Assembly: GCF_018802765.1 (NCBI RefSeq)
Contig: NZ_CP069163.1
Span: 62,001 to 126,000, forward strand
From: Paludibacterium sp. B53371
Lineage (GTDB): Bacteria; Pseudomonadota; Gammaproteobacteria; Burkholderiales; Chromobacteriaceae
Reading direction: 5' to 3'
DNA: 64,000 bases
A program made the translations under genes and the position numbers. The notes under the pieces are model-generated. The model did not search any database. It was not told the DNA's origin and saw only the letters and a program-made list of their open reading frames with translations. This document shows, one piece after another, positions 1 through 64,000 of this stretch (the first letter of the stretch is position 1; every line of letters starts with the position of its first letter).

Positions 1-471
1 GATGAGACGCTGGACGTGCTGTCCCCCCGGCAGGTCGCTGCCCTGCGCGACTTTGTCCGTGGCGGGAAACGTTATCTCGGGGTGTGCGCCGGGGCTTATC
101 TGGCGGCACGCTATAGTGATGCGGCCAGTCGCAAGCCGGCCTTCGGTCTGATTGCCCTCGATGAACTGCACCCGGAGACCCGCTATGCCCATGCCTCGTT
201 GCTGAAGGTCAGGTGGGGCGGCCAGTCGCGCTGGATGTACAACCAGAGTGGTGCGCATTTTGGCAAGCAGGCGCCCGCCGGTGCCAGGGTGCTCGGGCGT
301 TATGAGCAAACCGGTCGCATTGCCGCGCTGGAAACACGCTTTGGTCAGGGCAAGGTGGTGTTGATCGGCCCGCACCTGGAAGCGGATCAAAGCTGGTATC
401 GGCTGGAGGGGCTCAGTCTGCGCCATGGGCTGAATCAGGATCTGTTCCGTCAGGTGATCGACCAGCTGTAG
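1..471 (+). CDS. BPL_N-type glutamine amidotransferase-like protein (5' end outside the window)
   Basis: The reading frame is open from base 1, so the N-terminus lies outside the window and about 156 residues are visible. The segment GGKRYLGVCAGAYLA places a cysteine in a nucleophile-elbow context typical of class I glutamine amidotransferase-like folds, specifically the biotin-protein-ligase N-terminal (BPL_N) family. Later segments (YNQSGAHF, VVLIGPHLEAD) fit the C-terminal part of that fold, where the histidine of the active site is expected. Family members are mostly uncharacterised and often periplasmic or cell-wall related. The substrate cannot be told from sequence. The gene is followed after 106 bp by a lipoprotein gene on the same strand. 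Family assignment is fairly secure and function is open. Confidence 0.7.
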   Translation, partial: DETLDVLSPRQVAALRDFVRGGKRYLGVCAGAYLAARYSDAASRKPAFGLIALDELHPETRYAHASLLKVRWGGQSRWMYNQSGAHFGKQAPAGARVLGRYEQTGRIAALETRFGQGKVVLIGPHLEADQSWYRLEGLSLRHGLNQDLFRQVIDQL

Positions 472-577
472 CTTGTCATCAATCACAAATGGACAGGTTG
501 TATGCTGTCGGCATTGCACTATCATCATGGATGACCGGTGTGCCGATGGCACCCGGCATGGAACCGGGAGCCTGCCC

Positions 578-1144
578 ATGCTGCGTCGTTTTACCCCTGT
601 CATTGTGGTGTTCGCCACAGCACTGTTGTCGGCCTGCAGTTCGACCATGGCCCCTGTCGCCGGCACCGACAATGTCTGTGTCGGCGAGGTGCAGCCCATG
701 CCGCCCGGCGTGGTCGAGGTCGCTGATCCGGCGCTGCTGGCCCGGGCGCTCGGTGCGCCGCTGCAGGGCAAGCTGTGCCAGGGCAAGGTGGGACAGCTGC
801 AAGCCGGGCAAACGCTGACGGTGTACCGGGTGTGGGACAGCAGCAAGCCCTATACCGCGCTCGGTGGCTGGTGGTCGCTGCAGCGGCCGCAGGGGCCGCG
901 CGATGCCTATCGTCTGGCCAATGACATCTGCCCGTCCTGGAGTGCGCTGGATCATCTCAGTCGCTGCACGCTCAAGCCGGGTGCGCGGATGGTGCTGGGG
1001 CCGGGGCAGAGCGCTCAATGCGGCGAGACACAGATCTATCCTCCCTCTGCCGTCAATCAGGTGTATCTGCCGAATGATGCGCAGCATCAGCAGGTCGTTG
1101 TGGAGCACTGCGAGGATCTGGGCAGCTGGCCGACGCCGCCCTGA
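578..1144 (+). CDS. Putative lipoprotein, 188 aa
   Basis: The protein starts MLRRFTPVIVVFATALLSAC, a lipoprotein signal peptide ending in the lipobox LSAC, so it should be lipidated on cysteine 20 and anchored in the inner or outer membrane. The ATG at 578 is preferred because GGGAG lies just upstream. A longer frame from a TTG at 473 would bury the signal peptide. The mature part has six or more cysteines (for example in NVCVGEV, KLCQGK, NDICPSW, SRCTLK, AQCGET, VEHCED), suggesting disulfides outside the cytoplasm. No known domain was recognised. It ends 15 bp before the convergent monooxygenase gene. Confidence 0.7.
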   Translation: MLRRFTPVIVVFATALLSACSSTMAPVAGTDNVCVGEVQPMPPGVVEVADPALLARALGAPLQGKLCQGKVGQLQAGQTLTVYRVWDSSKPYTALGGWWSLQRPQGPRDAYRLANDICPSWSALDHLSRCTLKPGARMVLGPGQSAQCGETQIYPPSAVNQVYLPNDAQHQQVVVEHCEDLGSWPTPP

Positions 1145-1159
1145 GGCGCCGGCCGTGCT

Positions 1160-1507
1160 TCAGGCGCCGTGGCGTATCCGGCTGTCTGCCGGTGCCTGTG
1201 TCCGTTCATCGAGGCCGTAATCCCGCATGACGCTGGCGACCCGCAGGCGGTAGGCGGCAAAGACGCCGTTTCTGCCGGCCTGCTGCGCACGGCGATGGGA
1301 TGCCAGCGAGCGCCAGCGCGCAACGGCGTGTTCATCACGCCAGAAGGACAGGGACAGCAGTTTTTCCGGCTGGCTCAGGCTCTGGAAGCGTTCGATGGAG
1401 AGGAAGCCATCCATCTGCATCAATTCGTCCTTCAGTTGGGCAGCCAGGTCGAGATAGTGTGCTCGGGCGCCTTCTGCCGGTTCGACTTCGAAAATGACGG
1501 CAATCAT
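1160..1507 (-). CDS. Antibiotic biosynthesis monooxygenase (ABM) family protein
   Basis: A 115-residue protein beginning MIAVIFEVEPAEG, with the ABM/dimeric alpha-beta barrel pattern: an N-terminal beta strand, a helix with LAAQLKDELMQMDGFLSIERFQS, then SLSFWRDEHAVARWRSLASH. Members are small cofactor-independent monooxygenases or heme-degrading-like proteins, and many have unknown substrates. The start lies 11 bp downstream of the stop codon of the P450-like gene (1519), with AAAGG as a plausible ribosome site, so the two were one operon. Because the P450 gene is now split by a 16.8-kb transposon, transcription of this gene from the original promoter is probably cut off unless the transposon end provides a promoter. 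Confidence 0.8.
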   Translation of the reverse strand: MIAVIFEVEPAEGARAHYLDLAAQLKDELMQMDGFLSIERFQSLSQPEKLLSLSFWRDEHAVARWRSLASHRRAQQAGRNGVFAAYRLRVASVMRDYGLDERTQAPADSRIRHGA

Positions 1508-1518
1508 CGTTTTGACCT

Positions 1519-1658
1519 TTATTCAAATTCCACAACACGGGCATTAAGGGAACGGCGCCAGTGCCAGCTCGGCAGGGGGCGTCGGCTGATACCGCCTTGC
1601 AGCAGGTGTTCGATCCCCCCCTGGGCCACGGCATCTGCCCAGTCGGCGCCAGGGCAGG
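1519..1658 (-). pseudogene. Cytochrome P450-like gene, 3' fragment (split by the transposon)
   Basis: Read on the minus strand from the duplication at 1658-1654, this frame gives CPGADWADAVAQGG followed by about 30 more residues and a TAA at 1519. It is the C-terminal end of a P450, starting with the heme-ligand cysteine and the conserved following proline and glycine. The rest of the gene lies at 18463-19359 on the other side of the transposon. Joining the two with one copy of GCAGG gives an uninterrupted frame reading FGDGVHACPGADWA. The fragment has no start of its own except codons reached from inside the transposon left end. Confidence 0.93.
1654..1658. repeat. Target site duplication GCAGG, left copy
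   Basis: GCAGG stands immediately before the transposon terminal TGT (1659-1661). The same five bases stand immediately after the terminal ACA at the other end (18463-18467). Five-base duplications are the rule for Tn7-like transposons. Confidence 0.95.
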
Positions 1659-1864
1659 TGTGATCGGAACCATATCTTTGCCGTTCGGCAAGTTTATGCT
1701 TCCTGCCGACGCTCAAATCCGCTGATTTTTGCACCGTTTCTGTGCGTGGCATCTGTTGTTCCTCAAATTCCCTTTGCAAGACAAAGCTTTGGCCACGGCC
1801 CCACTCCGGCCAATTTCGGCAAGGTTATGCTTCCTTTTTTTGCCTGCGGCAAGGTTATGCTTCC
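1659..1864. repeat. Left transposon end with four TnsB-type binding repeats
   Basis: Four copies of an 18-bp motif close to CGGCAAGGTTATGCTTCC are present. L1 is the terminal copy, in inverted orientation (1665-1683). L2 (1686-1703), L3 (1817-1834) and L4 (1847-1864) are in the opposite orientation. L1 and L2 face each other across two bases and form a near-perfect palindrome of about 38 bp. The repeats are inferred to be TnsB sites, because they occur only at the two ends of this element and in multiple copies, as in Tn7. L3 and L4 are exactly 30 bp apart. Confidence 0.85.
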
Positions 1865-2093
1865 CATACAACGAAGTTACTAGCATGGACACGTTCTTGG
1901 GGCACCCTTGCGATCTTTCAGATCCGATGCTAGTTTTAAAGTGGGCTACTCGCCCGGGCTTCTCGGCCTGAGCTGCTGCCGGCTCGCTAGAGCGCTGCTT
2001 TCAATGCAGCGAGACCTCGCAGCATTTGTTCCTCCTGACGGAGGTCGAGTGCGTAATCGGCAGACATCGACCAATCTGAATTAGGAGTAACAC
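1865..2093. other. Leader region between left end and first cargo gene
   Basis: About 230 bp with no convincing gene. It has a GC-rich stretch near 1955-2055 with several short inverted segments (for example around GCTGCTTTCAATGCAGC, where GCTGC pairs with GCAGC), which could fold. The ribosome site TAGGAG of the following gene ends it. No promoter was identified with confidence. Confidence 0.3.
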
Positions 2094-3089
2094 ATGCAGC
2101 CCAAAACTTGGACGGCTTCGTCCATTGCCGCTTTTAAAGCAAACCTCCAACGCAACCCCAGCTGGCTTGTCCCTGTAAAGGACAGCGCGCTCAAGGAATC
2201 TATCCCTCGTGGCCTTGGTTTCAATACCGAAGCGGCTCTGGTTGCTGCGCTTAAAGAGACGCCGGAGCTTCCGAGCCGCGTATTTGACACAGATCTTTTC
2301 GTCGATCGCTTATCCGAACTCTCGGACGGACCATCCGCCGAAACGGTTGAGGCTGTACTCACTGGCGCGGGTCTTGAAATCAGCATCTGCAAACGCCAGG
2401 ACGCCCGCCAGCAAAGTGGCCGCTACTGGGACATCGCCTATGATGTAGAGGTACGGGTGACGGGGGTTCCAGCCGAAATCTTGGAAAAGGACATCATCTT
2501 CCATCTGCCGCAGTTCGGACGCGACTACAACAGTGAACCGTACCGGGTCGATTCCGCACACGACAGACGTGTTGCCGCGGAGTACCTACTGCGCCACTTT
2601 GGCACCCGTAGCACTACTCGTGTGGCAAAACTCTTGAGGGGGCACTGGTACGGGGGGTTTTACGTTTACGCTCACGCAGACCAAATTGATGATGAGCGCT
2701 GCATCCAAGCTGCAAAGACAGCTCTTGCTCGTGCCATCTTGCCATCGTTGCCGACGAAGGTACGCTGTGCCATTTTCAAGCCTGACAATTACGAGGCCGG
2801 TCGCGCCTGGCGAGTAGAAATGCGCCTTCCCGAAAACGTTTTGAAGCTCTGGCACAACTCGACGTTCAGCTTTGAGCTACCCCGAATGGAGAAGTGGCTC
2901 ATCCAAACAACTGCAGAATATCGGCACAACGGCATCGATGACGGTCGCTTCGTCGATGGCGTCTGGCGCGGCGACCTCTACTCGAATGGGGTGCCCGAGA
3001 AGGAGAACCTGATTCGTCTCGCACAGGTCAAGCGCCGGCTCTTGAAAAATGTGGACGATGTCATCAGGCGCAGCGACCTTCTTCCGTAG
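2094..3089 (+). CDS. Uncharacterised transposon-borne protein, 331 aa
   Basis: The gene starts at an ATG preceded by TAGGAG at a good distance and is the only gene between the left end and the transposition genes. I do not recognise it. No signal peptide or membrane segment is seen. The N-terminal part (SIAAFKANLQ, then SIPRGLGFNTEAALVAAL) looks like a small helical domain. The middle is a mixed alpha/beta region (YWDIAYDVEVRV, GGFYVYAHAD), and the C-terminus is basic (AQVKRRLLKNVDDVIRR). Its position beside the transposon end, opposite to tniQ, is where accessory transposition or cargo genes may sit. It is too short for TnsE and shows no similarity to it that I can see. It converges on tniQ with a shared terminator. 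Confidence 0.75.
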   Translation: MQPKTWTASSIAAFKANLQRNPSWLVPVKDSALKESIPRGLGFNTEAALVAALKETPELPSRVFDTDLFVDRLSELSDGPSAETVEAVLTGAGLEISICKRQDARQQSGRYWDIAYDVEVRVTGVPAEILEKDIIFHLPQFGRDYNSEPYRVDSAHDRRVAAEYLLRHFGTRSTTRVAKLLRGHWYGGFYVYAHADQIDDERCIQAAKTALARAILPSLPTKVRCAIFKPDNYEAGRAWRVEMRLPENVLKLWHNSTFSFELPRMEKWLIQTTAEYRHNGIDDGRFVDGVWRGDLYSNGVPEKENLIRLAQVKRRLLKNVDDVIRRSDLLP

Positions 3090-3099
3090 TCTGCTCAAG

Positions 3100-3146
3100 A
3101 AAAAACCGGGCATTTACCCATCCATTGGCCGAGTGCCCGGTTTTTT
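3100..3146. terminator. Bidirectional Rho-independent terminator
   Basis: AAAAAACCGGGCA (3100-3112) pairs with TGCCCGGTTTTTT (3134-3146) around a loop of about 21 bases. With A and T tracts on both sides it can end both the 331-aa gene on the plus strand and the tns operon on the minus strand. Confidence 0.85.
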
Positions 3147-3242
3147 GTAGAGGCTGGCATATCAAGTATTGGTATCGTGGTCAAACAAGCTTACTTCGCT
3201 TTTGCCATGATCGATTCCTTTGGCTGCTGAGAATAACAACAA

Positions 3243-4532
3243 TCACCTCAGTGCATCGCGCCAGCCAAGATATGCCTGACGCAAATACGGCCGAAGCAAC
3301 GAGAGTCTGTGCCGGCGAAAAACCTCCCGTACTCGACGACCGCTGGGATACAAATCGTTGGATACGATCTCAGCGACAGCCTGTCTGCCCAGCGCAATCT
3401 CTTGCGACTGCGATACCCGTGTCTGCCTGCGTTGCCATGCTTTATGGCGCAAGCCCAGCTCGACAACCTGCTCAGGAAACCAATACTTTGCGTAGCTACG
3501 CGACACGCCAAGCTGACGTAGTAGCACGGAGACAGGATGTTGCCCCTGCTCGGTCGCCAGCAAGTCCTGCAGGCGTTGCCCCAGTTCGCTCAAGGACAAC
3601 GCCGATGAGCCGCGTGGCTTTAACGTCAGCAGACCGTCCGGCTTCTTCGGGCGCTCGACAGCTCGATCCCCCGAAAACAATTCCGCCACCGGCACATTCA
3701 ACGCCTCGGCCACCTGCAGCAACAGCGGAAACGCAGGCTTCTGCCGCTTGCTGCTCCAGCCACTGATCGCCTTATACCCCAGCCCCATCATCAATGACAG
3801 TCGTTGCATCTCGCCGTCTGACCAGCGCTCGGCTGCGTGCGTCAGGGTCAGCAGCAATCGGTCCAGCGAGTACGCAGCATCGAATGCCGCCGTGGATGTC
3901 ATGGACTGCAGCAACTGTGCCCAGCGAAGCTCACGAGGCGCAACCGTGGTCGATACCGCAAGCGAGGACACTGGCGCCAGAAAACCAAAACAGTGCGTGC
4001 AGCGCGCCTGTTCCGGGTAATAAGGGATGAAGTCCTGGGGACAATTGCACCACGGACAACGGCTCTCCAGCGGTCTGTGGTGCCGCAAACAGACACGGTA
4101 GTGCTCCAGGCTCCACAACAGCGGGAAATAACTTTCCTGCCCGTTCTCGCGCTGTTCTGCAAGACAAGCCGGACACCACCGCACTTCGTTGGCCAGCAGC
4201 CCTGGGCTTTGCGGTGGGATCACGCCAGACCATGGCAGCAGCGTCAGTTGCGCCAGATCGGGCACGGCCGTTAGCTGGCCAAGCCCACGTGCAAACGCTG
4301 CGGCATAGCGGCCGACACCGTTAAGGGTGCGGGCCTGATGACGAAAGAACGGCGCATGCGGCTGCACAGAGCCCTGAGCAAGCTGCGGCCAGATCAGCTC
4401 GCGCACCATCGGCCGCACTTCGACCTGGTGCGCACGGGCCAGGCGCACCAGATAGGAGACCAGGCTTTCGCGTTGTGCTCCAGGCCCCAGCAACGGCGGC
4501 AGGGCGAACAAGATAGAGCGAGGCGGGGTCAT
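3243..4532 (-). CDS. tniQ: TniQ/TnsD-like target-selection protein
   Basis: A 429-residue protein of the TniQ family, which links TnsC to the chosen target DNA in Tn7-like transposition. The N-terminal TniQ segment contains RESLVSYLVRLARAHQVEV. It is followed by a zinc-binding region with paired cysteines and histidines (RWCPACLAEQ, LRHHRPLESRCPWC, CTHCFGFL). The C-terminal 220 residues contain a Cro/XRE-like helix-turn-helix (LLLQVAEALNVPVAELFSGD) and further basic helices. This makes it longer than the minimal TniQ of Tn5053 or CRISPR-associated elements and shorter than Tn7 TnsD (about 508). A TnsD-like, DNA-reading role is therefore plausible. Its start overlaps the tnsC stop by 4 bp (ATGA), so it is the last gene of a tnsAB-tnsC-tniQ operon. 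The actual target site recognised is not known. Confidence 0.92.
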   Translation of the reverse strand: MTPPRSILFALPPLLGPGAQRESLVSYLVRLARAHQVEVRPMVRELIWPQLAQGSVQPHAPFFRHQARTLNGVGRYAAAFARGLGQLTAVPDLAQLTLLPWSGVIPPQSPGLLANEVRWCPACLAEQRENGQESYFPLLWSLEHYRVCLRHHRPLESRCPWCNCPQDFIPYYPEQARCTHCFGFLAPVSSLAVSTTVAPRELRWAQLLQSMTSTAAFDAAYSLDRLLLTLTHAAERWSDGEMQRLSLMMGLGYKAISGWSSKRQKPAFPLLLQVAEALNVPVAELFSGDRAVERPKKPDGLLTLKPRGSSALSLSELGQRLQDLLATEQGQHPVSVLLRQLGVSRSYAKYWFPEQVVELGLRHKAWQRRQTRVSQSQEIALGRQAVAEIVSNDLYPSGRRVREVFRRHRLSLLRPYLRQAYLGWRDALR

Positions 4533-5725
4533 TTGCCGCGCTCCTGCCCGGCAAACAGATCTAGGTTACCGCCGACTGCATCGCGCTGGGCGCGCCGGGT
4601 ACCGACCGTCCGCTTTTGTCGGGGCTTGCCGAAATACTGGTCCAGGCCCTCGCCTTCGCTGGCTCCTTGGTTTTTCATCTCCTTATGGTGCCGGGTCAGC
4701 ATGTTCTTGATCTGACCCAGCGAGATGTCGCGTAGCTGTCGTTCTCCTTCAAATGCCTCACTCAGGATAGTGGCTATCGAGCGGTTGTCATGGGCATGCC
4801 GTTCCACCCAATCACGATCGAGACAGGTACAGCCGGCACGCATTGCAGTTTCAACCGAGACATCCAGCCAACGCTTCAGAATGCCGACACAACCCGCCGA
4901 CTTGAGATAAAAAAACTCCACGGCCTCGGCCAGGTCGGGTGACACTTCGCACGGCAAAAACTTCAGGAAGGTATTCAGCGCTCCGGAGAACGCCTCGCGA
5001 TCGAAAGGCGTGCCCCAGTCATAACGCGGGAACTGCAAAATCCGGCTGCGCCGAATCAGCTGCGCACTCTGGTTACGGATTTCCTGCAAGTCGTAAGTGC
5101 CGACCAGGATGATGACAGCGTTGGTCTGGATCGACAGCGACTTGATCGTCTCGAACTGACTCCGCAGCTCCTTCGCATGGGCACCGAGCAGAATGAGGTT
5201 CGCTTCATCGACGATGATGTAGCGAACCTTGCGGTGACGGATGGCGCCCTCCACGGCGCGCTCCAGGCTGCTGGCGGTCGGGGCCTCCCGATGCAGGCGC
5301 ATAGGCTGGTCGAGATAGCGGAAGCTGTCCATGGCAAACGGTAACTTCATCTGCGGACTGCAACTGTCCAACTGATTCAGCAACCGGATATAAAAATCCT
5401 TCCAGTTAAACGCCTTGCACCCCGGCGAGACGGCGGAAAGGTGCACCACCGGAATATGGCCAGGATGAGCCTGCCGTGTCCCCTGCTCATGCTCAAGAAT
5501 GAATTGCTCCAACTTGTGCGCCAGGGTGGTTTTACCAACGCCGGTGGGCCCGGTAACAATCACCAGGTTGGCATGCGACTTGTTCCAGATGGCGTTCTTG
5601 ATTTCCTCGACGGCACGATCCATGTGCGGATGCCGTATGGTCTTTTTCAGAAACAGCTCCAGCTGAGCCTCCTGTGCAGCGGTCAGCGGGATCGATGTGC
5701 TGTGATGCGGGATAGGATTCAGCAT
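4529..5725 (-). CDS. tnsC: TnsC-like AAA+ ATPase, transposition regulator
   Basis: A 398-residue AAA+ ATPase. Walker A is GPTGVGKT at residues 59-66. Walker B lies in VRYIIVDEANLI near residue 175, followed by sensor-type segments (NAVIILVGTYDL). This matches TnsC/TniB, the ATP-bound filament or ring that carries the target-site signal from TniQ to the transposase. The C-terminal tail is basic (PRQKRTVGTRRAQRD), as expected for contacts with DNA or transposase. The start is 2 bp from the stop of tnsAB and the stop overlaps tniQ by 4 bp, so the three are translationally coupled. Confidence 0.93.
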   Translation of the reverse strand: MLNPIPHHSTSIPLTAAQEAQLELFLKKTIRHPHMDRAVEEIKNAIWNKSHANLVIVTGPTGVGKTTLAHKLEQFILEHEQGTRQAHPGHIPVVHLSAVSPGCKAFNWKDFYIRLLNQLDSCSPQMKLPFAMDSFRYLDQPMRLHREAPTASSLERAVEGAIRHRKVRYIIVDEANLILLGAHAKELRSQFETIKSLSIQTNAVIILVGTYDLQEIRNQSAQLIRRSRILQFPRYDWGTPFDREAFSGALNTFLKFLPCEVSPDLAEAVEFFYLKSAGCVGILKRWLDVSVETAMRAGCTCLDRDWVERHAHDNRSIATILSEAFEGERQLRDISLGQIKNMLTRHHKEMKNQGASEGEGLDQYFGKPRQKRTVGTRRAQRDAVGGNLDLFAGQERGK

Positions 5726-5727
5726 GA

Positions 5728-8343
5728 TCAGAGATCTCCATACACAGGTAGCACATCAGGCAGAACGTACGGAGCGAACGTGTCAGGAATATCGACAACA
5801 GGAGCCGGTTGAGGCAACGCAGATTGTAATGTCGCCTGATAAAGCGCCTCTTCGTCTTCGCGCAGCACACGGAAATACTCAGCAGAGGTCTTGGCATTGC
5901 GGCGGCGTTGCGTCTCCAGCCCTTTACGAAAGAGACGGAATGCCGCAGCGGTACAGCGCATCTCGCGCTCGGTGCGATAGGCAAACAGATGGGGCTGCTG
6001 GCAACGGCAGATGTGCCATTCGCCGTCGAGATGGGCATACACAGTCGACAAGTCAAACGGATCATAGCGAACCAATGCGTGCATCTCCGACAGGCTGCGC
6101 CGGCGAAATGCCTCGCACCAATACCAAATACCGAAGTGCAACACCCCGCGACCAGGGTGAATCATCGATTCGGTCGACCGTACTGCCGGCAGGCACTGAA
6201 TGACAAACTCCTTGGTGTAGCTCAGCCGCAGGTGGTGACGCTGACCAAACTCGAACAGTCCGGCTTCGTAGACAGACCGAGGAGAGGCTTGCAACGTTGA
6301 GTGCGGCGAAACCTCGTAAACCTCCTTCAGCCACCGCTCGAATTGCACTTCAAGCTGATCCAGCGTCCAGACCGCAAGGCGGCGCGGATCATGGGTGGAT
6401 GAGCAAGAGCGGGGATCTCGCAACGGCTTGGTATTGCCGCGCAGGTTGTGCCACAGCTGCTTGTTGAGCACACCAAACAGGCGCTCCATCACTGAGCCAA
6501 ACCGTGGAGAATGCGGCGGGCGGGTCTTCTTGGTCATGGCAAAGGAGGCCAGCAGAACTTCGAAATACTCGCTGCCAAACTCCTTGCCGCCGTCGACCAC
6601 AATGGTTGACGGTAGCCGCCCATGGCGCTGGACACAGTTTCGCACCAGCATCATGCAGGTGGTGAAGTTTGGCGGATCAAAAGTGAGGTAGTAGGCCAGC
6701 ACCATCCGCGAGTAGGCGTCGATCAACACCGATAGCCAGACACGACACGCGACAGGCTTATCCTCGGCATTGAAACGCAGCATCAGGTCGACCTCGGTAT
6801 GGTCGATGTGGGCGATATCGAACGGGCGCTCGCCATGGGGAGGAAAGCCGCCCTCACCGTCCCAAACCAACTCTTCCAGGGTGTACGCCGCGCGGCTGCC
6901 TTCGCGCAGGAGCTTCCCCTCATGCGGGCTGCTGACCAGACATCGTTCGCGCGCAAACGTCTTCAGGCTGGGGGGAGTTAATCCCTGCTCCTCACAGCAC
7001 AACAACAACTCGCCGTAGGCATTCTCGATGCTGACCTGGTTTACCGAGAAATAGTGAGTCCGCAGGACTTGGTGCATCAGCTCAATCACTGTAGCGTCTA
7101 TTTTGCGTTGTCGATTGCCACGCCGATCACGGTGATCAATCAAGCCGACAAAACCATTGCCGAGCGAGGCCTCAGCCTCTCTGAAACGTTTGCGGAAAGT
7201 ACGCAAGGTGCGGACACTCAGCGCCGTCTGCCGAGAGGCATCGTGCAAAATCTCCAGCCGCAGCTTGGCAGTCTCCAGCATCGCCGGAGAACTTTGCGCA
7301 ATGCGGGCAGCAAGCAATGACTCGCGTACGTCGCCTCCGTGCGCGGGCGCTGCGCCCTTTAAGTCTCCTCGAGCACAAAGCTCATTGACGGTTTCCCACG
7401 ACAGCGCCAGCAATTCGCCGGCGGCGGAAACCAGTTCGAGCTTGTTGCTCTGGCTACCGGCCACTTTCCACGACTGATCGTTCCAGACTAATCGAGTACC
7501 AGGCTCAAAGGATATGACGGCATCGACAGGAAGCCGGCCACGCGTCAGCGTATGGGTTCGAAGACAGTCGGCGGCCAACACATCACGATAAACCGACACG
7601 GCAGCCGGGTCGGCCAATGGCGCCGCGGACAGATCAACATAGAGATGCCCGTCCGCAATCAGCTGATAAACCGCGTCTGCCGGCAACGCGGGATCCGCGT
7701 GCAACAGCTCGTAAAGCGACCAGCATGCCTGCCGGGCAAAAAGCTTTGCCGCCAACAACCGCTGTGCATCCGTTGGCGCGGGCGCAATCTCAAGCAAGTA
7801 GTCTTCGAGAAAACGTAGATTTCGGGTGAGAATCCAATCCGTCTCTCCGCCGGCACGGATTCGATACCGCAGTCCCAACCGTGCAGCAAACGCCTCGCCG
7901 GGAGGGCTGAACCAGCCGCCATTCTCATAGCGGAAGCGCTCAGGATACTTGGCACTGAGTTTTCTCAGCTCCTGATCGTTCTTGCATTCCACCCAGCCAA
8001 CAAAATCTTCGGCAATCAGAAAATAGTCAGGCGTATGCGGAAACGCCACCTTGCGCCCGTTGCCATTGATGTAGCTCAGCTTGATGGGCTCAGGCTGGTC
8101 ATAGAACTCGTGTACCTTGGGATCGTGCTCCCACTCGTACAAGGCAGCCAGTTCATTGGTATGGCTCTCGGCCTGAATCACACACCTCATCTTGCGACTG
8201 GGGAATCGGCAAGACACATTGCCGATGCGGCTCGCAACCCGGCGACTGGGCTGCTGGTTACGGACACGCTGCACCACCTTGCAGGCCTGGCGTGACAATT
8301 GCAGCTTCAAACAAAACGTCGACAGTTCTTCTTCGTTCAACAT
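5728..8343 (-). CDS. tnsAB: TnsA-TnsB fusion transposase
   Basis: A natural fusion of the two Tn7 transposase subunits, 871 residues. Residues about 50-185 are a TnsA-type endonuclease domain of the restriction-enzyme fold, with an early glutamate (HTNELAALYEWE), the aspartate of HTPDYFL and the ECK motif of VGWVECKND. It would cut the 5' ends. The remainder is TnsB-like: helix-turn-helix segments, then an rve/DDE domain with Asp514 (IAHIDHTEVD), Asp584 (VVDGGKEFGS) and Glu620 (GSVMERLFG), then a beta-barrel and C-terminal region. All catalytic residues appear present, so cut-and-paste transposition is expected. The ATG at 8343 is chosen because GGAG stands 8 bases upstream. A longer frame from 8394 lacks such a site. 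Confidence 0.93.
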   Translation of the reverse strand: MLNEEELSTFCLKLQLSRQACKVVQRVRNQQPSRRVASRIGNVSCRFPSRKMRCVIQAESHTNELAALYEWEHDPKVHEFYDQPEPIKLSYINGNGRKVAFPHTPDYFLIAEDFVGWVECKNDQELRKLSAKYPERFRYENGGWFSPPGEAFAARLGLRYRIRAGGETDWILTRNLRFLEDYLLEIAPAPTDAQRLLAAKLFARQACWSLYELLHADPALPADAVYQLIADGHLYVDLSAAPLADPAAVSVYRDVLAADCLRTHTLTRGRLPVDAVISFEPGTRLVWNDQSWKVAGSQSNKLELVSAAGELLALSWETVNELCARGDLKGAAPAHGGDVRESLLAARIAQSSPAMLETAKLRLEILHDASRQTALSVRTLRTFRKRFREAEASLGNGFVGLIDHRDRRGNRQRKIDATVIELMHQVLRTHYFSVNQVSIENAYGELLLCCEEQGLTPPSLKTFARERCLVSSPHEGKLLREGSRAAYTLEELVWDGEGGFPPHGERPFDIAHIDHTEVDLMLRFNAEDKPVACRVWLSVLIDAYSRMVLAYYLTFDPPNFTTCMMLVRNCVQRHGRLPSTIVVDGGKEFGSEYFEVLLASFAMTKKTRPPHSPRFGSVMERLFGVLNKQLWHNLRGNTKPLRDPRSCSSTHDPRRLAVWTLDQLEVQFERWLKEVYEVSPHSTLQASPRSVYEAGLFEFGQRHHLRLSYTKEFVIQCLPAVRSTESMIHPGRGVLHFGIWYWCEAFRRRSLSEMHALVRYDPFDLSTVYAHLDGEWHICRCQQPHLFAYRTEREMRCTAAAFRLFRKGLETQRRRNAKTSAEYFRVLREDEEALYQATLQSALPQPAPVVDIPDTFAPYVLPDVLPVYGDL

Positions 8344-8610
8344 TTTCGGCACTCCTGTTTGCGGTGTATCGCCATTGCTGCTGCTCGCCTTCAAAGAGGG
8401 CGATACAGAGCTCTAGCGATCAACGGCCAATCGCTTCGGGTCAGAAAACAGGCGCAAAAAGCCCTACCGACCAAGCGATCAGATCAATGGAAAACAAGGA
8501 TTTAGCCCCGAAGGGCACAGGGAGGCCGACGGCCATCAATAGATATTGACAACCATCGTTAGGACGCCGAGAATCTGAGCATCAGGAGCGAAAACTGATG
8601 CAGTTTCTGC
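8344..8610. promoter_or_regulatory. Upstream region of the tns operon
   Basis: No gene is seen in this stretch between tnsAB and the AlpA-like regulator gene. It must carry the promoter for tnsAB-tnsC-tniQ. It contains short direct and inverted elements (for example GATCAACGG and CGATCAGATCAATGG), which are candidate binding sites for the AlpA-like protein. Exact promoter boxes could not be fixed by eye. Confidence 0.4.
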
Positions 8611-8643
8611 AAAAAGCTTGGGGCACCACCCCCAAGTTTTTTT
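8611..8643. terminator. Rho-independent terminator downstream of the AlpA-like gene
   Basis: CTTGGGG (8617-8623) pairs with CCCCAAG (8630-8636). It is bordered by AAAAAG on the left and TTTTTTT on the right, so it can work in both directions. It separates the regulator gene from the tns operon. Confidence 0.8.
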
Positions 8644-8711
8644 GCGTCTGAGGCCTCGCAAAACATGGGCATCAGCTCATGGGATCTCCTTTCTGTTTCG
8701 TCTCGTCACAA

Positions 8712-8921
8712 TTACTCTGCAGCCTTCGCTTGCCCCTCCGTCTCTTGGATCTGAATCTGCTCTTCGATCCATTTGTCGACCTGGAGAGGACTCCAACGAC
8801 GAAGCCGTCCCAACCGGATGCAGGGCGGTACCTGCCCGCGGGCAATCAATTGCTCGAGCAATCGCAAACTAATCCCTAGCCGCTCGGCCAACTGCTTCGC
8901 GCTCAGCAGGTTATCCATCAT
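8712..8921 (-). CDS. AlpA/excisionase-type helix-turn-helix regulator
   Basis: A 69-residue protein of the MerR-like HTH_17/AlpA family: LSAKQLAERLGISLRLLEQL, then VPPCIRLGRLRRWSPLQVDKWI. The arginine-rich wing (RLGRLRRW) is typical of excisionase-like DNA-binding proteins. Such proteins regulate mobile elements rather than catalyse anything. The likely targets are the tns promoter just downstream or the transposon ends. The start at 8921 is taken from the MMDNLLSAKQ reading. A longer frame to 9029 has an N-terminus unlike the family. It is transcribed in the same direction as the tns genes but separated from them by a terminator. Confidence 0.8.
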   Translation of the reverse strand: MMDNLLSAKQLAERLGISLRLLEQLIARGQVPPCIRLGRLRRWSPLQVDKWIEEQIQIQETEGQAKAAE

Positions 8922-9204
8922 TCCATCCCCAATTGCCCTGCAGATTTGTGCATCTGCATGCAAAGAATTTTTGTCAACAGTAGGGTTGATTACATCACCA
9001 ACGGCCGCCAACAGCAAATGCTCTTTCAAATCAGCGACTTACATTAAATAATAAACATCAGATATAGCCTAACGAAAGTCATTTCCCGATCTTGAGTGCG
9101 TGATAACACATTGAAGAAAAATGACTTTCACCAAGAGACAACCACCTAAGCAGCAGAAAAAACTGTTGTTTACGCGGCCCTTTTGCCTGAAAGAAAATAG
9201 ATAC

Positions 9205-9882
9205 ATGGCAACGATCTACTTTTGCGGGGATCCGCACGGCAGATTCGACCACCTGATCCAGGTCGTCACACACGGCAAGCCGGATGCAATCATCCTGCTC
9301 GGGGATTTGACGCCAACTCAGCCATTGCAGGACGTACTGGCCCCGATCCTGGGATTGACGGAAGTGTGGTTTATCCACGGCAATCACGACACCGACTCAG
9401 AACCGAACTACGACCACCTGTTCAGTTCGGCACTGGCCGATAGGAATCTACATGGCCGTGTGGTGGAGATCGCCGGCGTGAGAATTGCCGGGTTGGGCGG
9501 CGTGTTTCGTCGACAAGTGTGGATGCCACCGGCAGCGCCCAGTTTTCAATCACCAGACGCATATTGTGCACAGTGCGGCCGCGGCAATCTCTGGCGCGGA
9601 GGACTTCCACGCAAGCATCGATCGACGATTTTCCCAGCAGATTTTGAGCACCTGAAAGGGCAACACGCGGATATCCTGGTCACCCACGAGGCGCCGAGCT
9701 GTCATCCTCACGGCTTCCAGGTCATTGATGACCTGGCGCGCGACATGGGCGTGACCATGGCGTTTCATGGCCACCATCACGATCATTTGGACTATTCCCC
9801 GTGCTGGGCGGATCTTGGCTTTCAGGCCTATGGCGTTGGGCTGCAGCAGATCACGGATAACAGCGGAGCGATCATCGGATAG
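9205..9882 (+). CDS. Calcineurin-like metallophosphoesterase
   Basis: A 225-residue protein with all metallophosphoesterase metal-binding blocks in order: GDPHGR near residue 8 (normally GDxHG), LLGDLTP near 38, FIHGNHDTD near 60, LVTHEAPSCHPHG near 160 and AFHGHHHDH near 190. A binuclear metal centre hydrolysing phosphomono- or phosphodiesters is expected. The substrate (nucleotide, protein phosphate or nucleic acid) cannot be read from sequence. The start MATIYFCGD is chosen because the family begins just before the GDxHG block. The upstream 28 codons of the frame look non-coding. It is the first right-half cargo gene, and its link to the other cargo is unknown. Confidence 0.85.
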   Translation: MATIYFCGDPHGRFDHLIQVVTHGKPDAIILLGDLTPTQPLQDVLAPILGLTEVWFIHGNHDTDSEPNYDHLFSSALADRNLHGRVVEIAGVRIAGLGGVFRRQVWMPPAAPSFQSPDAYCAQCGRGNLWRGGLPRKHRSTIFPADFEHLKGQHADILVTHEAPSCHPHGFQVIDDLARDMGVTMAFHGHHHDHLDYSPCWADLGFQAYGVGLQQITDNSGAIIG

Positions 9883-10023
9883 TCGCGAGGAACCTCAGTG
9901 AAGAGGTGGCCGTGGGCAGGCGGAGACAAGTCCCTCTTGGATGGTAGCCCGCCCTTGGCCGGTCTTGGATTTCAATGATGAGCCATCCCATATCGCAAAT
10001 CAATTCCGGCCCAAGCGATGCGC

Positions 10024-10587
10024 TCAAGGAGCAGAGCGAACCTGGTCAGATAGATATGCAGCCAGTTCGTTTTGAGTGCGGAACAGCGCTCTAAAACCCA
10101 GAAATGCAGAGATAGCCGGGCCAATGGCAAGAAGGGTCCAAAGCTGTAACCCGATTGCCCCGAATGTGACCGCGAAGTAGAGCACAGAAAAGAACAGCAG
10201 GGTTTTAACGAACTCTGCCCTCATCCCAGGTATCCGCACCGTCTGTCCCAGCAGGCCGAGAACGATCGCGATACCAGGCAAAATACCGAGTACAGGGATT
10301 GCACACGCAACGGTGGGCTTAAGCGATACAGCGGTGATCTCTTTCTCGGACAGAGAACGGATGGCTGGCGAATATAGCTGCCGGGTAGACTCGTTATAAG
10401 CGCGAAGAAGCTTGCCGTCCCGGGTGAAGAGCAATCGTACCTGATGGGCGGGCAAGAAGTTGCCGATCAGAGAGCCGAGGTTATACGGCACAGCCTCCTC
10501 GCCCTGTTGCAGCCATAGCGTCTCGCCCGACGTTAGAGTGCAGACACCCTCCTGCAAAGTGTACATCAACTGCCTGGCTTTCCCCAC
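10024..10587 (-). CDS. Uncharacterised membrane protein, 187 aa
   Basis: Not recognised. The N-terminal half (about residues 1-90) is soluble and beta-rich (TSGETLWLQQGEEAVPY, VRLLFTRDGKLLRAYN). The C-terminal half has two or three hydrophobic segments (AIPVLGILPGIAIVLGLLG, TLLFFSVLYFAVTFGAIG, WTLLAIGPAISAFLGF). The gene is divergent from the XRE regulator, with an operator-rich 140-bp region between, so it is probably controlled by that regulator. An internal start at MYTLQEG (7 codons later) is equally possible. Confidence 0.6.
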   Translation of the reverse strand: MGKARQLMYTLQEGVCTLTSGETLWLQQGEEAVPYNLGSLIGNFLPAHQVRLLFTRDGKLLRAYNESTRQLYSPAIRSLSEKEITAVSLKPTVACAIPVLGILPGIAIVLGLLGQTVRIPGMRAEFVKTLLFFSVLYFAVTFGAIGLQLWTLLAIGPAISAFLGFRALFRTQNELAAYLSDQVRSAP

Positions 10588-10644
10588 GAACGCCCCCTCA
10601 TCGCTAGACTGTTGCCTTTATATGCCGACAATGCTTCACTTATT

Positions 10645-10686
10645 ACAACCATATAGTCACTTATAGTTGTCATTTATGCAACTATA
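10645..10686. promoter_or_regulatory. Three-half-site operator of the XRE regulator (predicted)
   Basis: The half-site ACAACCATA (10645-10653), its reverse form TATAGTTGT (10662-10670) and the forward copy CAACTATA (10679-10686) follow each other at regular spacing of about 17 bp. The last two form a perfect 8-bp inverted repeat with a 9-base spacer. The site lies 40-80 bp before the XRE gene, in the region shared with the divergent membrane-protein gene. This is the layout of autoregulated controller proteins. Binding is inferred. Confidence 0.65.
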
Positions 10687-10727
10687 TAGCGTGGTTCGCA
10701 AGACGCGCAAAGCCGATGCTTTCCTCC

Positions 10728-10973
10728 ATGGGAAAGCAAAGCACACCACACGCCGCTCGGCTGATTTTTGCCAGGAATTTGCGCCAGGCAAGACGTTTGA
10801 AAGAAGTGTCGCAGGAAGCCCTTGCTCTGCAAGCAGGCCTCAGCAGAACCTACGTATCCGAGGTGGAGCGTGGGGAGAGGAATGTGTCAATCGACAATAT
10901 GGGGCTATTGGCGGATGCGCTCAAAGTCGATTTGAAAGACTTGCTGGATCCGAGTTTTATTAAGTCATTTTGA
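10728..10973 (+). CDS. Small XRE-family regulator resembling restriction-modification controller (C) proteins
   Basis: An 81-residue single-domain Cro/C1 helix-turn-helix protein: ARNLRQARRLKEVSQEALAL, then AGLSRTYVSEVERGERNVSI and LLADALKVDLKDLL. The recognition helix SRTYVSEVERGERN is the pattern seen in C proteins of type II restriction-modification systems, which are of this size. Such proteins bind operators at their own promoter and delay expression of the toxic partner. Here a DNA methyltransferase and a kinase/receiver pair lie downstream in the same cargo. The start MGKQSTPH is preferred over an upstream in-frame ATG 12 bases earlier on spacing grounds, with low certainty. Confidence 0.8.
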   Translation: MGKQSTPHAARLIFARNLRQARRLKEVSQEALALQAGLSRTYVSEVERGERNVSIDNMGLLADALKVDLKDLLDPSFIKSF

Positions 10974-11023
10974 TGACGATCTGAACTCACCAAAATCGAG
11001 CCAGAGATTCTAATAAGAGAATC

Positions 11024-11173
11024 ATGAAAACTTCATTAAAACAGCTTGTTGCAGCCAAAGTGCCGATAGGCCATTCATGCAATCATTGCGGCAGCAAACT
11101 ACCAACTAACAGTTTGGAGATGGCAATAAAGAGGAAGGTGACATCCGCCAACACTACACCCAAGAACTCTTAG
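11024..11173 (+). CDS. Possible small protein, 49 aa, with a CxxC pair
   Basis: An ATG-to-TAG frame with AAGAGA upstream encodes MKTSLKQLVAAKVPIGHSCN and continues HCGSKLP..., giving one CNHC motif. The second half of a zinc ribbon is absent, so it could be a gene remnant, a tiny DNA-binding protein or chance. It occupies the gap between the XRE gene and the kinase gene. The rest of the gap (11174-11408) shows no gene. Confidence 0.3.
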   Translation: MKTSLKQLVAAKVPIGHSCNHCGSKLPTNSLEMAIKRKVTSANTTPKNS

Positions 11174-11408
11174 GGCGCTGTTACGGGGTCGACTAGATCA
11201 ATGCTGATGCTCATCATGTCAGTTAGGATCTCAGCAGCCAGGTGCATCACAATGCCACGGTACCCAACAGATCCTCCACTAGATTTCGACTACGTTTCGC
11301 ACCAGCGATGCTGTGGACGTGAACAAGAAGAAAGCAACATAAAAAAATGCCATCAGGATACAATGAATACGGAAACAATAATGCTTGGATGAAAAGGCAA
11401 ACCGCCGA

Positions 11409-13967
11409 ATGAGTCAAGATCCGAATGATAAGTTAGCCATGAAAGATGAAGCCAGCAGCTCTCATCTAAGTATATCTTCCCACGTTGTTGTGCAGCTGGG
11501 GGCAGAGCTAGTCACCGACGTAGAGCAGGCGTTGCTTGAGTTAGCAAAAAATGCCTACGACGCAGACTCTGAAACTTGCGAAATCATCGTCGAGCCAGAC
11601 TGGGAAATTTCGCCCACGGATCCTGAATATGATCTGCTATTCCCTGATCGCAAAGATACGGCTGATCGTCAGAAGGAGAAAGTTGGACGTCTTCGCGTAC
11701 GCGATTGTGGACTTGGAATTCCTGCAGATGCGGTCAATCGTGGCTGGTTAAGAATCAGCGCATCATTGAAGCGTGCATCAGGGGAGCAGGCAAAGCAAAA
11801 AACAAAAAAAAATCGCACGCCTGTTGGTGACAAGGGGCTGGGCCGCTTAGCCACAATGAAAATTGGTACTGTTTTACGTCTAAAAACAGCGACTGAAGGT
11901 GAATCACAATGGCGCACAGTATCGTTTTCTTGGGCAGACTTCACGCCCGAGCGCACACTCGATCAGGTTCCTGTTTTTGAGGGTACCAATTCAGAGGATT
12001 TCGACGGTCCAGGCACAATTATCGAGATTATCGGCTTGCATGATCCAGCGCATTGGAACAATCCCATCTTTGTTGAGCGAGAATTAGTGCCTAATCTCTC
12101 TACTCTTATTAGCCCGTTCCAGTCGCAGGATAATTTTAGCATTACGGTTAAAATGAAGTCCCGCGTATTTGAACTCGAGACACTCCATGATGACGTTCTC
12201 AATCTTGCATCAGCAAAATTTGAATTCATATGGGACGGCAGTGAACTTTCTATGAAATCATGGATCGCACCGCCGCTATTTCGGGGGGTGGCAGGCGAAG
12301 AAGGGCAAGAGAAATTTGATTTGGTATTTAACGAAATTAATAAACCAAAGCTTTTATCATTTCTCGCCAATAAACCGCGACTCAGGGACCATAATATTGA
12401 CATTAAACCTTCAGATCCATGGCTCTTAAAATTTTCAGAAAAAAATCAATTCCAAACATTTCCAACAGACAAACAATACCCTGGGGCTATTAACCCTGGG
12501 CCATTCCATGCTGAAATATATTCTTTTATGTTCAATGAGGCAACAAAGAATAAACTTCAGCAAGCCGGGATGAGTACGCCACAAATGCAGTCAATGGCTA
12601 CTATAGCAATTTATCGTGATGGTTTCAGAGTTCGAGCTCAAAAGGACTGGCTACGCTTGTCAGAAAGCCAAACAAAAGGTGGTTCATTTTATGAGCTCCG
12701 CCCGACTAATGTCCTGGGTTTCTTTGCGCTATCCAATGAGCACAACAGTGGCCTTGTAGAAAAATCAGATCGAGAAGGCTTTGTAGATAATAGAGAGTTT
12801 CGTGGGTTCATGTCTCTAAGCCAGAGATGCAAATCTTATGCAAACAACATATTAGAAGCCACCAGAAAAACCTACAATGAGTTTGCTACAACTTTATTTG
12901 TCAACAACCCAATTCCACCAACATCGCATGCATTAACGAAGCAACTAAAAGATGCAGAGTCAGAGTCGAATCAAAATATCCGAAGGGCGAAATCAACTTT
13001 ATCAAAAGCACTGAAAGAGCTTACGGAGGCACGTACTACGCTTAACCTTAAGCATGAGCTCTCTGTCGATGTTCGCTCGACGATGTCGACTCCTTTAGAG
13101 CACGCATCAACAGATTTAATTAAGTCTTTGGAGGCCCTCCAATTAATCGAAGAGAAGCTTGTAGATCACAGTCGTCTTTCAGAGGCAATGCATATCGTTC
13201 GTCTTTCTGATGACGAGCAGAAGTACCGTCTTATAGAAGCCGCGGCTGTTGGCCTTTCCGCAAGGTCATTCTCACACGAATTACATCACTATGTTCGACA
13301 GTTGCGTGATGGTGTTGCGCTCGTAGTTGACCGCAACCAGAACTATCGCGATGAAAAAATCCGTGAAGCAACAAAGATGCTAAGCAGCGTCACGAGAGAG
13401 CTAGCAAAGCTTGTTGCTACCATCGATCCTCTCCTACCAGGGAGTCGCTCGCTAAAAGAAAAAATACAATTGCATGAGTTCTTACGGAAATATGTAGAGG
13501 CACGAAAATCGTTCGCTGAAACGAAAGGTGCTGACCTGATATTCAATACAGTACCTACTAGCTTAGATCTTGAAGTGAAATTCAGTCGAGCGAGGCTCTT
13601 GCAAATTGTAGAAAACCTTTTCAACAATAGCTTGTATTGGGTGACACATGGTCCATTATCGCATGGACGGGAGCGAAGAATTGTCATCGAAACAACAGAA
13701 ACCGGATTTATTTGGTACGACAACGGGCCAGGAATCAGCCCCTCACTTGAATCATCGATCTTTGAGCCTTTCGTATCTGACAAGCCGGCTTCAGAAGGTC
13801 AGGGGTTGGGCCTGCACATTGTGTCGACATTCCTTGAAGCTGAACGTTGCTCAATACAGCTCTCAGCCGAACGAAATGAAATCGGAAGACGCTTTAAGTT
13901 TATCGTCACTCTCAGCGGTGCCACAACAGCCCATCAACAACCAAAATTGTTTGCAGGAAATGACTAA
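11409..13967 (+). CDS. Double-GHKL protein: Hsp90/MORC-like ATPase domain fused to a histidine-kinase core
   Basis: An 852-residue cytoplasmic protein. Residues about 35-220 form a GHKL ATPase of the Hsp90/MutL/MORC type: N-box ALLELAKNAYDAD, G1 box VRDCGLGIP and G2 box GDKGLGRLA. An S5-like segment with IYRDGFRVRAQKDW follows near 400-460. A coiled-coil-prone stretch (about 505-600) leads to a dimerisation/phosphoacceptor-like helix with RSFSHELHHYV, where His623 sits as in HisKA H-boxes. A second GHKL domain (about 725-835) is a classical histidine-kinase ATPase: VENLFNNSLYW, WYDNGPGI, IFEPFVSDK and GQGLGLHIV. No membrane segment or signal peptide is present. The stop overlaps the start of the receiver-domain gene by 8 bp, so the two are made together. 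The likely role is a sensor kinase in a defence or stress pathway. The start could also be a TTG at 11385 or an ATG at 11439. Confidence 0.85.
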   Translation: MSQDPNDKLAMKDEASSSHLSISSHVVVQLGAELVTDVEQALLELAKNAYDADSETCEIIVEPDWEISPTDPEYDLLFPDRKDTADRQKEKVGRLRVRDCGLGIPADAVNRGWLRISASLKRASGEQAKQKTKKNRTPVGDKGLGRLATMKIGTVLRLKTATEGESQWRTVSFSWADFTPERTLDQVPVFEGTNSEDFDGPGTIIEIIGLHDPAHWNNPIFVERELVPNLSTLISPFQSQDNFSITVKMKSRVFELETLHDDVLNLASAKFEFIWDGSELSMKSWIAPPLFRGVAGEEGQEKFDLVFNEINKPKLLSFLANKPRLRDHNIDIKPSDPWLLKFSEKNQFQTFPTDKQYPGAINPGPFHAEIYSFMFNEATKNKLQQAGMSTPQMQSMATIAIYRDGFRVRAQKDWLRLSESQTKGGSFYELRPTNVLGFFALSNEHNSGLVEKSDREGFVDNREFRGFMSLSQRCKSYANNILEATRKTYNEFATTLFVNNPIPPTSHALTKQLKDAESESNQNIRRAKSTLSKALKELTEARTTLNLKHELSVDVRSTMSTPLEHASTDLIKSLEALQLIEEKLVDHSRLSEAMHIVRLSDDEQKYRLIEAAAVGLSARSFSHELHHYVRQLRDGVALVVDRNQNYRDEKIREATKMLSSVTRELAKLVATIDPLLPGSRSLKEKIQLHEFLRKYVEARKSFAETKGADLIFNTVPTSLDLEVKFSRARLLQIVENLFNNSLYWVTHGPLSHGRERRIVIETTETGFIWYDNGPGISPSLESSIFEPFVSDKPASEGQGLGLHIVSTFLEAERCSIQLSAERNEIGRRFKFIVTLSGATTAHQQPKLFAGND

Positions 13968-15765
13968 ATTCCATGAGCTAATGTCGCAGCTAAAAATTAG
14001 CGCGGTTTACTGGGTCGACGATGAAAATGCAGAAGGTAGCGAACTCAGTTTGGAGAGACTGATTGATTGCTTCATCAGTGCTCTAATTGGGGCCTCAGCT
14101 CTGGAAGCTAAATCCATGATGGGCATCTTTCTCAAGGAGGAGGAGCTCAGGGGAAAAGCAAACAGCTTACTGCGAATCCTGAAGAATGTAGACGAAAGTG
14201 ATGAATCAAAAATTGAGCGTGTTACACCAATCCTACAGGAATTGACAGATGGAATTAAAGATGCAGCAGCAGGCCTAGCTGGTGAATTGAGAAAACTTCC
14301 AGGGCCACTCGGTGATGCAGAGCGCGATGCACTAAAGACTTTATTCAGTGGTGCAGAAACCACATGGGCATGGAATACCCTGTCATTTACGAAGTGGGAA
14401 ACAGAAGGAAAACAGATACTTCGTCAGCATGCCGGGGATGAGTCAATTCTTCTCGTCGTAGACCTTCAGAATTCAAGCGAAAAAACAGCAACAAATGGTC
14501 AAACCGTACTAAATGATGTAGCAACGGCTAACATTGATCGAAAAGCCTGTCATTTGATTGTTCTCACATCAGAGTGCGATATCGCAGAGGAATTTCGGAG
14601 AGGGCGACGACTTACAAATGATTACTTCGTCGATAAACTTCAGCGAATTCCCGTATTTGCATTGTCTAAAAATAGATTCACCAAGTCTATTGAAGAATTG
14701 CCGGAGCGAATGATAGATGCGTTCGTGAATGCATTGGAGCGTGCAAATCTGTCTTTGGTTCAACTTGAATTTGCCGAATTAATGCGAGATCACTTCAAAC
14801 ATTCTATTGAACGTGCATTCAGTGCACTAGATACTGTAACTATTGAAGAATTAGCATTTGCAGTAACACGTACATCTCATGAAGAAGGAGCATCTGAAAC
14901 TGAGACTTTAGTGAGGATTATGAACATTGCGCAGCGAGAGGAATTTAAGCTTGCCATATCCAGCAGTTCAATCATTCGCTCTACTATTTTAAAGCTACGC
15001 AAAGCGGCCAACACTCCCATTGAGAAAAAAGATCTTGAGTCAGATGGCGAGCTGTTAAAACTTCGCTGTGCGGAGCTTTACGACAAACCAGAGGTCATAA
15101 ACAGCCTCTTTAGCCCACTTTCGCCTGGCGATTTATTTATTCTCACAGAAGAAATCCCTGTACTTGATGAAAACAACGTGCGCACAGGAGATATTGAGAC
15201 TGTGGAGAAACTTTACGTACTCGTTGCCAATGCTTGTGACCTGATGTTACGGAAGGAAGGAACTCGACGTTTGGATACAGGGATGATGCTATGTGTTGAC
15301 GAACTACCCGCCACCTCTGCTGACCGACAATTCAGATTTGAACTCCAACATTTGGACTTTACTGGCATCAAGGGGGCCTCAACTAGGCAAATTGAGCTTC
15401 GTGCATATAAATCATTACCTCTCTCTCTATTAGATCTATGCTGGACCAATACTGATGGTCAATGTACATGGCGCATGTTTGAAAAAACGCTCTATGAAAA
15501 TCTTCTTGGATCGCAAAAATTGCGGTTGGAGATACTTAATACCGAGTATGCAAGACTTACAAGAGATGATCTCTTAAGCATGGCACGCCCAATGAGAATT
15601 GGCGTTACCATAGAAGAAATTGAAGAAGATAAAATATCCTCTGTTACGTTTTCGGCACGTAGGGTTGGACGCCTCAGTGATCAATATGCCGCCCAACTCG
15701 TCAGCCGCTTTATGGGGGTATTTGGACGACCTTCTGAAGAACATGACTTCAGCAAGGCGATCTGA
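13960..15765 (+). CDS. Partner protein with a split receiver (REC-like) domain, 601 aa
   Basis: The ATG at 13960 overlaps the kinase stop (ATGACTAA) and has CAGGA just upstream. Residues 15-24 (AVYWVDDENA) carry the acidic pair Asp20-Asp21 of a receiver domain. After an inserted, mostly helical segment of about 120 residues, the fold resumes with SILLVVDLQNS, putting Asp168 at the phosphoacceptor position, then HLIVLTSECD with Thr203 and PVFALSKNRF with Lys237. All five hallmark receiver positions can therefore be assigned. Residues 240-601 are an unknown output region, including PLSPGDLFILTEE and LYVLVANACDLMLRKEG. No nuclease or DNA-binding motif was recognised. The natural reading is a response partner phosphorylated by the upstream kinase. 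Confidence 0.8.
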   Translation: MTKFHELMSQLKISAVYWVDDENAEGSELSLERLIDCFISALIGASALEAKSMMGIFLKEEELRGKANSLLRILKNVDESDESKIERVTPILQELTDGIKDAAAGLAGELRKLPGPLGDAERDALKTLFSGAETTWAWNTLSFTKWETEGKQILRQHAGDESILLVVDLQNSSEKTATNGQTVLNDVATANIDRKACHLIVLTSECDIAEEFRRGRRLTNDYFVDKLQRIPVFALSKNRFTKSIEELPERMIDAFVNALERANLSLVQLEFAELMRDHFKHSIERAFSALDTVTIEELAFAVTRTSHEEGASETETLVRIMNIAQREEFKLAISSSSIIRSTILKLRKAANTPIEKKDLESDGELLKLRCAELYDKPEVINSLFSPLSPGDLFILTEEIPVLDENNVRTGDIETVEKLYVLVANACDLMLRKEGTRRLDTGMMLCVDELPATSADRQFRFELQHLDFTGIKGASTRQIELRAYKSLPLSLLDLCWTNTDGQCTWRMFEKTLYENLLGSQKLRLEILNTEYARLTRDDLLSMARPMRIGVTIEEIEEDKISSVTFSARRVGRLSDQYAAQLVSRFMGVFGRPSEEHDFSKAI

Positions 15766-15786
15766 CCTGACCCTCTTTCCTAATTA

Positions 15787-15801
15787 ATAGTCTAGGACTA
15801 T
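15787..15801. promoter_or_regulatory. Palindrome ATAGTC-TAG-GACTAT between receiver and methyltransferase genes
   Basis: A perfect 6-3-6 palindrome in the 195-bp gap between two convergent genes. The AGTC...GACT halves are the inverse of the GACT...AGTC C-box used by restriction-modification controller proteins. As it lies downstream of both genes, an operator role is uncertain. The rest of the gap shows no gene. Confidence 0.35.
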
Positions 15802-15960
15802 ACAGCACAAGGGCCAATCCACAAATTATTACCGATATTTCCCCTCTCGGGGGAGGTCATTATTTGCGACAGAAAAACTAGGCCGCAGATCATCTCTCAG
15901 AGACCACATAGAGAGACCAACAACCGATTGATCTACAAAATCATGATGAAATGGATTTTA

Positions 15961-17319
15961 CTACTCTTTTCTCATGATAATAGTAACTTCTTCTGTCATT
16001 GTGGCAGATATGCTATTTTTATTTGGCATGCGCTTATATGGTATGTCGCGCCCTATTCTAGCAACATCCGCAAAGCCGCAAAAATTAAAAACTTCCGACA
16101 CGATTTCTGCAAGAGGAACGACATAACCACCGGTATTGCGATTTCCTAATGTCCATACGGCATAGCCAGATTGCTTAACGTAACTACCAGTAACTTCTAT
16201 AGATTTTGCCAAGTCATACGTAAAGGCTGCCATGCGCTTTGCGTGCCCTTGCGTTGATTTTTTTTCCCATAGCATCTTATATATGGACCAAAACGACGGA
16301 CTCATCTCTGAAAGAGACTCCGCTTTTTCATTAGCATTTCGAATTGACCCACCTAGACTCCGCGCATCTATCTCGTGAGTGGAACACAAAATATCATTCG
16401 ATATCGCTTTATCGATATCGCACAAATCAATCCATTGCAGAGGCAAGTAACTAAACTGACCATATGGGACAGTCGTTGCATTATCACCATATGGTGGAGA
16501 CGTAACCATAATATCAATTTTCTTGGCAAGCCCTGAAATCCGACTAAACATAGCTGAATTATGCATCTTAATTTTGACCGCAGGTTGATATACGCCATTA
16601 GTCAAGATTTCAGCAAGAACTGCTGCTTGCTCTATGTATGATGAAATATTATTTTCAAGAATGGCACCATACTTACGACACACCTCTTTAAAATCAAGAG
16701 GAGCATCAAGAGGGTCTCGTAGATGAAGTTTGAATGTAGATGTACGGGAATTACTAACTTGACGAACAAGTTCGGCAAGAGTTAACCAAAAGAAACGACG
16801 AGCCCAAAGAGAGGACTCTTGACGTATAGCTCGCCGGATCTTTGACAATTCAACAGCAATCTCGCGAGTAAACCATTTGTCCATCCCAGGGAAGTCTGCC
16901 TCGATTTTTTTCCCAAAGTCTAAGCTAATCCGGGTGACGAGTTCATCTGCTTTATCCTGTAAAGCAGTTACATAAAATGGTCCTGATTTAACCTTACTAG
17001 CGAGAACAGCGAGCGGATTGATATCAAACCCAACAAAGTTTGCCCCCCTCCTCATGGCTTCGGTAAGGACGGTACCAGAGCCAACGAACGGGTCGAAGAC
17101 AGTAGCGTGCCCCTTCATCGTAGAGAGGAGAATGTCCATGATCTCCCCCTGCATTTGAGGAACCATCATGGCGGGGTACTGGATCAAGGCATGCGCAGCG
17201 TCACGCTTCGCTCGCCCTCTGAAGGACCAGTAAGTTGAGTCTGACGTAGTCTTGCTGCTCAGAGCAGCCCTGATTTGTGCGTCAGCTTGGAATGGTATAA
17301 GTGTACTGTTTTCGGCCAT
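15961..17319 (-). CDS. DNA methyltransferase with TSPPY motif (amino-methylating)
   Basis: A 452-residue SAM-dependent DNA methyltransferase. Motif I, the SAM-binding loop, is FDPFVGSGTVLTEA at residues 75-88. Motif IV, the catalytic loop, is TSPPYGDN at 273-280. About 185 residues separate them, which may include the target recognition region. TSPPY is most often seen in N4-cytosine enzymes, but N6-adenine cannot be excluded. No restriction endonuclease gene was recognised in the element. The gene is convergent with the kinase/receiver pair. It may mark self DNA for a system in which the pair or another cargo gene provides the attack, or it may be a solitary methyltransferase carried by the transposon. 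Confidence 0.85.
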   Translation of the reverse strand: MAENSTLIPFQADAQIRAALSSKTTSDSTYWSFRGRAKRDAAHALIQYPAMMVPQMQGEIMDILLSTMKGHATVFDPFVGSGTVLTEAMRRGANFVGFDINPLAVLASKVKSGPFYVTALQDKADELVTRISLDFGKKIEADFPGMDKWFTREIAVELSKIRRAIRQESSLWARRFFWLTLAELVRQVSNSRTSTFKLHLRDPLDAPLDFKEVCRKYGAILENNISSYIEQAAVLAEILTNGVYQPAVKIKMHNSAMFSRISGLAKKIDIMVTSPPYGDNATTVPYGQFSYLPLQWIDLCDIDKAISNDILCSTHEIDARSLGGSIRNANEKAESLSEMSPSFWSIYKMLWEKKSTQGHAKRMAAFTYDLAKSIEVTGSYVKQSGYAVWTLGNRNTGGYVVPLAEIVSEVFNFCGFADVARIGRDIPYKRMPNKNSISATMTEEVTIIMRKE

Positions 17320-17539
17320 TTTAGATGGCAGAGCGCCAGAGTGCCCTCAGCCTGGTTCATCATACATCGAAGCTCCGTCGAAGACCAGGCTTATATCGGG
17401 GGAAACCGCTTGGCCCTTGGAGTCTTGGAGGTTCCATGAAAGAGGCTTGCGTGCTTGGACACGTACAGTCAGATGTCGGAACGCAAGCCCGCCTCTACCA
17501 GCAGTGAGGCCAACACCCATCGTTGACATTTGCGTGTTA
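17320..17539. other. Intergenic region upstream of the methyltransferase gene
   Basis: About 220 bp that should carry the promoter of the methyltransferase gene. Short frames here do not look coding, and no repeat or hairpin stands out. Confidence 0.3.
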
Positions 17540-18025
17540 TTAGTTGGTATTCTTGGTTGATAGACACATAGTGTCGCTAGCACTCGAGTGACTGGCACGT
17601 GTCTGATCACCATTCTCCAATCCATATAGAATTGGGATTACACTCGCGACAATGAACAACCCTGCAGCAAGCAATATAGCAACTGCTTTCCGAACAAGCC
17701 CTCTTTGTTGCCTTATCAGAGCAGTATGCTCCTTCACGACCAGCCAATACAGAATACCTCCTGTCAACAGAAGAACACCACCTGCACCATAAGCAATGTA
17801 GGGTTTGACCCCCTTTGCTGAACCGATGAATGCCAGTCCCCAGCAGATGATACTCAAGTCCGCTGACAGACCAATTATTAGCCTAACAAACTGAGACCAG
17901 CTGACGGGGGGAACATCATCACTGGAAAAGTCCGTCCTGGGGACATGCACAAAAGGGGCCGACAAGGGACGAAGCAAGCTCATGACAGTTCCAATATAAA
18001 AAGTGGAATCAAACACTTTTGGCAT
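17540..18025 (-). CDS. Uncharacterised membrane protein, about 150-161 aa
   Basis: Not recognised. It has four hydrophobic segments in the order FVRLIIGLSADLSIICWGLAF, IAYGAGGVLLLTGGILYWLV, then after a basic loop (RQQRGLVRK) AVAILLAAGLFIVASVIPIL. An internal ATG at 17983 (MSLLRPLSAPF) may be the real start. It is the last gene before the right end of the transposon. Small membrane proteins are common as effectors in defence cassettes, but nothing in the sequence ties this one to the kinase/receiver pair. Confidence 0.55.
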   Translation of the reverse strand: MPKVFDSTFYIGTVMSLLRPLSAPFVHVPRTDFSSDDVPPVSWSQFVRLIIGLSADLSIICWGLAFIGSAKGVKPYIAYGAGGVLLLTGGILYWLVVKEHTALIRQQRGLVRKAVAILLAAGLFIVASVIPILYGLENGDQTRASHSSASDTMCLSTKNTN

Positions 18026-18138
18026 TTAATCGTCAACGTCGAGAAACTGCTGTCCGAAGAGCTGAATAGCCCCGGTCTCACTAGACAGCTTCCTGCGGAG
18101 GTGGAATTGCTCCCGCTCGCGTTGACGCCTGCTCGAGC

Positions 18139-18191
18139 CCCGCGGCAAGGATATGCTTCCGCCCCGCGGCAAAGTTATCCTTCCGATGACA
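18139..18191. repeat. Internal copy of the right-end module (R1-R2 plus GATGACA)
   Basis: Two 18-bp TnsB-type repeats (18143-18160 and 18167-18184, 24 bp apart) are followed by GATGACA. The same arrangement, with the same 24-bp spacing and the ending GATTACA, forms the true right terminus 271 bp further on. The two 53-54 bp modules agree at roughly nine positions in ten. It looks like an older or duplicated right end. Confidence 0.85.
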
Positions 18192-18410
18192 GAAGGTCTT
18201 AATCTTAGCGTTCATCCAACAAGCCCCAATCCGGAATGATGCTGATCATATTTGGCATCGGTAATCCTGGATGGTAATGGCCACAATGGGCACCGAGCAG
18301 TCCTGTGTTGACGATGAAAACAGCAACTCCGGCCAAACAGCCACACAAAACCTCCTAAGTATCCAAGCTCTTGAACGGCCCCGACAGGCATAGACTGCCC
18401 ATGCAGCATT
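18192..18410. other. Spacer between the two right-end modules
   Basis: About 220 bp without a supported gene. A minus-strand frame of 65 codons exists but has no recognisable features. The segment is what would have been outside the element if the internal module had once been its terminus. Confidence 0.35.
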
Positions 18411-18462
18411 CCCCGGCAAGGTTATGCTTCCACCCCGCGGCAAAGTTATGCTTCCGATTACA
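18411..18462. repeat. Right transposon terminus (R3-R4 plus GATTACA)
   Basis: Repeats R3 (18414-18431) and R4 (18438-18455) are in direct orientation. The element ends with GATTACA at 18462, just before GCAGG. The last 25 bases are the inverted counterpart of 1659-1683. Confidence 0.92.
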
Positions 18463-18467
18463 GCAGG
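18463..18467. repeat. Target site duplication GCAGG, right copy
   Basis: Exact copy of 1654-1658, directly after the terminal ACA of the transposon. On the coding strand of the P450-like gene it is CCTGC, covering the end of an alanine codon and the heme cysteine codon TGC. Confidence 0.95.
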
Positions 18468-19359
18468 CATGCACCCCGTCGCCGAATGCCAGATCGTTCG
18501 GTCCATCGGCCGTATGGCCGGCCAGGGTGATCAGCAAGGTGTCGCCGGCCTGAACCGGGCAACCGAGCAGGTTGACGGGTTCCGCCGCGAAGCGACGGGT
18601 ATTCTGAATCGGGGCTTGCACATGCAGGGCCTGGCGGATCCAGTCGCGGCTTTGCCCTTGCCACTGCTGTTGTTCGGCCTGGAGCAGGCTCTGTCCGATC
18701 AGGCCGGCACAGCCTTCGCAGGCCTGAAACCACAAACCGACGGCGTTGGCCACCAGCAGGGTCGTGGTGTTGGCCAGGCCGCTACGTTCAAGGGTTTGTG
18801 CCAGCGTTTGCAGCAAGGGGCCGGGGTGGTCGAGTTGCTGGCGAATGCGCTGCATGAGCTGGCTGGCGGCCCGGGCTCCGGCCGCGATTTCGGCCGGCAG
18901 CCCCCCGGGGGCGATGCAACGCAGCATGGCGAGCACTTCCTGGCCAATGGCAGGCCAGTGTGCCGGGGCCAGGCCGAAGGCATCGGCCAGCACGGCCGAG
19001 GGCAGGTGGTAACAATAGGCAGTCAGTTCGTCCCCGGTCTGCGGCGCGGGTAGTTGCCTGGCGACATGACGGGTCCGCTCGCGCAGCGCCGCGTGCTCGA
19101 AGTTGTCCAGTGCCTGGCGGATGGCGGCTTTCAAGTTGGCATGAGCTGCGCCATCTTGCATGCGTACCAGATGGGCGAACAGTTCGCCGGCCTCACTGCC
19201 CAGCAGGGCAGCGGGTACGGGCTCGGCGAGCGGTCGAACCCGCAGTGCCGGGCAGCGCAGTACGGCGCGGGCGGCTTCGGCTGAGCGGGTCTGCCAGCCG
19301 GGCAGGGCGGGGTCTGCGTGCAGCGCCGGGTCGGGTTGGGTGTGTGTGTGCAAGGTCAA
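18463..19359 (-). pseudogene. Cytochrome P450-like gene, 5' fragment (split by the transposon)
   Basis: The fragment encodes 299 residues of a small P450, ending in AFGDGVHAC, the heme loop up to and including the cysteine ligand. Beyond that the frame runs into the transposon and stops after about 36 foreign residues. With the 3' fragment at 1519-1653 the intact protein would have about 343 residues, shorter than the usual 400. The conserved ExxR pair is not obvious and the I-helix acid/Thr motif is weak, so it may be an atypical family member. The TTG at 19359 with GGAG upstream is the likely start, and a TTG at 19392 is the alternative. The gene is divergent from an ArsR-type regulator and was followed by an ABM monooxygenase gene. 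Confidence 0.9.
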
Positions 19360-19450
19360 TGGCGGCTCCTGATGAATGTGTTGCAGGGACAAGATAGGGC
19401 TAGGCCGGACCGGATGCTTCGCTTACCATCGAAATATGGAAGAAGACTGG

Positions 19451-20116
19451 ATGGAAAACCGGCTGGCGGCCCTGGCGGCTGCCGTTGCCGACAAAACCCG
19501 GGCGCGCATGTTGTGTGCCCTGCTGGATGGCCGTGCCTATACCGCCACCGAGCTGGCCGTCGTGGCCGGGGTGGCGGCATCGACGGCCAGCAGCCATCTG
19601 GCGCGGCTGCAGCAACAGCAGTGGATCGAATGTCTGCCGCAGGGGCGGCATCGTTATTTTCGTCTGGCTGGCGTGCCGGTGGCGGAGGCGCTGGAGCAGT
19701 TGCTGGGGCTGGTCGCCGCGGAGGTGCCGGTCATTCGCCGTCAGACGCCTGAGCCGCTGCGTTATGTCCGCACCTGTTATGACCATCTGGCCGGTGAAGT
19801 GGCCGTGCAGGTGCATGATCGCTTGTTCCGTCTTGGCTGGCTGGACGGTGAGCACTATGCGTTGACCGAGACCGGGCAACAGGGGCTGGCCCGGCTTGGC
19901 GTGGACGGGTCCGGGCGTGCCGGCCGGCGGCGCTTTGCCTGTCGCTGTCTTGACTGGAGCGAGCGTCGGCCGCATTTGGGCGGGCAGCTGGGGGCGGCCT
20001 TGCTGGAGGCCTGCCGGCAGCAGCAATGGGTTTTGCCGGTGCTGGACAGCCGGGCCCTGCAACTGACCGCACTGGGTCGTCGGCAATTGCAGGCGCATCT
20101 TGGGCTGGTTTTCTGA
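19451..20116 (+). CDS. ArsR-family transcriptional regulator
   Basis: A 221-residue regulator with an N-terminal winged helix typical of ArsR: ADKTRARMLCALLDGRAYTA, then AASTASSHLARLQQQQWIEC. The metal-binding cysteine pair of ArsR/SmtB (ELCVCDL) is absent. The C-terminal extension of about 120 residues (LRYVRTCYDHLAGEVAVQVHD, RRRFACRCLDWSERRPHLGG) matches the larger ArsR subfamily with an unknown ligand. It is divergent from the P450-like gene and probably controls the P450-ABM operon. The ATG at 19451 is preferred because GGAAGAAG precedes it. An ATG at 19436 is possible. The target operon is now broken by the transposon. Confidence 0.82.
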   Translation: MENRLAALAAAVADKTRARMLCALLDGRAYTATELAVVAGVAASTASSHLARLQQQQWIECLPQGRHRYFRLAGVPVAEALEQLLGLVAAEVPVIRRQTPEPLRYVRTCYDHLAGEVAVQVHDRLFRLGWLDGEHYALTETGQQGLARLGVDGSGRAGRRRFACRCLDWSERRPHLGGQLGAALLEACRQQQWVLPVLDSRALQLTALGRRQLQAHLGLVF

Positions 20117-20192
20117 ATGATCCCCTACAGTTTTTGCCGAAACGTCGTTATATTGACGCCTTTTTTCTGAAGTACAGGATCACATCGTTGTT

Positions 20193-20507
20193 ATGGCTAC
20201 GTTTCGTCAAAAGGTGCTGTCGCGCCGCCCCCGTTTCTTTTCTGCTTCTTGCGCCGCTGTGGCGCCGGTGACCCCTGCCGCGGCAGCGGTCAAGTCTGCG
20301 CCGCTGGCCGCCAAGGCCCGTGGCCCGTGGCAAGCCTGCCTGGAGGAGACCGATGGTGCTGCCCAGCAGCGTCCCTATGTGGTGATGCGCCACGATCTGC
20401 CGACCGGCCCCGAGTGCCTCAAGGGCCAGGGTGGCCGCAAGCGCCGCTTCGGCAGTCTGTCTGCTGCGGAGGCCGCCGCTGCCGAGGCCAATCTCGACGC
20501 GGTTTGA
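20193..20507 (+). CDS. Small hypothetical protein, 104 aa
   Basis: Starts at an ATG within a short intergenic region. The N-terminal half is low-complexity and alanine-rich after a basic start (MATFRQKVLSRRPRFFSASC). The second half (GPWQACLEETDGAAQQRPYV, then MRHDLPTGPECLKGQGGRKR) looks more like a conserved small domain. No function is recognised. It may be real, because codon use matches the neighbours and it fills the gap before the taxis genes. Confidence 0.45.
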   Translation: MATFRQKVLSRRPRFFSASCAAVAPVTPAAAAVKSAPLAAKARGPWQACLEETDGAAQQRPYVVMRHDLPTGPECLKGQGGRKRRFGSLSAAEAAAAEANLDAV

Positions 20508-20762
20508 TCCTCTGATCCCGTTCGCGCGCATGGCCAGCCGGCCATGCGCCATGTTGGCCACCACCGCCTTGTCCCCTTGCTGATCTGCCCCCCTGTTTCT
20601 GTGTCCCTGCGGGCGCTGGCAATGCTTGTGTCCTCGCCTCTGTATTTTTGAATATCTATTTGGAATCGTGCGCTGGCTGACCCAATAATGGAAGGCGGGT
20701 CGTGACTGCTGCCTGATGGCTGCCGGGCAGCATGGGGCGTACTGCTGCACACAGGGGGGAGC

Positions 20763-21281
20763 ATGAAGAACAAGATCCAGCCGACCAGGCAGGAAAAGGT
20801 CATGCGCGAGCACGACTTCATCGTCTCGAAAACAGACACCAAGGGCATCATCACCTACGGAAACCGGGTATTCATCGAGTATTCCGGTTATACCGAAGCC
20901 GAGTTGCTGGGTGCCCAGCACAACATCATTCGACATCCGGACATGCCGCGCGGGGTGTTCAAGCTGCTGTGGGACACCATCAGTAGCGGTCATGAGATCT
21001 TTGCCTATGTGAAGAACATGGCCAAGGACGGCAGTTTTTACTGGGTGTTTGCCAATGTCACGCCGGACTATGACGAGCAGGGGCGCATCATCGGCTATTA
21101 CTCGGTACGGCGTTGCCCGAAGCGCAGTGCGGTAGAGATCTGTGCCGATCTGTACCAGCAGATGCTGGCCGAAGAGCAGCGCGCCGGCCCGCGCGATGCC
21201 TGTGCTGCCTCCGTTGCCCTGCTGCAGTCCGTCCTGAGCCAGAAAGGGGTCAGTTATGAACAACTTGTCCTTTCACTCTAG
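20763..21281 (+). CDS. PAS-domain protein of Aer/CetB type (energy taxis sensor)
   Basis: A 172-residue soluble protein consisting of one PAS domain like that of the aerotaxis receptor Aer: [20 protein letters not shown], then [17 protein letters not shown] and [20 protein letters not shown]. The NIxRHPDMP block is characteristic of FAD-binding Aer PAS domains. No membrane or signalling domain is present. The gene overlaps the following chemoreceptor gene by 26 bp. The pair is organised like CetB-CetA of Campylobacter, where PAS sensor and receptor are separate proteins. FAD binding is inferred from the family. Confidence 0.85.
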
Positions 21282-22728
21282 GGTCAGTCTGGCGGTCGTG
21301 ATCCTGTGCAGTCTGCAGGGACTGGCCTTTGTCTGGACATGCTGGCACAGCGGCTTCGACTGGGTACAGCTTGTGCTGTGGCTGGTGGCCATGGCAGCCG
21401 GCTATCTGTATGTCTTGCGCAGTCGGGTGGATTTTCGCCTGCTGCAGAAAATCGAAGATGTCACCCTGCAGGTGGCGCGCGGCAAATTGACGCTGCGCAT
21501 CACGCATATCCCCGCCAGTGACGAGTTCGGCCGCATTGCCTGGGCGCTGAACGACATGCTGGACCAGCTGGAGGCCTGTTTCCGCGAGCAGCAGACGGCG
21601 ATCAGTCGTGCCTGTGCCGGGCAGTTTTTCCGCCGGGTTCAGCCGGTGGGCCTGCATGGCAGCTTCCGCGCGGCACTGGATCACACCGATCAGTCTTTTG
21701 CCATCCTGGCGCAGAATGCCGAGGCCGAGCACCGCGATGCCCTGCTCTCCCGGCTGGCTGCGCTCAATGCCCGCAATCTGTTGGCCAATCTGGCCACCAC
21801 GGACGGCGATATGCAGGGGATTGCCGCCACCACGCAGCAACTGGCCGAGCTGTCGCGCGACAACGCCGCGGCGGCATCCGACAGCCAGCAACTGGTGGGC
21901 GAGATTGTGCAGGCACTGACGCAGATTACCAGTCAGATCGACCTGACCAGTGGCTCGGTGCAGGATTTCAGCAGCCTGTCGGAGGAGGTTGGACGCGCTG
22001 TCGGGGTGATCGCCGATATTGCCGATCAGACCAATTTGCTGGCGCTCAATGCGGCGATCGAGGCAGCCCGCGCCGGGGAAATGGGGCGGGGGTTTGCCGT
22101 CGTGGCGGATGCGGTGCGCCAGTTGGCCGAGCGCAGCAAGCAGGCCTCGGGCGAGATTGCGCAGTCGATGGCGACGCTGGGCAGCCGTGCGCATGACATG
22201 GCCGAGATCAGTCAGTCGATGCGCAGTATGGCGCATGCTTCCGGCGAGCATCTGGCCGGGGTGGAGCAGCGCTTTCAGCTCAGTGCCCAGCGCGCCCAGC
22301 AGGCGCTGGTCGGCACCGCGCACCTGCATGATATTTGCGTGGCCTCGCAGGCCAAGGTCGAGATGCTGTCCTTCAAACAGAATGGCTACATCGGGGTGAT
22401 GGGCGGCGACCAGGTCAGCAGCGCCCGGCAACTGGCTTCGGTGGCGGCGCAGGAGAGCGTCTTCGGCAGCTGGTATCAGAGTGTGGCCGATCAGGCTGGC
22501 TATGCCGGTCTGCCGGCCTTCCGCGCGCTGCGCGAGCCGCACGAAAAACTGCATCAGGCCATGCAGCGGGCCATGCAGCTGTCCGAGACCAACTGGCTGG
22601 AGGATGCGCCGCGCCAGCAGCAGATCGTGCAGCAGTTTGAAGCGCTGGAGCAGGCCAGTCAGCAGACTTTCCAGTTGCTCGACGAACTGGTGCGTCAGCG
22701 CCAGGGGACGGGGGGACAGGCGCACTGA
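21256..22728 (+). CDS. Methyl-accepting chemotaxis protein (CetA-like)
   Basis: A 490-residue receptor. Two hydrophobic segments (about 10-27 and 34-48) form a short hairpin in the membrane with almost no periplasmic domain, as in Aer and CetA. A HAMP region follows ([20 protein letters not shown]). The signalling hairpin carries the highly conserved tip [20 protein letters not shown]. The C-terminal 110 residues resemble a CZB zinc-binding domain: GSWYQSV aligns with the G-x-WY segment and [10 protein letters not shown] with the PHxxxH segment. The first histidine and the cysteine of that motif are not evident. It would pass the redox signal of the PAS partner to CheA/CheW. Confidence 0.85.
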
Positions 22729-22857
22729 TCGCGACTGAGGGCAGGGTTGTTTGTCCGGGGTCAAACCTTGTTGCCGGGGGCGACTGTTCGGACGGACGGG
22801 CCTGTGCTGAAATGGATCTTCATCCGGCACAGCGCCCAAGAAGCGGAAAGCGACATC

Positions 22858-24078
22858 ATGACGGCAACTCCCCTGCTTTATTTGCAATCCGGCGGCCCGA
22901 CCGCCGTGCTCAATGCCTCGGCCCAAGGGGTGATCGAGGCGGCCCGCCGGCTGGACCGGCCCCTGCTGGCCGCGCGTGATGGTCTGGCGGGTCTGGTGAA
23001 GGGGGAGCTGGTCGATACCGCGCACGCCAGTGACAGTGAAGTGGCACGACTGCATACCCTGCCGGGCGCCAGTTTCGGTGTCAGCCGTCACATGGTGCCG
23101 TCCTGGGAGGAGGCGCCGCAGGAGTGGCTGGCGCTGCGTGACCGGCTGGAGCGCCATGATATCCATCATCTGCTGATCAACGGCGGGAACGGCAGCATCG
23201 GCTGTGCCGCCAGGCTGGCGCAGTTCGAGCAGCATACCGGCTACCCGCTGACGGTGATCGGCATTCCCAAGACCATCGACAACGATCTGGTCGGCACCGA
23301 TTTCAGCCCGGGGTTTCCTTCCGCCGCCCGCTTCCTCGCCACGCAGATGCGTGAGGTGGCGGTGGATATGGCCAGCATGGCGCAACGGCGCATCTTCATT
23401 ATGGAAACCATGGGCCGGCATACCGGCTGGCTGGCCGCCTCGACGGCCGCGGCCGCCCATCACGACGGCGATGCGCCGCAGGTGATTTTGCTGCCGGAGG
23501 CCAGCTTTGATGCGGCGCTGTTCCTGCAGAAGGTGAATCAAAGTCTGGAAACGCATGGCAACTGTGCGATTACCGTGGCGGAGGGCTTGACCGGAAAGGA
23601 TGGGCGAGCGCTGGCCGAGATTCGTTCCGATACCATTTATGGCCATGAGCAGCTGGGCGGGGTCGGTACCTGGCTGGCGGCGCTGCTCAAGCGCGAGCTG
23701 GGCATGACCAGCCATGTGGCTCAGGTGGATTGCCTGCAGCGCGCGGCACGCCATCTGGCCTCAGCCGTCGATCTGCGGCTGGCGCATCTGGCCGGCAGTA
23801 CGGCGGTGGAGTGGGCGGTCAACGGGCGGCATGGCGTGATGACCAGCCTGGCTCGCCGCGACAGCAGCACGCCGTCCTGGGAGGTGGTGCCGGTGCCGCT
23901 GGCCGACATTGGCGACCGCGAGCGCATGATGCCGGATGATTTCATCGACCGCGAGAATCTGTGGGTGACGCCGGCCTTCATGCGTTATCTGCGCCCCTTG
24001 CTGGCCGGGGCGGCTGCCGTGCCCTGGGGTGACGACGGGCTGCCGGATTGTCGCGCCATCGAGTGGCTGCCGCTCTGA
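22858..24078 (+). CDS. pfp: 6-phosphofructokinase, pyrophosphate-dependent type
   Basis: A 406-residue PfkA-superfamily enzyme converting fructose-6-phosphate to the 1,6-bisphosphate. The start at 22858 gives YLQSGGPTAVLNAS, the nucleotide/PPi loop of the PPi-type clade. The substrate loop IGIPKTIDNDLVGTDFSPG has lysine where ATP enzymes have glycine, the usual mark of PPi use. ETMGRHTGWLA follows. The loop normally GGDGS (ATP) or GGGDS (this Pfp clade) reads GGNGS here, so the magnesium-binding aspartate is not where expected. PPi enzymes are reversible and may serve gluconeogenesis in an organism that breaks glucose down by the Entner-Doudoroff route. It stands alone between the taxis pair and an MFS gene. 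Confidence 0.85.
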   Translation: MTATPLLYLQSGGPTAVLNASAQGVIEAARRLDRPLLAARDGLAGLVKGELVDTAHASDSEVARLHTLPGASFGVSRHMVPSWEEAPQEWLALRDRLERHDIHHLLINGGNGSIGCAARLAQFEQHTGYPLTVIGIPKTIDNDLVGTDFSPGFPSAARFLATQMREVAVDMASMAQRRIFIMETMGRHTGWLAASTAAAAHHDGDAPQVILLPEASFDAALFLQKVNQSLETHGNCAITVAEGLTGKDGRALAEIRSDTIYGHEQLGGVGTWLAALLKRELGMTSHVAQVDCLQRAARHLASAVDLRLAHLAGSTAVEWAVNGRHGVMTSLARRDSSTPSWEVVPVPLADIGDRERMMPDDFIDRENLWVTPAFMRYLRPLLAGAAAVPWGDDGLPDCRAIEWLPL

Positions 24079-24187
24079 TGGCGCCCTGGCAGGGCGCTGG
24101 CTGCCATATTTGTTAAATATTCCGTTCCGGAGCGGGCCAGGGGCGAAGGTAGACTGAGCATTTCACCTTCGTCGCTGGCCCGACATC

Positions 24188-25504
24188 ATGTCTGCACTGT
24201 TCGCTGATGCCTCTGCCTGGCTTCGCCACCGTCTGGGGCAGACCTTTGCCTCGCTGGGCGAATTCAATTACCGCCTTTGGGCCCTGGGGGCTCTGGTGTC
24301 GAATATCGGCACCTGGATGCAGCGCACTGCGCAGGACTGGCTGGTACTGACCGAGTTGACCCACCACAGTGCCACGGCGGTCGGCATCGTCATGTCCTTG
24401 CAGTTCGGTCCGCAAATGCTGCTGACACCGCTGGCCGGCATGGCCGCTGACCGACTGGACCGTCGCAAGCTGCTGATGGCCACGCAGTCGGCGGCGGCAC
24501 TGCTGGCGCTGGCGCTCGGCCTGTTGTCGATGACGGGTTGGGTCCGGCTGTGGCAGGTGTATCTGTTTGCCGGTCTGCTGGGCTGTGTCACGGCCTTTGA
24601 CGGGCCGGCGCGGCACAGTTTCGTCAGCGAGCTGGCCAGCGAGCAGCGCCTGTCCAATGCGGTGGCGCTCAACTCGCTGTCGTTCAACAGTGCGCGGCTG
24701 ATCGGTCCGGCGCTGGCCGGGGTGATGATTGCCGCCATCGGCACCGGCTGGGTGTTTGTGGTCAATGCGGTGTCATTTGTCGCGGTGCTGGCTTCGCTGG
24801 GGGCCTTGCGCGTGCCACAGCTGTATCGCAAGCCGCGCGATCCGCGGCAATCCAGCGGTTTTGTCGACGGGCTGCATTATGTGGCCGGTCGGCCGGATCT
24901 GCTGGTGATGATGGCCATGATGTTCCTGTTCAGCACCTTCGGGCTGAATTTCCCGATTTTCATCGCCACCATGTCGGTCGGGGTGTTTCATGCCGGCGCA
25001 CAGCAATACGGCTATCTGAGTTCGACCATGGCGATTGGCTCGGTGACCGGCGCCCTGCTGGCAGCCGGCCGCAGCCAGCCGCGCATTGCCTTGCTGGTGT
25101 GCAGCGCGGCCGCGTTTGCACTGGTATTTGCCGTCGCCATTCTCTGGCCGCATTACCTGGTGTTTGCCCTCTGTCTGACGCTGCTCGGGGTTTGTGCGCA
25201 AACCTTCAATACCGCCTGTAACAGTGCCATGCAGCTGGCTTCGGCTCCGGCGATGCGCGGCCGGGTGATGGCCATGCATCTGGCCATCATGCTGGGTGGC
25301 ACGCCGCTGGGGGCACCGTTTGCCGGCTGGGTGGCTGACCGCTTCGGTCCGCGCTGCGGTCTGCTGGTCGGCATGAGCGCCGGCGTTACCGCCGCGCTGG
25401 TCGGCTTGCGCTATCTGATTCGCTACCGCGGTTTGCGGCTGGAGCGCCGCGACGGGCGCTGGCGCCTGCATGTGCAGGCTGCGGCACCCGGCACGGCCGC
25501 CTGA
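24188..25504 (+). CDS. MFS transporter of the EntS-like (MFS_3) family
   Basis: A 438-residue inner-membrane protein with about 12 hydrophobic segments. The first loop (NIGTWMQRTAQDWLVLTELT) and the loop motif MAADRLDRRKLLMATQ are typical of the MFS_3/EntS-like exporter group. FDGPARHSFVSELASEQRLS is a conserved block of the same group. Members export siderophores or drugs, and the substrate here is unknown. The ATG at 24188 is consistent with alignment to family starts. Confidence 0.85.
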   Translation: MSALFADASAWLRHRLGQTFASLGEFNYRLWALGALVSNIGTWMQRTAQDWLVLTELTHHSATAVGIVMSLQFGPQMLLTPLAGMAADRLDRRKLLMATQSAAALLALALGLLSMTGWVRLWQVYLFAGLLGCVTAFDGPARHSFVSELASEQRLSNAVALNSLSFNSARLIGPALAGVMIAAIGTGWVFVVNAVSFVAVLASLGALRVPQLYRKPRDPRQSSGFVDGLHYVAGRPDLLVMMAMMFLFSTFGLNFPIFIATMSVGVFHAGAQQYGYLSSTMAIGSVTGALLAAGRSQPRIALLVCSAAAFALVFAVAILWPHYLVFALCLTLLGVCAQTFNTACNSAMQLASAPAMRGRVMAMHLAIMLGGTPLGAPFAGWVADRFGPRCGLLVGMSAGVTAALVGLRYLIRYRGLRLERRDGRWRLHVQAAAPGTAA

Positions 25505-25512
25505 GCGTTCGG

Positions 25513-26709
25513 TCAACGCGGCTGGGTGCCCATGGCCCATTCCCCGCCCGGTTCCCGGCGGTCGAGACGGCCGCTCAGGGTGGTCAGGGCCAGGGCCAGT
25601 AGCACGATCAGGGCCCCGATCCAGGGGGTGGGCATCAGGCCGGCGCGGCTGACGATCAGCCCGCCCAGCCAGGCGCCGCCGGCGATGCCAAGATTGAAGG
25701 CCGCGATATTCAGTCCGGAGGCGACATCGACGGATTGCGGGCTGACCCGCTGCGCCAGTTGCACCACATAGACCTGTAGTCCCGGCACATTGCCGAAAGC
25801 GAATGCCCCCCACAGCAAGACCGTGAGCAAGGCCAGCCAGGGCATGGGCGCGGTCACGGCAAACAGCAGCAACACTGCCGACAGGCCGGCAAACACAATC
25901 TGCAGGGCGTTCACCGGGCCGCGGCGGTCTGCCAGCCGGCCACCCCACACATTTCCGATGGCGACCGAGATGCCGTAGGCCAGCAGGACCAGGCTGACGG
26001 CATTGGCGCTGAAGCCGCTGACCTGCTGCAGGATGGGAACCAGGAAGGTGAAGGCGACGAAAGAGCCGCCATAGCCGACCGCCGTCATGGCATAAACCAG
26101 CAGCAGCCGTGGTTGCTGCAGAACCCGCAGTTGCTGGCTCAGTCGGGTGACGGGCGGTTGCGGCAGGTCGCGCGGGATGAACAGACTGGCACTGAGCAGG
26201 GCCAGGAGCCCCAGCAGGGCCACGGCCAGGAAGGTGGCACGCCAGCCAAGGTGCTGGCCGATGAAAGTGCCCAGCGGTACCCCGGTGACCAGGGCCACAG
26301 TCAGACCGGAGAACATGGTGGCGATGGCGCTGGCAGCTTTGTCGCGCGCCACCAGACCGGTGGCGATGGTCGAGCCGATGGAGAAGAACACGCCGTGTGC
26401 CAGACCGGTGAGGACGCGGGCCAGAACCAGGGTGGCGTAGCCGGGGGCCTGCCAGGCCAGCAGGTTGCCCAGGGTGAACAGCATCATCAGTCCGAGCAGC
26501 AGTGGCTTGCGCGCGACGCGGCCGGTCAGGGCGGTCAGCAGCGGTGCGCCGAGTGCGACGCCCAGGGCATACAGGCTGACCAGTAGCCCGGCAGAGGGCA
26601 GGCTGATGCCGAGATCGCCGGCAATGGTCGGGATCAGCCCGACGATCACGAATTCGGTGGTGCCGATGGCAAAGGCGCTGATGGTGAGCGCCAGCAAGGC
26701 AATGGGCAT
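25513..26709 (-). CDS. MFS efflux transporter (AraJ/YdhP-like)
   Basis: A 398-residue 12-TM transporter beginning MPIALLALTISAFAIGTTEF, a start typical of the AraJ/YdhP/NepI drug:proton antiporter group. GGAG lies about 10 bases before the ATG at 26709. The cytoplasmic loop motif ALTGRVARKPLLLGLM and the motif ARVLTGLAHGVFFSIG support the class. The gene is divergent from a LysR-type regulator (100 bp apart), which probably controls it. It converges with the EntS-like gene. The substrate is unknown. Confidence 0.87.
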   Translation of the reverse strand: MPIALLALTISAFAIGTTEFVIVGLIPTIAGDLGISLPSAGLLVSLYALGVALGAPLLTALTGRVARKPLLLGLMMLFTLGNLLAWQAPGYATLVLARVLTGLAHGVFFSIGSTIATGLVARDKAASAIATMFSGLTVALVTGVPLGTFIGQHLGWRATFLAVALLGLLALLSASLFIPRDLPQPPVTRLSQQLRVLQQPRLLLVYAMTAVGYGGSFVAFTFLVPILQQVSGFSANAVSLVLLAYGISVAIGNVWGGRLADRRGPVNALQIVFAGLSAVLLLFAVTAPMPWLALLTVLLWGAFAFGNVPGLQVYVVQLAQRVSPQSVDVASGLNIAAFNLGIAGGAWLGGLIVSRAGLMPTPWIGALIVLLALALTTLSGRLDRREPGGEWAMGTQPR

Positions 26710-26809
26710 GGTACAGACTCCTGCAAAGTGATAAGGCCTGCAGTGTGGCGGATTGGTTGTTGCAGAAAAACTGGTTAATTCGGAAAACATTTTTGTCTAA
26801 AATGCAAAA

Positions 26810-27706
26810 ATGAATCTGACCTTCGAAGAGCTTCAGGCCTTTGTGGCCGTGGTGGACTGCGGCTCGCTGACCGCCGCGGCCGAACAGCTGACGCAAACCG
26901 TGTCGGCGGTGAGCCGGTCGCTGGCACGTCTGGAGTGCAAGCTGGAGACCGCCTTGTTGCAGCGGACGACTCGCCGCATGGTGTTGACCGAAGAGGGGCA
27001 CTTTTTCCTGCCGCGCGCGCGGCGCATCCTGGAAGAGCTGACACAGACTGCCGAGCTGATGGCGCTTCGCAAGCAGCAGCCGGCCGGTCGCCTGCGCATC
27101 AACGCGGCATCACCTTTCATGCTGCATGTGCTGGTGCCTCTGGTCGGTGCCTTCCATCGTGCCTATCCACAAATTGAACTGGCGCTGCACAGCAGTGATC
27201 AATTGATCGATTTGCTGGAGGAGCGCACGGATATTGCCATCCGCATCGGTGCATTGAGCGACTCGACGCTGCATGCCCGCGCCCTTGGCCGCTACCCGCT
27301 GCGGGTGCTGGCCAGTCCCGGCTATCTGGCGCGCCATGGCCTGCCAGGCAGTGTGGCGGCACTGGCACAGCATCGTCTGCTCGGCTTTACCCAGCCCGAG
27401 TCCCTCAATCTCTGGCCCTTGCGTCACGGGCAGGGTGAGCGTTATGCCATCACGCCAGCGCTGAGCGCTTCCAGCGGGGAGACCTTGCGACAGTTGGCGC
27501 TGGACGGAGAGGGGGTGGTGTGTCTGGCTGATTTCATGACCCAGGCCGATCTGCAGGCGGGGAGACTGTGTCAGATCTTGCCCGAGCAGACGGTGCCGGT
27601 ATGGCAGCCGGTGCATGCGGTGTATTACCGCCAGAGCAGCCTGGCTCCCCGGATTGCCTGCTTTCTGGATTTTCTCAGTCAGCACCTGTCACTTTCAGCG
27701 CCTTAA
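26810..27706 (+). CDS. LysR-type transcriptional regulator
   Basis: A 298-residue LTTR. The N-terminal winged helix reads LQAFVAVVDCGSLTAAAEQL, then VSAVSRSLARLECKLETAL. The co-inducer domain follows from about residue 90 (GRLRINAASPFMLHVLVPLV). Overall sequence fits the DmlR/YhjC-like subgroup. It is divergent from the MFS efflux gene and probably regulates it and itself from the shared 100-bp region, which is AT-rich. Confidence 0.88.
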   Translation: MNLTFEELQAFVAVVDCGSLTAAAEQLTQTVSAVSRSLARLECKLETALLQRTTRRMVLTEEGHFFLPRARRILEELTQTAELMALRKQQPAGRLRINAASPFMLHVLVPLVGAFHRAYPQIELALHSSDQLIDLLEERTDIAIRIGALSDSTLHARALGRYPLRVLASPGYLARHGLPGSVAALAQHRLLGFTQPESLNLWPLRHGQGERYAITPALSASSGETLRQLALDGEGVVCLADFMTQADLQAGRLCQILPEQTVPVWQPVHAVYYRQSSLAPRIACFLDFLSQHLSLSAP

Positions 27707-27924
27707 ACAGAAAGTTTCTGCCCCGCTTGGGGTAGGCCAAGTGCATGAACATTGATTTATTGCGACTTTTGACCCAATGCTTACTTAAATGCACCTGTCC
27801 TTGAAAAATGGACATGGTCAATGCATCAGGCATTGCACTCCGGTGGGCCCGGCGCTTTCTCCGGCTTGTCGCCGCGAGAAGAATCAGTGCCGCCCTGCCG
27901 GTCGCGCACTTTTGGGAGTGAGTC

Positions 27925-28710
27925 GTGAGACAGGATTGTGAGCAGGGACGTCGATTAAGCGCGTGGATGCTGGCGCTGAGCCTGCAGGCCTTGCCGGCCG
28001 CGGCCGGTCCCACGCTGGTGTTTTATTCCGAAGAAGGGCAAAAGCCGATGTCGTATCAAGAGAACGGCATGCCCAAAGGGGAATACATCGATCATTTTCT
28101 GCGTATTGCCCGCCAGGTTCCCGGTTATCAGATTGAAATCCACTTTGCGTCCTGGGCGCGCGGACTGGAGGAGACGCGCGAAGGGCTGAGTGCCGGGCTG
28201 ATCGGCGCTTACTATCGGCCACAGGAGCGGCCGTATCTGAACCATTCCAAAGCGATTTATCAGGAAGATGTGGCGGTGCACTGCAACCGCGATGCGGTGG
28301 CGGACCGGCAATTCAGGCGCTATCCGGATGATTTTGCCGGCCTGACCTTTGGCAATCAGCGCGGCTATCTGGCGCCCGGGCCGCAGTTCTTTGCCATGGC
28401 GGCGCAGGGGCGGATCAAGGTGGTCGAAGGGCTGGCGTTTACCGGGCTGGTCAAGAAAATGCTGGTGGGGGAGATTGATTGTGTGGTCAATCCCAGCCTG
28501 GTGCTGGACCAGGCGATCACCACGCTGGAGGCGCAGGGCCTGCCGGAACGCATGCGCTATAAATCGCGGCGCATCATGCTGGTCAAGACCGAGAGCGTGC
28601 ATGTCGGCTTCAGTAAAAAATATGAAGCCAGCCACCCCGAGCTGAAGACCTTTCGCGCATTGTTTGACCAGATTGCCAGCCGCTATCCGGTGGCCCGGAT
28701 GACGCCATGA
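27925..28710 (+). CDS. Periplasmic solute-binding protein (SBP_bac_3-like)
   Basis: A 261-residue exported protein with a signal peptide (hydrophobic core AWMLALSLQALPAAA) and a family-3 solute-binding fold: LVFYSEEGQKPMSYQENGMP, then GEYIDHFLRIARQVPGY and VAVHCNRDAVADRQ. The start is a GTG at 27925. The stop overlaps the ATG of the diguanylate cyclase by 4 bp, and no permease genes follow. It therefore more likely works as a ligand sensor for the cyclase than as a transporter component. The ligand is not predictable, with amino acids the typical class. About 220 bp upstream carry no gene. Confidence 0.8.
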   Translation: MRQDCEQGRRLSAWMLALSLQALPAAAGPTLVFYSEEGQKPMSYQENGMPKGEYIDHFLRIARQVPGYQIEIHFASWARGLEETREGLSAGLIGAYYRPQERPYLNHSKAIYQEDVAVHCNRDAVADRQFRRYPDDFAGLTFGNQRGYLAPGPQFFAMAAQGRIKVVEGLAFTGLVKKMLVGEIDCVVNPSLVLDQAITTLEAQGLPERMRYKSRRIMLVKTESVHVGFSKKYEASHPELKTFRALFDQIASRYPVARMTP

Positions 28711-30017
28711 AGTCCATTCGCCTGCGGCTGATCCTGCTGTTTGTGGTGGTGACCACCACCACGCTGGGGGCCTTTGCCTATTACGAGCAACGTCTGCTGC
28801 GGCACGACCTGGAGAATCGCTTTGTCGCTTTGCAGCGCGATATTGCCAGCAGATTGCAGCAGGATCTGGCTCAGCCCCTGTGGGACATGGACCTGGGGGT
28901 GGTCAATGCCAAACTGGAGGCGGCATTGATCCCGCATGAGGTGCAGGCGGTTTATCTGTATGTACCAGATCAGAAGGAAGCGCTGGCCGGGCTGGCGCGC
29001 AATTTGTCCGGCAGTGATTTGCCCTCGCGGGCACCGGACCAGTTGGAAGATGAAATGCGCCAAGTGCTGATTTTCCCGCCGCCGCAGGTGGATCCGGCAC
29101 GGCGCAAGATCAGTATTGGCCGGGTTTCGGTGTATTTTTCGCGGGCCGGGCTCGAGCAGGCGCTTTCCGTCGCCATGCTGCGGCGGCTGGTGGAAGTCCT
29201 GGTGGCGAACATCCTGTTGCTGATGGTGCTGTTTTTCAGCCTGCGGCTGGTGTTCGTGCCGCTCAGCAGCCTGCGCAATGCCTTGCATGATCTGGCCAGC
29301 AATCAGGCCGAAGATTTGCAGGCCTTGCCCAGGACGCAGCTGCTGGAGTTCGACCAGGTGGTCGAGGGCTTCAATGCCACGCTGGGTAAAGTGAAAACCG
29401 TCATCGCCCGTCACCGCCAGGCGGAGGCGGCGGCCCTGGAGGCCAGTCAGCGAACCCAGGAGGCGCTGGGCCAGGTCAGGCTGGCGCAGCAGGAGCTGCT
29501 GGAAAGCAATCGCCAGCTGGAGCGGCTGACCGTGACTGACTCGCTGACCGGTCTGGGGAACCGGATGATGCTCGACCGGGTGCTGGAGGAGCAGCTCAAC
29601 CGTTATCGTCGCTATGGGGGGGTGTTTTCGCTGGTGTTGCTGGATATCGATTTTTTTAAGCGCATCAACGACACCCATGGCCACCCGGTTGGCGACATGG
29701 TGCTGGTGGCGCTGGCGCAATTGCTCAAGCAGAGTACGCGCAGTGTGGATGTGATTGGCCGCTGGGGCGGTGAAGAGTTTTTGCTGATCTGTCCGGATAC
29801 GGACCTGTTCAGTGCACTCGAACTGGCGGAAAAGTTGCGTCAGCGTGTCGAGAGCTGCCACTTCCCGATTATCGACGCCTTGTCGGCCAGTTTTGGCGTG
29901 GCCAGTGTGCAGGAAGACGATAACGCACAAAGCTTGCTGGCGCGGGTGGACCGCGCGCTGTACCGCGCCAAGGACGGGGGCCGCAATCGCGTGGTGGGCG
30001 AGTCCGCCTCGGCCTGA
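28707..30017 (+). CDS. Membrane diguanylate cyclase (GGDEF)
   Basis: A 436-residue inner-membrane protein. An N-terminal membrane segment (LRLILLFVVVTTTTLGAFAY), a periplasmic domain of about 130 residues and a second membrane segment (LLMVLFFSLRLVFVPLSSL) lead to a HAMP-like linker and coiled coil. The GGDEF domain follows: DSLTGLGNRMMLDRVLEEQL, VLLDIDFFKRINDTHGH and the active site RWGGEEF. It should make c-di-GMP. No inhibitory RxxD is visible directly before the GGEEF. Coupled translation with the periplasmic binding protein suggests the latter docks on its periplasmic domain. Confidence 0.88.
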   Translation: MKSIRLRLILLFVVVTTTTLGAFAYYEQRLLRHDLENRFVALQRDIASRLQQDLAQPLWDMDLGVVNAKLEAALIPHEVQAVYLYVPDQKEALAGLARNLSGSDLPSRAPDQLEDEMRQVLIFPPPQVDPARRKISIGRVSVYFSRAGLEQALSVAMLRRLVEVLVANILLLMVLFFSLRLVFVPLSSLRNALHDLASNQAEDLQALPRTQLLEFDQVVEGFNATLGKVKTVIARHRQAEAAALEASQRTQEALGQVRLAQQELLESNRQLERLTVTDSLTGLGNRMMLDRVLEEQLNRYRRYGGVFSLVLLDIDFFKRINDTHGHPVGDMVLVALAQLLKQSTRSVDVIGRWGGEEFLLICPDTDLFSALELAEKLRQRVESCHFPIIDALSASFGVASVQEDDNAQSLLARVDRALYRAKDGGRNRVVGESASA

Positions 30018-30030
30018 TTGGTTCTGGAAC

Positions 30031-30082
30031 GGGGTCAGGTCTTGTATTTTGCGTCACGACGCAAAATACAAGACCTGACCCC
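30031..30082. repeat. 52-bp near-perfect palindrome (REP/RAYT-type repeat or terminator)
   Basis: GGGGTCAGGTCTTGTATTTT at 30031-30050 continues with GCGTC, then AC, then the exact reverse complement of the 25-base arm. It lies between the convergent cyclase and glmS genes. The sequence GGGGTCAGGTCTTG... resembles repeats found beside REP-associated tyrosine transposase genes in proteobacteria. No such transposase is in the window. It could also act as a transcription terminator, although no T-run follows. Confidence 0.8.
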
Positions 30083-30108
30083 GAACTTGTGTGCCCCGAG
30101 CTGGCGGA

Positions 30109-31938
30109 TTATTCGACGGTGACGCTCTTGGCCAGATTGCGTGGTTTGTCGATGTCGGTGCCGCGGGCGACGGCGGTGTGGTAGGCCAGCAGTTGCATTG
30201 CCAGGGTATGCAGCAGCGGGGAGAGATGGCCGTAGTGTTCGGTCAGGCGGATGGCCCGGATGGATTCTCCTGGTTCGATGGCGCTGTCGCGGTCGCAGAA
30301 CACATAGAGTTGACCGCCACGGGCGCCGACTTCGTGCAGATTGGATTTGAGTTTTTCCAGCAGCCGGTCATTCGGTGCCACGGCCACCACCGGCATCTCT
30401 TCGCTGACCAGTGCCAGCGGTCCGTGTTTCAGTTCGCCGGCCGGGTAGGCTTCGGCATGAATGTAGGAAATCTCCTTGAGTTTCAGTGCGCCTTCCAGCG
30501 CGACCGGGTAGTGCAGGCCGCGACCGAGGAACAGGGCGTGGGCCTTGCCGGCAAAGTGTTCGGCCCAGGCGATGATCTGCGGCTCCAGGGCCAGGACGGC
30601 GCGCATGGACTGCGGCAGGTGACGCAGGGCCTTGAGTTCGGCGGCTTCCTGTTCGTCGCTCAGGCGGCCACGGGCTTGTGCCAGGCACAGCGCCAGCAGG
30701 TAGAGTGCGACCAGCTGGGTGGTGAAGCCCTTGGTGGAGGCGACACCGATTTCGACGCCGGCACGGGTGAGGAACTGCAGCTGGCATTCGCGCACCAGGG
30801 CGCTGCTGGCGACATTGCAGATGGCCAGGGTGCGGGTCATGCCTTGTTCACCGGCGAAGCGCACGGCCGCCAGCGTGTCAGCGGTTTCGCCACTTTGCGA
30901 GATGGCGACCACCAGGGTGTCGGGGTGGGCAATGCTGTCGCGGTAGCGGTATTCGCTGGCGATCTCCACATCGACCGGGATGCGTGCCAGGCTCTCGATC
31001 CAGTATTTGGCCGTCAGGCCGGCGTAGTAGCTGGAGCCGCAGGCCAGGATCAGCACGCGTCCGGTTTCGCGCAGCGCCGGATAGGCGCCGTCGCCGAACA
31101 GCTCGGGCATGATGGCCAGCACATCGTGCAGGGTGTCGGCCACTGCGCGCGGTTGTTCGAAGATCTCTTTCTGCATGTAGTGGCGATAGGGGCCGAGTTC
31201 GACCTGGTTGTCCTGGGCGCTGACGAAGCGGACCGGACGCTCGACCGCTTGCCCCTGGGCATCGCTGATCCAGTAGCGCTGCAGCTGGATGTCGGCCACG
31301 TCGCCTTCTTCCAGATAGACAAAGCGTTGGCAGACCCCGGCCAGTGCCAGGGCGTCGGAGGCCAGGAAGTGTTCCTGCTCACCCAGCCCGAGTACCAGCG
31401 GGGAGCCCTGGCGTGCGCCGACGACGCGATGTGGTTCTTCGCGGCTCAGCACGGCGATGGCGTAGCTGCCGTTGAGGCGTTGTACGGCCTGCTGTACCGC
31501 CTCGAACAGATCGCCGCGGTAGAGGTAGTCGATCAGATGGGCGATGACTTCGCTGTCGGTCTGGCTGGCGAAGTGGTAACCCTTCTGCTGCAGCATCTGT
31601 CGCAGTTCATCATGGTTTTCGATGATGCCGTTGTGCGACAGGGCGATGCGCGGCTGTTGTTCATCGGGCGAGAAATGCGGGTGGGCATTGCAGGTTTCCG
31701 GTCGTCCGTGGGTGGCCCAGCGGGTGTGGGCAATGCCGGTATAGCCGCTCATGGCCTGGGCAGTGACATGGGCCTGCAGGTCGGCGACCCGGGCTGTGCT
31801 GCGGGCGCGTTGCAGTTGTCCGTTCTGGTACAGGGCGACGCCGCAGGAATCATAGCCACGGTATTCCAGTCGCTTCAGCCCCTCGACCAGGATGGGCAGG
31901 ATATTGCGTTGCGCCACGGCGCCGACAATGCCACACAT
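30109..31938 (-). CDS. glmS: Glutamine-fructose-6-phosphate aminotransferase (isomerizing)
   Basis: A 609-residue cytoplasmic enzyme making glucosamine-6-phosphate from fructose-6-phosphate and glutamine, the first step to UDP-GlcNAc. The N-terminal nucleophile glutaminase domain begins [20 protein letters not shown] with the catalytic Cys2. The motif HTRWATHG follows near residue 87. Two SIS sugar-isomerase domains follow ([35 protein letters not shown]). The C-terminus ends NLAKSVTVE, as in the family. In many bacteria the 3' end of glmS is the Tn7 attachment site. Here it is free of insertions although a Tn7-like element lies 11.6 kb away. Confidence 0.97.
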
Positions 31939-32063
31939 GCGGTTGCTCCTTGTTGAATGATGTGGTTATGCTAGGTCGATTGCGGTGTTGAATGGTTTCA
32001 AAAAACTCAGGTATATGAAACGATTCGTCAAGACATTTGAATATTGAAATCGAATTTCAAAAT

Positions 32064-32546
32064 ATGACTTATCAAGAAATTAATCATCAGGTGGATGAGC
32101 TGGATCAGCGTATTCTGCAGCAGCTGCAGCAGGATGCCGACCTGAGCAATCAGCAGCTGGCCGAGCGGGTGCATGCCTCGGCGCCCACCTGTCTGCGTCG
32201 GGTGCGTCGTTTGAAACAGCTCGGACTGATCCAGCGCACGGTGGCCCTGGTGGCGCCGCAGGCGCAGGGGATTGGCCTGACGGCGCTGGTGGAAATTTCG
32301 CTGGAGCGTCAGTCGGCTGAGGCACTGGCGGCTTTCGAGACGCTGGTGGCCGACGAGCCGGCCGTGACGCAGTGCTATCGGGTGTCTCCCGGGCCGGATC
32401 TGGTGCTGGTGCTGGCGTTGGCCGACATGCCGGCCTACCATCAGCTGGCGCATCGCTTGCTGACCACGCAGGCCAATGTCCGTAATGTGCGGGCCTTTTT
32501 CGTCACTCACTGCAGCAAGTTTTCCCCGCATTCTCCCTTGTGCTGA
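32064..32546 (+). CDS. Lrp/AsnC-family transcriptional regulator
   Basis: About 160 residues. The N-terminal helix-turn-helix reads VDELDQRILQQLQQDADLSN, then ASAPTCLRRVRRLKQLGLIQ. The C-terminal RAM ligand-binding domain follows (GLTALVEISLERQSAEALAA, CYRVSPGPDLVLVLALADMP). The frame is open from a TTG at 32037. The ATG at 32064 is more usual in position relative to the LDxxDxxIL block. It is divergent from glmS. It may control the Bcr/CflA-type exporter gene downstream, as Lrp-like regulators next to exporters often do. Confidence 0.87.
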   Translation: MTYQEINHQVDELDQRILQQLQQDADLSNQQLAERVHASAPTCLRRVRRLKQLGLIQRTVALVAPQAQGIGLTALVEISLERQSAEALAAFETLVADEPAVTQCYRVSPGPDLVLVLALADMPAYHQLAHRLLTTQANVRNVRAFFVTHCSKFSPHSPLC

Positions 32547-32559
32547 TGCCGGCGCCGTC

Positions 32560-32585
32560 AGCACATCGGAATGCTCCGATGTGCT
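32560..32585 (+). terminator. Hairpin after the Lrp-type gene
   Basis: AGCACATCGGA (32560-32570) pairs perfectly with TCCGATGTGCT (32575-32585). No clear T-run follows, so termination is possible but unproven. Confidence 0.5.
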
Positions 32586-32702
32586 GTCTCAATGTATCGC
32601 GGCATGATGTTCGCGACCTTCTCTTCGTCTGTCAGACGACCTGTTTGACTCCCTGATGGTTTCAATGGGCAGCGGGTGCTGCCCCCTGCAACAAGGATTG
32701 GC

Positions 32703-33926
32703 ATGACTACTGTTTCCCTGGCGCTGTCGGCGTCACGGCGCACGGCGATCGTGCGCGTTTTGCTTTGTCTGTTGCCGGTAATCGGCATGGTGGTGGACCT
32801 GGTGTCGCCGTCGCTGCCAGCGATCACGCTGGCGCTACATACCAGCCAGACGCTGGGTCAGGATTTGATCAGCCTGTATCTGTTCGGTTATGCGCTGGGT
32901 AACTTTGTCACCGGTTTTCTCACCGATGCCTGGGGACGGCGCCGTTTGCTGCTGGCAGCGATGTCCGGTTTCATGCTGACCAGCCTGCTGCCAGTGTGCT
33001 GGCCGACGATCGGCATGTTGTTGCTGACCCGCTGGTTGCAGGGGCTGATGATCGGCTCGATCTCGGTGGTGGCGCGTTCGATCTATTCGGACGTGCTGGC
33101 GCCGTCGGAGCTGGTGCGGCTGGGGGTGCTGACCGGCAGTATGTTTGCCCTCGGTCCGATCATTGGTCCCTTGCTCGGTGGCTATCTGCAGGTGTGGTTT
33201 GGCTGGCAGGCCTGCTTCGTGTCTCTGGCCGCACTGATGGGGCTGCTGTTGCTGCTGATCCGCCGCATCGTGCCGGAGACACACTTCAACCGTCATCCGC
33301 TGCAGCTGGCGATCATCCGGCGCAATCTGGCCGAGGTGCTGCGTCATCGCGAGTTCATGGGGCTGGTGCTGATGATGGGGGCGGTGTACTCGCTGAGTAT
33401 TGCGTTCAATACCGTCGGCCCCTTCCTGATTCAGGGTCGGCTGCACTATTCACCCATCGTGTTTGGCCACATTGCCCTGTTGCTGGGCTGTGCCTTCATG
33501 CTGGCGACGTTTCTCTGCCGCTGGCTGATTGGCCGCTTTGCCGTCGAGCGGCTGCAGGCCGTCGCCACGCTGTTGCTGCTGGCCGTGGCGCTGTGCGGCT
33601 TGCTGGCGGGCTGGTGGCTTGGCAGCCATCTGGCGCTGTTGTGTATCGTCAGTGCGCTGATGTTCTGTGCCCAGGGGTTTATTTTCCCGATGTCGATGGG
33701 CAAGGGGCTGGCCATGTTCGGCCATATTGCCGGTACGGCCACGGCGCTGATGTTTCTGATCAATACCCTGATGACCAGCCTGACGGCGTTGGTGCTCAGT
33801 TTGCTGCCGATCAGTGATCCTCAGGATCTGCTGTGGGTGTATCTGGTGCTGTCCCTGGTCTGTCTGCTGGCACACCGGATGCTGATTCAGCCTCGTCCGG
33901 CCCGTCTGGTACGGGCAGCAGGGTGA
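32703..33926 (+). CDS. Bcr/CflA-type MFS multidrug exporter
   Basis: A 407-residue 12-TM transporter. The start at 32703 has AAGGA upstream. The N-terminus (VRVLLCLLPVIGMVVDLVSP) and motif A (GFLTDAWGRRRLLLAA) fit the Bcr/CflA drug-resistance family, as does ALGPIIGPLLGGYLQVWFGW in helix 5. The substrate is unknown; relatives export bicyclomycin or chloramphenicol-type compounds. Its last 116 bp lie opposite the 3' end of the convergent XRE regulator gene. Confidence 0.87.
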   Translation: MTTVSLALSASRRTAIVRVLLCLLPVIGMVVDLVSPSLPAITLALHTSQTLGQDLISLYLFGYALGNFVTGFLTDAWGRRRLLLAAMSGFMLTSLLPVCWPTIGMLLLTRWLQGLMIGSISVVARSIYSDVLAPSELVRLGVLTGSMFALGPIIGPLLGGYLQVWFGWQACFVSLAALMGLLLLLIRRIVPETHFNRHPLQLAIIRRNLAEVLRHREFMGLVLMMGAVYSLSIAFNTVGPFLIQGRLHYSPIVFGHIALLLGCAFMLATFLCRWLIGRFAVERLQAVATLLLLAVALCGLLAGWWLGSHLALLCIVSALMFCAQGFIFPMSMGKGLAMFGHIAGTATALMFLINTLMTSLTALVLSLLPISDPQDLLWVYLVLSLVCLLAHRMLIQPRPARLVRAAG

Positions 33927-34677
33927 CCAGTTTCCATTGGGGGTGCTGCGGCAGGTGCAGGGTGAACTGCCGGTAGCAGTGCAGCTCACCGGTCGGATGA
34001 CGAAAGCGGCGTATGCCTCCTTCGCGTTGCAGTACTTCCTGGGCGTCCCACCATTGTCGAAATGCTTGGCTGTGTTGCGTCAGTTCGTCGATCAGCAGCC
34101 AATGCAGCGGGTCGCGGGCCAGTGCGGCGCTGTCGGCGCGGTATTCGGCAACCAGCCGTCTGGCTCGCTGCGGCCAGTCGACGATCCACTGCCGGGCGCG
34201 CGGGTCGAGAAAGACGAAGCGCAACAGGTTGTGCTCCGGTGCGGCGGGCTGATCCAGCCAGCCGGCAAAGCGCTGTTGCGCCGCCAGGTTGCTGGCGACG
34301 ATATGCCAGTGAGGGTCGAGCAGGTAGGCGGGGGTCTGCAGGGCCGCCAGCAGGGGGGACAGCGCGTGCGGGTCGTGATGGCGCTGTGCGGGTTGCGGGT
34401 CGCTGCGGGCGGCCAGCTGAAACAGATAGTGACGTTCGGCGAGGGACAGCTTTAGTCCGCGGGCGATGGCCTGCAGGGTCGGTCCGGACGGGCTGCTGAC
34501 ACGTCCCTGCTCCAGCCAGGTATACCAGGTGGGACTGATGCCGCACAGCAGGGCGACTTCTTCGCGGCGCAGGCCGGGGGTCCGACGGCGCTGTCCGGGG
34601 GGCAGGCCGACTTCCTGTGGTTGCAGGCGTGCCCGGATGGCGCGCAGAAACGTACCGAGCGGGGCGGGATCAGACAT
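33811..34677 (-). CDS. XRE regulator with MmyB-like ligand-binding domain
   Basis: A 288-residue regulator. The N-terminal Cro/C1 domain has GQRRRTPGLRREEVALLCGI and SPTWYTWLEQGRVSSPSG, a block specific to this family. The C-terminal MmyB-type domain follows: PAYLLDPHWHIVASNLAAQQ, NLLRFVFLDPRARQWIVDWP and HPTGELHCYRQFTLHLP. The MmyB domain is thought to bind fatty acids or similar ligands. It is divergent from the SAM methyltransferase gene (104 bp) and probably represses it. The C-terminal tail after LVTLLPV is low-complexity and antisense to the exporter gene. Confidence 0.88.
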   Translation of the reverse strand: MSDPAPLGTFLRAIRARLQPQEVGLPPGQRRRTPGLRREEVALLCGISPTWYTWLEQGRVSSPSGPTLQAIARGLKLSLAERHYLFQLAARSDPQPAQRHHDPHALSPLLAALQTPAYLLDPHWHIVASNLAAQQRFAGWLDQPAAPEHNLLRFVFLDPRARQWIVDWPQRARRLVAEYRADSAALARDPLHWLLIDELTQHSQAFRQWWDAQEVLQREGGIRRFRHPTGELHCYRQFTLHLPQHPQWKLVTLLPVPDGPDEAESASGVPADRPGTAPDTPTADPEDH

Positions 34678-34781
34678 GAGCTTATCCAGTTGGCAGTTAG
34701 CTCTGATAATAGGATAAGTGCTTATCTTGTAACAGTATGGTGTGGCGCCTAAGCTGACTGCACCATGATCGGGAGAATGCC

Positions 34782-35558
34782 ATGACACACCATGCTGAAA
34801 CCATTCAACAGCAGTTTGATCCGCAGGCGCAGGCCTATCTGACCAGCAGCGTGCATGCCGATGGGCCGGATCTGCGCTGGTTGCGCGAACAGTGCCTGCC
34901 CGCCTTGCCGCCTGGTGGTCTGGCGCTTGATCTGGGCTGTGGTGCCGGTCATCTGACGTTTGCGCTGGCGGCGCAGTTTGAGCGGGTGTGGGCGCTGGAT
35001 CCCTCGCCTGCCATGTTGCAGACGGTGCAGGAGGAAGCCAGCCGGCGCGGGCTGGGGCAAGTCGAGACGATTGAGGGCGTGGCGCATTGTCTGCCCTTTG
35101 CCGACGGGCAGTTTGACCTGGTGGCCAGTCGTTACAGTGCCCATCACTGGGGCGATGTTGCCGGTGCGCTGGCCGAAGTGCACCGGGTATTGCGCCCGGG
35201 GGGCTCCTGGCTGCTGATCGATGTCGCGGGGCATGAGTCGGCGCTGGTGGATACCCATCTGCAGACTTTTGAGTTGCTGCGGGATCGCTCACATCTGCGC
35301 AATTACAGTGAGACGCAATGGCGCGGGATGCTGGCTGCAGGGGGGCTGAGCCTGCAGCAAGTGCAGCACTGGCCCTTGCGTCTGGTGTTTGCCGACTGGG
35401 TGGCGCGCATGCGCACGCCAGCACCGCTGGTGCAGGCGATCCGCTTGTTGCAGCAAGGGGCGCCTGCCGAGGTGGTGCAGGGCCTGCAACTGGAGGCGGA
35501 TGGCAGCTTTACCGCTTCGACGCTGGCCATGGTGGCCGTCAAGGCGGGGGTGGTTTAG
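34782..35558 (+). CDS. Class I SAM-dependent methyltransferase
   Basis: A 258-residue UbiE/YcgJ-like small-molecule methyltransferase. Motif I is LALDLGCGAGHLTFALAAQF near residue 47, followed by the acidic post-I loop (VWALDPSPAML) and VHRVLRPGGSWLLIDVAGHE near 145. The ATG at 34782 follows GGGAGAATGCC. It is divergent from the XRE/MmyB regulator, the common arrangement for a regulator and its target. The substrate is unknown. The last 4 bp overlap the end of the decayed hydrolase gene on the other strand. Confidence 0.87.
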   Translation: MTHHAETIQQQFDPQAQAYLTSSVHADGPDLRWLREQCLPALPPGGLALDLGCGAGHLTFALAAQFERVWALDPSPAMLQTVQEEASRRGLGQVETIEGVAHCLPFADGQFDLVASRYSAHHWGDVAGALAEVHRVLRPGGSWLLIDVAGHESALVDTHLQTFELLRDRSHLRNYSETQWRGMLAAGGLSLQQVQHWPLRLVFADWVARMRTPAPLVQAIRLLQQGAPAEVVQGLQLEADGSFTASTLAMVAVKAGVV

Positions 35559-36004
35559 TGCTTGTGCCGGGCGTAGTGACGGTGCCAGCGGCCGAGCCGG
35601 GTCGGGTCGGTATAGGTTTGCAGATTCCCTGTGCGGTCGTCGCTGGCGACCAGCTTCAAGGTATGACTGGTCTGGTCAAGTAAAAGGAGTCTGGCATCCG
35701 GACTGGTGCCCGTACTGCCGTACCTCCCCCGCTTGTCGATGCGTACGCTGCTGATACCGTGCGAGGCCAGACCTTCGGCCAGCAGTCGGTAGGTGTCGGT
35801 GTGTAGGCCAAGAGGGCTGTTGCCATTCCGGTCGGTGGGGCCCGAGCCGGGAATGATCAGCGCCGCAGTTCGGTGTGCCGAACTTGCCGCGAGGAGCGTG
35901 CCTTGCAGCGGGCCTTGAGGACCAGGGGTCCGAATATCCGTTGCGGCGGCCAAACTGGCAGCGGTCATGAGACCGGACGCCAGACGGCGTTGTGTTGTGT
36001 TCAT
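35555..36004 (-). pseudogene. Alpha/beta hydrolase remnant with internal deletion
   Basis: A 149-codon frame with a signal-like start (MNTTQRRLASGLMTAASLAA). It contains the early hydrolase blocks AALIIPGSGPTDRNGNSPLG and GISSVRIDKRGRYGSTG, then jumps directly to LLLLDQTSHTLKLVASDDRT and TYTDP. In the family these two parts are separated by the segment with the nucleophile (GxSxG) and the acid, roughly 150 residues, all missing here. The join is in frame, so a short protein could still be made but without an active site. A small intact protein of unknown role cannot be excluded. Confidence 0.7.
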
Positions 36005-36022
36005 TGCGCAGATTCTGCCTGC

Positions 36023-36044
36023 AAAAAAGGACGCCGAGGCGTCC
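36023..36044 (-). terminator. Rho-independent terminator of the hem operon
   Basis: On the minus strand GGACGCC (36044-36038) pairs with GGCGTCC (36035-36029) across two bases and is followed by six T (36028-36023). It lies 25 bp after the hemY stop. Confidence 0.85.
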
Positions 36045-36069
36045 CTTTGTCCTGAAGGTTTCCCGACAA

Positions 36070-37278
36070 TCAGTAACCCAGGTTGAGCGCCAGTTCCAGG
36101 CTGTCGCGGTAATGCTGGGCAGCTTGCTCTTCCTTGCCGGTCTGCTGGAACAGCTTGACCAGTTCGGCATGGGCAATCAGGGTCGGCTGGATCGACAGGC
36201 TGGCTTCGAGATAGCTCTGTGCCTTGCCCCACAGTTGCTGGCTCATGGCCAGACGGCCCAGGGCCAGCAGCAGCATGTGGTCGCGCGGGCGCTGTTTCAG
36301 CCATTGCTCGCCGGTCTTGATCAGCTCCAGGCGGCGGGTCTCGGTCAGCTGGTCGGCCAGATGCGCCAGTTCGCGCGTCAGCTCCGGCGTGGCGCTGTCT
36401 TCATCTGCAAGGGCTTCGCTCAGCAGGACGGCAGCCTGGTCGGCTTCTCCCGCCTCGACGAGTCGCGACACCACGCGCGCGACCAGTCCGGGCAGCTTGC
36501 GCTCGGCCTCGGGCACTTTACGCAGCCAGTCGAGGATCTCGCGACCGTTGATCAGGGTTTCCAGCTGCTGGCTGTAAGCCGCCTGACGATAGCGACGGGC
36601 CTGTTCCGGTTCGAGCGCGTCTGCCTTGAGCAGCTTTTCGGTCAGCGACAGCACGGCTTCGGGTTGCTTCTGCTGCAGGCGGATCTTGAGCTCCAGCCGC
36701 AGGGCATTGGTCAGGTTGGGCGAGATCGAGCGGGCACGGTCGATGGCGGCCAGGGCGCCGAGCGGGTCCTTGGCTTCCAGCCGCAGATCGGCTTCCTGCA
36801 TGTGGCGAGCCAGTTGCAGTGATTCGGGCAGGGCATCGAGGCGGGCCAGGTAGTCATCACGCTTGTCGTAGTCATGCTGGGCACTGGCCGAACGGGCAGC
36901 AATCAGCAGGGCGAGGGCCTTGTTCTCCGGCGCATGCTCGCTGTCGACCGCGCGTGCGGCAGCGCGCTCGGCTTTCTGGAAGCGCCCTTCGAAGAAGGCG
37001 ATGCCGGCATCGCGCAGCGCATGGCGTGCCTGCTTGAGCTGCTTCTGGCGCTGGAAGCGGCGTACTTCGGCCGGCAGTCCGGCTGCCAGGCTGAGCAGGC
37101 GCAGCAGGCCATAGGTGACGGCGATCAGGGCGATGGTGGCCACGATCAGCAGGTTGAAGGAAAACTCGATGCGCCACGGCGGCAGGTAGAGGATGGCGTA
37201 GCCGCTGTTGACGGTGGCTGCCAACCCGACCAGCACGGCCAGGGCGAACAGGCCGGTGATCCAGATCACGAATTTCAC
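36070..37278 (-). CDS. hemY: HemY, heme-biosynthesis-associated TPR membrane protein
   Basis: A 402-residue inner-membrane protein with two N-terminal membrane segments (VIWITGLFALAVLVGLAATV, NLLIVATIALIAVTYGLLRL). A cytoplasmic or periplasmic tetratricopeptide superhelix follows (for example KALALLIAARSASAQHDYDK, LLLALGRLAMSQQLWGKAQS). It is the proteobacterial HemY of the hemCDXY operon, not the Gram-positive protoporphyrinogen oxidase of the same name. The start is a GTG at 37278 inside the hemX stop (overlap of 4 bp), so translation is coupled. Its exact role in heme or cell-envelope metabolism is unsettled. Confidence 0.9.
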   Translation of the reverse strand: MKFVIWITGLFALAVLVGLAATVNSGYAILYLPPWRIEFSFNLLIVATIALIAVTYGLLRLLSLAAGLPAEVRRFQRQKQLKQARHALRDAGIAFFEGRFQKAERAAARAVDSEHAPENKALALLIAARSASAQHDYDKRDDYLARLDALPESLQLARHMQEADLRLEAKDPLGALAAIDRARSISPNLTNALRLELKIRLQQKQPEAVLSLTEKLLKADALEPEQARRYRQAAYSQQLETLINGREILDWLRKVPEAERKLPGLVARVVSRLVEAGEADQAAVLLSEALADEDSATPELTRELAHLADQLTETRRLELIKTGEQWLKQRPRDHMLLLALGRLAMSQQLWGKAQSYLEASLSIQPTLIAHAELVKLFQQTGKEEQAAQHYRDSLELALNLGY

Positions 37279-38291
37279 GGCTTGACCTCCGGCGCGGCCT
37301 GCGCGCTGTTGACGGCCTTCAGGCTGGCAGACAGATCGGGCAGGGCATTGTTGATCGGCGCGTTCTTCAGCTCGGCCAGCAGGGCCAGCCATTGCTGGGT
37401 GGCCGGGGCGCTGTGGTCAAAGTAGCGGTCGATGTAGCTCTGCAAGGCGACCATGTCGGCATTGAAGGGGGCAGCATTGCGTTGCAGCAGGGCTATGCGG
37501 GCATCCAGCAGATGCAGCTTGAGGTTCTCGCGCAGCTGGAAGGACTGCTCCGGCGTCAGCAGGATGGCCTCCGGCTTGTCGATGCGGCGGATGCGCACCA
37601 GTTCGCCGAAGCTTTGCGAGATGTCATGGATCAGCTGGCTCCAGAACGGGGCGTTGCGGTCGTAGGCCACCGCTGTGACCGGCTGGCGCTGGATGTCGAC
37701 GCTCAGCGGCAGTTTGTCCACGCCCTGGCTCAGGCTGTCGATGCGGGCCGACAGACCGATGATGTCGAGGAAGGGCAGGGCGCGCAGCGCCTCCAGATCC
37801 TGGGCGACCGCTTTTTTGACGCCGATGAGTTCCGGGCGGTCGAAGGCGGCCAGTCGGGCATCGACGGCCTGCAGGGCCGTGATGGCACTGGGGACGTTGC
37901 CGGCCAGCTGCAGTTCCTGGCTGGCCAGCGCCAGGGCATGGCCGACTTCGGACAGCAACCAGTCGGAGCGCACCTTGCTCATGTCCTGATACATATTGCT
38001 CAGGGCGGCGAACTGACTGTTCGACTGGTTGATGCGCGCTTCCAGCATGGCCAGTTTGCCATCGGTGGCGCGCAGCTGTTCGGTCATGGTCTTGACCGCC
38101 GGCTCGACGCTGCGGCGTGCCAGATCCTGCCGCACTGCGCTCAGTTGCAGCTGGGTGTCGTAGAGCTGCCAGCCGGAAAAGGCCAGGGCGCCTAGCGCCA
38201 GCCACAGTGCCCAGTTGAAGGGCTTTTTCTCTTGTGGTGGCAGGGTGGGTTGTTCGGACTTTTCTGCGTCCAGCAGCTGGGATTCGCTCAT
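37275..38291 (-). CDS. hemX: HemX-like membrane protein
   Basis: A 338-residue protein with a short acidic/proline-rich N-terminus (SEQPTLPPQEKKPF), a single membrane anchor (WALWLALGALAFSGWQLY), a coiled coil (LEARINQSNSQFAALSNMYQ) and a helical periplasmic domain. This is HemX of the hemCDX operon, often annotated as uroporphyrinogen-III C-methyltransferase, although it lacks the SAM-binding motifs of that enzyme. The start overlaps the hemD stop by 4 bp and the stop overlaps hemY. Confidence 0.88.
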   Translation of the reverse strand: MSESQLLDAEKSEQPTLPPQEKKPFNWALWLALGALAFSGWQLYDTQLQLSAVRQDLARRSVEPAVKTMTEQLRATDGKLAMLEARINQSNSQFAALSNMYQDMSKVRSDWLLSEVGHALALASQELQLAGNVPSAITALQAVDARLAAFDRPELIGVKKAVAQDLEALRALPFLDIIGLSARIDSLSQGVDKLPLSVDIQRQPVTAVAYDRNAPFWSQLIHDISQSFGELVRIRRIDKPEAILLTPEQSFQLRENLKLHLLDARIALLQRNAAPFNADMVALQSYIDRYFDHSAPATQQWLALLAELKNAPINNALPDLSASLKAVNSAQAAPEVKP

Positions 38292-39040
38292 GGATGACGG
38301 GAGAACCATTCTTTGAGGCCGGCGACCATTGCTGCGTCGTCCGCCCGGGTTGTCACGATCCGCGCCACGCCTAGTGCCGCCAGTCGCTCGGCGATACGAG
38401 GGTGTGGCACACAGTACTGCAGGCATTGTAGCGTCCGGGCACGGTCGCTGCCAGCAAGCCGAAACAATCGTTCGACAATTTCGCTCGTGGTGGCGATGCA
38501 GGCGTCCAGCTTGCCCGCTGCCGCCTGGCGGTCAAACAGGGCCCAGTCCGGTGTGGTGTCGACCCGCCGATAGATGTCGGCGAAGGCGACCCGGGCACCG
38601 CGTTGCTTCAGCGCCTGTGCCAGTTCTTCACGGCCGTTGGCGCCGCGCACGATCAGTATGAACTGGTCTCGGATGTCCTGCAGTTCGGTCAGGGTCAATA
38701 GCGATGCGCTATCACTGCCTGCCTGAGGGTAGATTACCTGACGTTGCGCCAGCTTGCCGAGTTTTTCTGCGCTGGCGGCCCCGACACAGGCCAGCCGCGG
38801 CGTGGTATTCATCTCGCGCAAGGCCGGCCAGCCGAGGTCGATGGCGCTGGGGCTGGTAAAGATCAGCCAGTCGGCCGCGGCGGCGCGCGGCGCCAGCGTG
38901 GCCAGCACGGATGGCTCGGGTTCGATGGCGATCAGCGGAAAGCGCAGCGGTCGGGCGCCCTCCGCGCGCAGCAGCGCCTCCAGAGCGCCGGACTGGCTGG
39001 CCGGGCGGGTGATCAGGACGGTGCGTCCGGCGAGGCTCAT
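38288..39040 (-). CDS. hemD: Uroporphyrinogen-III synthase
   Basis: A 250-residue cytosolic enzyme that closes hydroxymethylbilane to uroporphyrinogen III with inversion of ring D. The N-terminus [20 protein letters not shown], the central [15 protein letters not shown] and [18 protein letters not shown] are typical of this poorly conserved family. It overlaps hemC by 4 bp upstream and hemX by 4 bp downstream, confirming the operon. Confidence 0.93.
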
Positions 39041-39966
39041 GCCTGTTGCTGCAGGATGTCGGCGATCAGGCTGCGGGCATCCTGTTCATCCAGCTTCTTC
39101 GCCACGGCGCGCCCGAGGGCTTCGGCATAGTCGCGCGGGGCACTGGCCTCGGCGCGCAGGATGACCGAGCCGTCCGGGTGAGCCAGCAGGCCGGTCAGGG
39201 TCAGGATGTCTTCGCGCAGGGTGGCAAAGGCCCCGAGGGGCAGCTGACAGCTGCCGCCCATTTCGCGGGCCAGGGCGCGTTCCGCGCTGACACAGGCATG
39301 GCTGTCGGCATCATTCAGCGGCGCCAGCAAGGTGAGCAGATCGCTGCGGTCGGCGCGGATCTCGATGCCGAGTGCGCCCTGTCCGGCGGCGGGCAGACTG
39401 TCATCCGCTTCGATCAGGGCAGCGATGCGCTCGCCCAGTCCCAGACGCTTGAGGCCGGCGGCGGCCAGAATGATGGCGTCGTAATCGCCGTTGTCCAGCT
39501 TGGCCAGACGGGTCTGGACGTTGCCGCGCAGCGGGCGGATGGTCAGGTGCGGGAAGCGTGCGCGCAGCTGGGCTTCCCGGCGCAGGCTCGAGGTGCCGAC
39601 CACGGCGCCGTGCGGCAGTTGGGCCAGGTTTTGGTAACGGTTGCTGACCAGGGCGTCGCGCGGGTCTTCGCGGGTACAGATGGCGGCGAGGGCAAAGCCC
39701 TGTGGCAAGACCATGGGCACGTCCTTGATCGAGTGCACGGCCAGGTCGGCCCGGCCCTCCTGCAAGGCGACTTCCAGTTCCTTGACGAAGAGTCCCTTGC
39801 CGCCGATCTTGGCCAGGGTCTTGTCGAGGATCTGGTCTCCCTGGGTGGTCATGCCGAGAATCTCGACGGTCAGGCCCGGGTAGAGTGCTTGCAACCGGCT
39901 GCGGATATGTTCCGCCTGCCACATGGCCAGACGGCTTTCGCGACTGGCGATGACGATTTTGTCCAT
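39037..39966 (-). CDS. hemC: Porphobilinogen deaminase (hydroxymethylbilane synthase)
   Basis: A 309-residue cytosolic enzyme joining four porphobilinogens. [20 protein letters not shown] opens the protein. [20 protein letters not shown] covers the substrate-binding arginines, and [18 protein letters not shown] contains the cysteine that carries the dipyrromethane cofactor. It is the first gene of hemC-hemD-hemX-hemY. Its promoter lies in the 147-bp region shared with divergent ppc. Confidence 0.97.
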
Positions 39967-40113
39967 GAAGCGTTGATTTGATTTGGGTGGCGATGGCCGA
40001 TTCTATCATGCAAGTTGTCTGGTTTTGCGCTGCAAAAAATGGCGTCCCAATCGCCGGGGAAATGAGGCAGAATGAACTCTGATCTCTAAAAACAATGAAC
40101 CGGGTGACTAAGG

Positions 40114-42816
40114 GTGGATAACAAGAATCAATTCGAAAAGGATTTGCCGCTGCGCAATGATCTGGCGCGGCTTGAACGTTTGCTGGGCGAAGTGCTGAGC
40201 GAGCAGGCCGGCCCGCAGCTGTACCAGGAAATGCGGGCCATTCCGCAACAATTGCAGCAGCAGGGCAAGTTGCCCGCCAGCCTGCCGGCGGATGCCGACA
40301 GTGCGCTGGTGCGGGCCTGTGGCCTGTATGCGCAGCTGTTCAATATTGCCGAAGATCTGCACCATACCCGCCGCCGCCGGGCGCACCGGCTGGCCGGTTC
40401 GGCGCCGCAGCAGGGCAGTCTGGAGCGTGCCTTGCAGCAGCTGCAGCAGGAGCAGGTCGGTTTTGACCGCTTGTCCGGCATGCTGTCCGAGGCCTCGATC
40501 GTTGCCGTGCTGACGGCGCATCCGACCGAGGTGCAGCGCCAGAGCGTGCTGGACAGCCATCGTGCCGTGCGGCGCTTCATGCACCGGCTCAATCAGCCCG
40601 GTCTGCTGCCGGAAGAGAAAACCGAGCTCGAAGCCAAGCTCAAGCGTGCCATTCTGGCGCTGTGGCAGACCGCCGAGATCCGTCCGTTCAAGCTGTCGGT
40701 GCTGGACGAGATCAAAAACGGGGTGGCCTACCACCCGATGACCTTTTTCAGTGCGCTGCCCAAGGTGTACGAGCGGCTCAGCCAGCTGATCGCCGAAGGC
40801 TGGGGGCAGGCGCCGCAACTCAAGCCATTCCTGCGTGTCGCCAGCTGGATCGGCGGTGACCGTGACGGCAATCCCAATGTCGATGCCGATGTGATGCACA
40901 GCGCCATCACCCATCAGGCTGAAGCGGCTTTCCACCACTATCTGGATGAACTGGCCTCGCTGTACCGCGAGTTGTCGCTGTCGATTCGCCATGTCGAGGT
41001 CAGTCCGGCGGTCGCGGCCCTGTCGGCGGTGTCGCCGGATGACAAGGTCAGCCGCGAGGAGGAGCCCTATCGTCGCGCCCTGGCGACGGTGCAGGCGCGC
41101 CTGGCCAATACCGCCCGTCGGCTGGGGGTCAAACTGCATGGCCGCTGGCACGGGGATGATGACTACGCCGATGTGGCGGCCTGTCTGACGGATCTGCGTG
41201 CCATTGCCGAATCGCTGCGCAGCCATGGCAGCGCCAGCCTGGCCGAGGGGCGGCTGAGCCGGCTGATCCGCACGCTGGAGGTGTTCGGCTTCTTCCTGAT
41301 GCCGCTGGACATGCGCCAGTTTGCCGGCCTGCACCAGCAGGTGGTGGGGGAGCTGTTTGCCCATGCCGGGCTGGAAGACTATGCCGCCGCCGATGATGCG
41401 CGCCGTGTCGAGCTGTTGCTGCGCGAGTTGTCTTCGCCGCGCGCCCTGGTGTCGCCCTTTGCCGCCTATAGCGAGCTGGCGCAGAAGGAGCTGGCGATTT
41501 TCCGCGAGGCGGCGCGTATCCAGCGCGACTTCGGTGCCGAGGCCATCGGGCAGAGCATCATCTCCAACTGCGCCTCGGTCAGCGACATGCTGGCACTAGC
41601 CTTGCTGCTCAAGGAGAACGGCCTGATCCGTCTGGTCGATGGCCAGCCGGTGGCCAGCCTGAATCTGGTGCCGCTGTTCGAAACCATCGCCGACCTGCGT
41701 GCGGCGGATCAGGTGATGGATCAGTTGTTTGCCCTGCCCTGGTATCGCGCGCTGCTCAAGAGCCGTGGCGATCTGCAGGAAGTGATGCTGGGGTATTCCG
41801 ACAGCAACAAGGATGGCGGTTATCTGACCAGTCAGTGGGAGCTGTATCAGGCTGAAACCCGTCTGGTGAACAGTTTTGCCCGTGCCGGGGTGCGTCTGCA
41901 GCTGTTCCACGGGCGCGGCGGTTCGGTGGGGCGCGGCGGCGGTCCGGCTTTCGAGGCCATCGTGGCGCAGCCGGCCGGATCGGTGGCCGGGCGTATCCGC
42001 ATTACCGAGCAGGGCGAGGTGATCGCGTCCAAGTATTCCGACCCGGACATCGGCCTGCGCAATCTGGAGGCCCTGGTGGCCGCGACGCTGGAGGCGACCC
42101 TGAGTCAGGTGCACAGCGAACAGGTGGACCGAGCGGCGTTCGACGAGTTGTCTGCCGATGCCTATGCGGCCTATCGCCAGCTGGTGGAAACCCCGCGCTT
42201 CATGCAGTACTTCCTCGAAGGCACGCCGATCAATGCCATTGCCAAGCTGAATATCGGCAGCCGGCCGGCGTCGCGCAAGAGCCTGAATTCGATCACCGAT
42301 CTGCGCGCCATTCCCTGGGTGTTCTCCTGGTCGCAGTCGCGTGTGATGTTGCCGGGCTGGTATGGCTTTGGTTCCGCGGTGACGGCCTTTGTCGAGCGCC
42401 ACGGCCGCGGCGGCATGCAGCGCCTGCAGGACATGGCCCGCAACTCGGGCTTCTTCCGCGTGATCCTGTCGAATATGGAGCAAGTGCTGGCCAAGGCCGA
42501 TCTGCGCATTGCGCGCCGCTATGCCGATCTGGTGGAAGACCGCGCGCTGGCGGATCAGCTGTTCAGTGCGCTGGAAAGTGAATGGCAGCGTACTCAGGAG
42601 GCACTGTTTGCCATTACCGGCCAGAAGCAGCTGCTGGAAAACAACCCGACGCTGGCGCGCAGTCTGGCTACCCGCCTGCCGTATCTGGACGCGCTCAACC
42701 TGCTGCAGGTCGAGCTGCTGCGCAAGTTGCGCCGCAATCCGGATGATGCCGATGCGCTGTATACCATCCATCTGACCATCAACGGGATCTCGGCCGGCCT
42801 GCGCAACAGTGGCTGA
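40114..42816 (+). CDS. ppc: Phosphoenolpyruvate carboxylase
   Basis: A 900-residue anaplerotic enzyme making oxaloacetate from PEP and bicarbonate. Key blocks are [20 protein letters not shown] near residue 132 with the catalytic histidine, [16 protein letters not shown] near 250, [20 protein letters not shown] near 560 and [17 protein letters not shown] near 598. The C-terminus ends [10 protein letters not shown], as expected. The start is a GTG at 40114. It is divergent from hemC and followed 77 bp later by argH. Confidence 0.97.
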
Positions 42817-42893
42817 GCGGTGACACGGGGCGGTGCGCCGCCCCGTTCGCCGGCGGCATCAAGAACGACAAAGAGAGAAAAGGAAACATCCAG

Positions 42894-44273
42894 ATGCAAG
42901 ATCAACATGCCTGGTCCGGCCGGTTCTCCGAACCGGTGTCGGAACTCGTGAAGAAATACACTGCTTCCATCGGTTTCGATTACCGTCTGGCGCCCTACGA
43001 TATCGAGGGTTCGCTGGCGCATGCCGCCATGCTGGCGCGTGCCGGGGTGCTGTCGGCCGAGGACCTGGCGGCGATCCGCCGCGGCATGGCCGAAATTCAG
43101 GCGGAGATTGCCGCCGGTCAGTTCGAGTGGCGACTGGATCTGGAAGATGTGCACATGAATATCGAGCGCCGCCTGACCGACAAGATCGGCGACGCCGGCA
43201 AGCGCCTGCATACCGGCCGCAGCCGCAACGATCAGGTGGCGACCGATATCCGGCTGTGGCTGCGTGCCCAGCTGGATCTGATCGGACCGCTGGTCGGCGA
43301 TCTGCAGCGCGCACTGCTGGATCTGGCCGAGCAGCATGCCGAGACGGTGATGCCGGGCTTTACCCATCTGCAGGTGGCACAGCCGGTGACTTTCGGCCAT
43401 CACATGCTGGCCTATGTGGAAATGCTGGCGCGCGATGCCGAGCGGCTGGCCGACTGTCGCCGCCGCGTCAATCGCCTGCCGCTCGGGGCGGCGGCGCTGG
43501 CCGGCACCACCTTCCCGATCGACCGCCACTATACGGCCGAGCTGCTGGGCTTTGACGATGTCTGCCACAACTCGCTCGATGCCGTGTCGGATCGTGATTT
43601 CGCCATCGAATTCTGCGCCGCCGCCAGTCTGGTGATGACCCATCTGTCGCGCTTGTCGGAAGAGCTGGTGTCGTGGATGAGCCCAAGTGTCGGTTTCATC
43701 GATATCGCCGACCGCTTCTGTACCGGCAGCTCGATCATGCCGCAGAAGAAAAATCCCGACGTGCCGGAGCTGGTGCGCGGCAAGAGCGGGCGGGTCAGCG
43801 GCCATCTGGTGGGGTTGCTGATGCTGATGAAGTCGCAGCCGCTGGCCTACAACAAGGACAATCAGGAAGACAAGGAACCGCTGTTCGATACCGCGGATAC
43901 CCTGATCGACACGCTGCGCATCTACGCCGACATGATGCGCGGCATTACGGTCAAGCCGCAGGCCATGCGCCGCGCCGTGTTGCTGGGCTTTGCCACGGCG
44001 ACCGATCTGGCCGACTACCTGGTGAAAAAGGGACTGCCGTTCCGCGACAGTCACGAGGTGGTGGCACTGGCGGTGCGCCATGCCGAACAGCAGGGGCGCG
44101 ATCTGGCCGAGCTGTCGCTGACCGAGCTGCAGGGCTTTAGCGCGCTGATTGGCGAGGACATCTACCAGGTGCTGACGCCGGAAGGCAGCCTGGCGCAGCG
44201 CAATCATGTCGGCGGTACGGCGCCGGCCCAGGTGCGGGCACAGATTGCGCGCTGGCGGCAGAGGCTGGCCTGA
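42894..44273 (+). CDS. argH: Argininosuccinate lyase
   Basis: A 459-residue enzyme splitting argininosuccinate into arginine and fumarate, the last step of arginine synthesis. It contains [39 protein letters not shown], the catalytic-base block [17 protein letters not shown] and the superfamily signature [16 protein letters not shown]. It is followed by a strong terminator. The distance to ppc (77 bp) allows co-transcription. Confidence 0.97.
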
Positions 44274-44301
44274 TCTCCGTCTGGAGATTGTCTGAAATCC
44301 A

Positions 44302-44340
44302 CAGCGCCGTCCGGCAAGCCGCCGGACGGCGCTGTTTTTT
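44302..44340 (+). terminator. Rho-independent terminator after argH
   Basis: CAGCGCCGTCCGGC (44302-44315) pairs with GCCGGACGGCGCTG (44321-44334) around AAGCC and is followed by TTTTTT. It is one of the strongest hairpins in the window. Confidence 0.93.
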
Positions 44341-44395
44341 CTGGAACTTCACCCGTCGTCGGCAGCCCAAACGGTTCAGATCACTTTCCCAGACC

Positions 44396-45301
44396 ATGAC
44401 CATGAAACTGACGGATGAACTGCCCGTTTTCCGGCTCTCGGCGCTACTGCTGTCGCTGTGCACCCTGCCAACCCCTGCGCTGGCACTGACCCCGGCTCAG
44501 CAGCAAGCCATGCGGAAGCAGCTGGCGCAGCTGGAACAAAGCAGCGGGGGCCGACTGGGGGTGGCGCTGATCGATACCGCCGATAACACACGCATGAGCT
44601 ACCGCGGCGACGAACGCTTTGCCCTATGCAGTACCAGCAAGGTGATGGCGGCGGCCGGCCTGCTGAAGAAAAGCGAGTCGGATGCCGGTCTGCTGGACCG
44701 GCAGGTGCCGATCAGGCCGAAAGACCGCGCAGGCTACGGGCCGATCACCGATCAGCACATGAATCAAGGCATGCGCTGGCGTGATATCGCCGCCGCCGCG
44801 GTGCAGTACAGCGACAATCCGGCGATGAACAAGATGATTGCCGAGCTGGGCGGCCCGGTGGGGGTGACGCGCTTCAGTCGCCAGATCGGTGACCGGACTT
44901 TCCGGCTTGACCGCACCGAACCCCAGCTCAACAGCGCCAAACCGGGGGATGTGCGTGATACCACCACGCCGACCGCCATGGCCGACAGTCTGCGCAAGCT
45001 GACGCTGGGCGATGCGCTGGCGCCGGCGCAGCGGGCACAGCTGGTCAGCTGGCTCAAGGGCAATACTACCGGGGGCGAAAGCATCCGCGCCGGTGTGCCG
45101 GCGGGCTGGGTGGTGGGGGACAAGACCGGCAGCGGGGATTACGGTACCACCAACGATATTGCCGTGATCTGGCGCCAGGGACAGGCACCGCTGGTGCTGG
45201 TGACCTACTTCACCCAGCACGATCCGAATGCCTCTGCCCGGCGCGATGTGCTGGCGCAGGCGGCGTGTATCGTCAGCAGCACGCTGCAGCCCGCACCCTG
45301 A
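44396..45301 (+). CDS. Class A beta-lactamase, CTX-M-like
   Basis: A 301-residue periplasmic serine beta-lactamase with a signal peptide ([20 protein letters not shown]). The active-site motifs are CSTSK (Ser70, Lys73), YSDN (Ser130), RTEPQLN (Glu166, omega loop) and [13 protein letters not shown] (Lys234-Thr-Gly). Long stretches (KGNTTG, then [43 protein letters not shown]) follow the CTX-M group and its chromosomal relatives closely. Ser237 is present and position 238 is glycine, so the Cys69-Cys238 disulfide of KPC-type carbapenemases is not possible. No mobile element or regulator (ampR) adjoins, so it looks like a resident chromosomal gene. The ATG at 44402 is an alternative start. Confidence 0.93.
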
Positions 45302-45976
45302 TTATTTCATTTCCCAGGTAACACCGAGCAGGGTTTGCCAGCCAGCGGTATGGTGGCTGTTCTGATCGGCCTGCCAATGGCTGCCAACGCCGGCATCCAG
45401 ATACCAGTTGCCGCTGAGCGGGTGGGAGACCACCAGCAGCAGATTGCCCTGCTCCAGTTGCCAGCCGTCCTGTGCCTGGTTCTGGTGATCGAGGGACTGG
45501 CGACGGGTCTTGTCGGCCAGACTGGCCCAGCCCACCAGACTCAGTTTGTGGCGACCAAGCATGGTGAGCGGGGCATCCAGGCTGGCGACCAGCAGATGTC
45601 CCGGGTTGTGGTTGCCGAGCCGGCTGGCATAGCCGACGGACAGCGTGCCGTCATTGGGCAGGTCCAGGCCGTAGCGTGCGACCCCCAGACTTTGTGAGGC
45701 ATGGCTGCCAAGGGACCAAACCGGTTCGAAGGCCGCGCCGAGCGAGACCCAGCCACCGGGCGCCGGCAGCAGCCAGCCGCCTTCGCCATCCTGCCAGTAG
45801 GCGGCACCGTAGCGGGTCGGGTACAGCGCCGAAACACCGACCTGGAGCTGGGAACTGCTGCCAAAGTCGGTCTGGTGGGTGACCACGGCGGTGGTGACCG
45901 ACAGGCTGGGCTGGGGGGCTTCCGCCAGACAGGTGCCGCTGATCAGCAGCAGGCAAAGGGGCAGGGTTGTACGCAT
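45302..45976 (-). CDS. Exported protein, probable outer-membrane-type beta structure
   Basis: A 224-residue protein with a clear signal peptide (MRTTLPLCLLLISGTCLAEA). The mature part is rich in alternating hydrophobic strands and aromatic residues (GVARYGLDLPNDGTLSVGYA, GNWYLDAGVGSHWQAD, TLLGVTWEMK), which suggests a small beta-barrel or beta-sandwich. No family was recognised. It is tail-to-tail with the beta-lactamase gene (stops adjacent) and 9 bp after the ABC exporter operon, so it may be the third gene of that operon. Confidence 0.65.
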   Translation of the reverse strand: MRTTLPLCLLLISGTCLAEAPQPSLSVTTAVVTHQTDFGSSSQLQVGVSALYPTRYGAAYWQDGEGGWLLPAPGGWVSLGAAFEPVWSLGSHASQSLGVARYGLDLPNDGTLSVGYASRLGNHNPGHLLVASLDAPLTMLGRHKLSLVGWASLADKTRRQSLDHQNQAQDGWQLEQGNLLLVVSHPLSGNWYLDAGVGSHWQADQNSHHTAGWQTLLGVTWEMK

Positions 45977-45985
45977 AGAGGCTCC

Positions 45986-47746
45986 TCAGACCGCCTCGGC
46001 GGTCTGCAGTTGTTGCAGCAGGTAGAGACGCTGGTAGATGCCGCCTTGCTGCATCAGCTCATCGTGGCGGCCGGATTCGGCGATGCGGCCATGGCTGAGC
46101 ACGATGATGCGATCGGCGTCGCGGATGGTGGACAGGCGGTGGGCGATGGAGATCAGGGTGATCTTGCCGGTCAGGCGGGCCAGCGCCTGCTGTACCAGCT
46201 GTTCGGTGGCGCTGTCGATATGCGAGGTGGCCTCGTCCAGCAGCAGGATGCTGGGTCGTCCGGCCAGGGCCCGGGCAATGGCGATCAGTTGCTTTTGCCC
46301 GCTCGACAGGCGTCCGCCGCTTTCTCCCATGTCGGTGGCGTAGCCCTGCGGCAGCGACAGGATCAGCTCATGCACGCCGGCGGCACGGGCGGCTTCTTCG
46401 ATCTGCTGTGAGGACAGTCCCCGGCCCATGTCGATGTTGTCGAACGCGCTGCTGGCCAGCAGAAAAGGCTCTTGCGGCACCAGGCCGACACCGGCGCGGA
46501 AGGCGACGCTGCCGAGGCTGTCCAGTGGCTGTCCGTCGATCAGGATTTGTCCTTGTTGCGGGCGATAGAAGCGCAACAGCAGGGACAGCAGGGTGGACTT
46601 GCCGCTGCCGGTATGGCCGACAATGCCGACAAAGCTGCCGGCCGGAATATCCAGCGTCAGATCGTGTAATACCGGATGCCCGCTTTGATAGCTGAAGCCG
46701 ACCTGCTCGAAGCGTACGGACCCTGCCCCGATTTTCCCCTGCCCCTGATCTGCCGGCATGCCCGGCTCGGCCAATAATTGATCGACACGGGCCGCCGCGA
46801 CGACCGCCTGCTGCAGCTGGCCGAATTGCATGGTGATCTGGATCAGCGGTTCGACCACCCGGCCGATATAGCTGACGAAGGCATACAGGACGCCGATTTC
46901 GCGTCCGCCCAGCTCGCGCAGGCCGAAGCGGTAGATCACCACCGTCAGCAGCAGCACATTGAGCAGGTCGAGCGCCGGTCGCAGCAGCCAGGCATTGGCG
47001 CGCAACTCGCCCAGGCGGGCCTGGTAGTAGTGCTGGTTGGTGTCATCGAAACGTCGGATGAAGCGTGCCTCGGCATTGCTGGCCTGCAGCACGCTGATGC
47101 CGGAGATGGATTCGGCCATCTGGGCGTTGATCTCGCTGCGCAGGGCGCGGGCACGGGCCACCGAGGGGGCGCTCAGCCGCTGGTACAGCCAGACGATGGC
47201 CAGGGTCGCGGGAAACAGCAGCAGCGAAACCAGCATCAGATGCCAGTCAAGCCAGGCCATGGCGGCCAGGGCCCCCAGCACGATGATGCTGTTGTTGAGA
47301 ATCACGAACAGGGCCTGGACGTACAGCGCCTTGACCGACTCGGTATCGTTGGTGACGCGGCTGACCAGTTGTCCGGTGATGGCCTGGTCGAAGAAGGCCA
47401 TCGGCAGACGGATGACATGGGCGAAGACCTGTTCGCGTAATCGCTGTACGGCGCGCATGGCGACACCGGCCAGTCGCACCAGTTGCAGGTAGCGGATCAG
47501 GGCCGCACCGTAGCCCAGCAGCAGGGAGGCCGCCAGCAGGCTGATCATCGCCGGCCAGGCCAGATGGTGCGGCAGCAGGTAGCTGTCGATGAACACCTTG
47601 CCGAGGAAGGGCGCCGTGGCTTCCAGCAGGGCTGCCAGCAACAGCCAGACACCGCCCAGCCACAGGTGGCGGCGGTCGGGGGCGGCTGCCTGCGCCAGCA
47701 GGGTCAGGGCGGCACGCCGGTCGAGTCGGGGGGATTCAGACGGCAT
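45986..47746 (-). CDS. ABC exporter subunit (MdlB-like), ATPase and membrane domains fused
   Basis: A 586-residue half-transporter. The N-terminal six-helix ABC-exporter domain (LGGVWLLLAALLEATAPFLG onwards) contains LRLPMAFFDQAITGQLVSRV. The nucleotide-binding domain carries Walker A (GHTGSGKSTLL), the signature SGGRLSSGQKQLIAIARAL and Walker B (SILLLDEATSHID). It overlaps the upstream mdlA-like gene by 11 bp, so the two form a heterodimeric multidrug- or lipid-type exporter. The signature reads LSSGQ instead of LSGGQ. The start at 47746 removes a non-homologous leader of the longer frame. Confidence 0.9.
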   Translation of the reverse strand: MPSESPRLDRRAALTLLAQAAAPDRRHLWLGGVWLLLAALLEATAPFLGKVFIDSYLLPHHLAWPAMISLLAASLLLGYGAALIRYLQLVRLAGVAMRAVQRLREQVFAHVIRLPMAFFDQAITGQLVSRVTNDTESVKALYVQALFVILNNSIIVLGALAAMAWLDWHLMLVSLLLFPATLAIVWLYQRLSAPSVARARALRSEINAQMAESISGISVLQASNAEARFIRRFDDTNQHYYQARLGELRANAWLLRPALDLLNVLLLTVVIYRFGLRELGGREIGVLYAFVSYIGRVVEPLIQITMQFGQLQQAVVAAARVDQLLAEPGMPADQGQGKIGAGSVRFEQVGFSYQSGHPVLHDLTLDIPAGSFVGIVGHTGSGKSTLLSLLLRFYRPQQGQILIDGQPLDSLGSVAFRAGVGLVPQEPFLLASSAFDNIDMGRGLSSQQIEEAARAAGVHELILSLPQGYATDMGESGGRLSSGQKQLIAIARALAGRPSILLLDEATSHIDSATEQLVQQALARLTGKITLISIAHRLSTIRDADRIIVLSHGRIAESGRHDELMQQGGIYQRLYLLQQLQTAEAV

Positions 47747-49478
47747 CGAGGCTGGCCTCCAGTTGTTGATAGCGCCACTGACTGGCATACCAGCCATCTT
47801 TGGCCAGCAGTGTCGCGTGGTTGCCCTGTTCGACGATTCGCCCGCCATGCATGACGACGATGTGATCGGCATCGGCCACTGCCGACAGGCGATGGCTGAC
47901 GATCAGGACACTGCGACCGCGGCGGGCATCACGCAGGTGTTGCAGGATCTGGTGCTCGGTCTGGGTATCCACGGCGGACAGGGCGTCGTCCAGCAGCAGG
48001 AGCGGGGTGTCGGCCAGCAGGGCGCGCGCAATGGCCAGACGCTGGCGCTGGCCACCCGACAAGGCGACGCCCTTTTCGCCAACCGGTGTGCCATAGCCTT
48101 GTGGCAGGCGCAGGATGTCTTCATGTACGGCCGCCAGTCGGGCGACGCGTTCGATGTCCTGCTGGCTGGCCTGTGGCTGTACCAGGGCAATGTTGTCCGC
48201 CACGCTGGCGGAGAACAGGAAGGGCTCCTGCGGGACCCAGCTGATGGCGCCGCGCAGGGTGCCGAGCCGGTAGTCGGCCAGGTCGGTACCCTGCCAGTCG
48301 ATCTGGCCTTGTTGCAGCGGGTATTGCCGCATCAGCAGTTTTAGCAGTGTGGATTTGCCGCTGCCGGTCGGGCCGACGATACCGATGGTCTGGCCATGCT
48401 CGATCTGCAGGTCAATGCCGCAGAGTGCCGGTGTCTGTTGCTCAGGGTAGTAAAAACCGACCTGCCGGAAGCGCAGCGGGCCAGGTTGCAGCTGCGTCTG
48501 CCGGCCCAGGTCGGGTACGGAAGGCGCGGCGGCAAAGATCGGCTGCAGGCGTTGCCAGGCGGCGTTGCCGCGCTGCAGGAGCGACAGCACCCAGCCCGCG
48601 GCGAACATCGGCCAGATCAATTGAACCAGGTACATGCTGAAACTGGTCAGCGCGCCGATGGTGAGCTGTCCCTGCCAGACCAGATAGCCGCCGAGCGACA
48701 GGGCGATGACGTTGGCGCTGACCAGGGCCAGCCCGACGACCGGATCGAAGGCCGCTTCCCAGCGCTGGGCGTCCAGGCTGCTGTCCGAGGCGGCGGCTGC
48801 AAGGGCGGTCATCTGGCGATCGTTGAGCGTTTCCAGCCCCAGGGCACGCAGGGTACGGACCCCGCTCAGGGCTTCCTGCACGTGGTCGTTCATGCGGCCG
48901 AAGTGGCGCAGGGCATCGCCCCAGGCGCGGTGGATCTGGTTGGCGATGCGGCTGAAGCCCCAGGCCATGAGCGGGAAGGGCAGCAAGGCGGCAGCCGCCA
49001 GTCGCCAGTCGATGGCGAAGGTCATCATGCCGAGTACCAGCAGCAGGGTCAGCAGGCCGTCGAAACCGGCCAGCATGGCCTCGCCGGCGGCCATCTCCAC
49101 GGAGTCGATGTCGTTGGTGGCGCGCGCCATCAGGTCGCCGGTGCGCTGTTGCTGAAAAAAGGCCGGGCCCTGATGGGCCAGCGAGCGGTACAGGCGGGTG
49201 CGCAGTTCGACACCCAGCTGGTAGGAGGCGGTAAACAGTTGCAGCCGCCAGCTGACGCGCAGACCGTAGATGGCCAGACCCATCAGCAGCAGTTCGCCCA
49301 GTGACAGCAACAGCGGGGTACCGTGCAACTGGCGCGCAGCCAGGGCATCGACGATATGTCCGACCTGACGCGGAATCATCACGGTCAGCATGCCGACCAT
49401 CGCCAGCATCACGGCCGCCAGACAGTAGGCACGTCGGTGACGCAGAACGAAGGAATACAGCAGTCTGGACAGGGTCAT
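47736..49478 (-). CDS. ABC exporter subunit (MdlA-like), ATPase and membrane domains fused
   Basis: A 580-residue half-transporter, first gene of the pair. The membrane domain includes QQQRTGDLMARATNDIDSVE. The nucleotide-binding domain has Walker A (GPTGSGKSTLLKL), signature ALSGGQRQRLAIARALLADT and Walker B (PLLLLDDALSAVD). Aspartate replaces the catalytic glutamate after Walker B (LLDDALS), so this site is probably the degenerate one of a heterodimer. The partner (45986-47746) keeps the glutamate (LLDEATS). The substrate is unknown. Confidence 0.9.
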   Translation of the reverse strand: MTLSRLLYSFVLRHRRAYCLAAVMLAMVGMLTVMIPRQVGHIVDALAARQLHGTPLLLSLGELLLMGLAIYGLRVSWRLQLFTASYQLGVELRTRLYRSLAHQGPAFFQQQRTGDLMARATNDIDSVEMAAGEAMLAGFDGLLTLLLVLGMMTFAIDWRLAAAALLPFPLMAWGFSRIANQIHRAWGDALRHFGRMNDHVQEALSGVRTLRALGLETLNDRQMTALAAAASDSSLDAQRWEAAFDPVVGLALVSANVIALSLGGYLVWQGQLTIGALTSFSMYLVQLIWPMFAAGWVLSLLQRGNAAWQRLQPIFAAAPSVPDLGRQTQLQPGPLRFRQVGFYYPEQQTPALCGIDLQIEHGQTIGIVGPTGSGKSTLLKLLMRQYPLQQGQIDWQGTDLADYRLGTLRGAISWVPQEPFLFSASVADNIALVQPQASQQDIERVARLAAVHEDILRLPQGYGTPVGEKGVALSGGQRQRLAIARALLADTPLLLLDDALSAVDTQTEHQILQHLRDARRGRSVLIVSHRLSAVADADHIVVMHGGRIVEQGNHATLLAKDGWYASQWRYQQLEASLDAV

Positions 49479-49668
49479 GGTGCCTTGGCGGGGGGCGGGG
49501 ATGGCTAAGCGAACATTCTATGCATACCTGAATGGAATGGCCAGTACGACTATTCGAATCCTTTTGGGCATTCATTGCGGCAAATCATGAGCGGATTCGC
49601 ACTTTGGGTTGCTTGCCAGGGGGTGTTTATGATAATTAACTCAGACTGATTTTCGAAATCGAATCCTT

Positions 49669-50436
49669 ATGAGCCGCTCACCCCGTCACGACAAAATCCT
49701 GCAACTGGTTCGCGAGAACGGCTTCATGCCGATTGAAGAGCTGGCGCGCATCCTGGCCGTCACGCCCCAGACCATTCGCCGCGACATCAACCAGCTGTGC
49801 GAAGACAACCTGCTGCGGCGCTATCATGGCGGGGCCGCGCTGGGCTCCAGTGTCGAAAACGAAGATTACTTTGCCCGCAAGGGCAAGCTGCAGAATGAAA
49901 AGGCGCATATCGCCGATCTGATCGCCGCCAGCATTCCCGACCATGCCTCCCTGTTCATGAGCATCGGCACCACCATCGAGGTGGTGGCCCAGGCACTGTC
50001 GGCGACGCACAAGGGCCTGCGCGTGATTACCAACAATATTCACGTGGCCTCGACCATGTCGGCCAATCCGGATTTCAACGTGCTGATTACCTCCGGGGTG
50101 GTGCGTGCCTCCGACGGCGGCATTACCGGGGTTGCCACGCTGGATTTCATCAATCAGTTCAAGGTGGATTACGCCATTCTCGGTGTCTCCGGCATTGAGG
50201 CGGACGGGTCGCTACTGGATTTCGATTATCGTGAAGTGAGGGTGGCGCAGGCGATGATGGCCAATGCCCGCCATCGCTATCTGGCAGCCGACCACAGCAA
50301 GTTCGGCCGTAATGCGCTGGTGCGCATGGGGCATATCAGCGAGTTCCACGTGATGTTCACCGATGCTCGTCCGCCTGAAGCGCTGACCAAATTGCTGGAG
50401 CAGCACAACGTTCGCCTGGTCATGGCCGACAGCTGA
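49669..50436 (+). CDS. glpR: DeoR-family repressor, GlpR-like
   Basis: A 255-residue sugar-phosphate-responsive repressor. The DeoR helix-turn-helix reads ILQLVRENGFMPIEELARIL, then VTPQTIRRDINQLCEDNLLR. The C-terminal ISOCOT-fold sensor contains FMSIGTTIEVVAQAL, DYAILGVSGIEADGSLLDFD and ADHSKFGRNALVRMG. Overall similarity is to GlpR, the glycerol-3-phosphate repressor, but no glp genes are adjacent, so the symbol is tentative. It is followed by a terminator. Confidence 0.85.
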   Translation: MSRSPRHDKILQLVRENGFMPIEELARILAVTPQTIRRDINQLCEDNLLRRYHGGAALGSSVENEDYFARKGKLQNEKAHIADLIAASIPDHASLFMSIGTTIEVVAQALSATHKGLRVITNNIHVASTMSANPDFNVLITSGVVRASDGGITGVATLDFINQFKVDYAILGVSGIEADGSLLDFDYREVRVAQAMMANARHRYLAADHSKFGRNALVRMGHISEFHVMFTDARPPEALTKLLEQHNVRLVMADS

Positions 50437-50457
50437 TCCGGTTCAATTCTGATTGAT

Positions 50458-50483
50458 GGGCACCACCTTACCTGGTGCCCTTT
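50458..50483 (+). terminator. Rho-independent terminator after the GlpR-like gene
   Basis: GGGCACCA (50458-50465) pairs with TGGTGCCC (50473-50480) and is followed by TTT. Confidence 0.8.
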
Positions 50484-50577
50484 CCGAATTTTCTCCCTGT
50501 ATTCCAAGCGAAATCCTCGTCGCAGTAGCTCCCTGCTATAATCCCGGCTTTACTGATTGCAACAGTCTGGCGCGCGG

Positions 50578-52461
50578 ATGAACGTATTTTACGAAGAGAG
50601 TGGCAGTTTCAAGGTCGGCAGCATTGTGTCCAAAAGCGATGCCAGCTTCCAGGTGGATACCCAGCATGGCAAGCGGGCCAAGATCAAGGCTGCCAATGTC
50701 ATTCTCGAGTTTGCCAGCCCGCTCGATACTTTTCTGACTCAGGCCGAGGCACTGGCCGAGGACATCGATCTGGATTTTCTGTGGGAGTGCTGCGGCAGCG
50801 ACGAGTTTGCTTATGAGGATCTGGCGCGCGATTACTGGGGGCATGCCCCCTCTGCCGTCGAGGCGGCGGCCATTGTGCAGCGTCTGTCTTCGGCGCCGAT
50901 GTACTTCTACAAGAAGGGCAAGGGGCGTTTCAAGGCCGCACCGGAAGAGGCGCTGAAGGCGGCGCTGGCTGGTGCGGAGCGCAAGAAGCGCGAGCAGGAG
51001 CAGATCAATCTGTGGGCCGGTGAGCTGGTGGCGGGCAAACTGCCGCAGGCAGTGGCCGACAAGCTGATGGCCCTGCTGTTCAGTCCGGACAAGAACAGTC
51101 TGGAGTTCAAGGCTTTTGACCAGGCTTGCAAGCAGAGCGGCCTGCCGCCTTTGCGCCTGGCCGACAAGGTCGGTGGCATCCGTTCGGTGCCGGAGTATCT
51201 GCTGGCCGGTTTCCTGATGGAGCATTTTCCCAAGGGCACCGGTTTTCATTACGCCGAGCCAGTGCAGCCGGTCGATGCGACGACCTTGCCGCTGGCCGAG
51301 GTCAAGGCTTTCTCCATCGATGATGCCGCCACCACCGAGATTGACGACGCCCTGTCGCTGACGCCGCTGGCCAATGGCAATCTGCGCGTCGGCATCCATA
51401 TCGCGGCGCCGACGCTGGGCATCGCGGTCGGTTCCGATCTGGAGCGCATCGTCTACAGCCGGTTGTCGACGGTGTATTACCCGGGCGACAAGATCACCAT
51501 GCTGCCGGACGAGGTGGTGCAGTCGTTTACTTTGCTGGAAGGGCAGAATTGCCCGGCGCTCAGTCTGTATGTCGAGGTGACGCCGGACTTCGAGCCGGTG
51601 GGGTACGAAAACCGCATCGAGTTGGTGCCGATTGCCGCCAACCTGCGTCATGCCGAGCTGGAGAAGGTCTTCAATGAGGACACCCTGCTGAATGATCCGG
51701 GGGTGGATTATGCCTTCAAGCGCGAGTTGATCTGGCTGTGGCATTTCGCCAATGCGCTGGAAAAGCGTCGCGGCAAGTTTGACCCGACCCGGGTGCAGCC
51801 GCTGGATTACACCTTTGCCATCGTGGATGGCAAGGTACAGATCACGCCGCGCAAGCGCGGGGCACCGATGGACAAGCTGGTGTCGGAGTTGATGATTCTG
51901 GCCAACAGCGAATGGGGCCGCATGCTGGGCGAGGCGGACATTCCCGGTCTGTATCGGGCGCAGAGCATGGGCAAGGTGCGCATGACCACCCGGCCGGAGC
52001 CGCATATCGGTCTGGGGGTGGCGCAATATGCCTGGTCGACCTCGCCGCTGCGTCGGGCTTCCGACTTTGTCAATCAGCGTCAGCTGGTGGCGATGATCCG
52101 GGGCGAAAAGCCGCCGTTCGAGCAGAACGATGCCATGCTGTTTGCCATTCTGCGTGATTTCGATGCCGCTTATTCGGCTTATCTGGGTTTTCAGGATCGC
52201 ATGGAGCACTTCTGGTGTCTGCGCTGGTTCGGCCAGGAGGGGATCAGCGAGCTGACGGCCGTGTATCTGAAGGAAGATCTGGTGCGGGTGGATGGTGTCC
52301 CGCTGCGTCTGCGTGTCGGCGGTCTGCCGGAAATGCCGACGGGCACCCATATCCGCCTGGCGATTACCCGCATTGATGAACTGATGCAGGACATCGAGTG
52401 TCGCTATCTGGGGCCGGTGGCCGGTGAGGCGGCAGAAGTGGTGGACGGCGAAGAGGGCTGA
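50578..52461 (+). CDS. RNB-domain exoribonuclease (RNase II family)
   Basis: A 627-residue 3'-5' exoribonuclease. The catalytic RNB domain begins with FSIDDAATTEIDDALSLTPL, containing the metal-binding aspartates, and continues through STVYYPGDKITMLPDEVVQS and ILANSEWGRMLGEADIPGLY to TSPLRRASDFVNQRQL. The N-terminal 200 residues differ from E. coli RNase II and R and include a helical, charged region (AERKKREQEQINLWAGELVA). This fits the shorter betaproteobacterial RNase II-like branch. The ATG at 50578 is preferred over 50557 because it fits the N-terminal block. Confidence 0.9.
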   Translation: MNVFYEESGSFKVGSIVSKSDASFQVDTQHGKRAKIKAANVILEFASPLDTFLTQAEALAEDIDLDFLWECCGSDEFAYEDLARDYWGHAPSAVEAAAIVQRLSSAPMYFYKKGKGRFKAAPEEALKAALAGAERKKREQEQINLWAGELVAGKLPQAVADKLMALLFSPDKNSLEFKAFDQACKQSGLPPLRLADKVGGIRSVPEYLLAGFLMEHFPKGTGFHYAEPVQPVDATTLPLAEVKAFSIDDAATTEIDDALSLTPLANGNLRVGIHIAAPTLGIAVGSDLERIVYSRLSTVYYPGDKITMLPDEVVQSFTLLEGQNCPALSLYVEVTPDFEPVGYENRIELVPIAANLRHAELEKVFNEDTLLNDPGVDYAFKRELIWLWHFANALEKRRGKFDPTRVQPLDYTFAIVDGKVQITPRKRGAPMDKLVSELMILANSEWGRMLGEADIPGLYRAQSMGKVRMTTRPEPHIGLGVAQYAWSTSPLRRASDFVNQRQLVAMIRGEKPPFEQNDAMLFAILRDFDAAYSAYLGFQDRMEHFWCLRWFGQEGISELTAVYLKEDLVRVDGVPLRLRVGGLPEMPTGTHIRLAITRIDELMQDIECRYLGPVAGEAAEVVDGEEG

Positions 52462-52488
52462 GTGCCCGCGTCGGCGATCTGCCATGAC

Positions 52489-52514
52489 AAAGAGGGCGCT
52501 GCGGCGCCCTCTTT
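52489..52514. terminator. Bidirectional terminator between the RNB and HDOD genes
   Basis: AAAGAGGGCGC (52489-52499) pairs with GCGCCCTCTTT (52504-52514). It serves both converging genes. Confidence 0.85.
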
Positions 52515-52530
52515 CGTTTACCTGTATGGC

Positions 52531-53361
52531 TCAGAACAGATCGTCGACCGTGGTGCTGGCTTCCTTGAGCTCGTCGGCGCTGGCCTGCAGTTGTTCGCGG
52601 GTGATACCCAGTTGTGTCAGGGCGCTGTCCGGCAGCAGCTTGAAGACGGTTTCGCTGTCGATTTGCTGGTTGAAGTCGCGCACGATCTGCTTGGCCAGTC
52701 CGATGACGGTGGCCAGCGGGGCCTTGCCTTCCTTGCCGTCGAGCGGGTATTGCTGGCCGATGGCGGCCACGATCTGCTCCGGGAAGCTCCAGCGCCAGGC
52801 CAGTTCGGCACCGACCTGGGTCGAATCGACGCCGAGCAGTGCGCGCTCGATATCGATACGATTCGGGCTGTCACCTACCTTGCGCTCGATCTCGGGGGTG
52901 ACGCCCGGGGCGGCCAGGTGCAGCACCAGCTCGCCGATGCGTGCCAGCAGGCCGCAGGTGAAGGCCAGTTGCTGGTTCTGGTGGCTGAGGCGCGCCAGTA
53001 CCTTGGCGGTATTGGCAATCTCGAAGCAGCCTTTCCAGAAAGTCTTGAGATCGAAGTTGGGGATGTTGGCGGTGGTGCCGGTGATGCCGGAGGCGATCAC
53101 CAGCACGCGCAGGGTATCGAAGCCCAGAATGATCAGGGCATCATCCAGCGAGCCGACGCGCCGGCTGCCGCCGAAGCGGGCGGTATTCGCCAGGCGCAGT
53201 ACCCGGGCGGTGAGCACCTGGTCATGACCGACGGTTTTGGCGATCTCTTCGTTGTTGATGACATCGGCACTGTTAAAGCTGTTGACCAGCTCCTGGACAA
53301 CCTTTGGAATCATCGGCAGTTTGCCGGATGCTTTTTCAAAAACCTCTGCCACCTGCATCAT
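52531..53361 (-). CDS. HDOD-domain signalling protein
   Basis: A 276-residue cytoplasmic protein made of one HDOD domain: LPMIPKVVQELVNSFNSADV, VTARVLRLANTARFGG-like segment TARVLRLANTARFGGSRRVG, and ALIILGFDTLRVLVIASGIT. HDOD domains are HD-related but lack a full set of metal ligands, and act in signalling, motility or stress pathways through protein contacts. No output domain is attached. The neighbours give no hint of the pathway. Confidence 0.87.
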   Translation of the reverse strand: MMQVAEVFEKASGKLPMIPKVVQELVNSFNSADVINNEEIAKTVGHDQVLTARVLRLANTARFGGSRRVGSLDDALIILGFDTLRVLVIASGITGTTANIPNFDLKTFWKGCFEIANTAKVLARLSHQNQQLAFTCGLLARIGELVLHLAAPGVTPEIERKVGDSPNRIDIERALLGVDSTQVGAELAWRWSFPEQIVAAIGQQYPLDGKEGKAPLATVIGLAKQIVRDFNQQIDSETVFKLLPDSALTQLGITREQLQASADELKEASTTVDDLF

Positions 53362-53501
53362 CGATCTCCACGAAAAATGGCTGTGTGTCTATTGAGATTA
53401 GGCAACCATGCGGCGAATGCAAATCCAGATAGCATATCGAGGCCGGGTCAGACAGCCGGAAAATGACTGGGATGCGGGTAAGTGGCTGTTGGATAAGAAA
53501 A

Positions 53502-53523
53502 AAGGGTGGCTGTCGCCACCCTT
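53502..53523 (-). terminator. Rho-independent terminator of the edd-eda operon
   Basis: AAGGGTGGC pairs with GCCACCCTT around four bases. On the minus strand it is followed by a run of T (53501-53496), directly after the eda stop. Confidence 0.87.
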
Positions 53524-53546
53524 GGTTTATTGCGCGGTTGTCTGAC

Positions 53547-54169
53547 TTAGCCGCCGATCTGGCTGGCGGCACGCGCCAGTTCGGTGATGCGGTCCCAGTC
53601 GCGCGCGGCCAGGGCATCGCTCGGGGTCAGCCAGGAGCCGCCAACGGCCAGTACATTGGGCAGGGCCAGGTAGTCGCTGGCACGGGCCAGATCGATCCCG
53701 CCGGTCGGGCAGAAGCGCAGGTTCGGGAAGGGGCCGGCCAGCGACTTCAGCAGCTTGATGCCGCCGACGGCTTCTGCCGGGAACAGCTTCAGAACCGAGA
53801 AGCCTTCGTCTTCGGCGCGCATCGCTTCCGACGGGGTGGCGACACCGGGCAGGAAGGTCAGGTTGGCGGCACGGGCGGCCGAGGCCAGTTCCGGGGTCAG
53901 GCCCGGGCTGATGCCGAACTGGGCGCCGGCATCGACACAGGCTTCGACTTGTGGGCGGGTGCGCAGGGTGCCGGCACCGACGATGGCGTCCGGCACTTCG
54001 TCGCGCATGCGACGGATGGCTGCCAGTGCGGCCTTGGTGCGCAGCGTCACTTCCAGCACGCGGATACCGCCAGCAACCAGCGCGTGGGCCATGTCAACGG
54101 CAATCGCCGGATCGTCGACCACGATGACCGGGACCACCGGCCCCTGACGCAGCAGGGTAATTGCATCCA

Positions 54170-54170
<1 letters not shown>
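53547..54170 (-). CDS. eda: KDPG aldolase
   Basis: A 207-residue enzyme splitting 2-keto-3-deoxy-6-phosphogluconate into pyruvate and glyceraldehyde-3-phosphate. VLEVTLRTKAALAAIRRM contains the active-site glutamate. LKLFPAEAVGGIKLLKSLAG contains the Schiff-base lysine, and PTGGID is the phosphate-binding loop. The ATG at 54170 overlaps the edd stop (TAATG) and has GGGAG 8 bases upstream. A start 5 codons earlier is less likely. It is translationally coupled to edd. Confidence 0.95.
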
Positions 54171-56008
<1,838 letters not shown>

Positions 56009-56036
56009 GTCTGGACTCCCGCATGGATGTGCAATG

Positions 56037-56055
56037 ATGGTAATTTTACTACAAT
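56037..56055. promoter_or_regulatory. HexR-like operator on the edd side
   Basis: TGGTAATTTTACTACAATC contains GTAAT-TTT-ACTAC (56040-56052), an imperfect palindrome matching the TGTARTnnnATTACA-type HexR motif known in proteobacteria. It lies about 30-45 bp upstream of the edd start. hexR is in this window. HexR typically represses these genes until KDPG releases it. Confidence 0.7.
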
Positions 56056-56217
56056 CAAAAATCAAGCTGATTCCCTTCCCGTCGGTGTGGCTTTTGCCTT
56101 CATTCCGGTGCTATCCGGCTGACAGGAAGGCTTTAATTAGATTGAATGGTGTTCAGCTTACTTGGAAAAAATGGCGCTTAACTTGATGCAAATCCAATCT
56201 GCGCAGAATTTTCTGGT

Positions 56218-56230
56218 GGTAATATAATTA
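56218..56230. promoter_or_regulatory. HexR-like operator on the zwf side
   Basis: GTAATATAATTAC is a perfect palindrome (GTAAT-ATA-ATTAC) in the same motif class as the edd-side site. It lies 17 bp before the zwf start, where a bound repressor would block the promoter. Confidence 0.75.
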
Positions 56231-56247
56231 CATCTTAACCACTTGGG

Positions 56248-57732
56248 ATGGATGTTGCTATGCGAAACGACGCTGCTCAAACCCCTGCATTTGATATGGT
56301 GCTGTTCGGTGGTACTGGCGACCTGGTGATGCGCAAGCTGTTGCCGTCGCTGTATCAGGCGCATGCTGCCGGTCTCCTTAATAAAGATGGCCGCATTCTG
56401 GGGCTGGGCCGCAAGGAGTGGACCCGCGAGGAATATCTGGCCTATGTGGAAGACCATTCGCGCAAGCATATCAAAGAGTGCTTCACTGAGGCAGATTGGC
56501 AACAGTTCTGCGACCGTATCGATTATCTGCGTGTCGATGCCGGTTTCCCGGAACACTTCCCGCCGCTGGCCGAAAAGCTGGGGCCGATGGTGCCGGGCCG
56601 CAGCGTGGTGTGCTACCTGTCCACCGCGCCCGAGTTCTTCACGCCGATCTGTGAAAACCTGGCCACGGTCGGCCTGAATCATCCCAATGTGCGCGTGGTG
56701 CTGGAGAAACCGCTCGGCCACGACCTGGAGTCGTCCAACGAGATCAATGATGCCGTTGCCAAGTATTTCGACGAGCACCAGCTGTATCGTATCGACCACT
56801 ATCTGGGCAAGGAGTCGGTACAGAACCTGATGGCCATCCGTTTCGGCAACTCGCTGTTCGAACCGCTGTGGCGTCGCGAGTGGGTGCACAACGTGCAGAT
56901 CACCATTTCCGAAGAACTGGGTGTCGAAGGTCGTGGCGGTTTCTACGACCATACCGGTGCACTGCGCGACATGGTGCAGAACCACTTGCTGCAACTGTTG
57001 TGCATCGTGGCCATGGAGCCGCCGGCCAGCATGGAAGGCAATGCCATTCGTGACGAAAAACTCAAGGTATTGAAGGCGCTGCGTCCGTTCGAAGTGCAGG
57101 ACGTCGCCACCAAGACCGTCCGCGGTCAGTACAAGGCGGGTGCCATCGTCGGTGGCGCCGTGCCGGGTTACCTGGAAGAGCAGGGCATTCCGCCGACCTC
57201 GACCACCGAAACCTTCGTGGCGCTCAAGGCCGAAATCGACAACTGGCGCTGGGCCGGTGTGCCGTTCTTCCTGCGTACCGGCAAGCGCATGCCGGAACGG
57301 GTGGCGGAAATCGTCATCAACTTCCGTGACGTCCCGTGCCATCTGTTCCCGAGCCCGGTCGGCCAGACTGCCAACCGTCTGGTGATCCGCCTGCAGCCGG
57401 ATGAAAGCATCCGCCTCTACTTCCTGGCCAAGGAACCGGGCGACACCATGAACCTGCAGCCGGCCTACCTGAATCTGGACTTCAACGCCATGTTCAAGGT
57501 GCGTCGTGCCGATGCTTACGAGCGTCTGCTGCTGGACGTGATCCGTGGCCGTCTCGGCCTGTTCATGCGCAGCGACGAGCTGGTGGCCGCCTGGCGCTGG
57601 GTCGAGCCGATCATGCATGCCTGGGAACACTCCACCACGCCGCCCAAGCAGTACACCGCCGGAACCTGGGGGCCTGCGGCCTCGTCGGCCCTGCTGTCGC
57701 GTGACGGCATCGCCTGGCACGAAGAAAGCTGA
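56248..57732 (+). CDS. zwf: Glucose-6-phosphate 1-dehydrogenase
   Basis: A 494-residue enzyme oxidising glucose-6-phosphate to 6-phosphogluconolactone with NADP or NAD. The dinucleotide loop is VLFGGTGDLVMRKLLPSLYQ. RIDHYLGKESVQNLMAIRFG contains the active-site lysine and histidine. The start is either the ATG at 56248 or one at 56260, the latter with GGGATGG in ribosome-site position. It is separated from pgl by a terminator-like hairpin. Confidence 0.96.
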   Translation: MDVAMRNDAAQTPAFDMVLFGGTGDLVMRKLLPSLYQAHAAGLLNKDGRILGLGRKEWTREEYLAYVEDHSRKHIKECFTEADWQQFCDRIDYLRVDAGFPEHFPPLAEKLGPMVPGRSVVCYLSTAPEFFTPICENLATVGLNHPNVRVVLEKPLGHDLESSNEINDAVAKYFDEHQLYRIDHYLGKESVQNLMAIRFGNSLFEPLWRREWVHNVQITISEELGVEGRGGFYDHTGALRDMVQNHLLQLLCIVAMEPPASMEGNAIRDEKLKVLKALRPFEVQDVATKTVRGQYKAGAIVGGAVPGYLEEQGIPPTSTTETFVALKAEIDNWRWAGVPFFLRTGKRMPERVAEIVINFRDVPCHLFPSPVGQTANRLVIRLQPDESIRLYFLAKEPGDTMNLQPAYLNLDFNAMFKVRRADAYERLLLDVIRGRLGLFMRSDELVAAWRWVEPIMHAWEHSTTPPKQYTAGTWGPAASSALLSRDGIAWHEES

Positions 57733-57803
57733 TTGATCTGCGATCCGGCGCGCTGCAGGCTGGCCGCCGGATCCTGGCTTGAATGAGTTGGGGAAACTCT
57801 GAC

Positions 57804-57835
57804 GGCGTCCGCCTCCCTGACGGACGCCGCTTTTT
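57804..57835 (+). terminator. Rho-independent terminator between zwf and pgl
   Basis: GGCGTCCG (57804-57811) pairs with CGGACGCC (57821-57828), followed by GC and TTTTT. The pgl-glk-hexR-pgi genes may therefore be read from their own promoter or by partial readthrough. Confidence 0.82.
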
Positions 57836-57874
57836 AATGCACATGGAAATACAGCACGCACGGAGAACCACACT

Positions 57875-58552
57875 ATGAAGTGGCTGGAATTTGAATCACC
57901 CGGGGCGCAGGCCGATGCCCTGGCGGCGGCGATTGCCGCCGATCTGAAGCAGACCATTGAAACCAATGGGCGAGCGGTGCTGGCAGTGTCCGGCGGCCGG
58001 TCGCCCATTGCGCTTTTCGAGCGTCTGGCGATGGCGGATCTGCCCTGGCAGCGTGTCACCATCACTCTGGTGGACGAGCGCATGGTGCCGGCCGACCACG
58101 CCGACAGCAATGCCCGGCTGGTCCGCGAGCATCTGCTGACCGGCAAGGCGGCAGCCGCCAGCTTCCTGCCGCTGGCGCCGTATCCCGAGGATGAGGCGCG
58201 CTCGATTGCCGAGGCCTGCCAGGCCTTCACCTGGCCGACGGTGGCGGTGCTGGGCATGGGCGATGACGGTCATACCGCCTCGCTGTTCCCGGAGGCGGCC
58301 GAGCTGGACGCGGGCCTTGATCTGGGCCAAGCACAGGCCATTATCGGTGTGACGCCGCCTGTTGCGCCTCATCGACGCCTGAGCATGACGCGCAAGGCGC
58401 TGTTAAAATCCGACAAGTTGTATTTGTCGATACAGGGGAACGGCAAGCGTGAGGTCTTCGAACGTGCGCGTCAGGCGGAAGATCGCCGCTGGCCGGTCAG
58501 CTATTTCTTGCAACAGGACGAGACACCACTTGATGTCTACTGGGCACCCTAG
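57875..58552 (+). CDS. pgl: 6-phosphogluconolactonase
   Basis: A 225-residue DevB/SOL-type enzyme hydrolysing 6-phosphogluconolactone. Motifs are VLAVSGGRSPIALFERLAMA, ITLVDERMVPADHADSNARL and LGMGDDGHTASLFPEAAEL. The end overlaps glk by 20 bp, so it starts an operon pgl-glk-hexR-pgi. Confidence 0.95.
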   Translation: MKWLEFESPGAQADALAAAIAADLKQTIETNGRAVLAVSGGRSPIALFERLAMADLPWQRVTITLVDERMVPADHADSNARLVREHLLTGKAAAASFLPLAPYPEDEARSIAEACQAFTWPTVAVLGMGDDGHTASLFPEAAELDAGLDLGQAQAIIGVTPPVAPHRRLSMTRKALLKSDKLYLSIQGNGKREVFERARQAEDRRWPVSYFLQQDETPLDVYWAP

Positions 58553-59522
58553 CCTGTTCCCGCGTCTTCTCGCCGACGTGGGCGGTACCCATGCGCGTTT
58601 TGCGCTGGAAACCGCTCCGGGCGTGATTGAAGAGGTGGATGTTCGCGCCAGTGCGTCGTTTCCGACGCTGCTGGATGCCGTGCGCGATTACCTCGGGCAG
58701 ACCGGTGCCCGACGGGTCGCGCATGCCGCGATCGGTATTGCCACCGCCGTGACCGGTGATCTGGTGCGCATGACCAACCACGACTGGACTTTTTCCATCG
58801 CGGGGATGCGGCGCGACCTGTCGCTGGATTCACTGGTGGTGCTCAACGACTTCACGGCACTGGCCTGGTCGTTGCCGTTTCTGCCGGCTGCCGAGCTGCA
58901 GCAGGTGGGGGACGGAAAGGCCGAGCCCGGGTGCGCCATGGCCTTGATTGGCCCGGGCACCGGGCTGGGCGTGTCAGGCCTGATTCCGGGGCCGCTGGGA
59001 CCGATACCGCTTTCGGGGGAGGGCGGTCATGTCGGTTTCGCACCGGAGGATGAAGAGGAGGTCGAGCTGTGGCGTTTTGCCCGTGCCCGCTACGGGCATG
59101 TCTCGACCGAGCGCTTCCTCTCCGGCCCGGGGCTGGCGCTGATTCATGAAGCGCGCCTGGCGATGCAGGGTCTGGCCCATGACGGTTTGTCGGCTGCCGA
59201 CATCACGCGTCATGCGCTGGGCGGCCAGTCGCCGCAGTGTCAGGCCAGTCTGGACCGCTTCTGCGCCATGCTGGGCAGTGCGGCCGGTGCACTGGCGCTG
59301 ACGCTGGGGGCGCGCGGTGGTGTGTTTATCGGCGGTGGCATTGTGCCACGACTGGGGGCGGCCTTCGGGCAATCGCCTTTCCGGCGCCGTTTCGAGCAGG
59401 CGGGTCGTTTTTCCGGCTATCTGGCCGCAATGCCGACCTATGTCATTCACAGTCAGTATCCCGGCCTGATCGGCGCACAAGCCGCGCTGGCCGCCCACTT
59501 ACGGGAATCCCATCATGCTTGA
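58533..59522 (+). CDS. glk: Glucokinase
   Basis: A 329-residue bacterial-type glucokinase phosphorylating glucose with ATP. It has the phosphate-1 loop LLADVGGTHARFALE, the catalytic block LVVLNDFTALAWSLPFL, ALIGPGTGLGVSGLI, and GEGGHVGFAPEDEEEVELWR. The ATG at 58533 lies inside the 3' end of pgl, and the stop overlaps hexR by 8 bp. Confidence 0.96.
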   Translation: MSTGHPSLFPRLLADVGGTHARFALETAPGVIEEVDVRASASFPTLLDAVRDYLGQTGARRVAHAAIGIATAVTGDLVRMTNHDWTFSIAGMRRDLSLDSLVVLNDFTALAWSLPFLPAAELQQVGDGKAEPGCAMALIGPGTGLGVSGLIPGPLGPIPLSGEGGHVGFAPEDEEEVELWRFARARYGHVSTERFLSGPGLALIHEARLAMQGLAHDGLSAADITRHALGGQSPQCQASLDRFCAMLGSAAGALALTLGARGGVFIGGGIVPRLGAAFGQSPFRRRFEQAGRFSGYLAAMPTYVIHSQYPGLIGAQAALAAHLRESHHA

Positions 59523-60369
59523 GCGAATTCGCGCTCAGCTGCCGGATTTGTCTGCAGCCGAAAGAAAAGTCGCCGAACTGGCGCTCGCACAGCCCTATAC
59601 CGTGATGCAGGCCGCCGTGGCCGACATCGCCTCCAGTGCCGGTGTCAGCCAGCCGACGGTCATCCGCTTCTGTCGCTCAATGGGCTGCGCCGGCCTGCCG
59701 GATTTCAAGCTCAAGCTGGCCGGCAGCCTGGTGACCGGGGTGCCTTATGTGCACTCCAGTGTCCGTCCCGAGGACCCGACCTCCGAAGTCGCGGCCAAGG
59801 TGTTCGACAATACGGTGACGGCGCTGATCAAGTGTCGCAACGAGGTCAACCCGGCCTCCGTCGAACAGGCGGTGGATTTGCTGTCGCATGCACGCCGCAT
59901 CGAGTTCTATGGGCTGGGTAACTCCGGCATTATCGCGGCCGATGCGCAGCACAAGTTCTTCCGCTTTGGCATTCCTACCGTGGCCTACGCCGATACCCAC
60001 ATCCAGACCATGGCTGCGTCGGTGCTGACCGAGGGCGATGTGATGGTGGCGATCTCCAACTCGGGACGTACGGTGGAACTGCTGGGTGCGGTGGAGGTGG
60101 CGCTGAATGCCGGTGCCAGCGTGGTGGCCATCACGGCCAGCGCGTCGCCGCTGGCGCGCATGGCGACGGTGACCCTGGCAGCAGATACCCGTGAAGATAC
60201 TGAAACCTTCAGTCCGATGATCTCCCGGATCGTGCATCTGGTGCTGGTCGACATTCTCGCTGTCGGCGTGGCCCTGCGTCAGGGTCCGGCGTTGATCGCG
60301 CAGCTGGAGAAATCCAAACAGAGCCTGCGTGGCAAGCGATTGCGCATGCAGGAGCAAGAGGAAAAATAA
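59515..60369 (+). CDS. hexR: HexR, RpiR-family repressor of glucose catabolism
   Basis: A 284-residue regulator. The N-terminal RpiR helix-turn-helix reads [20 protein letters not shown], then [20 protein letters not shown]. The C-terminal SIS sugar-phosphate-binding domain contains [20 protein letters not shown] and [20 protein letters not shown]. HexR binds KDPG and then leaves its operators. Location inside the glk-hexR-pgi operon and the two palindromes near edd/zwf support the assignment. Confidence 0.93.
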
Positions 60370-60371
60370 CG

Positions 60372-62018
60372 ATGAGCGCCCTCACCCAATTGCCTGCCTG
60401 GCAGGCACTGGAGCAACATTTTTCGTTGTCGCGCCTGAATCACATGCGCGACCTGTTTGCCGCCGACCCGGATCGGGCGGAGCGTTTCTCGCTCGAAGTC
60501 GGCGATCTGTTCCTCGATTATTCGAAAAACCGCATTACCGATGAAACCCTGCAGCTGCTGATGGATCTGGCGCGTCAGGCCGGCCTGCTGCAACGCATCA
60601 AGTCGATGTTCAAGGGTGAAAAGATCAACAGCACCGAGAACCGCTCGGTGCTGCACGTGGCGTTGCGCAACCGCACCAACTCGCCGATCCTGGTCGATGG
60701 GGTCGACGTGATGCCGCAGATCAACAATGTGCTCGAACGCATGGGGCGTTTCTGTCACGCCGTGCGCTCCGGCGAATGGCTCGGCTATACCAACCAGCCG
60801 ATCACCGACATCGTCAATATCGGTATCGGCGGCTCGGACCTCGGTTCGCTGATGGTGTGCAGTGCGCTCAAGCCCTACGGCCATCCGCGCATGAACATGC
60901 ATTTCGTCTCCAACGTTGACGGGGCGCAGCTGAAAGAGACCCTGAAGAAGGTCCACTCGGAGACCACGCTGTTCATCATCGAGTCCAAGACCTTCACCAC
61001 CCAGGAAACCCTGACCAATGCGCTGACGGCACGCGAATGGTTTGTCGCGCGTGCCCGTGACGAGGCCGCGGTGGCCAAGCATTTTGTTGCCGTGTCGACC
61101 AATATGAAGGCGGTCGCCGATTTCGGTATTGATCCGGCGAACATGTTCGAGTTCTGGGACTGGGTGGGCGGCCGTTACAGCCTGTGGTCGGCGATTGGCC
61201 TGCCCATCATGTTGTATCTGGGCGAGGAGAACTTCTCCGAGCTGCTCAACGGCGCGCACATCATGGACCAGCACTTCCGCAATGCGCCGCTGGAAGCCAA
61301 TATGCCGGTGCTGCTGGCCATGATCGGCATCTGGTACATCAATTTCTATGGTGGCGGCAGCCATGTGATCGCGCCGTATGACCAGTACCTGCATCGTTTT
61401 CCGGCTTTCATCCAGCAGCTGGACATGGAGTCGAACGGCAAGCAGGTGATGCTCAACGGCGAGGCGGTCGATTTCGAAACCGCACCGATCATCTGGGGGG
61501 AAACGGGGATCAATGGCCAGCATGCCTTCTTCCAGCTGCTGCACCAGGGCACCCACATCTCGCCGATCGACCTGATTGCTTCGCTGGAGCGCCGCTCTTC
61601 CCTGCCGGGCCACCATGAAATCCTGTTGGCCAATGTGTTCGCCCAGGCCGAGGCCTTCATGCGCGGCAAGACATCTGAAGAGGCGCGCGCCGAGCTGGTG
61701 GCGCAGGGGCTGCAGGGCGAGGCGCTGGAGTCCCTGGTGCCGCACAAGGTGTTCGGCGGCAATCGCCCGACCAACACGCTGCTGATGTCGCGGCTGGACC
61801 CGCGCAACCTCGGTTCGCTGATCGCGGCCTACGAGCACAAGATCTTTGTGCAGGGGGTGATCTGGAACATCAACAGTTTCGACCAGTGGGGGGTGGAGCT
61901 GGGCAAGCAGCTGGCCAAGACGATTCATGCCGAGCTGAGCGGCAAGAAGGTCAAGGCTGAGCATGACAGTTCGACGACCCGTCTGATCGAACGCTATCGC
62001 CAGTACAACCAGAACTGA
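60372..62018 (+). CDS. pgi: Glucose-6-phosphate isomerase
   Basis: A 548-residue enzyme interconverting glucose-6-phosphate and fructose-6-phosphate. It has both PGI signatures ([20 protein letters not shown] and the C-terminal [14 protein letters not shown]), with the active-site glutamate in [20 protein letters not shown]. It follows hexR by 2 bp and closes the operon. In an Entner-Doudoroff organism it mainly recycles fructose-6-phosphate back to glucose-6-phosphate. Confidence 0.97.
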
Positions 62019-62041
62019 TCTGCGTTGCCATGATGGCCTGA

Positions 62042-62072
62042 GGGCCCCGCTTCCGTCTGGAGGCGGGGCCCT
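62042..62072 (+). terminator. Hairpin terminator after pgi
   Basis: GGGCCCCGC (62042-62050) pairs with GCGGGGCCC (62063-62071). The following T-run is weak (TGTTG), so termination efficiency is uncertain. Confidence 0.7.
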
Positions 62073-62380
62073 GTTGCATGAGACGGCCGTTTGTGGGCGG
62101 CTTCTTGCCCGGTGCTGGCTGGCCACTCGGCCAGTTCCTGCGGCGCTGCACGTTGGCTGTGCCGTTTTGACGGGCAGGCTGCCTGTAACAAAGCCCTGTT
62201 GTTGTCTAACTCATCGATTCACTCGCCAGGATCTGTCCTTTCAGTCATTTCCATGCTGAATGTCGATCATTTTCCTTTATTCGTGTCTTTCCATCTATAT
62301 GTCCTTTATACGTGTTGGCACGCTATGCCAATGACGTTATTTATGTCTGACAATTCGACATTAAACAATCCGGAGCGGCC
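62073..62380. promoter_or_regulatory. Region between pgi and the TpsB gene
   Basis: About 310 bp with no supported gene. The second half (about 62210-62360) is distinctly AT- and T-rich compared with the surroundings and probably carries the promoter of the TpsB gene. No specific operator was recognised. Confidence 0.45.
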
Positions 62381-64000
62381 ATGCTGGCAAATAGGGTTCG
62401 TACTCGTCGCTGGGTAAGCGGCGTGTGTCTGGCGTGCTGGCATGCACTGTTGTTGGCCGAACCGTCAGAGGCGCCAGGGACGGATGGCCGTTTTTTCCTG
62501 CAGGACAACAGCGAACATCTGCGCGGTGAGTTCGATGCGCTTCGCCAGCGCCAGTTACTGCGCGACGAGGACATTCGTTGCGCTCCGGCCGAGCCGGACG
62601 CTCATGGCAATGCGTGTTTGCCGGTGCGGGCACTGCGGGTGACCGGGGTCACCCTGCTCGGTGCAGAGGATCTGGCGCTGGTGCGCGAGCAAGGGGCCGG
62701 TTGCATGTATGGCATGCGCTTGCAGCGGATTTTGCAGCGGCTGATGGCCTTGTATGTCGAGCGCGGTTATGTGGCTGCCCGGGTGGTGCCGCAGCTGTCT
62801 GCCGATGGCGTCATGACGCTGCAGGTGCTGGAAGGGCATGTGGAGGAGATCGAGGGGGATGAGCAGGCCGCGGCCTGGCTGTTTCCCGCCATGAGCGGCA
62901 AGCCGTTGAATATCCGTGATCTGGAGCAGGGACTGGATCAGGCCAATCGCCTGCAATCGGCGGCGCTGCGCGCCGAGATTGTGCCCGGGCGACAGGTGGG
63001 CGGTTCGACGGTGCGGTTGCGTGGCCAGGTGGCGCCGGCATGGCATGGCCGGATTGCGCTGGATAACTGGGGTTATGACGCGACCGGGCGCCAGGTGGCG
63101 GGGCTGACCCTGGCGCGCGACAACCTCAGTGGCCGGTATGACTATCTGAGTCTGGCGCTGGAGCACAGTCTGGCCGCGGGACGTTTCAGCCGGCGGCACT
63201 CGCTGTTTTATTCGCTGCCGCACGGCTACTGGAGTTACAGCCTGTTTGCCGGCCAGTCGGCCTATCTGAATCCGCAACGCCTGCGCTACGGCACGGTGGC
63301 GCTGACCGGGGAATCGTCACAGCTTGGTCTGCGGCTGGACCGGGTGCTGTGGCGCGACCAGCAACGGATCTGGAGTACGCATGGCCAGGTGAGTCACAAA
63401 CGGGTGGCCAATTATTTTCTCGGCAGTTTGCAGCAGGTGAGCAGCCCGACGCTGTCGGTGCTGTCGCTGGGGGTGGACAGGCTGAGTCTGCTGGCATTTG
63501 GTTCGCTGACGCTGGAGTTGTCGCTCGACAGTGGCCAGGGCTGGTTCGGGGCTGACGACGGCGTGCCCGGCGGGCCGAGTACCCGCTTTGACAAATGGAG
63601 ACTGAGTACGACCCTGCGCCATCTCACGCCATTGCCGGGATGGCAGTGGGAGAGCCGTTTGCAGGGGCAGTACAGCGGGCGGCGTCTGCCGGCGGTGGAG
63701 CAGCTGGAGCTGGCGGATAACAGCATGGTGCGCGGGTTTCGTCACAACTCGCTGGCCAGCGAACGCGGCTGGGTCTGGCGCAACACCCTGCACGGACAGT
63801 TCCGGCGCGGCGATTGGCAGTGGCTCCCCCGGCTGGGGCTCGATCTGGGCGGTGTCTGGCAGACCCGGGACGATGGTGGCGATCAGCGGATGGCGGGCTG
63901 GGGGCTTGGCATGACACTGCGCTACGGCGACTGGTCACTGGATGGCGAGTACAGCCGGCCGCTCTGGCAGCCGGATTATTTTGTCGGCGAGTCGCAGCAG
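62381..64000 (+). CDS. TpsB outer-membrane transporter of a two-partner secretion system (3' end outside the window)
   Basis: The frame is open from the ATG at 62381 (GGAG 5 bases upstream) to the window edge, 540 codons. After a signal peptide (VSGVCLACWHALLLAEPSEA region) comes a periplasmic POTRA-type section: PVRALRVTGVTLLGAEDLAL, LQRILQRLMALYVERGYVAA, VVPQLSADGVMTLQVLEGHV. This is the ShlB/FhaC/HecB pattern. From about residue 210 the sequence alternates as beta strands of a 16-strand barrel (GRIALDNWGYDATGRQVAGL, FADDGVPGGPSTRFDKWRLS-like segment). It would export a large TpsA adhesin or hemolysin, expected just outside the window. Confidence 0.92.
   Translation, partial: MLANRVRTRRWVSGVCLACWHALLLAEPSEAPGTDGRFFLQDNSEHLRGEFDALRQRQLLRDEDIRCAPAEPDAHGNACLPVRALRVTGVTLLGAEDLALVREQGAGCMYGMRLQRILQRLMALYVERGYVAARVVPQLSADGVMTLQVLEGHVEEIEGDEQAAAWLFPAMSGKPLNIRDLEQGLDQANRLQSAALRAEIVPGRQVGGSTVRLRGQVAPAWHGRIALDNWGYDATGRQVAGLTLARDNLSGRYDYLSLALEHSLAAGRFSRRHSLFYSLPHGYWSYSLFAGQSAYLNPQRLRYGTVALTGESSQLGLRLDRVLWRDQQRIWSTHGQVSHKRVANYFLGSLQQVSSPTLSVLSLGVDRLSLLAFGSLTLELSLDSGQGWFGADDGVPGGPSTRFDKWRLSTTLRHLTPLPGWQWESRLQGQYSGRRLPAVEQLELADNSMVRGFRHNSLASERGWVWRNTLHGQFRRGDWQWLPRLGLDLGGVWQTRDDGGDQRMAGWGLGMTLRYGDWSLDGEYSRPLWQPDYFVGESQQ

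Follow-up and report, generated by a model that had tools for sequence, protein, structure and literature searches.

A kinase-receiver pair conserved with a DNA methyltransferase in a Tn7-like element, a candidate modification-guarded defence module

The window, the whole stretch of 64,000 nucleotides of Paludibacterium sp. B53371 DNA analysed here, carries two overlapping genes that an initial annotation had put forward as a candidate new two-gene defence system, and the locus raises the question of what such a pair would sense and what it would act upon. As an evenly balanced proposition, we suggest that the pair belongs to a three-gene, modification-guarded defence module in which a kinase-receiver phosphorelay would sense unmarked DNA.

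Kinase and receiver proteins

The pair has the following features:
11409..13967, plus strand: GHKL-ATPase/histidine-kinase protein, 852 aa (Pfam, sequence search of the PDB, model, conservation)
11520..11936, plus strand: HATPase_c_3 domain of the kinase, aa 38-176 (Pfam E 2.7e-11)
13275..13277, plus strand: codon of His623
13590..13913, plus strand: HATPase_c domain of the kinase, aa 728-835 (Pfam E 1.2e-14)
13960..15765, plus strand: receiver protein, 601 aa (conservation, model, fold and output-region searches)
14461..14463, plus strand: codon of Asp168

The two open reading frames were as first described, both AT-rich and overlapping by 8 bp (13960-13967). The stretch that holds the two genes has a G+C content of 41-47%, compared with 54-68% per kilobase beyond 18 kb of the window. 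The upstream protein had been read as an Hsp90/MORC-type GHKL ATPase joined to a histidine-kinase core, and this reading was confirmed by Pfam, by a sequence search of the PDB, which placed the histidine-kinase core in the C-terminal third of the protein (aa 571-838), and by matches of the predicted structure (mean pLDDT 83, pTM 0.65, from 62 sequences). In Foldseek, the model had matches of about 500 columns to MORC2 with DNA, HtpG, MutL, SMCHD1 and the topoisomerase subunit 1mx0, and of about 240 columns to two kinase cores, CpxA and HK853 (the latter solved together with its regulator); Foldseek reported these matches without ranges, and which half of the kinase matches what was taken from the match lengths, Pfam and the PDB sequence search. 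That the matched folds include DNA-bound MORC2 and HK853 complexed with its regulator argues for a defence module. His623, Asn736, Asn740, Asp771 and the G2-box glycines Gly797, Gly799 and Gly801 are present in 70 of 70 kinase rows, and Glu44, Asn48, Asp51, Asp99, Gly101 and Gly103 of the N-terminal ATPase in 66 of the 66 rows that have letters there, with four rows gapped.

The receiver protein is composed of a receiver domain with a helical insert (aa 1-240), a helical middle and a C-terminal output region (aa 391-588) with a conserved Cys426. In its model (pLDDT 84, pTM 0.77, from 61 sequences), the receiver fold is split after strand 1 by the helical insert of about 100 residues (aa 31-130), Asp20/21, Asp168, Thr203 and Lys237 lie at the ends of strands 1, 3, 4 and 5, and the C-terminal part is mixed alpha/beta. 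The top fold match in a structure search of the PDB was the receiver RCP1 (E 0.059, probability 0.99), and no match in that search reached E 0.001. The hallmark residues named in the initial annotation proved to be kept across the family: among 63 receiver rows, Asp20, Asp168, Lys237 and also Cys426 are present in all 63, Asp21 in 59, and position 203 is Thr in 47 and Ser in 16. Both ATP sites of the kinase and the His-Asp set are thus conserved.

For the output region, Gly390, Asp391, Phe393, Cys426, Arg431, Gly434, Gly500, Arg568 and Arg590 are invariant in 61 rows. The receiver had no match in PADLOC, in NCBIfam at E 1 or in PHROGs, and its only two matches in Pfam (E 0.037 and 0.11) were both below their cut-offs. 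Profile and consensus searches with the output region returned nothing of note, and neither sequence nor structure searches gave it a significant match to any known nuclease or toxin, which argues against a defence module. The best match of the receiver in a viral-structure library was a PemK-like protein (E 0.028, probability 1.00, but with an rmsd of 14.5), and CcdB was at rank 21 among the PDB fold matches (E 0.72, probability 0.51); the possible likeness of the output region to PemK or CcdB, being without significance, is a lead only. The output fold is the weakest point of the mechanism proposed below.

Alternatively, the pair could belong to a restriction complex: the GHKL protein would clamp DNA, the receiver would serve as a nuclease or structural subunit, and the kinase and receiver parts would govern assembly instead of relaying a signal. 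GHKL ATPases, the paraMORCs, are parts of predicted restriction systems (PMC2292703), and VcSduA, a GHKL-type Shedu, is a tested GHKL-nuclease defence protein (PMC12137116). Like these mobile proteins, of which the paraMORCs are also found beside methylases, the kinase has an N-terminal GHKL domain plus transducer with intact ATP-binding motifs, and in NCBIfam it gave a weak match to the BbrUII/HgiDII enzymes at their GHKL part (E 1.8e-12; 46.6 bits, where the cut-off is 550). Unlike them, it ends in a histidine-kinase core, and a separate protein would be the effector. The DUF4263 nuclease by which VcSduA is defined had no Pfam match in the kinase or the receiver at E 10, and no nuclease fold was found in the structure and output-region searches. 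Moreover, nearly every row retains the phosphorelay residues, for which a purely structural role would have no need. We consider a restriction complex unlikely, and continue with the defence module as the preferred reading.

The methyltransferase and the conserved trio

The two-gene system of the initial annotation stood in so far as the pair is conserved, but was incomplete, since a third gene had been missed:
15961..17319, minus strand: TSPPY-type DNA methyltransferase, 452 aa (Pfam N6_N4_Mtase 2.4e-9; PADLOC MTase_II 1.5e-116)

The methyltransferase gene lies tail to tail with the receiver gene, with 195 bp between them. The TSPPY motif suggests that the product may be N4-methylcytosine. 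By gene content, the trio appears to have the dedicated DNA methyltransferase of a type II restriction-modification (R-M) system, and no cognate endonuclease was recognised in it by Pfam, fold searches or neighbour clustering.

In plasmid relatives from Rhizobium etli and Hymenobacter monticola, a methyltransferase homologue is located directly upstream of the kinase gene. We therefore searched a collection of species genomes with an alignment of the methyltransferase alone and examined the best 80 of 88 relatives, counting as partners the matches of at least 250 aa and at least 150 bits. Both the kinase and the receiver were beside the methyltransferase in 65 of these 80 loci, over ten phyla, although some partners are short or late-starting (e.g. 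L029, L051 and L064) and may be broken genes or frame errors. The co-occurrence of the two families, which had been suggested as a check on the pair, was thereby established. In 59 of the 65 complete loci, the genes run in the order methyltransferase, kinase, receiver on one strand, while 5 have the tail-to-tail arrangement of the window and 1 has the order receiver, methyltransferase, kinase. The other loci comprise 5 with a kinase followed by the contig end, 9 with neither partner (one of them, L053, cut short) and 1 (L086) with remnants. Eight of the 80 have at least 5.6 kb downstream and hold the methyltransferase without the kinase-receiver pair, which counts against a defence module. The methyltransferase-receiver fusion at L086 appears to have arisen when an internal deletion took out the kinase together with the receiver domain, leaving both remnants in one frame, and it was not counted as evidence of a fusion.

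Among viral contigs, a methyltransferase-first search found the kinase in 4 of 4 and the receiver in 3 of 4, one contig being cut, and a receiver-first search found the kinase in 3 of 3 and the methyltransferase in 2 of 3, since the third contig breaks off within the kinase gene; two contigs are common to both searches. Among plasmid records, the receiver-first search found both partners in 2 of 2. Pairwise distances are correlated between each two of the three proteins (r 0.84, 0.86 and 0.94; 0 of 2000 permutations; n = 63), and blastp clustering of 591 neighbours gave no cluster in more than 6 loci, hence no conserved fourth gene. The presence of both partners in most loci, the matching distance matrices, the lack of a fourth gene and the kept catalytic residues all argue for a defence module. 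Because the methyltransferase belongs to the module, the right edge of the finding moves to 17319.

Judged by the titles that submitters gave, the rows of the kinase tree represent ten phyla, with 4 of 63 rows lacking an assigned group, and they cluster by phylum with several breaks (e.g. Pseudomonas dryadis beside Arthrobacter), which are not proof of transfer. The window's methyltransferase belongs to a 12-row clade (SH-aLRT 96) with L015 and loci of Vibrio, Enterovibrio and Colwellia, and its kinase to a 7-row set (99) with L035, L015, L044 and three Vibrionaceae kinases, so that joint descent of the two fits in part only. The window's kinase is the longest branch of the kinase tree (2.53), which makes its place unsure, and its nearest relative is the kinase of L035, whose methyltransferase falls elsewhere in the methyltransferase tree. 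For these two reasons, the evidence falls short of full co-inheritance in the case of the window, and both weigh against the defence module.

Within the window's methyltransferase clade, a single GHKL protein of about 690 aa stands in place of the pair at L017, L026, L030 and L037, and L023 and L029 have both this protein and the pair, which supports a defence module. The proteins of about 690 aa at L026 and L029 weakly resemble the GHKL part of the BbrUII/HgiDII restriction enzymes, and a receiver of the window's family is absent from the genome of L030. The closest methyltransferase relative of the window, L010 (58%), is one of the eight loci without the pair and has no GHKL protein of about 690 aa either, which speaks against a simple swap of partners and against the defence module. 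L010, L022, L024 and L031 carry a set of an HD protein and a second methylase.

Proposed mechanism and the mobile carrier

In the defence module that we propose, the methyltransferase would mark the cell's own DNA. Using ATP, the kinase would close on DNA with its MORC/MutL-like half (GHKL and transducer) and check for the mark, whereupon unmarked foreign DNA would switch on the histidine-kinase half and lead to self-phosphorylation at His623. The phosphate would be passed from His623 to Asp168 of the receiver, and the phosphorylated receiver would free its output region (the helical middle and the C-terminal alpha/beta part with the invariant Cys). The freed region may then attack the invader or stop the cell, presumably through an output chemistry that resides in it. 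In Detocs, a phosphorelay reportedly serves anti-phage defence, as in the proposal here; Detocs is not known to have a GHKL clamp or a methyltransferase. Among the PADLOC models searched, none for Detocs gave a match. If the proposal is true, two-component phosphotransfer, mostly known for environment sensing and gene control, would also tell self from foreign DNA and fire defence, and the trio would be a simple three-gene system for testing phosphorelay-based self/foreign DNA discrimination.

The trio is located in a 16.8-kb Tn7-like element with the following features:
1654..1658, no strand: left copy of the target-site duplication GCAGG (identical 5-mer outside both ends)
1659..1683, plus strand: left terminal inverted repeat (22 of 25 identical to the right end)
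1666..1864, no strand: four copies of a 17-nt end repeat at the left end, the outermost inverted relative to the other three
3243..4532, minus strand: TniQ-like target selector (Pfam TniQ E 1.8e-17)
4529..5725, minus strand: TniB/TnsC-like AAA ATPase (Pfam AAA_22 E 1.6e-15, TniB E 2.8e-15)
5728..8394, minus strand: transposase that joins a TnsA-like N-terminal domain to a TnsB-like rve domain (Pfam rve 2e-10; TnsA-like N 3.5e-4, below the Pfam curated cut-off)
10716..10973, plus strand: small XRE-type regulator (NCBIfam and PHROGs HTH matches)
18144..18455, plus strand: four copies of the 17-nt end repeat at the right end
18438..18462, minus strand: right terminal inverted repeat
18463..18467, no strand: right copy of the target-site duplication GCAGG

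The Tn7-like carrier had been named in the initial annotation, and the TnsA/B-, TnsC- and TniQ-like genes, the terminal inverted repeats and the 5-bp GCAGG duplication bear this out. The 25-bp terminal inverted repeats are the sole such pair 5-40 kb apart in the window. The 17-nt end repeats, which may represent TnsB-type sites, occur in 8 copies in the window versus 0.1 expected (up to 3 mismatches) and, allowing up to 2 mismatches, in 11 copies across the genome. A search of the genome with the TnsAB gene matched only the gene itself. The XRE-type regulator was rejected as a part of the module; of the 65 complete loci, only 2 have similar small proteins, at distances of 2.3 and 6.9 kb.

Carriage in a mobile element with intact ends would also suit an addiction or stability module, in which loss of methylation would let the pair harm the cell, so that the element is kept. 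Selfish R-M systems combine a methyltransferase with a toxin-like partner, and the trio could follow the same logic. However, this explanation is compatible with defence and does not exclude it, and the trio is found in different genetic settings, with TnsAB-like proteins near only 3 other loci of the set (L026, L050 and L060). We regard an addiction module as quite unlikely, and retain the defence module for the comparison with related pairs.

Related pairs beside other DNA-modification genes

The claim that the system is new was overstated, as the same architecture near R-M genes was published in 2021 (PMC8011034). In that study, HEF_HK/Response_reg_2 pairs (PF19191 and PF19192) adjoin type II R-M genes, and a protein with HATPase_c_3, a histidine-kinase H-box and HATPase_c is encoded beside a receiver-like gene. 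The window's pair likewise has two HATPase domains flanking an H-box and an adjacent receiver gene, and it shares with the published pairs the Asp-Asp, Asp, Thr and Lys set of the receiver, a C-terminal Cys-Asp motif, nearby DNA methylases and a patchy distribution. It differs in its partner, a TSPPY methyltransferase instead of a C5 methylase. The window's receiver had no match to PF19192 at E 10, and 61 members of its family had none at E 0.01; in Pfam as a whole, three of the 61 had single matches to unrelated families. The kinase of the window, the one protein searched, had no match to PF19191 with E up to 10. PF19192 is absent from the window's own genome and present in 10 of 398 genomes of its phylum, and the PF19192 loci have a kinase and a C5 methylase in 10 of 10 and Vsr also in 5. 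In a profile comparison, receivers of the two types shared 55 columns, of the C-terminal motif only (E 2.8e-6, probability 88%). The window's proteins are a distant branch of the HEF_HK/Response_reg_2 architecture, unrecognised by both Pfam models; systems of this kind thus have a precedent, and what sets the window's apart from the published pairs is its receiver family and TSPPY partner. A literature search that covered few subscription papers and not the bioRxiv collection found no description of the trio, and no report of a defence or phosphotransfer assay on any member came to light.

The authors of PMC8011034 speculated that the pair controls the expression or activity of the methyltransferase or R-M system, and so would be a signalling control and not an effector. 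Such a role would follow classical two-component logic and would suit the position of the pair near DNA-modification genes in the loci examined. On the other hand, Pfam, the model and the fold search revealed no recognisable DNA-binding output in the receiver, and no endonuclease recurs beside the trio as a target. We hold signalling control to be very unlikely; if the defence module is true, it would provide a function for this published but unexplained family (PMC8011034).

A kinase search of plasmids matched 36 records, of which 8 loci were examined: 2 are trios, L005 has Vsr and a C5 methylase, and 5 are more distant. One of the latter (L004) has only an FtsK-like gene beside the pair, and the other four (L006-L009) have DUF4007 with PAPS-reductase, large-ATPase or cysteine-desulfurase genes. 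According to PMC12839542, DUF4007 corresponds to SspB, the PAPS-reductase to SspD and the large ATPase to SspC; Ssp-like phosphorothioation genes thus adjoin the pair in four of these five more distant loci. In these SspBCD-linked pairs, from Rhizorhabdus, Polaromonas, Devosia and Acinetobacter plasmids, the kinase aligned over its full length with 22-25% identity to that of the window, and the receivers resembled the window's family over 235 columns (E 6.8e-9, calculated for a single comparison, probability 96%), although they are only 11-15% identical to the window's receiver and the mark, judged by gene content, would be a phosphorothioate and not a methyl group.

The TSPPY, C5 and Ssp-like neighbours place one kinase-receiver architecture beside three kinds of DNA-modification genes, and the related pairs beside C5 methylases and Ssp-like genes argue for a defence module. 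We infer that the pair could be an interchangeable, phosphorelay-gated sensor-effector arm of modification-based defence. More tentatively, and with some doubt, a kinase-receiver module with a MORC-like clamp may work on three self-marks (TSPPY methylation, C5 methylation and phosphorothioation), firing an effector, perhaps of the CcdB or PemK type, by His-to-Asp transfer when the mark is absent. In PMC8092258, 2,211 of 2,678 sspBCD loci are without a known restriction partner, and if the proposal is true, the pair would be a candidate reason why most of these loci lack one. According to PMC12421847, the region of the Acinetobacter Ssp genes also contains other genes for restriction endonucleases, which counts against the defence module. 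A conventional HAMP-kinase and response-regulator pair is also found a few kb away at L009. Because of the other restriction genes and this HAMP-kinase pair, the remark on Acinetobacter in PMC12421847 is ambiguous and may not mean the kinase-receiver pair.

The receiver family is rare. Within the phylum of the window, 2 of 398 genomes had it, namely the window's own and G722 at chance level, and, with the centre genomes included, it was found in 2 of 395 genomes of the class of L054 and 1 of 394 of the class of L066; in these class samples, the receiver-first search yielded nothing beyond the centre genomes and L061. The match in G722 (E 4.9e-4) had no kinase or methyltransferase in the surrounding 18 kb (L112) and was taken as chance, and G880, whose gene sizes are those of L061, was not counted as an independent case. 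A single-sequence search with the receiver matched 1 of 369 genomes of the window's class, its own, and single-sequence scans gave no match for either protein in viral contigs or for the receiver in phages. As a descriptive look at clustering in defence islands, 130 of the 207 eligible neighbours of complete trios were sampled with no control set; among the first 25 of 116 Pfam and of 97 PADLOC families, the matches listed include 6 phage integrases, 3 rve transposases, 2 TnsE, 2 N6 methylases and 2 HNH_2 proteins, together with single matches to reverse-transcriptase-type and other defence families.

Kinase-receiver pairs in other loci

Ssp-like phosphorothioation genes adjoin pairs of the GHKL-ATPase/histidine-kinase and receiver genes in plasmid loci L006, L007, L008 and L009, from the genera Rhizorhabdus, Polaromonas, Devosia and Acinetobacter. 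The pair is a candidate restriction partner for Ssp loci without SspE and SspFGH. In the Ancylobacter tetraedralis locus L086 (9563-11827), a truncated methyltransferase shares one reading frame with the C-terminal portion of a receiver protein that comes directly after it, and no kinase gene was found within this locus. The methyltransferase-receiver ORF looks like a deletion relic.

Partners of the methyltransferase family

Among the loci found by the methyltransferase search, a GHKL protein of ~690 aa comes after the trio-type methyltransferase, either alone or behind a kinase-receiver pair:

L017:11398-13464, ~690-aa GHKL protein
L026:3723-5813, ~690-aa GHKL protein
L030:11399-13471, ~690-aa GHKL protein
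L037:3679-5751, ~690-aa GHKL protein
L029:15926-18073, ~690-aa GHKL protein
L023, ~690-aa GHKL protein present

Both copies tested showed weak likeness to HgiDII-type enzymes. An HD-domain protein and a second methylase accompany the methyltransferase in L010, L022, L024 and L031, possibly forming another defence or DNA-modification set; in the last three loci, an extra protein of ~400 aa and a gene weakly similar to QueC/QueH (similarity tested in L024) come next.

Other cargo and ends of the Tn7-like element

The element in the window also carries:

2094-3089, 331-aa protein
9121-9882, calcineurin-like phosphoesterase
10024-10587, small protein
17540-18025, small protein

Neither small protein had any match exceeding its curated cut-off. 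The right end of the element lies inside a minus-strand ORF (18355-19392) that, near the junction, resembles a cytochrome P450 haem loop, and the insertion may therefore have broken a host gene; a Pfam search of this ORF at 1e-3 gave no match. Three further copies of the 17-nt element-end repeat are located 2.6 Mb away in the same genome (2680383-2682071), and are perhaps a relic or the end of a related element.
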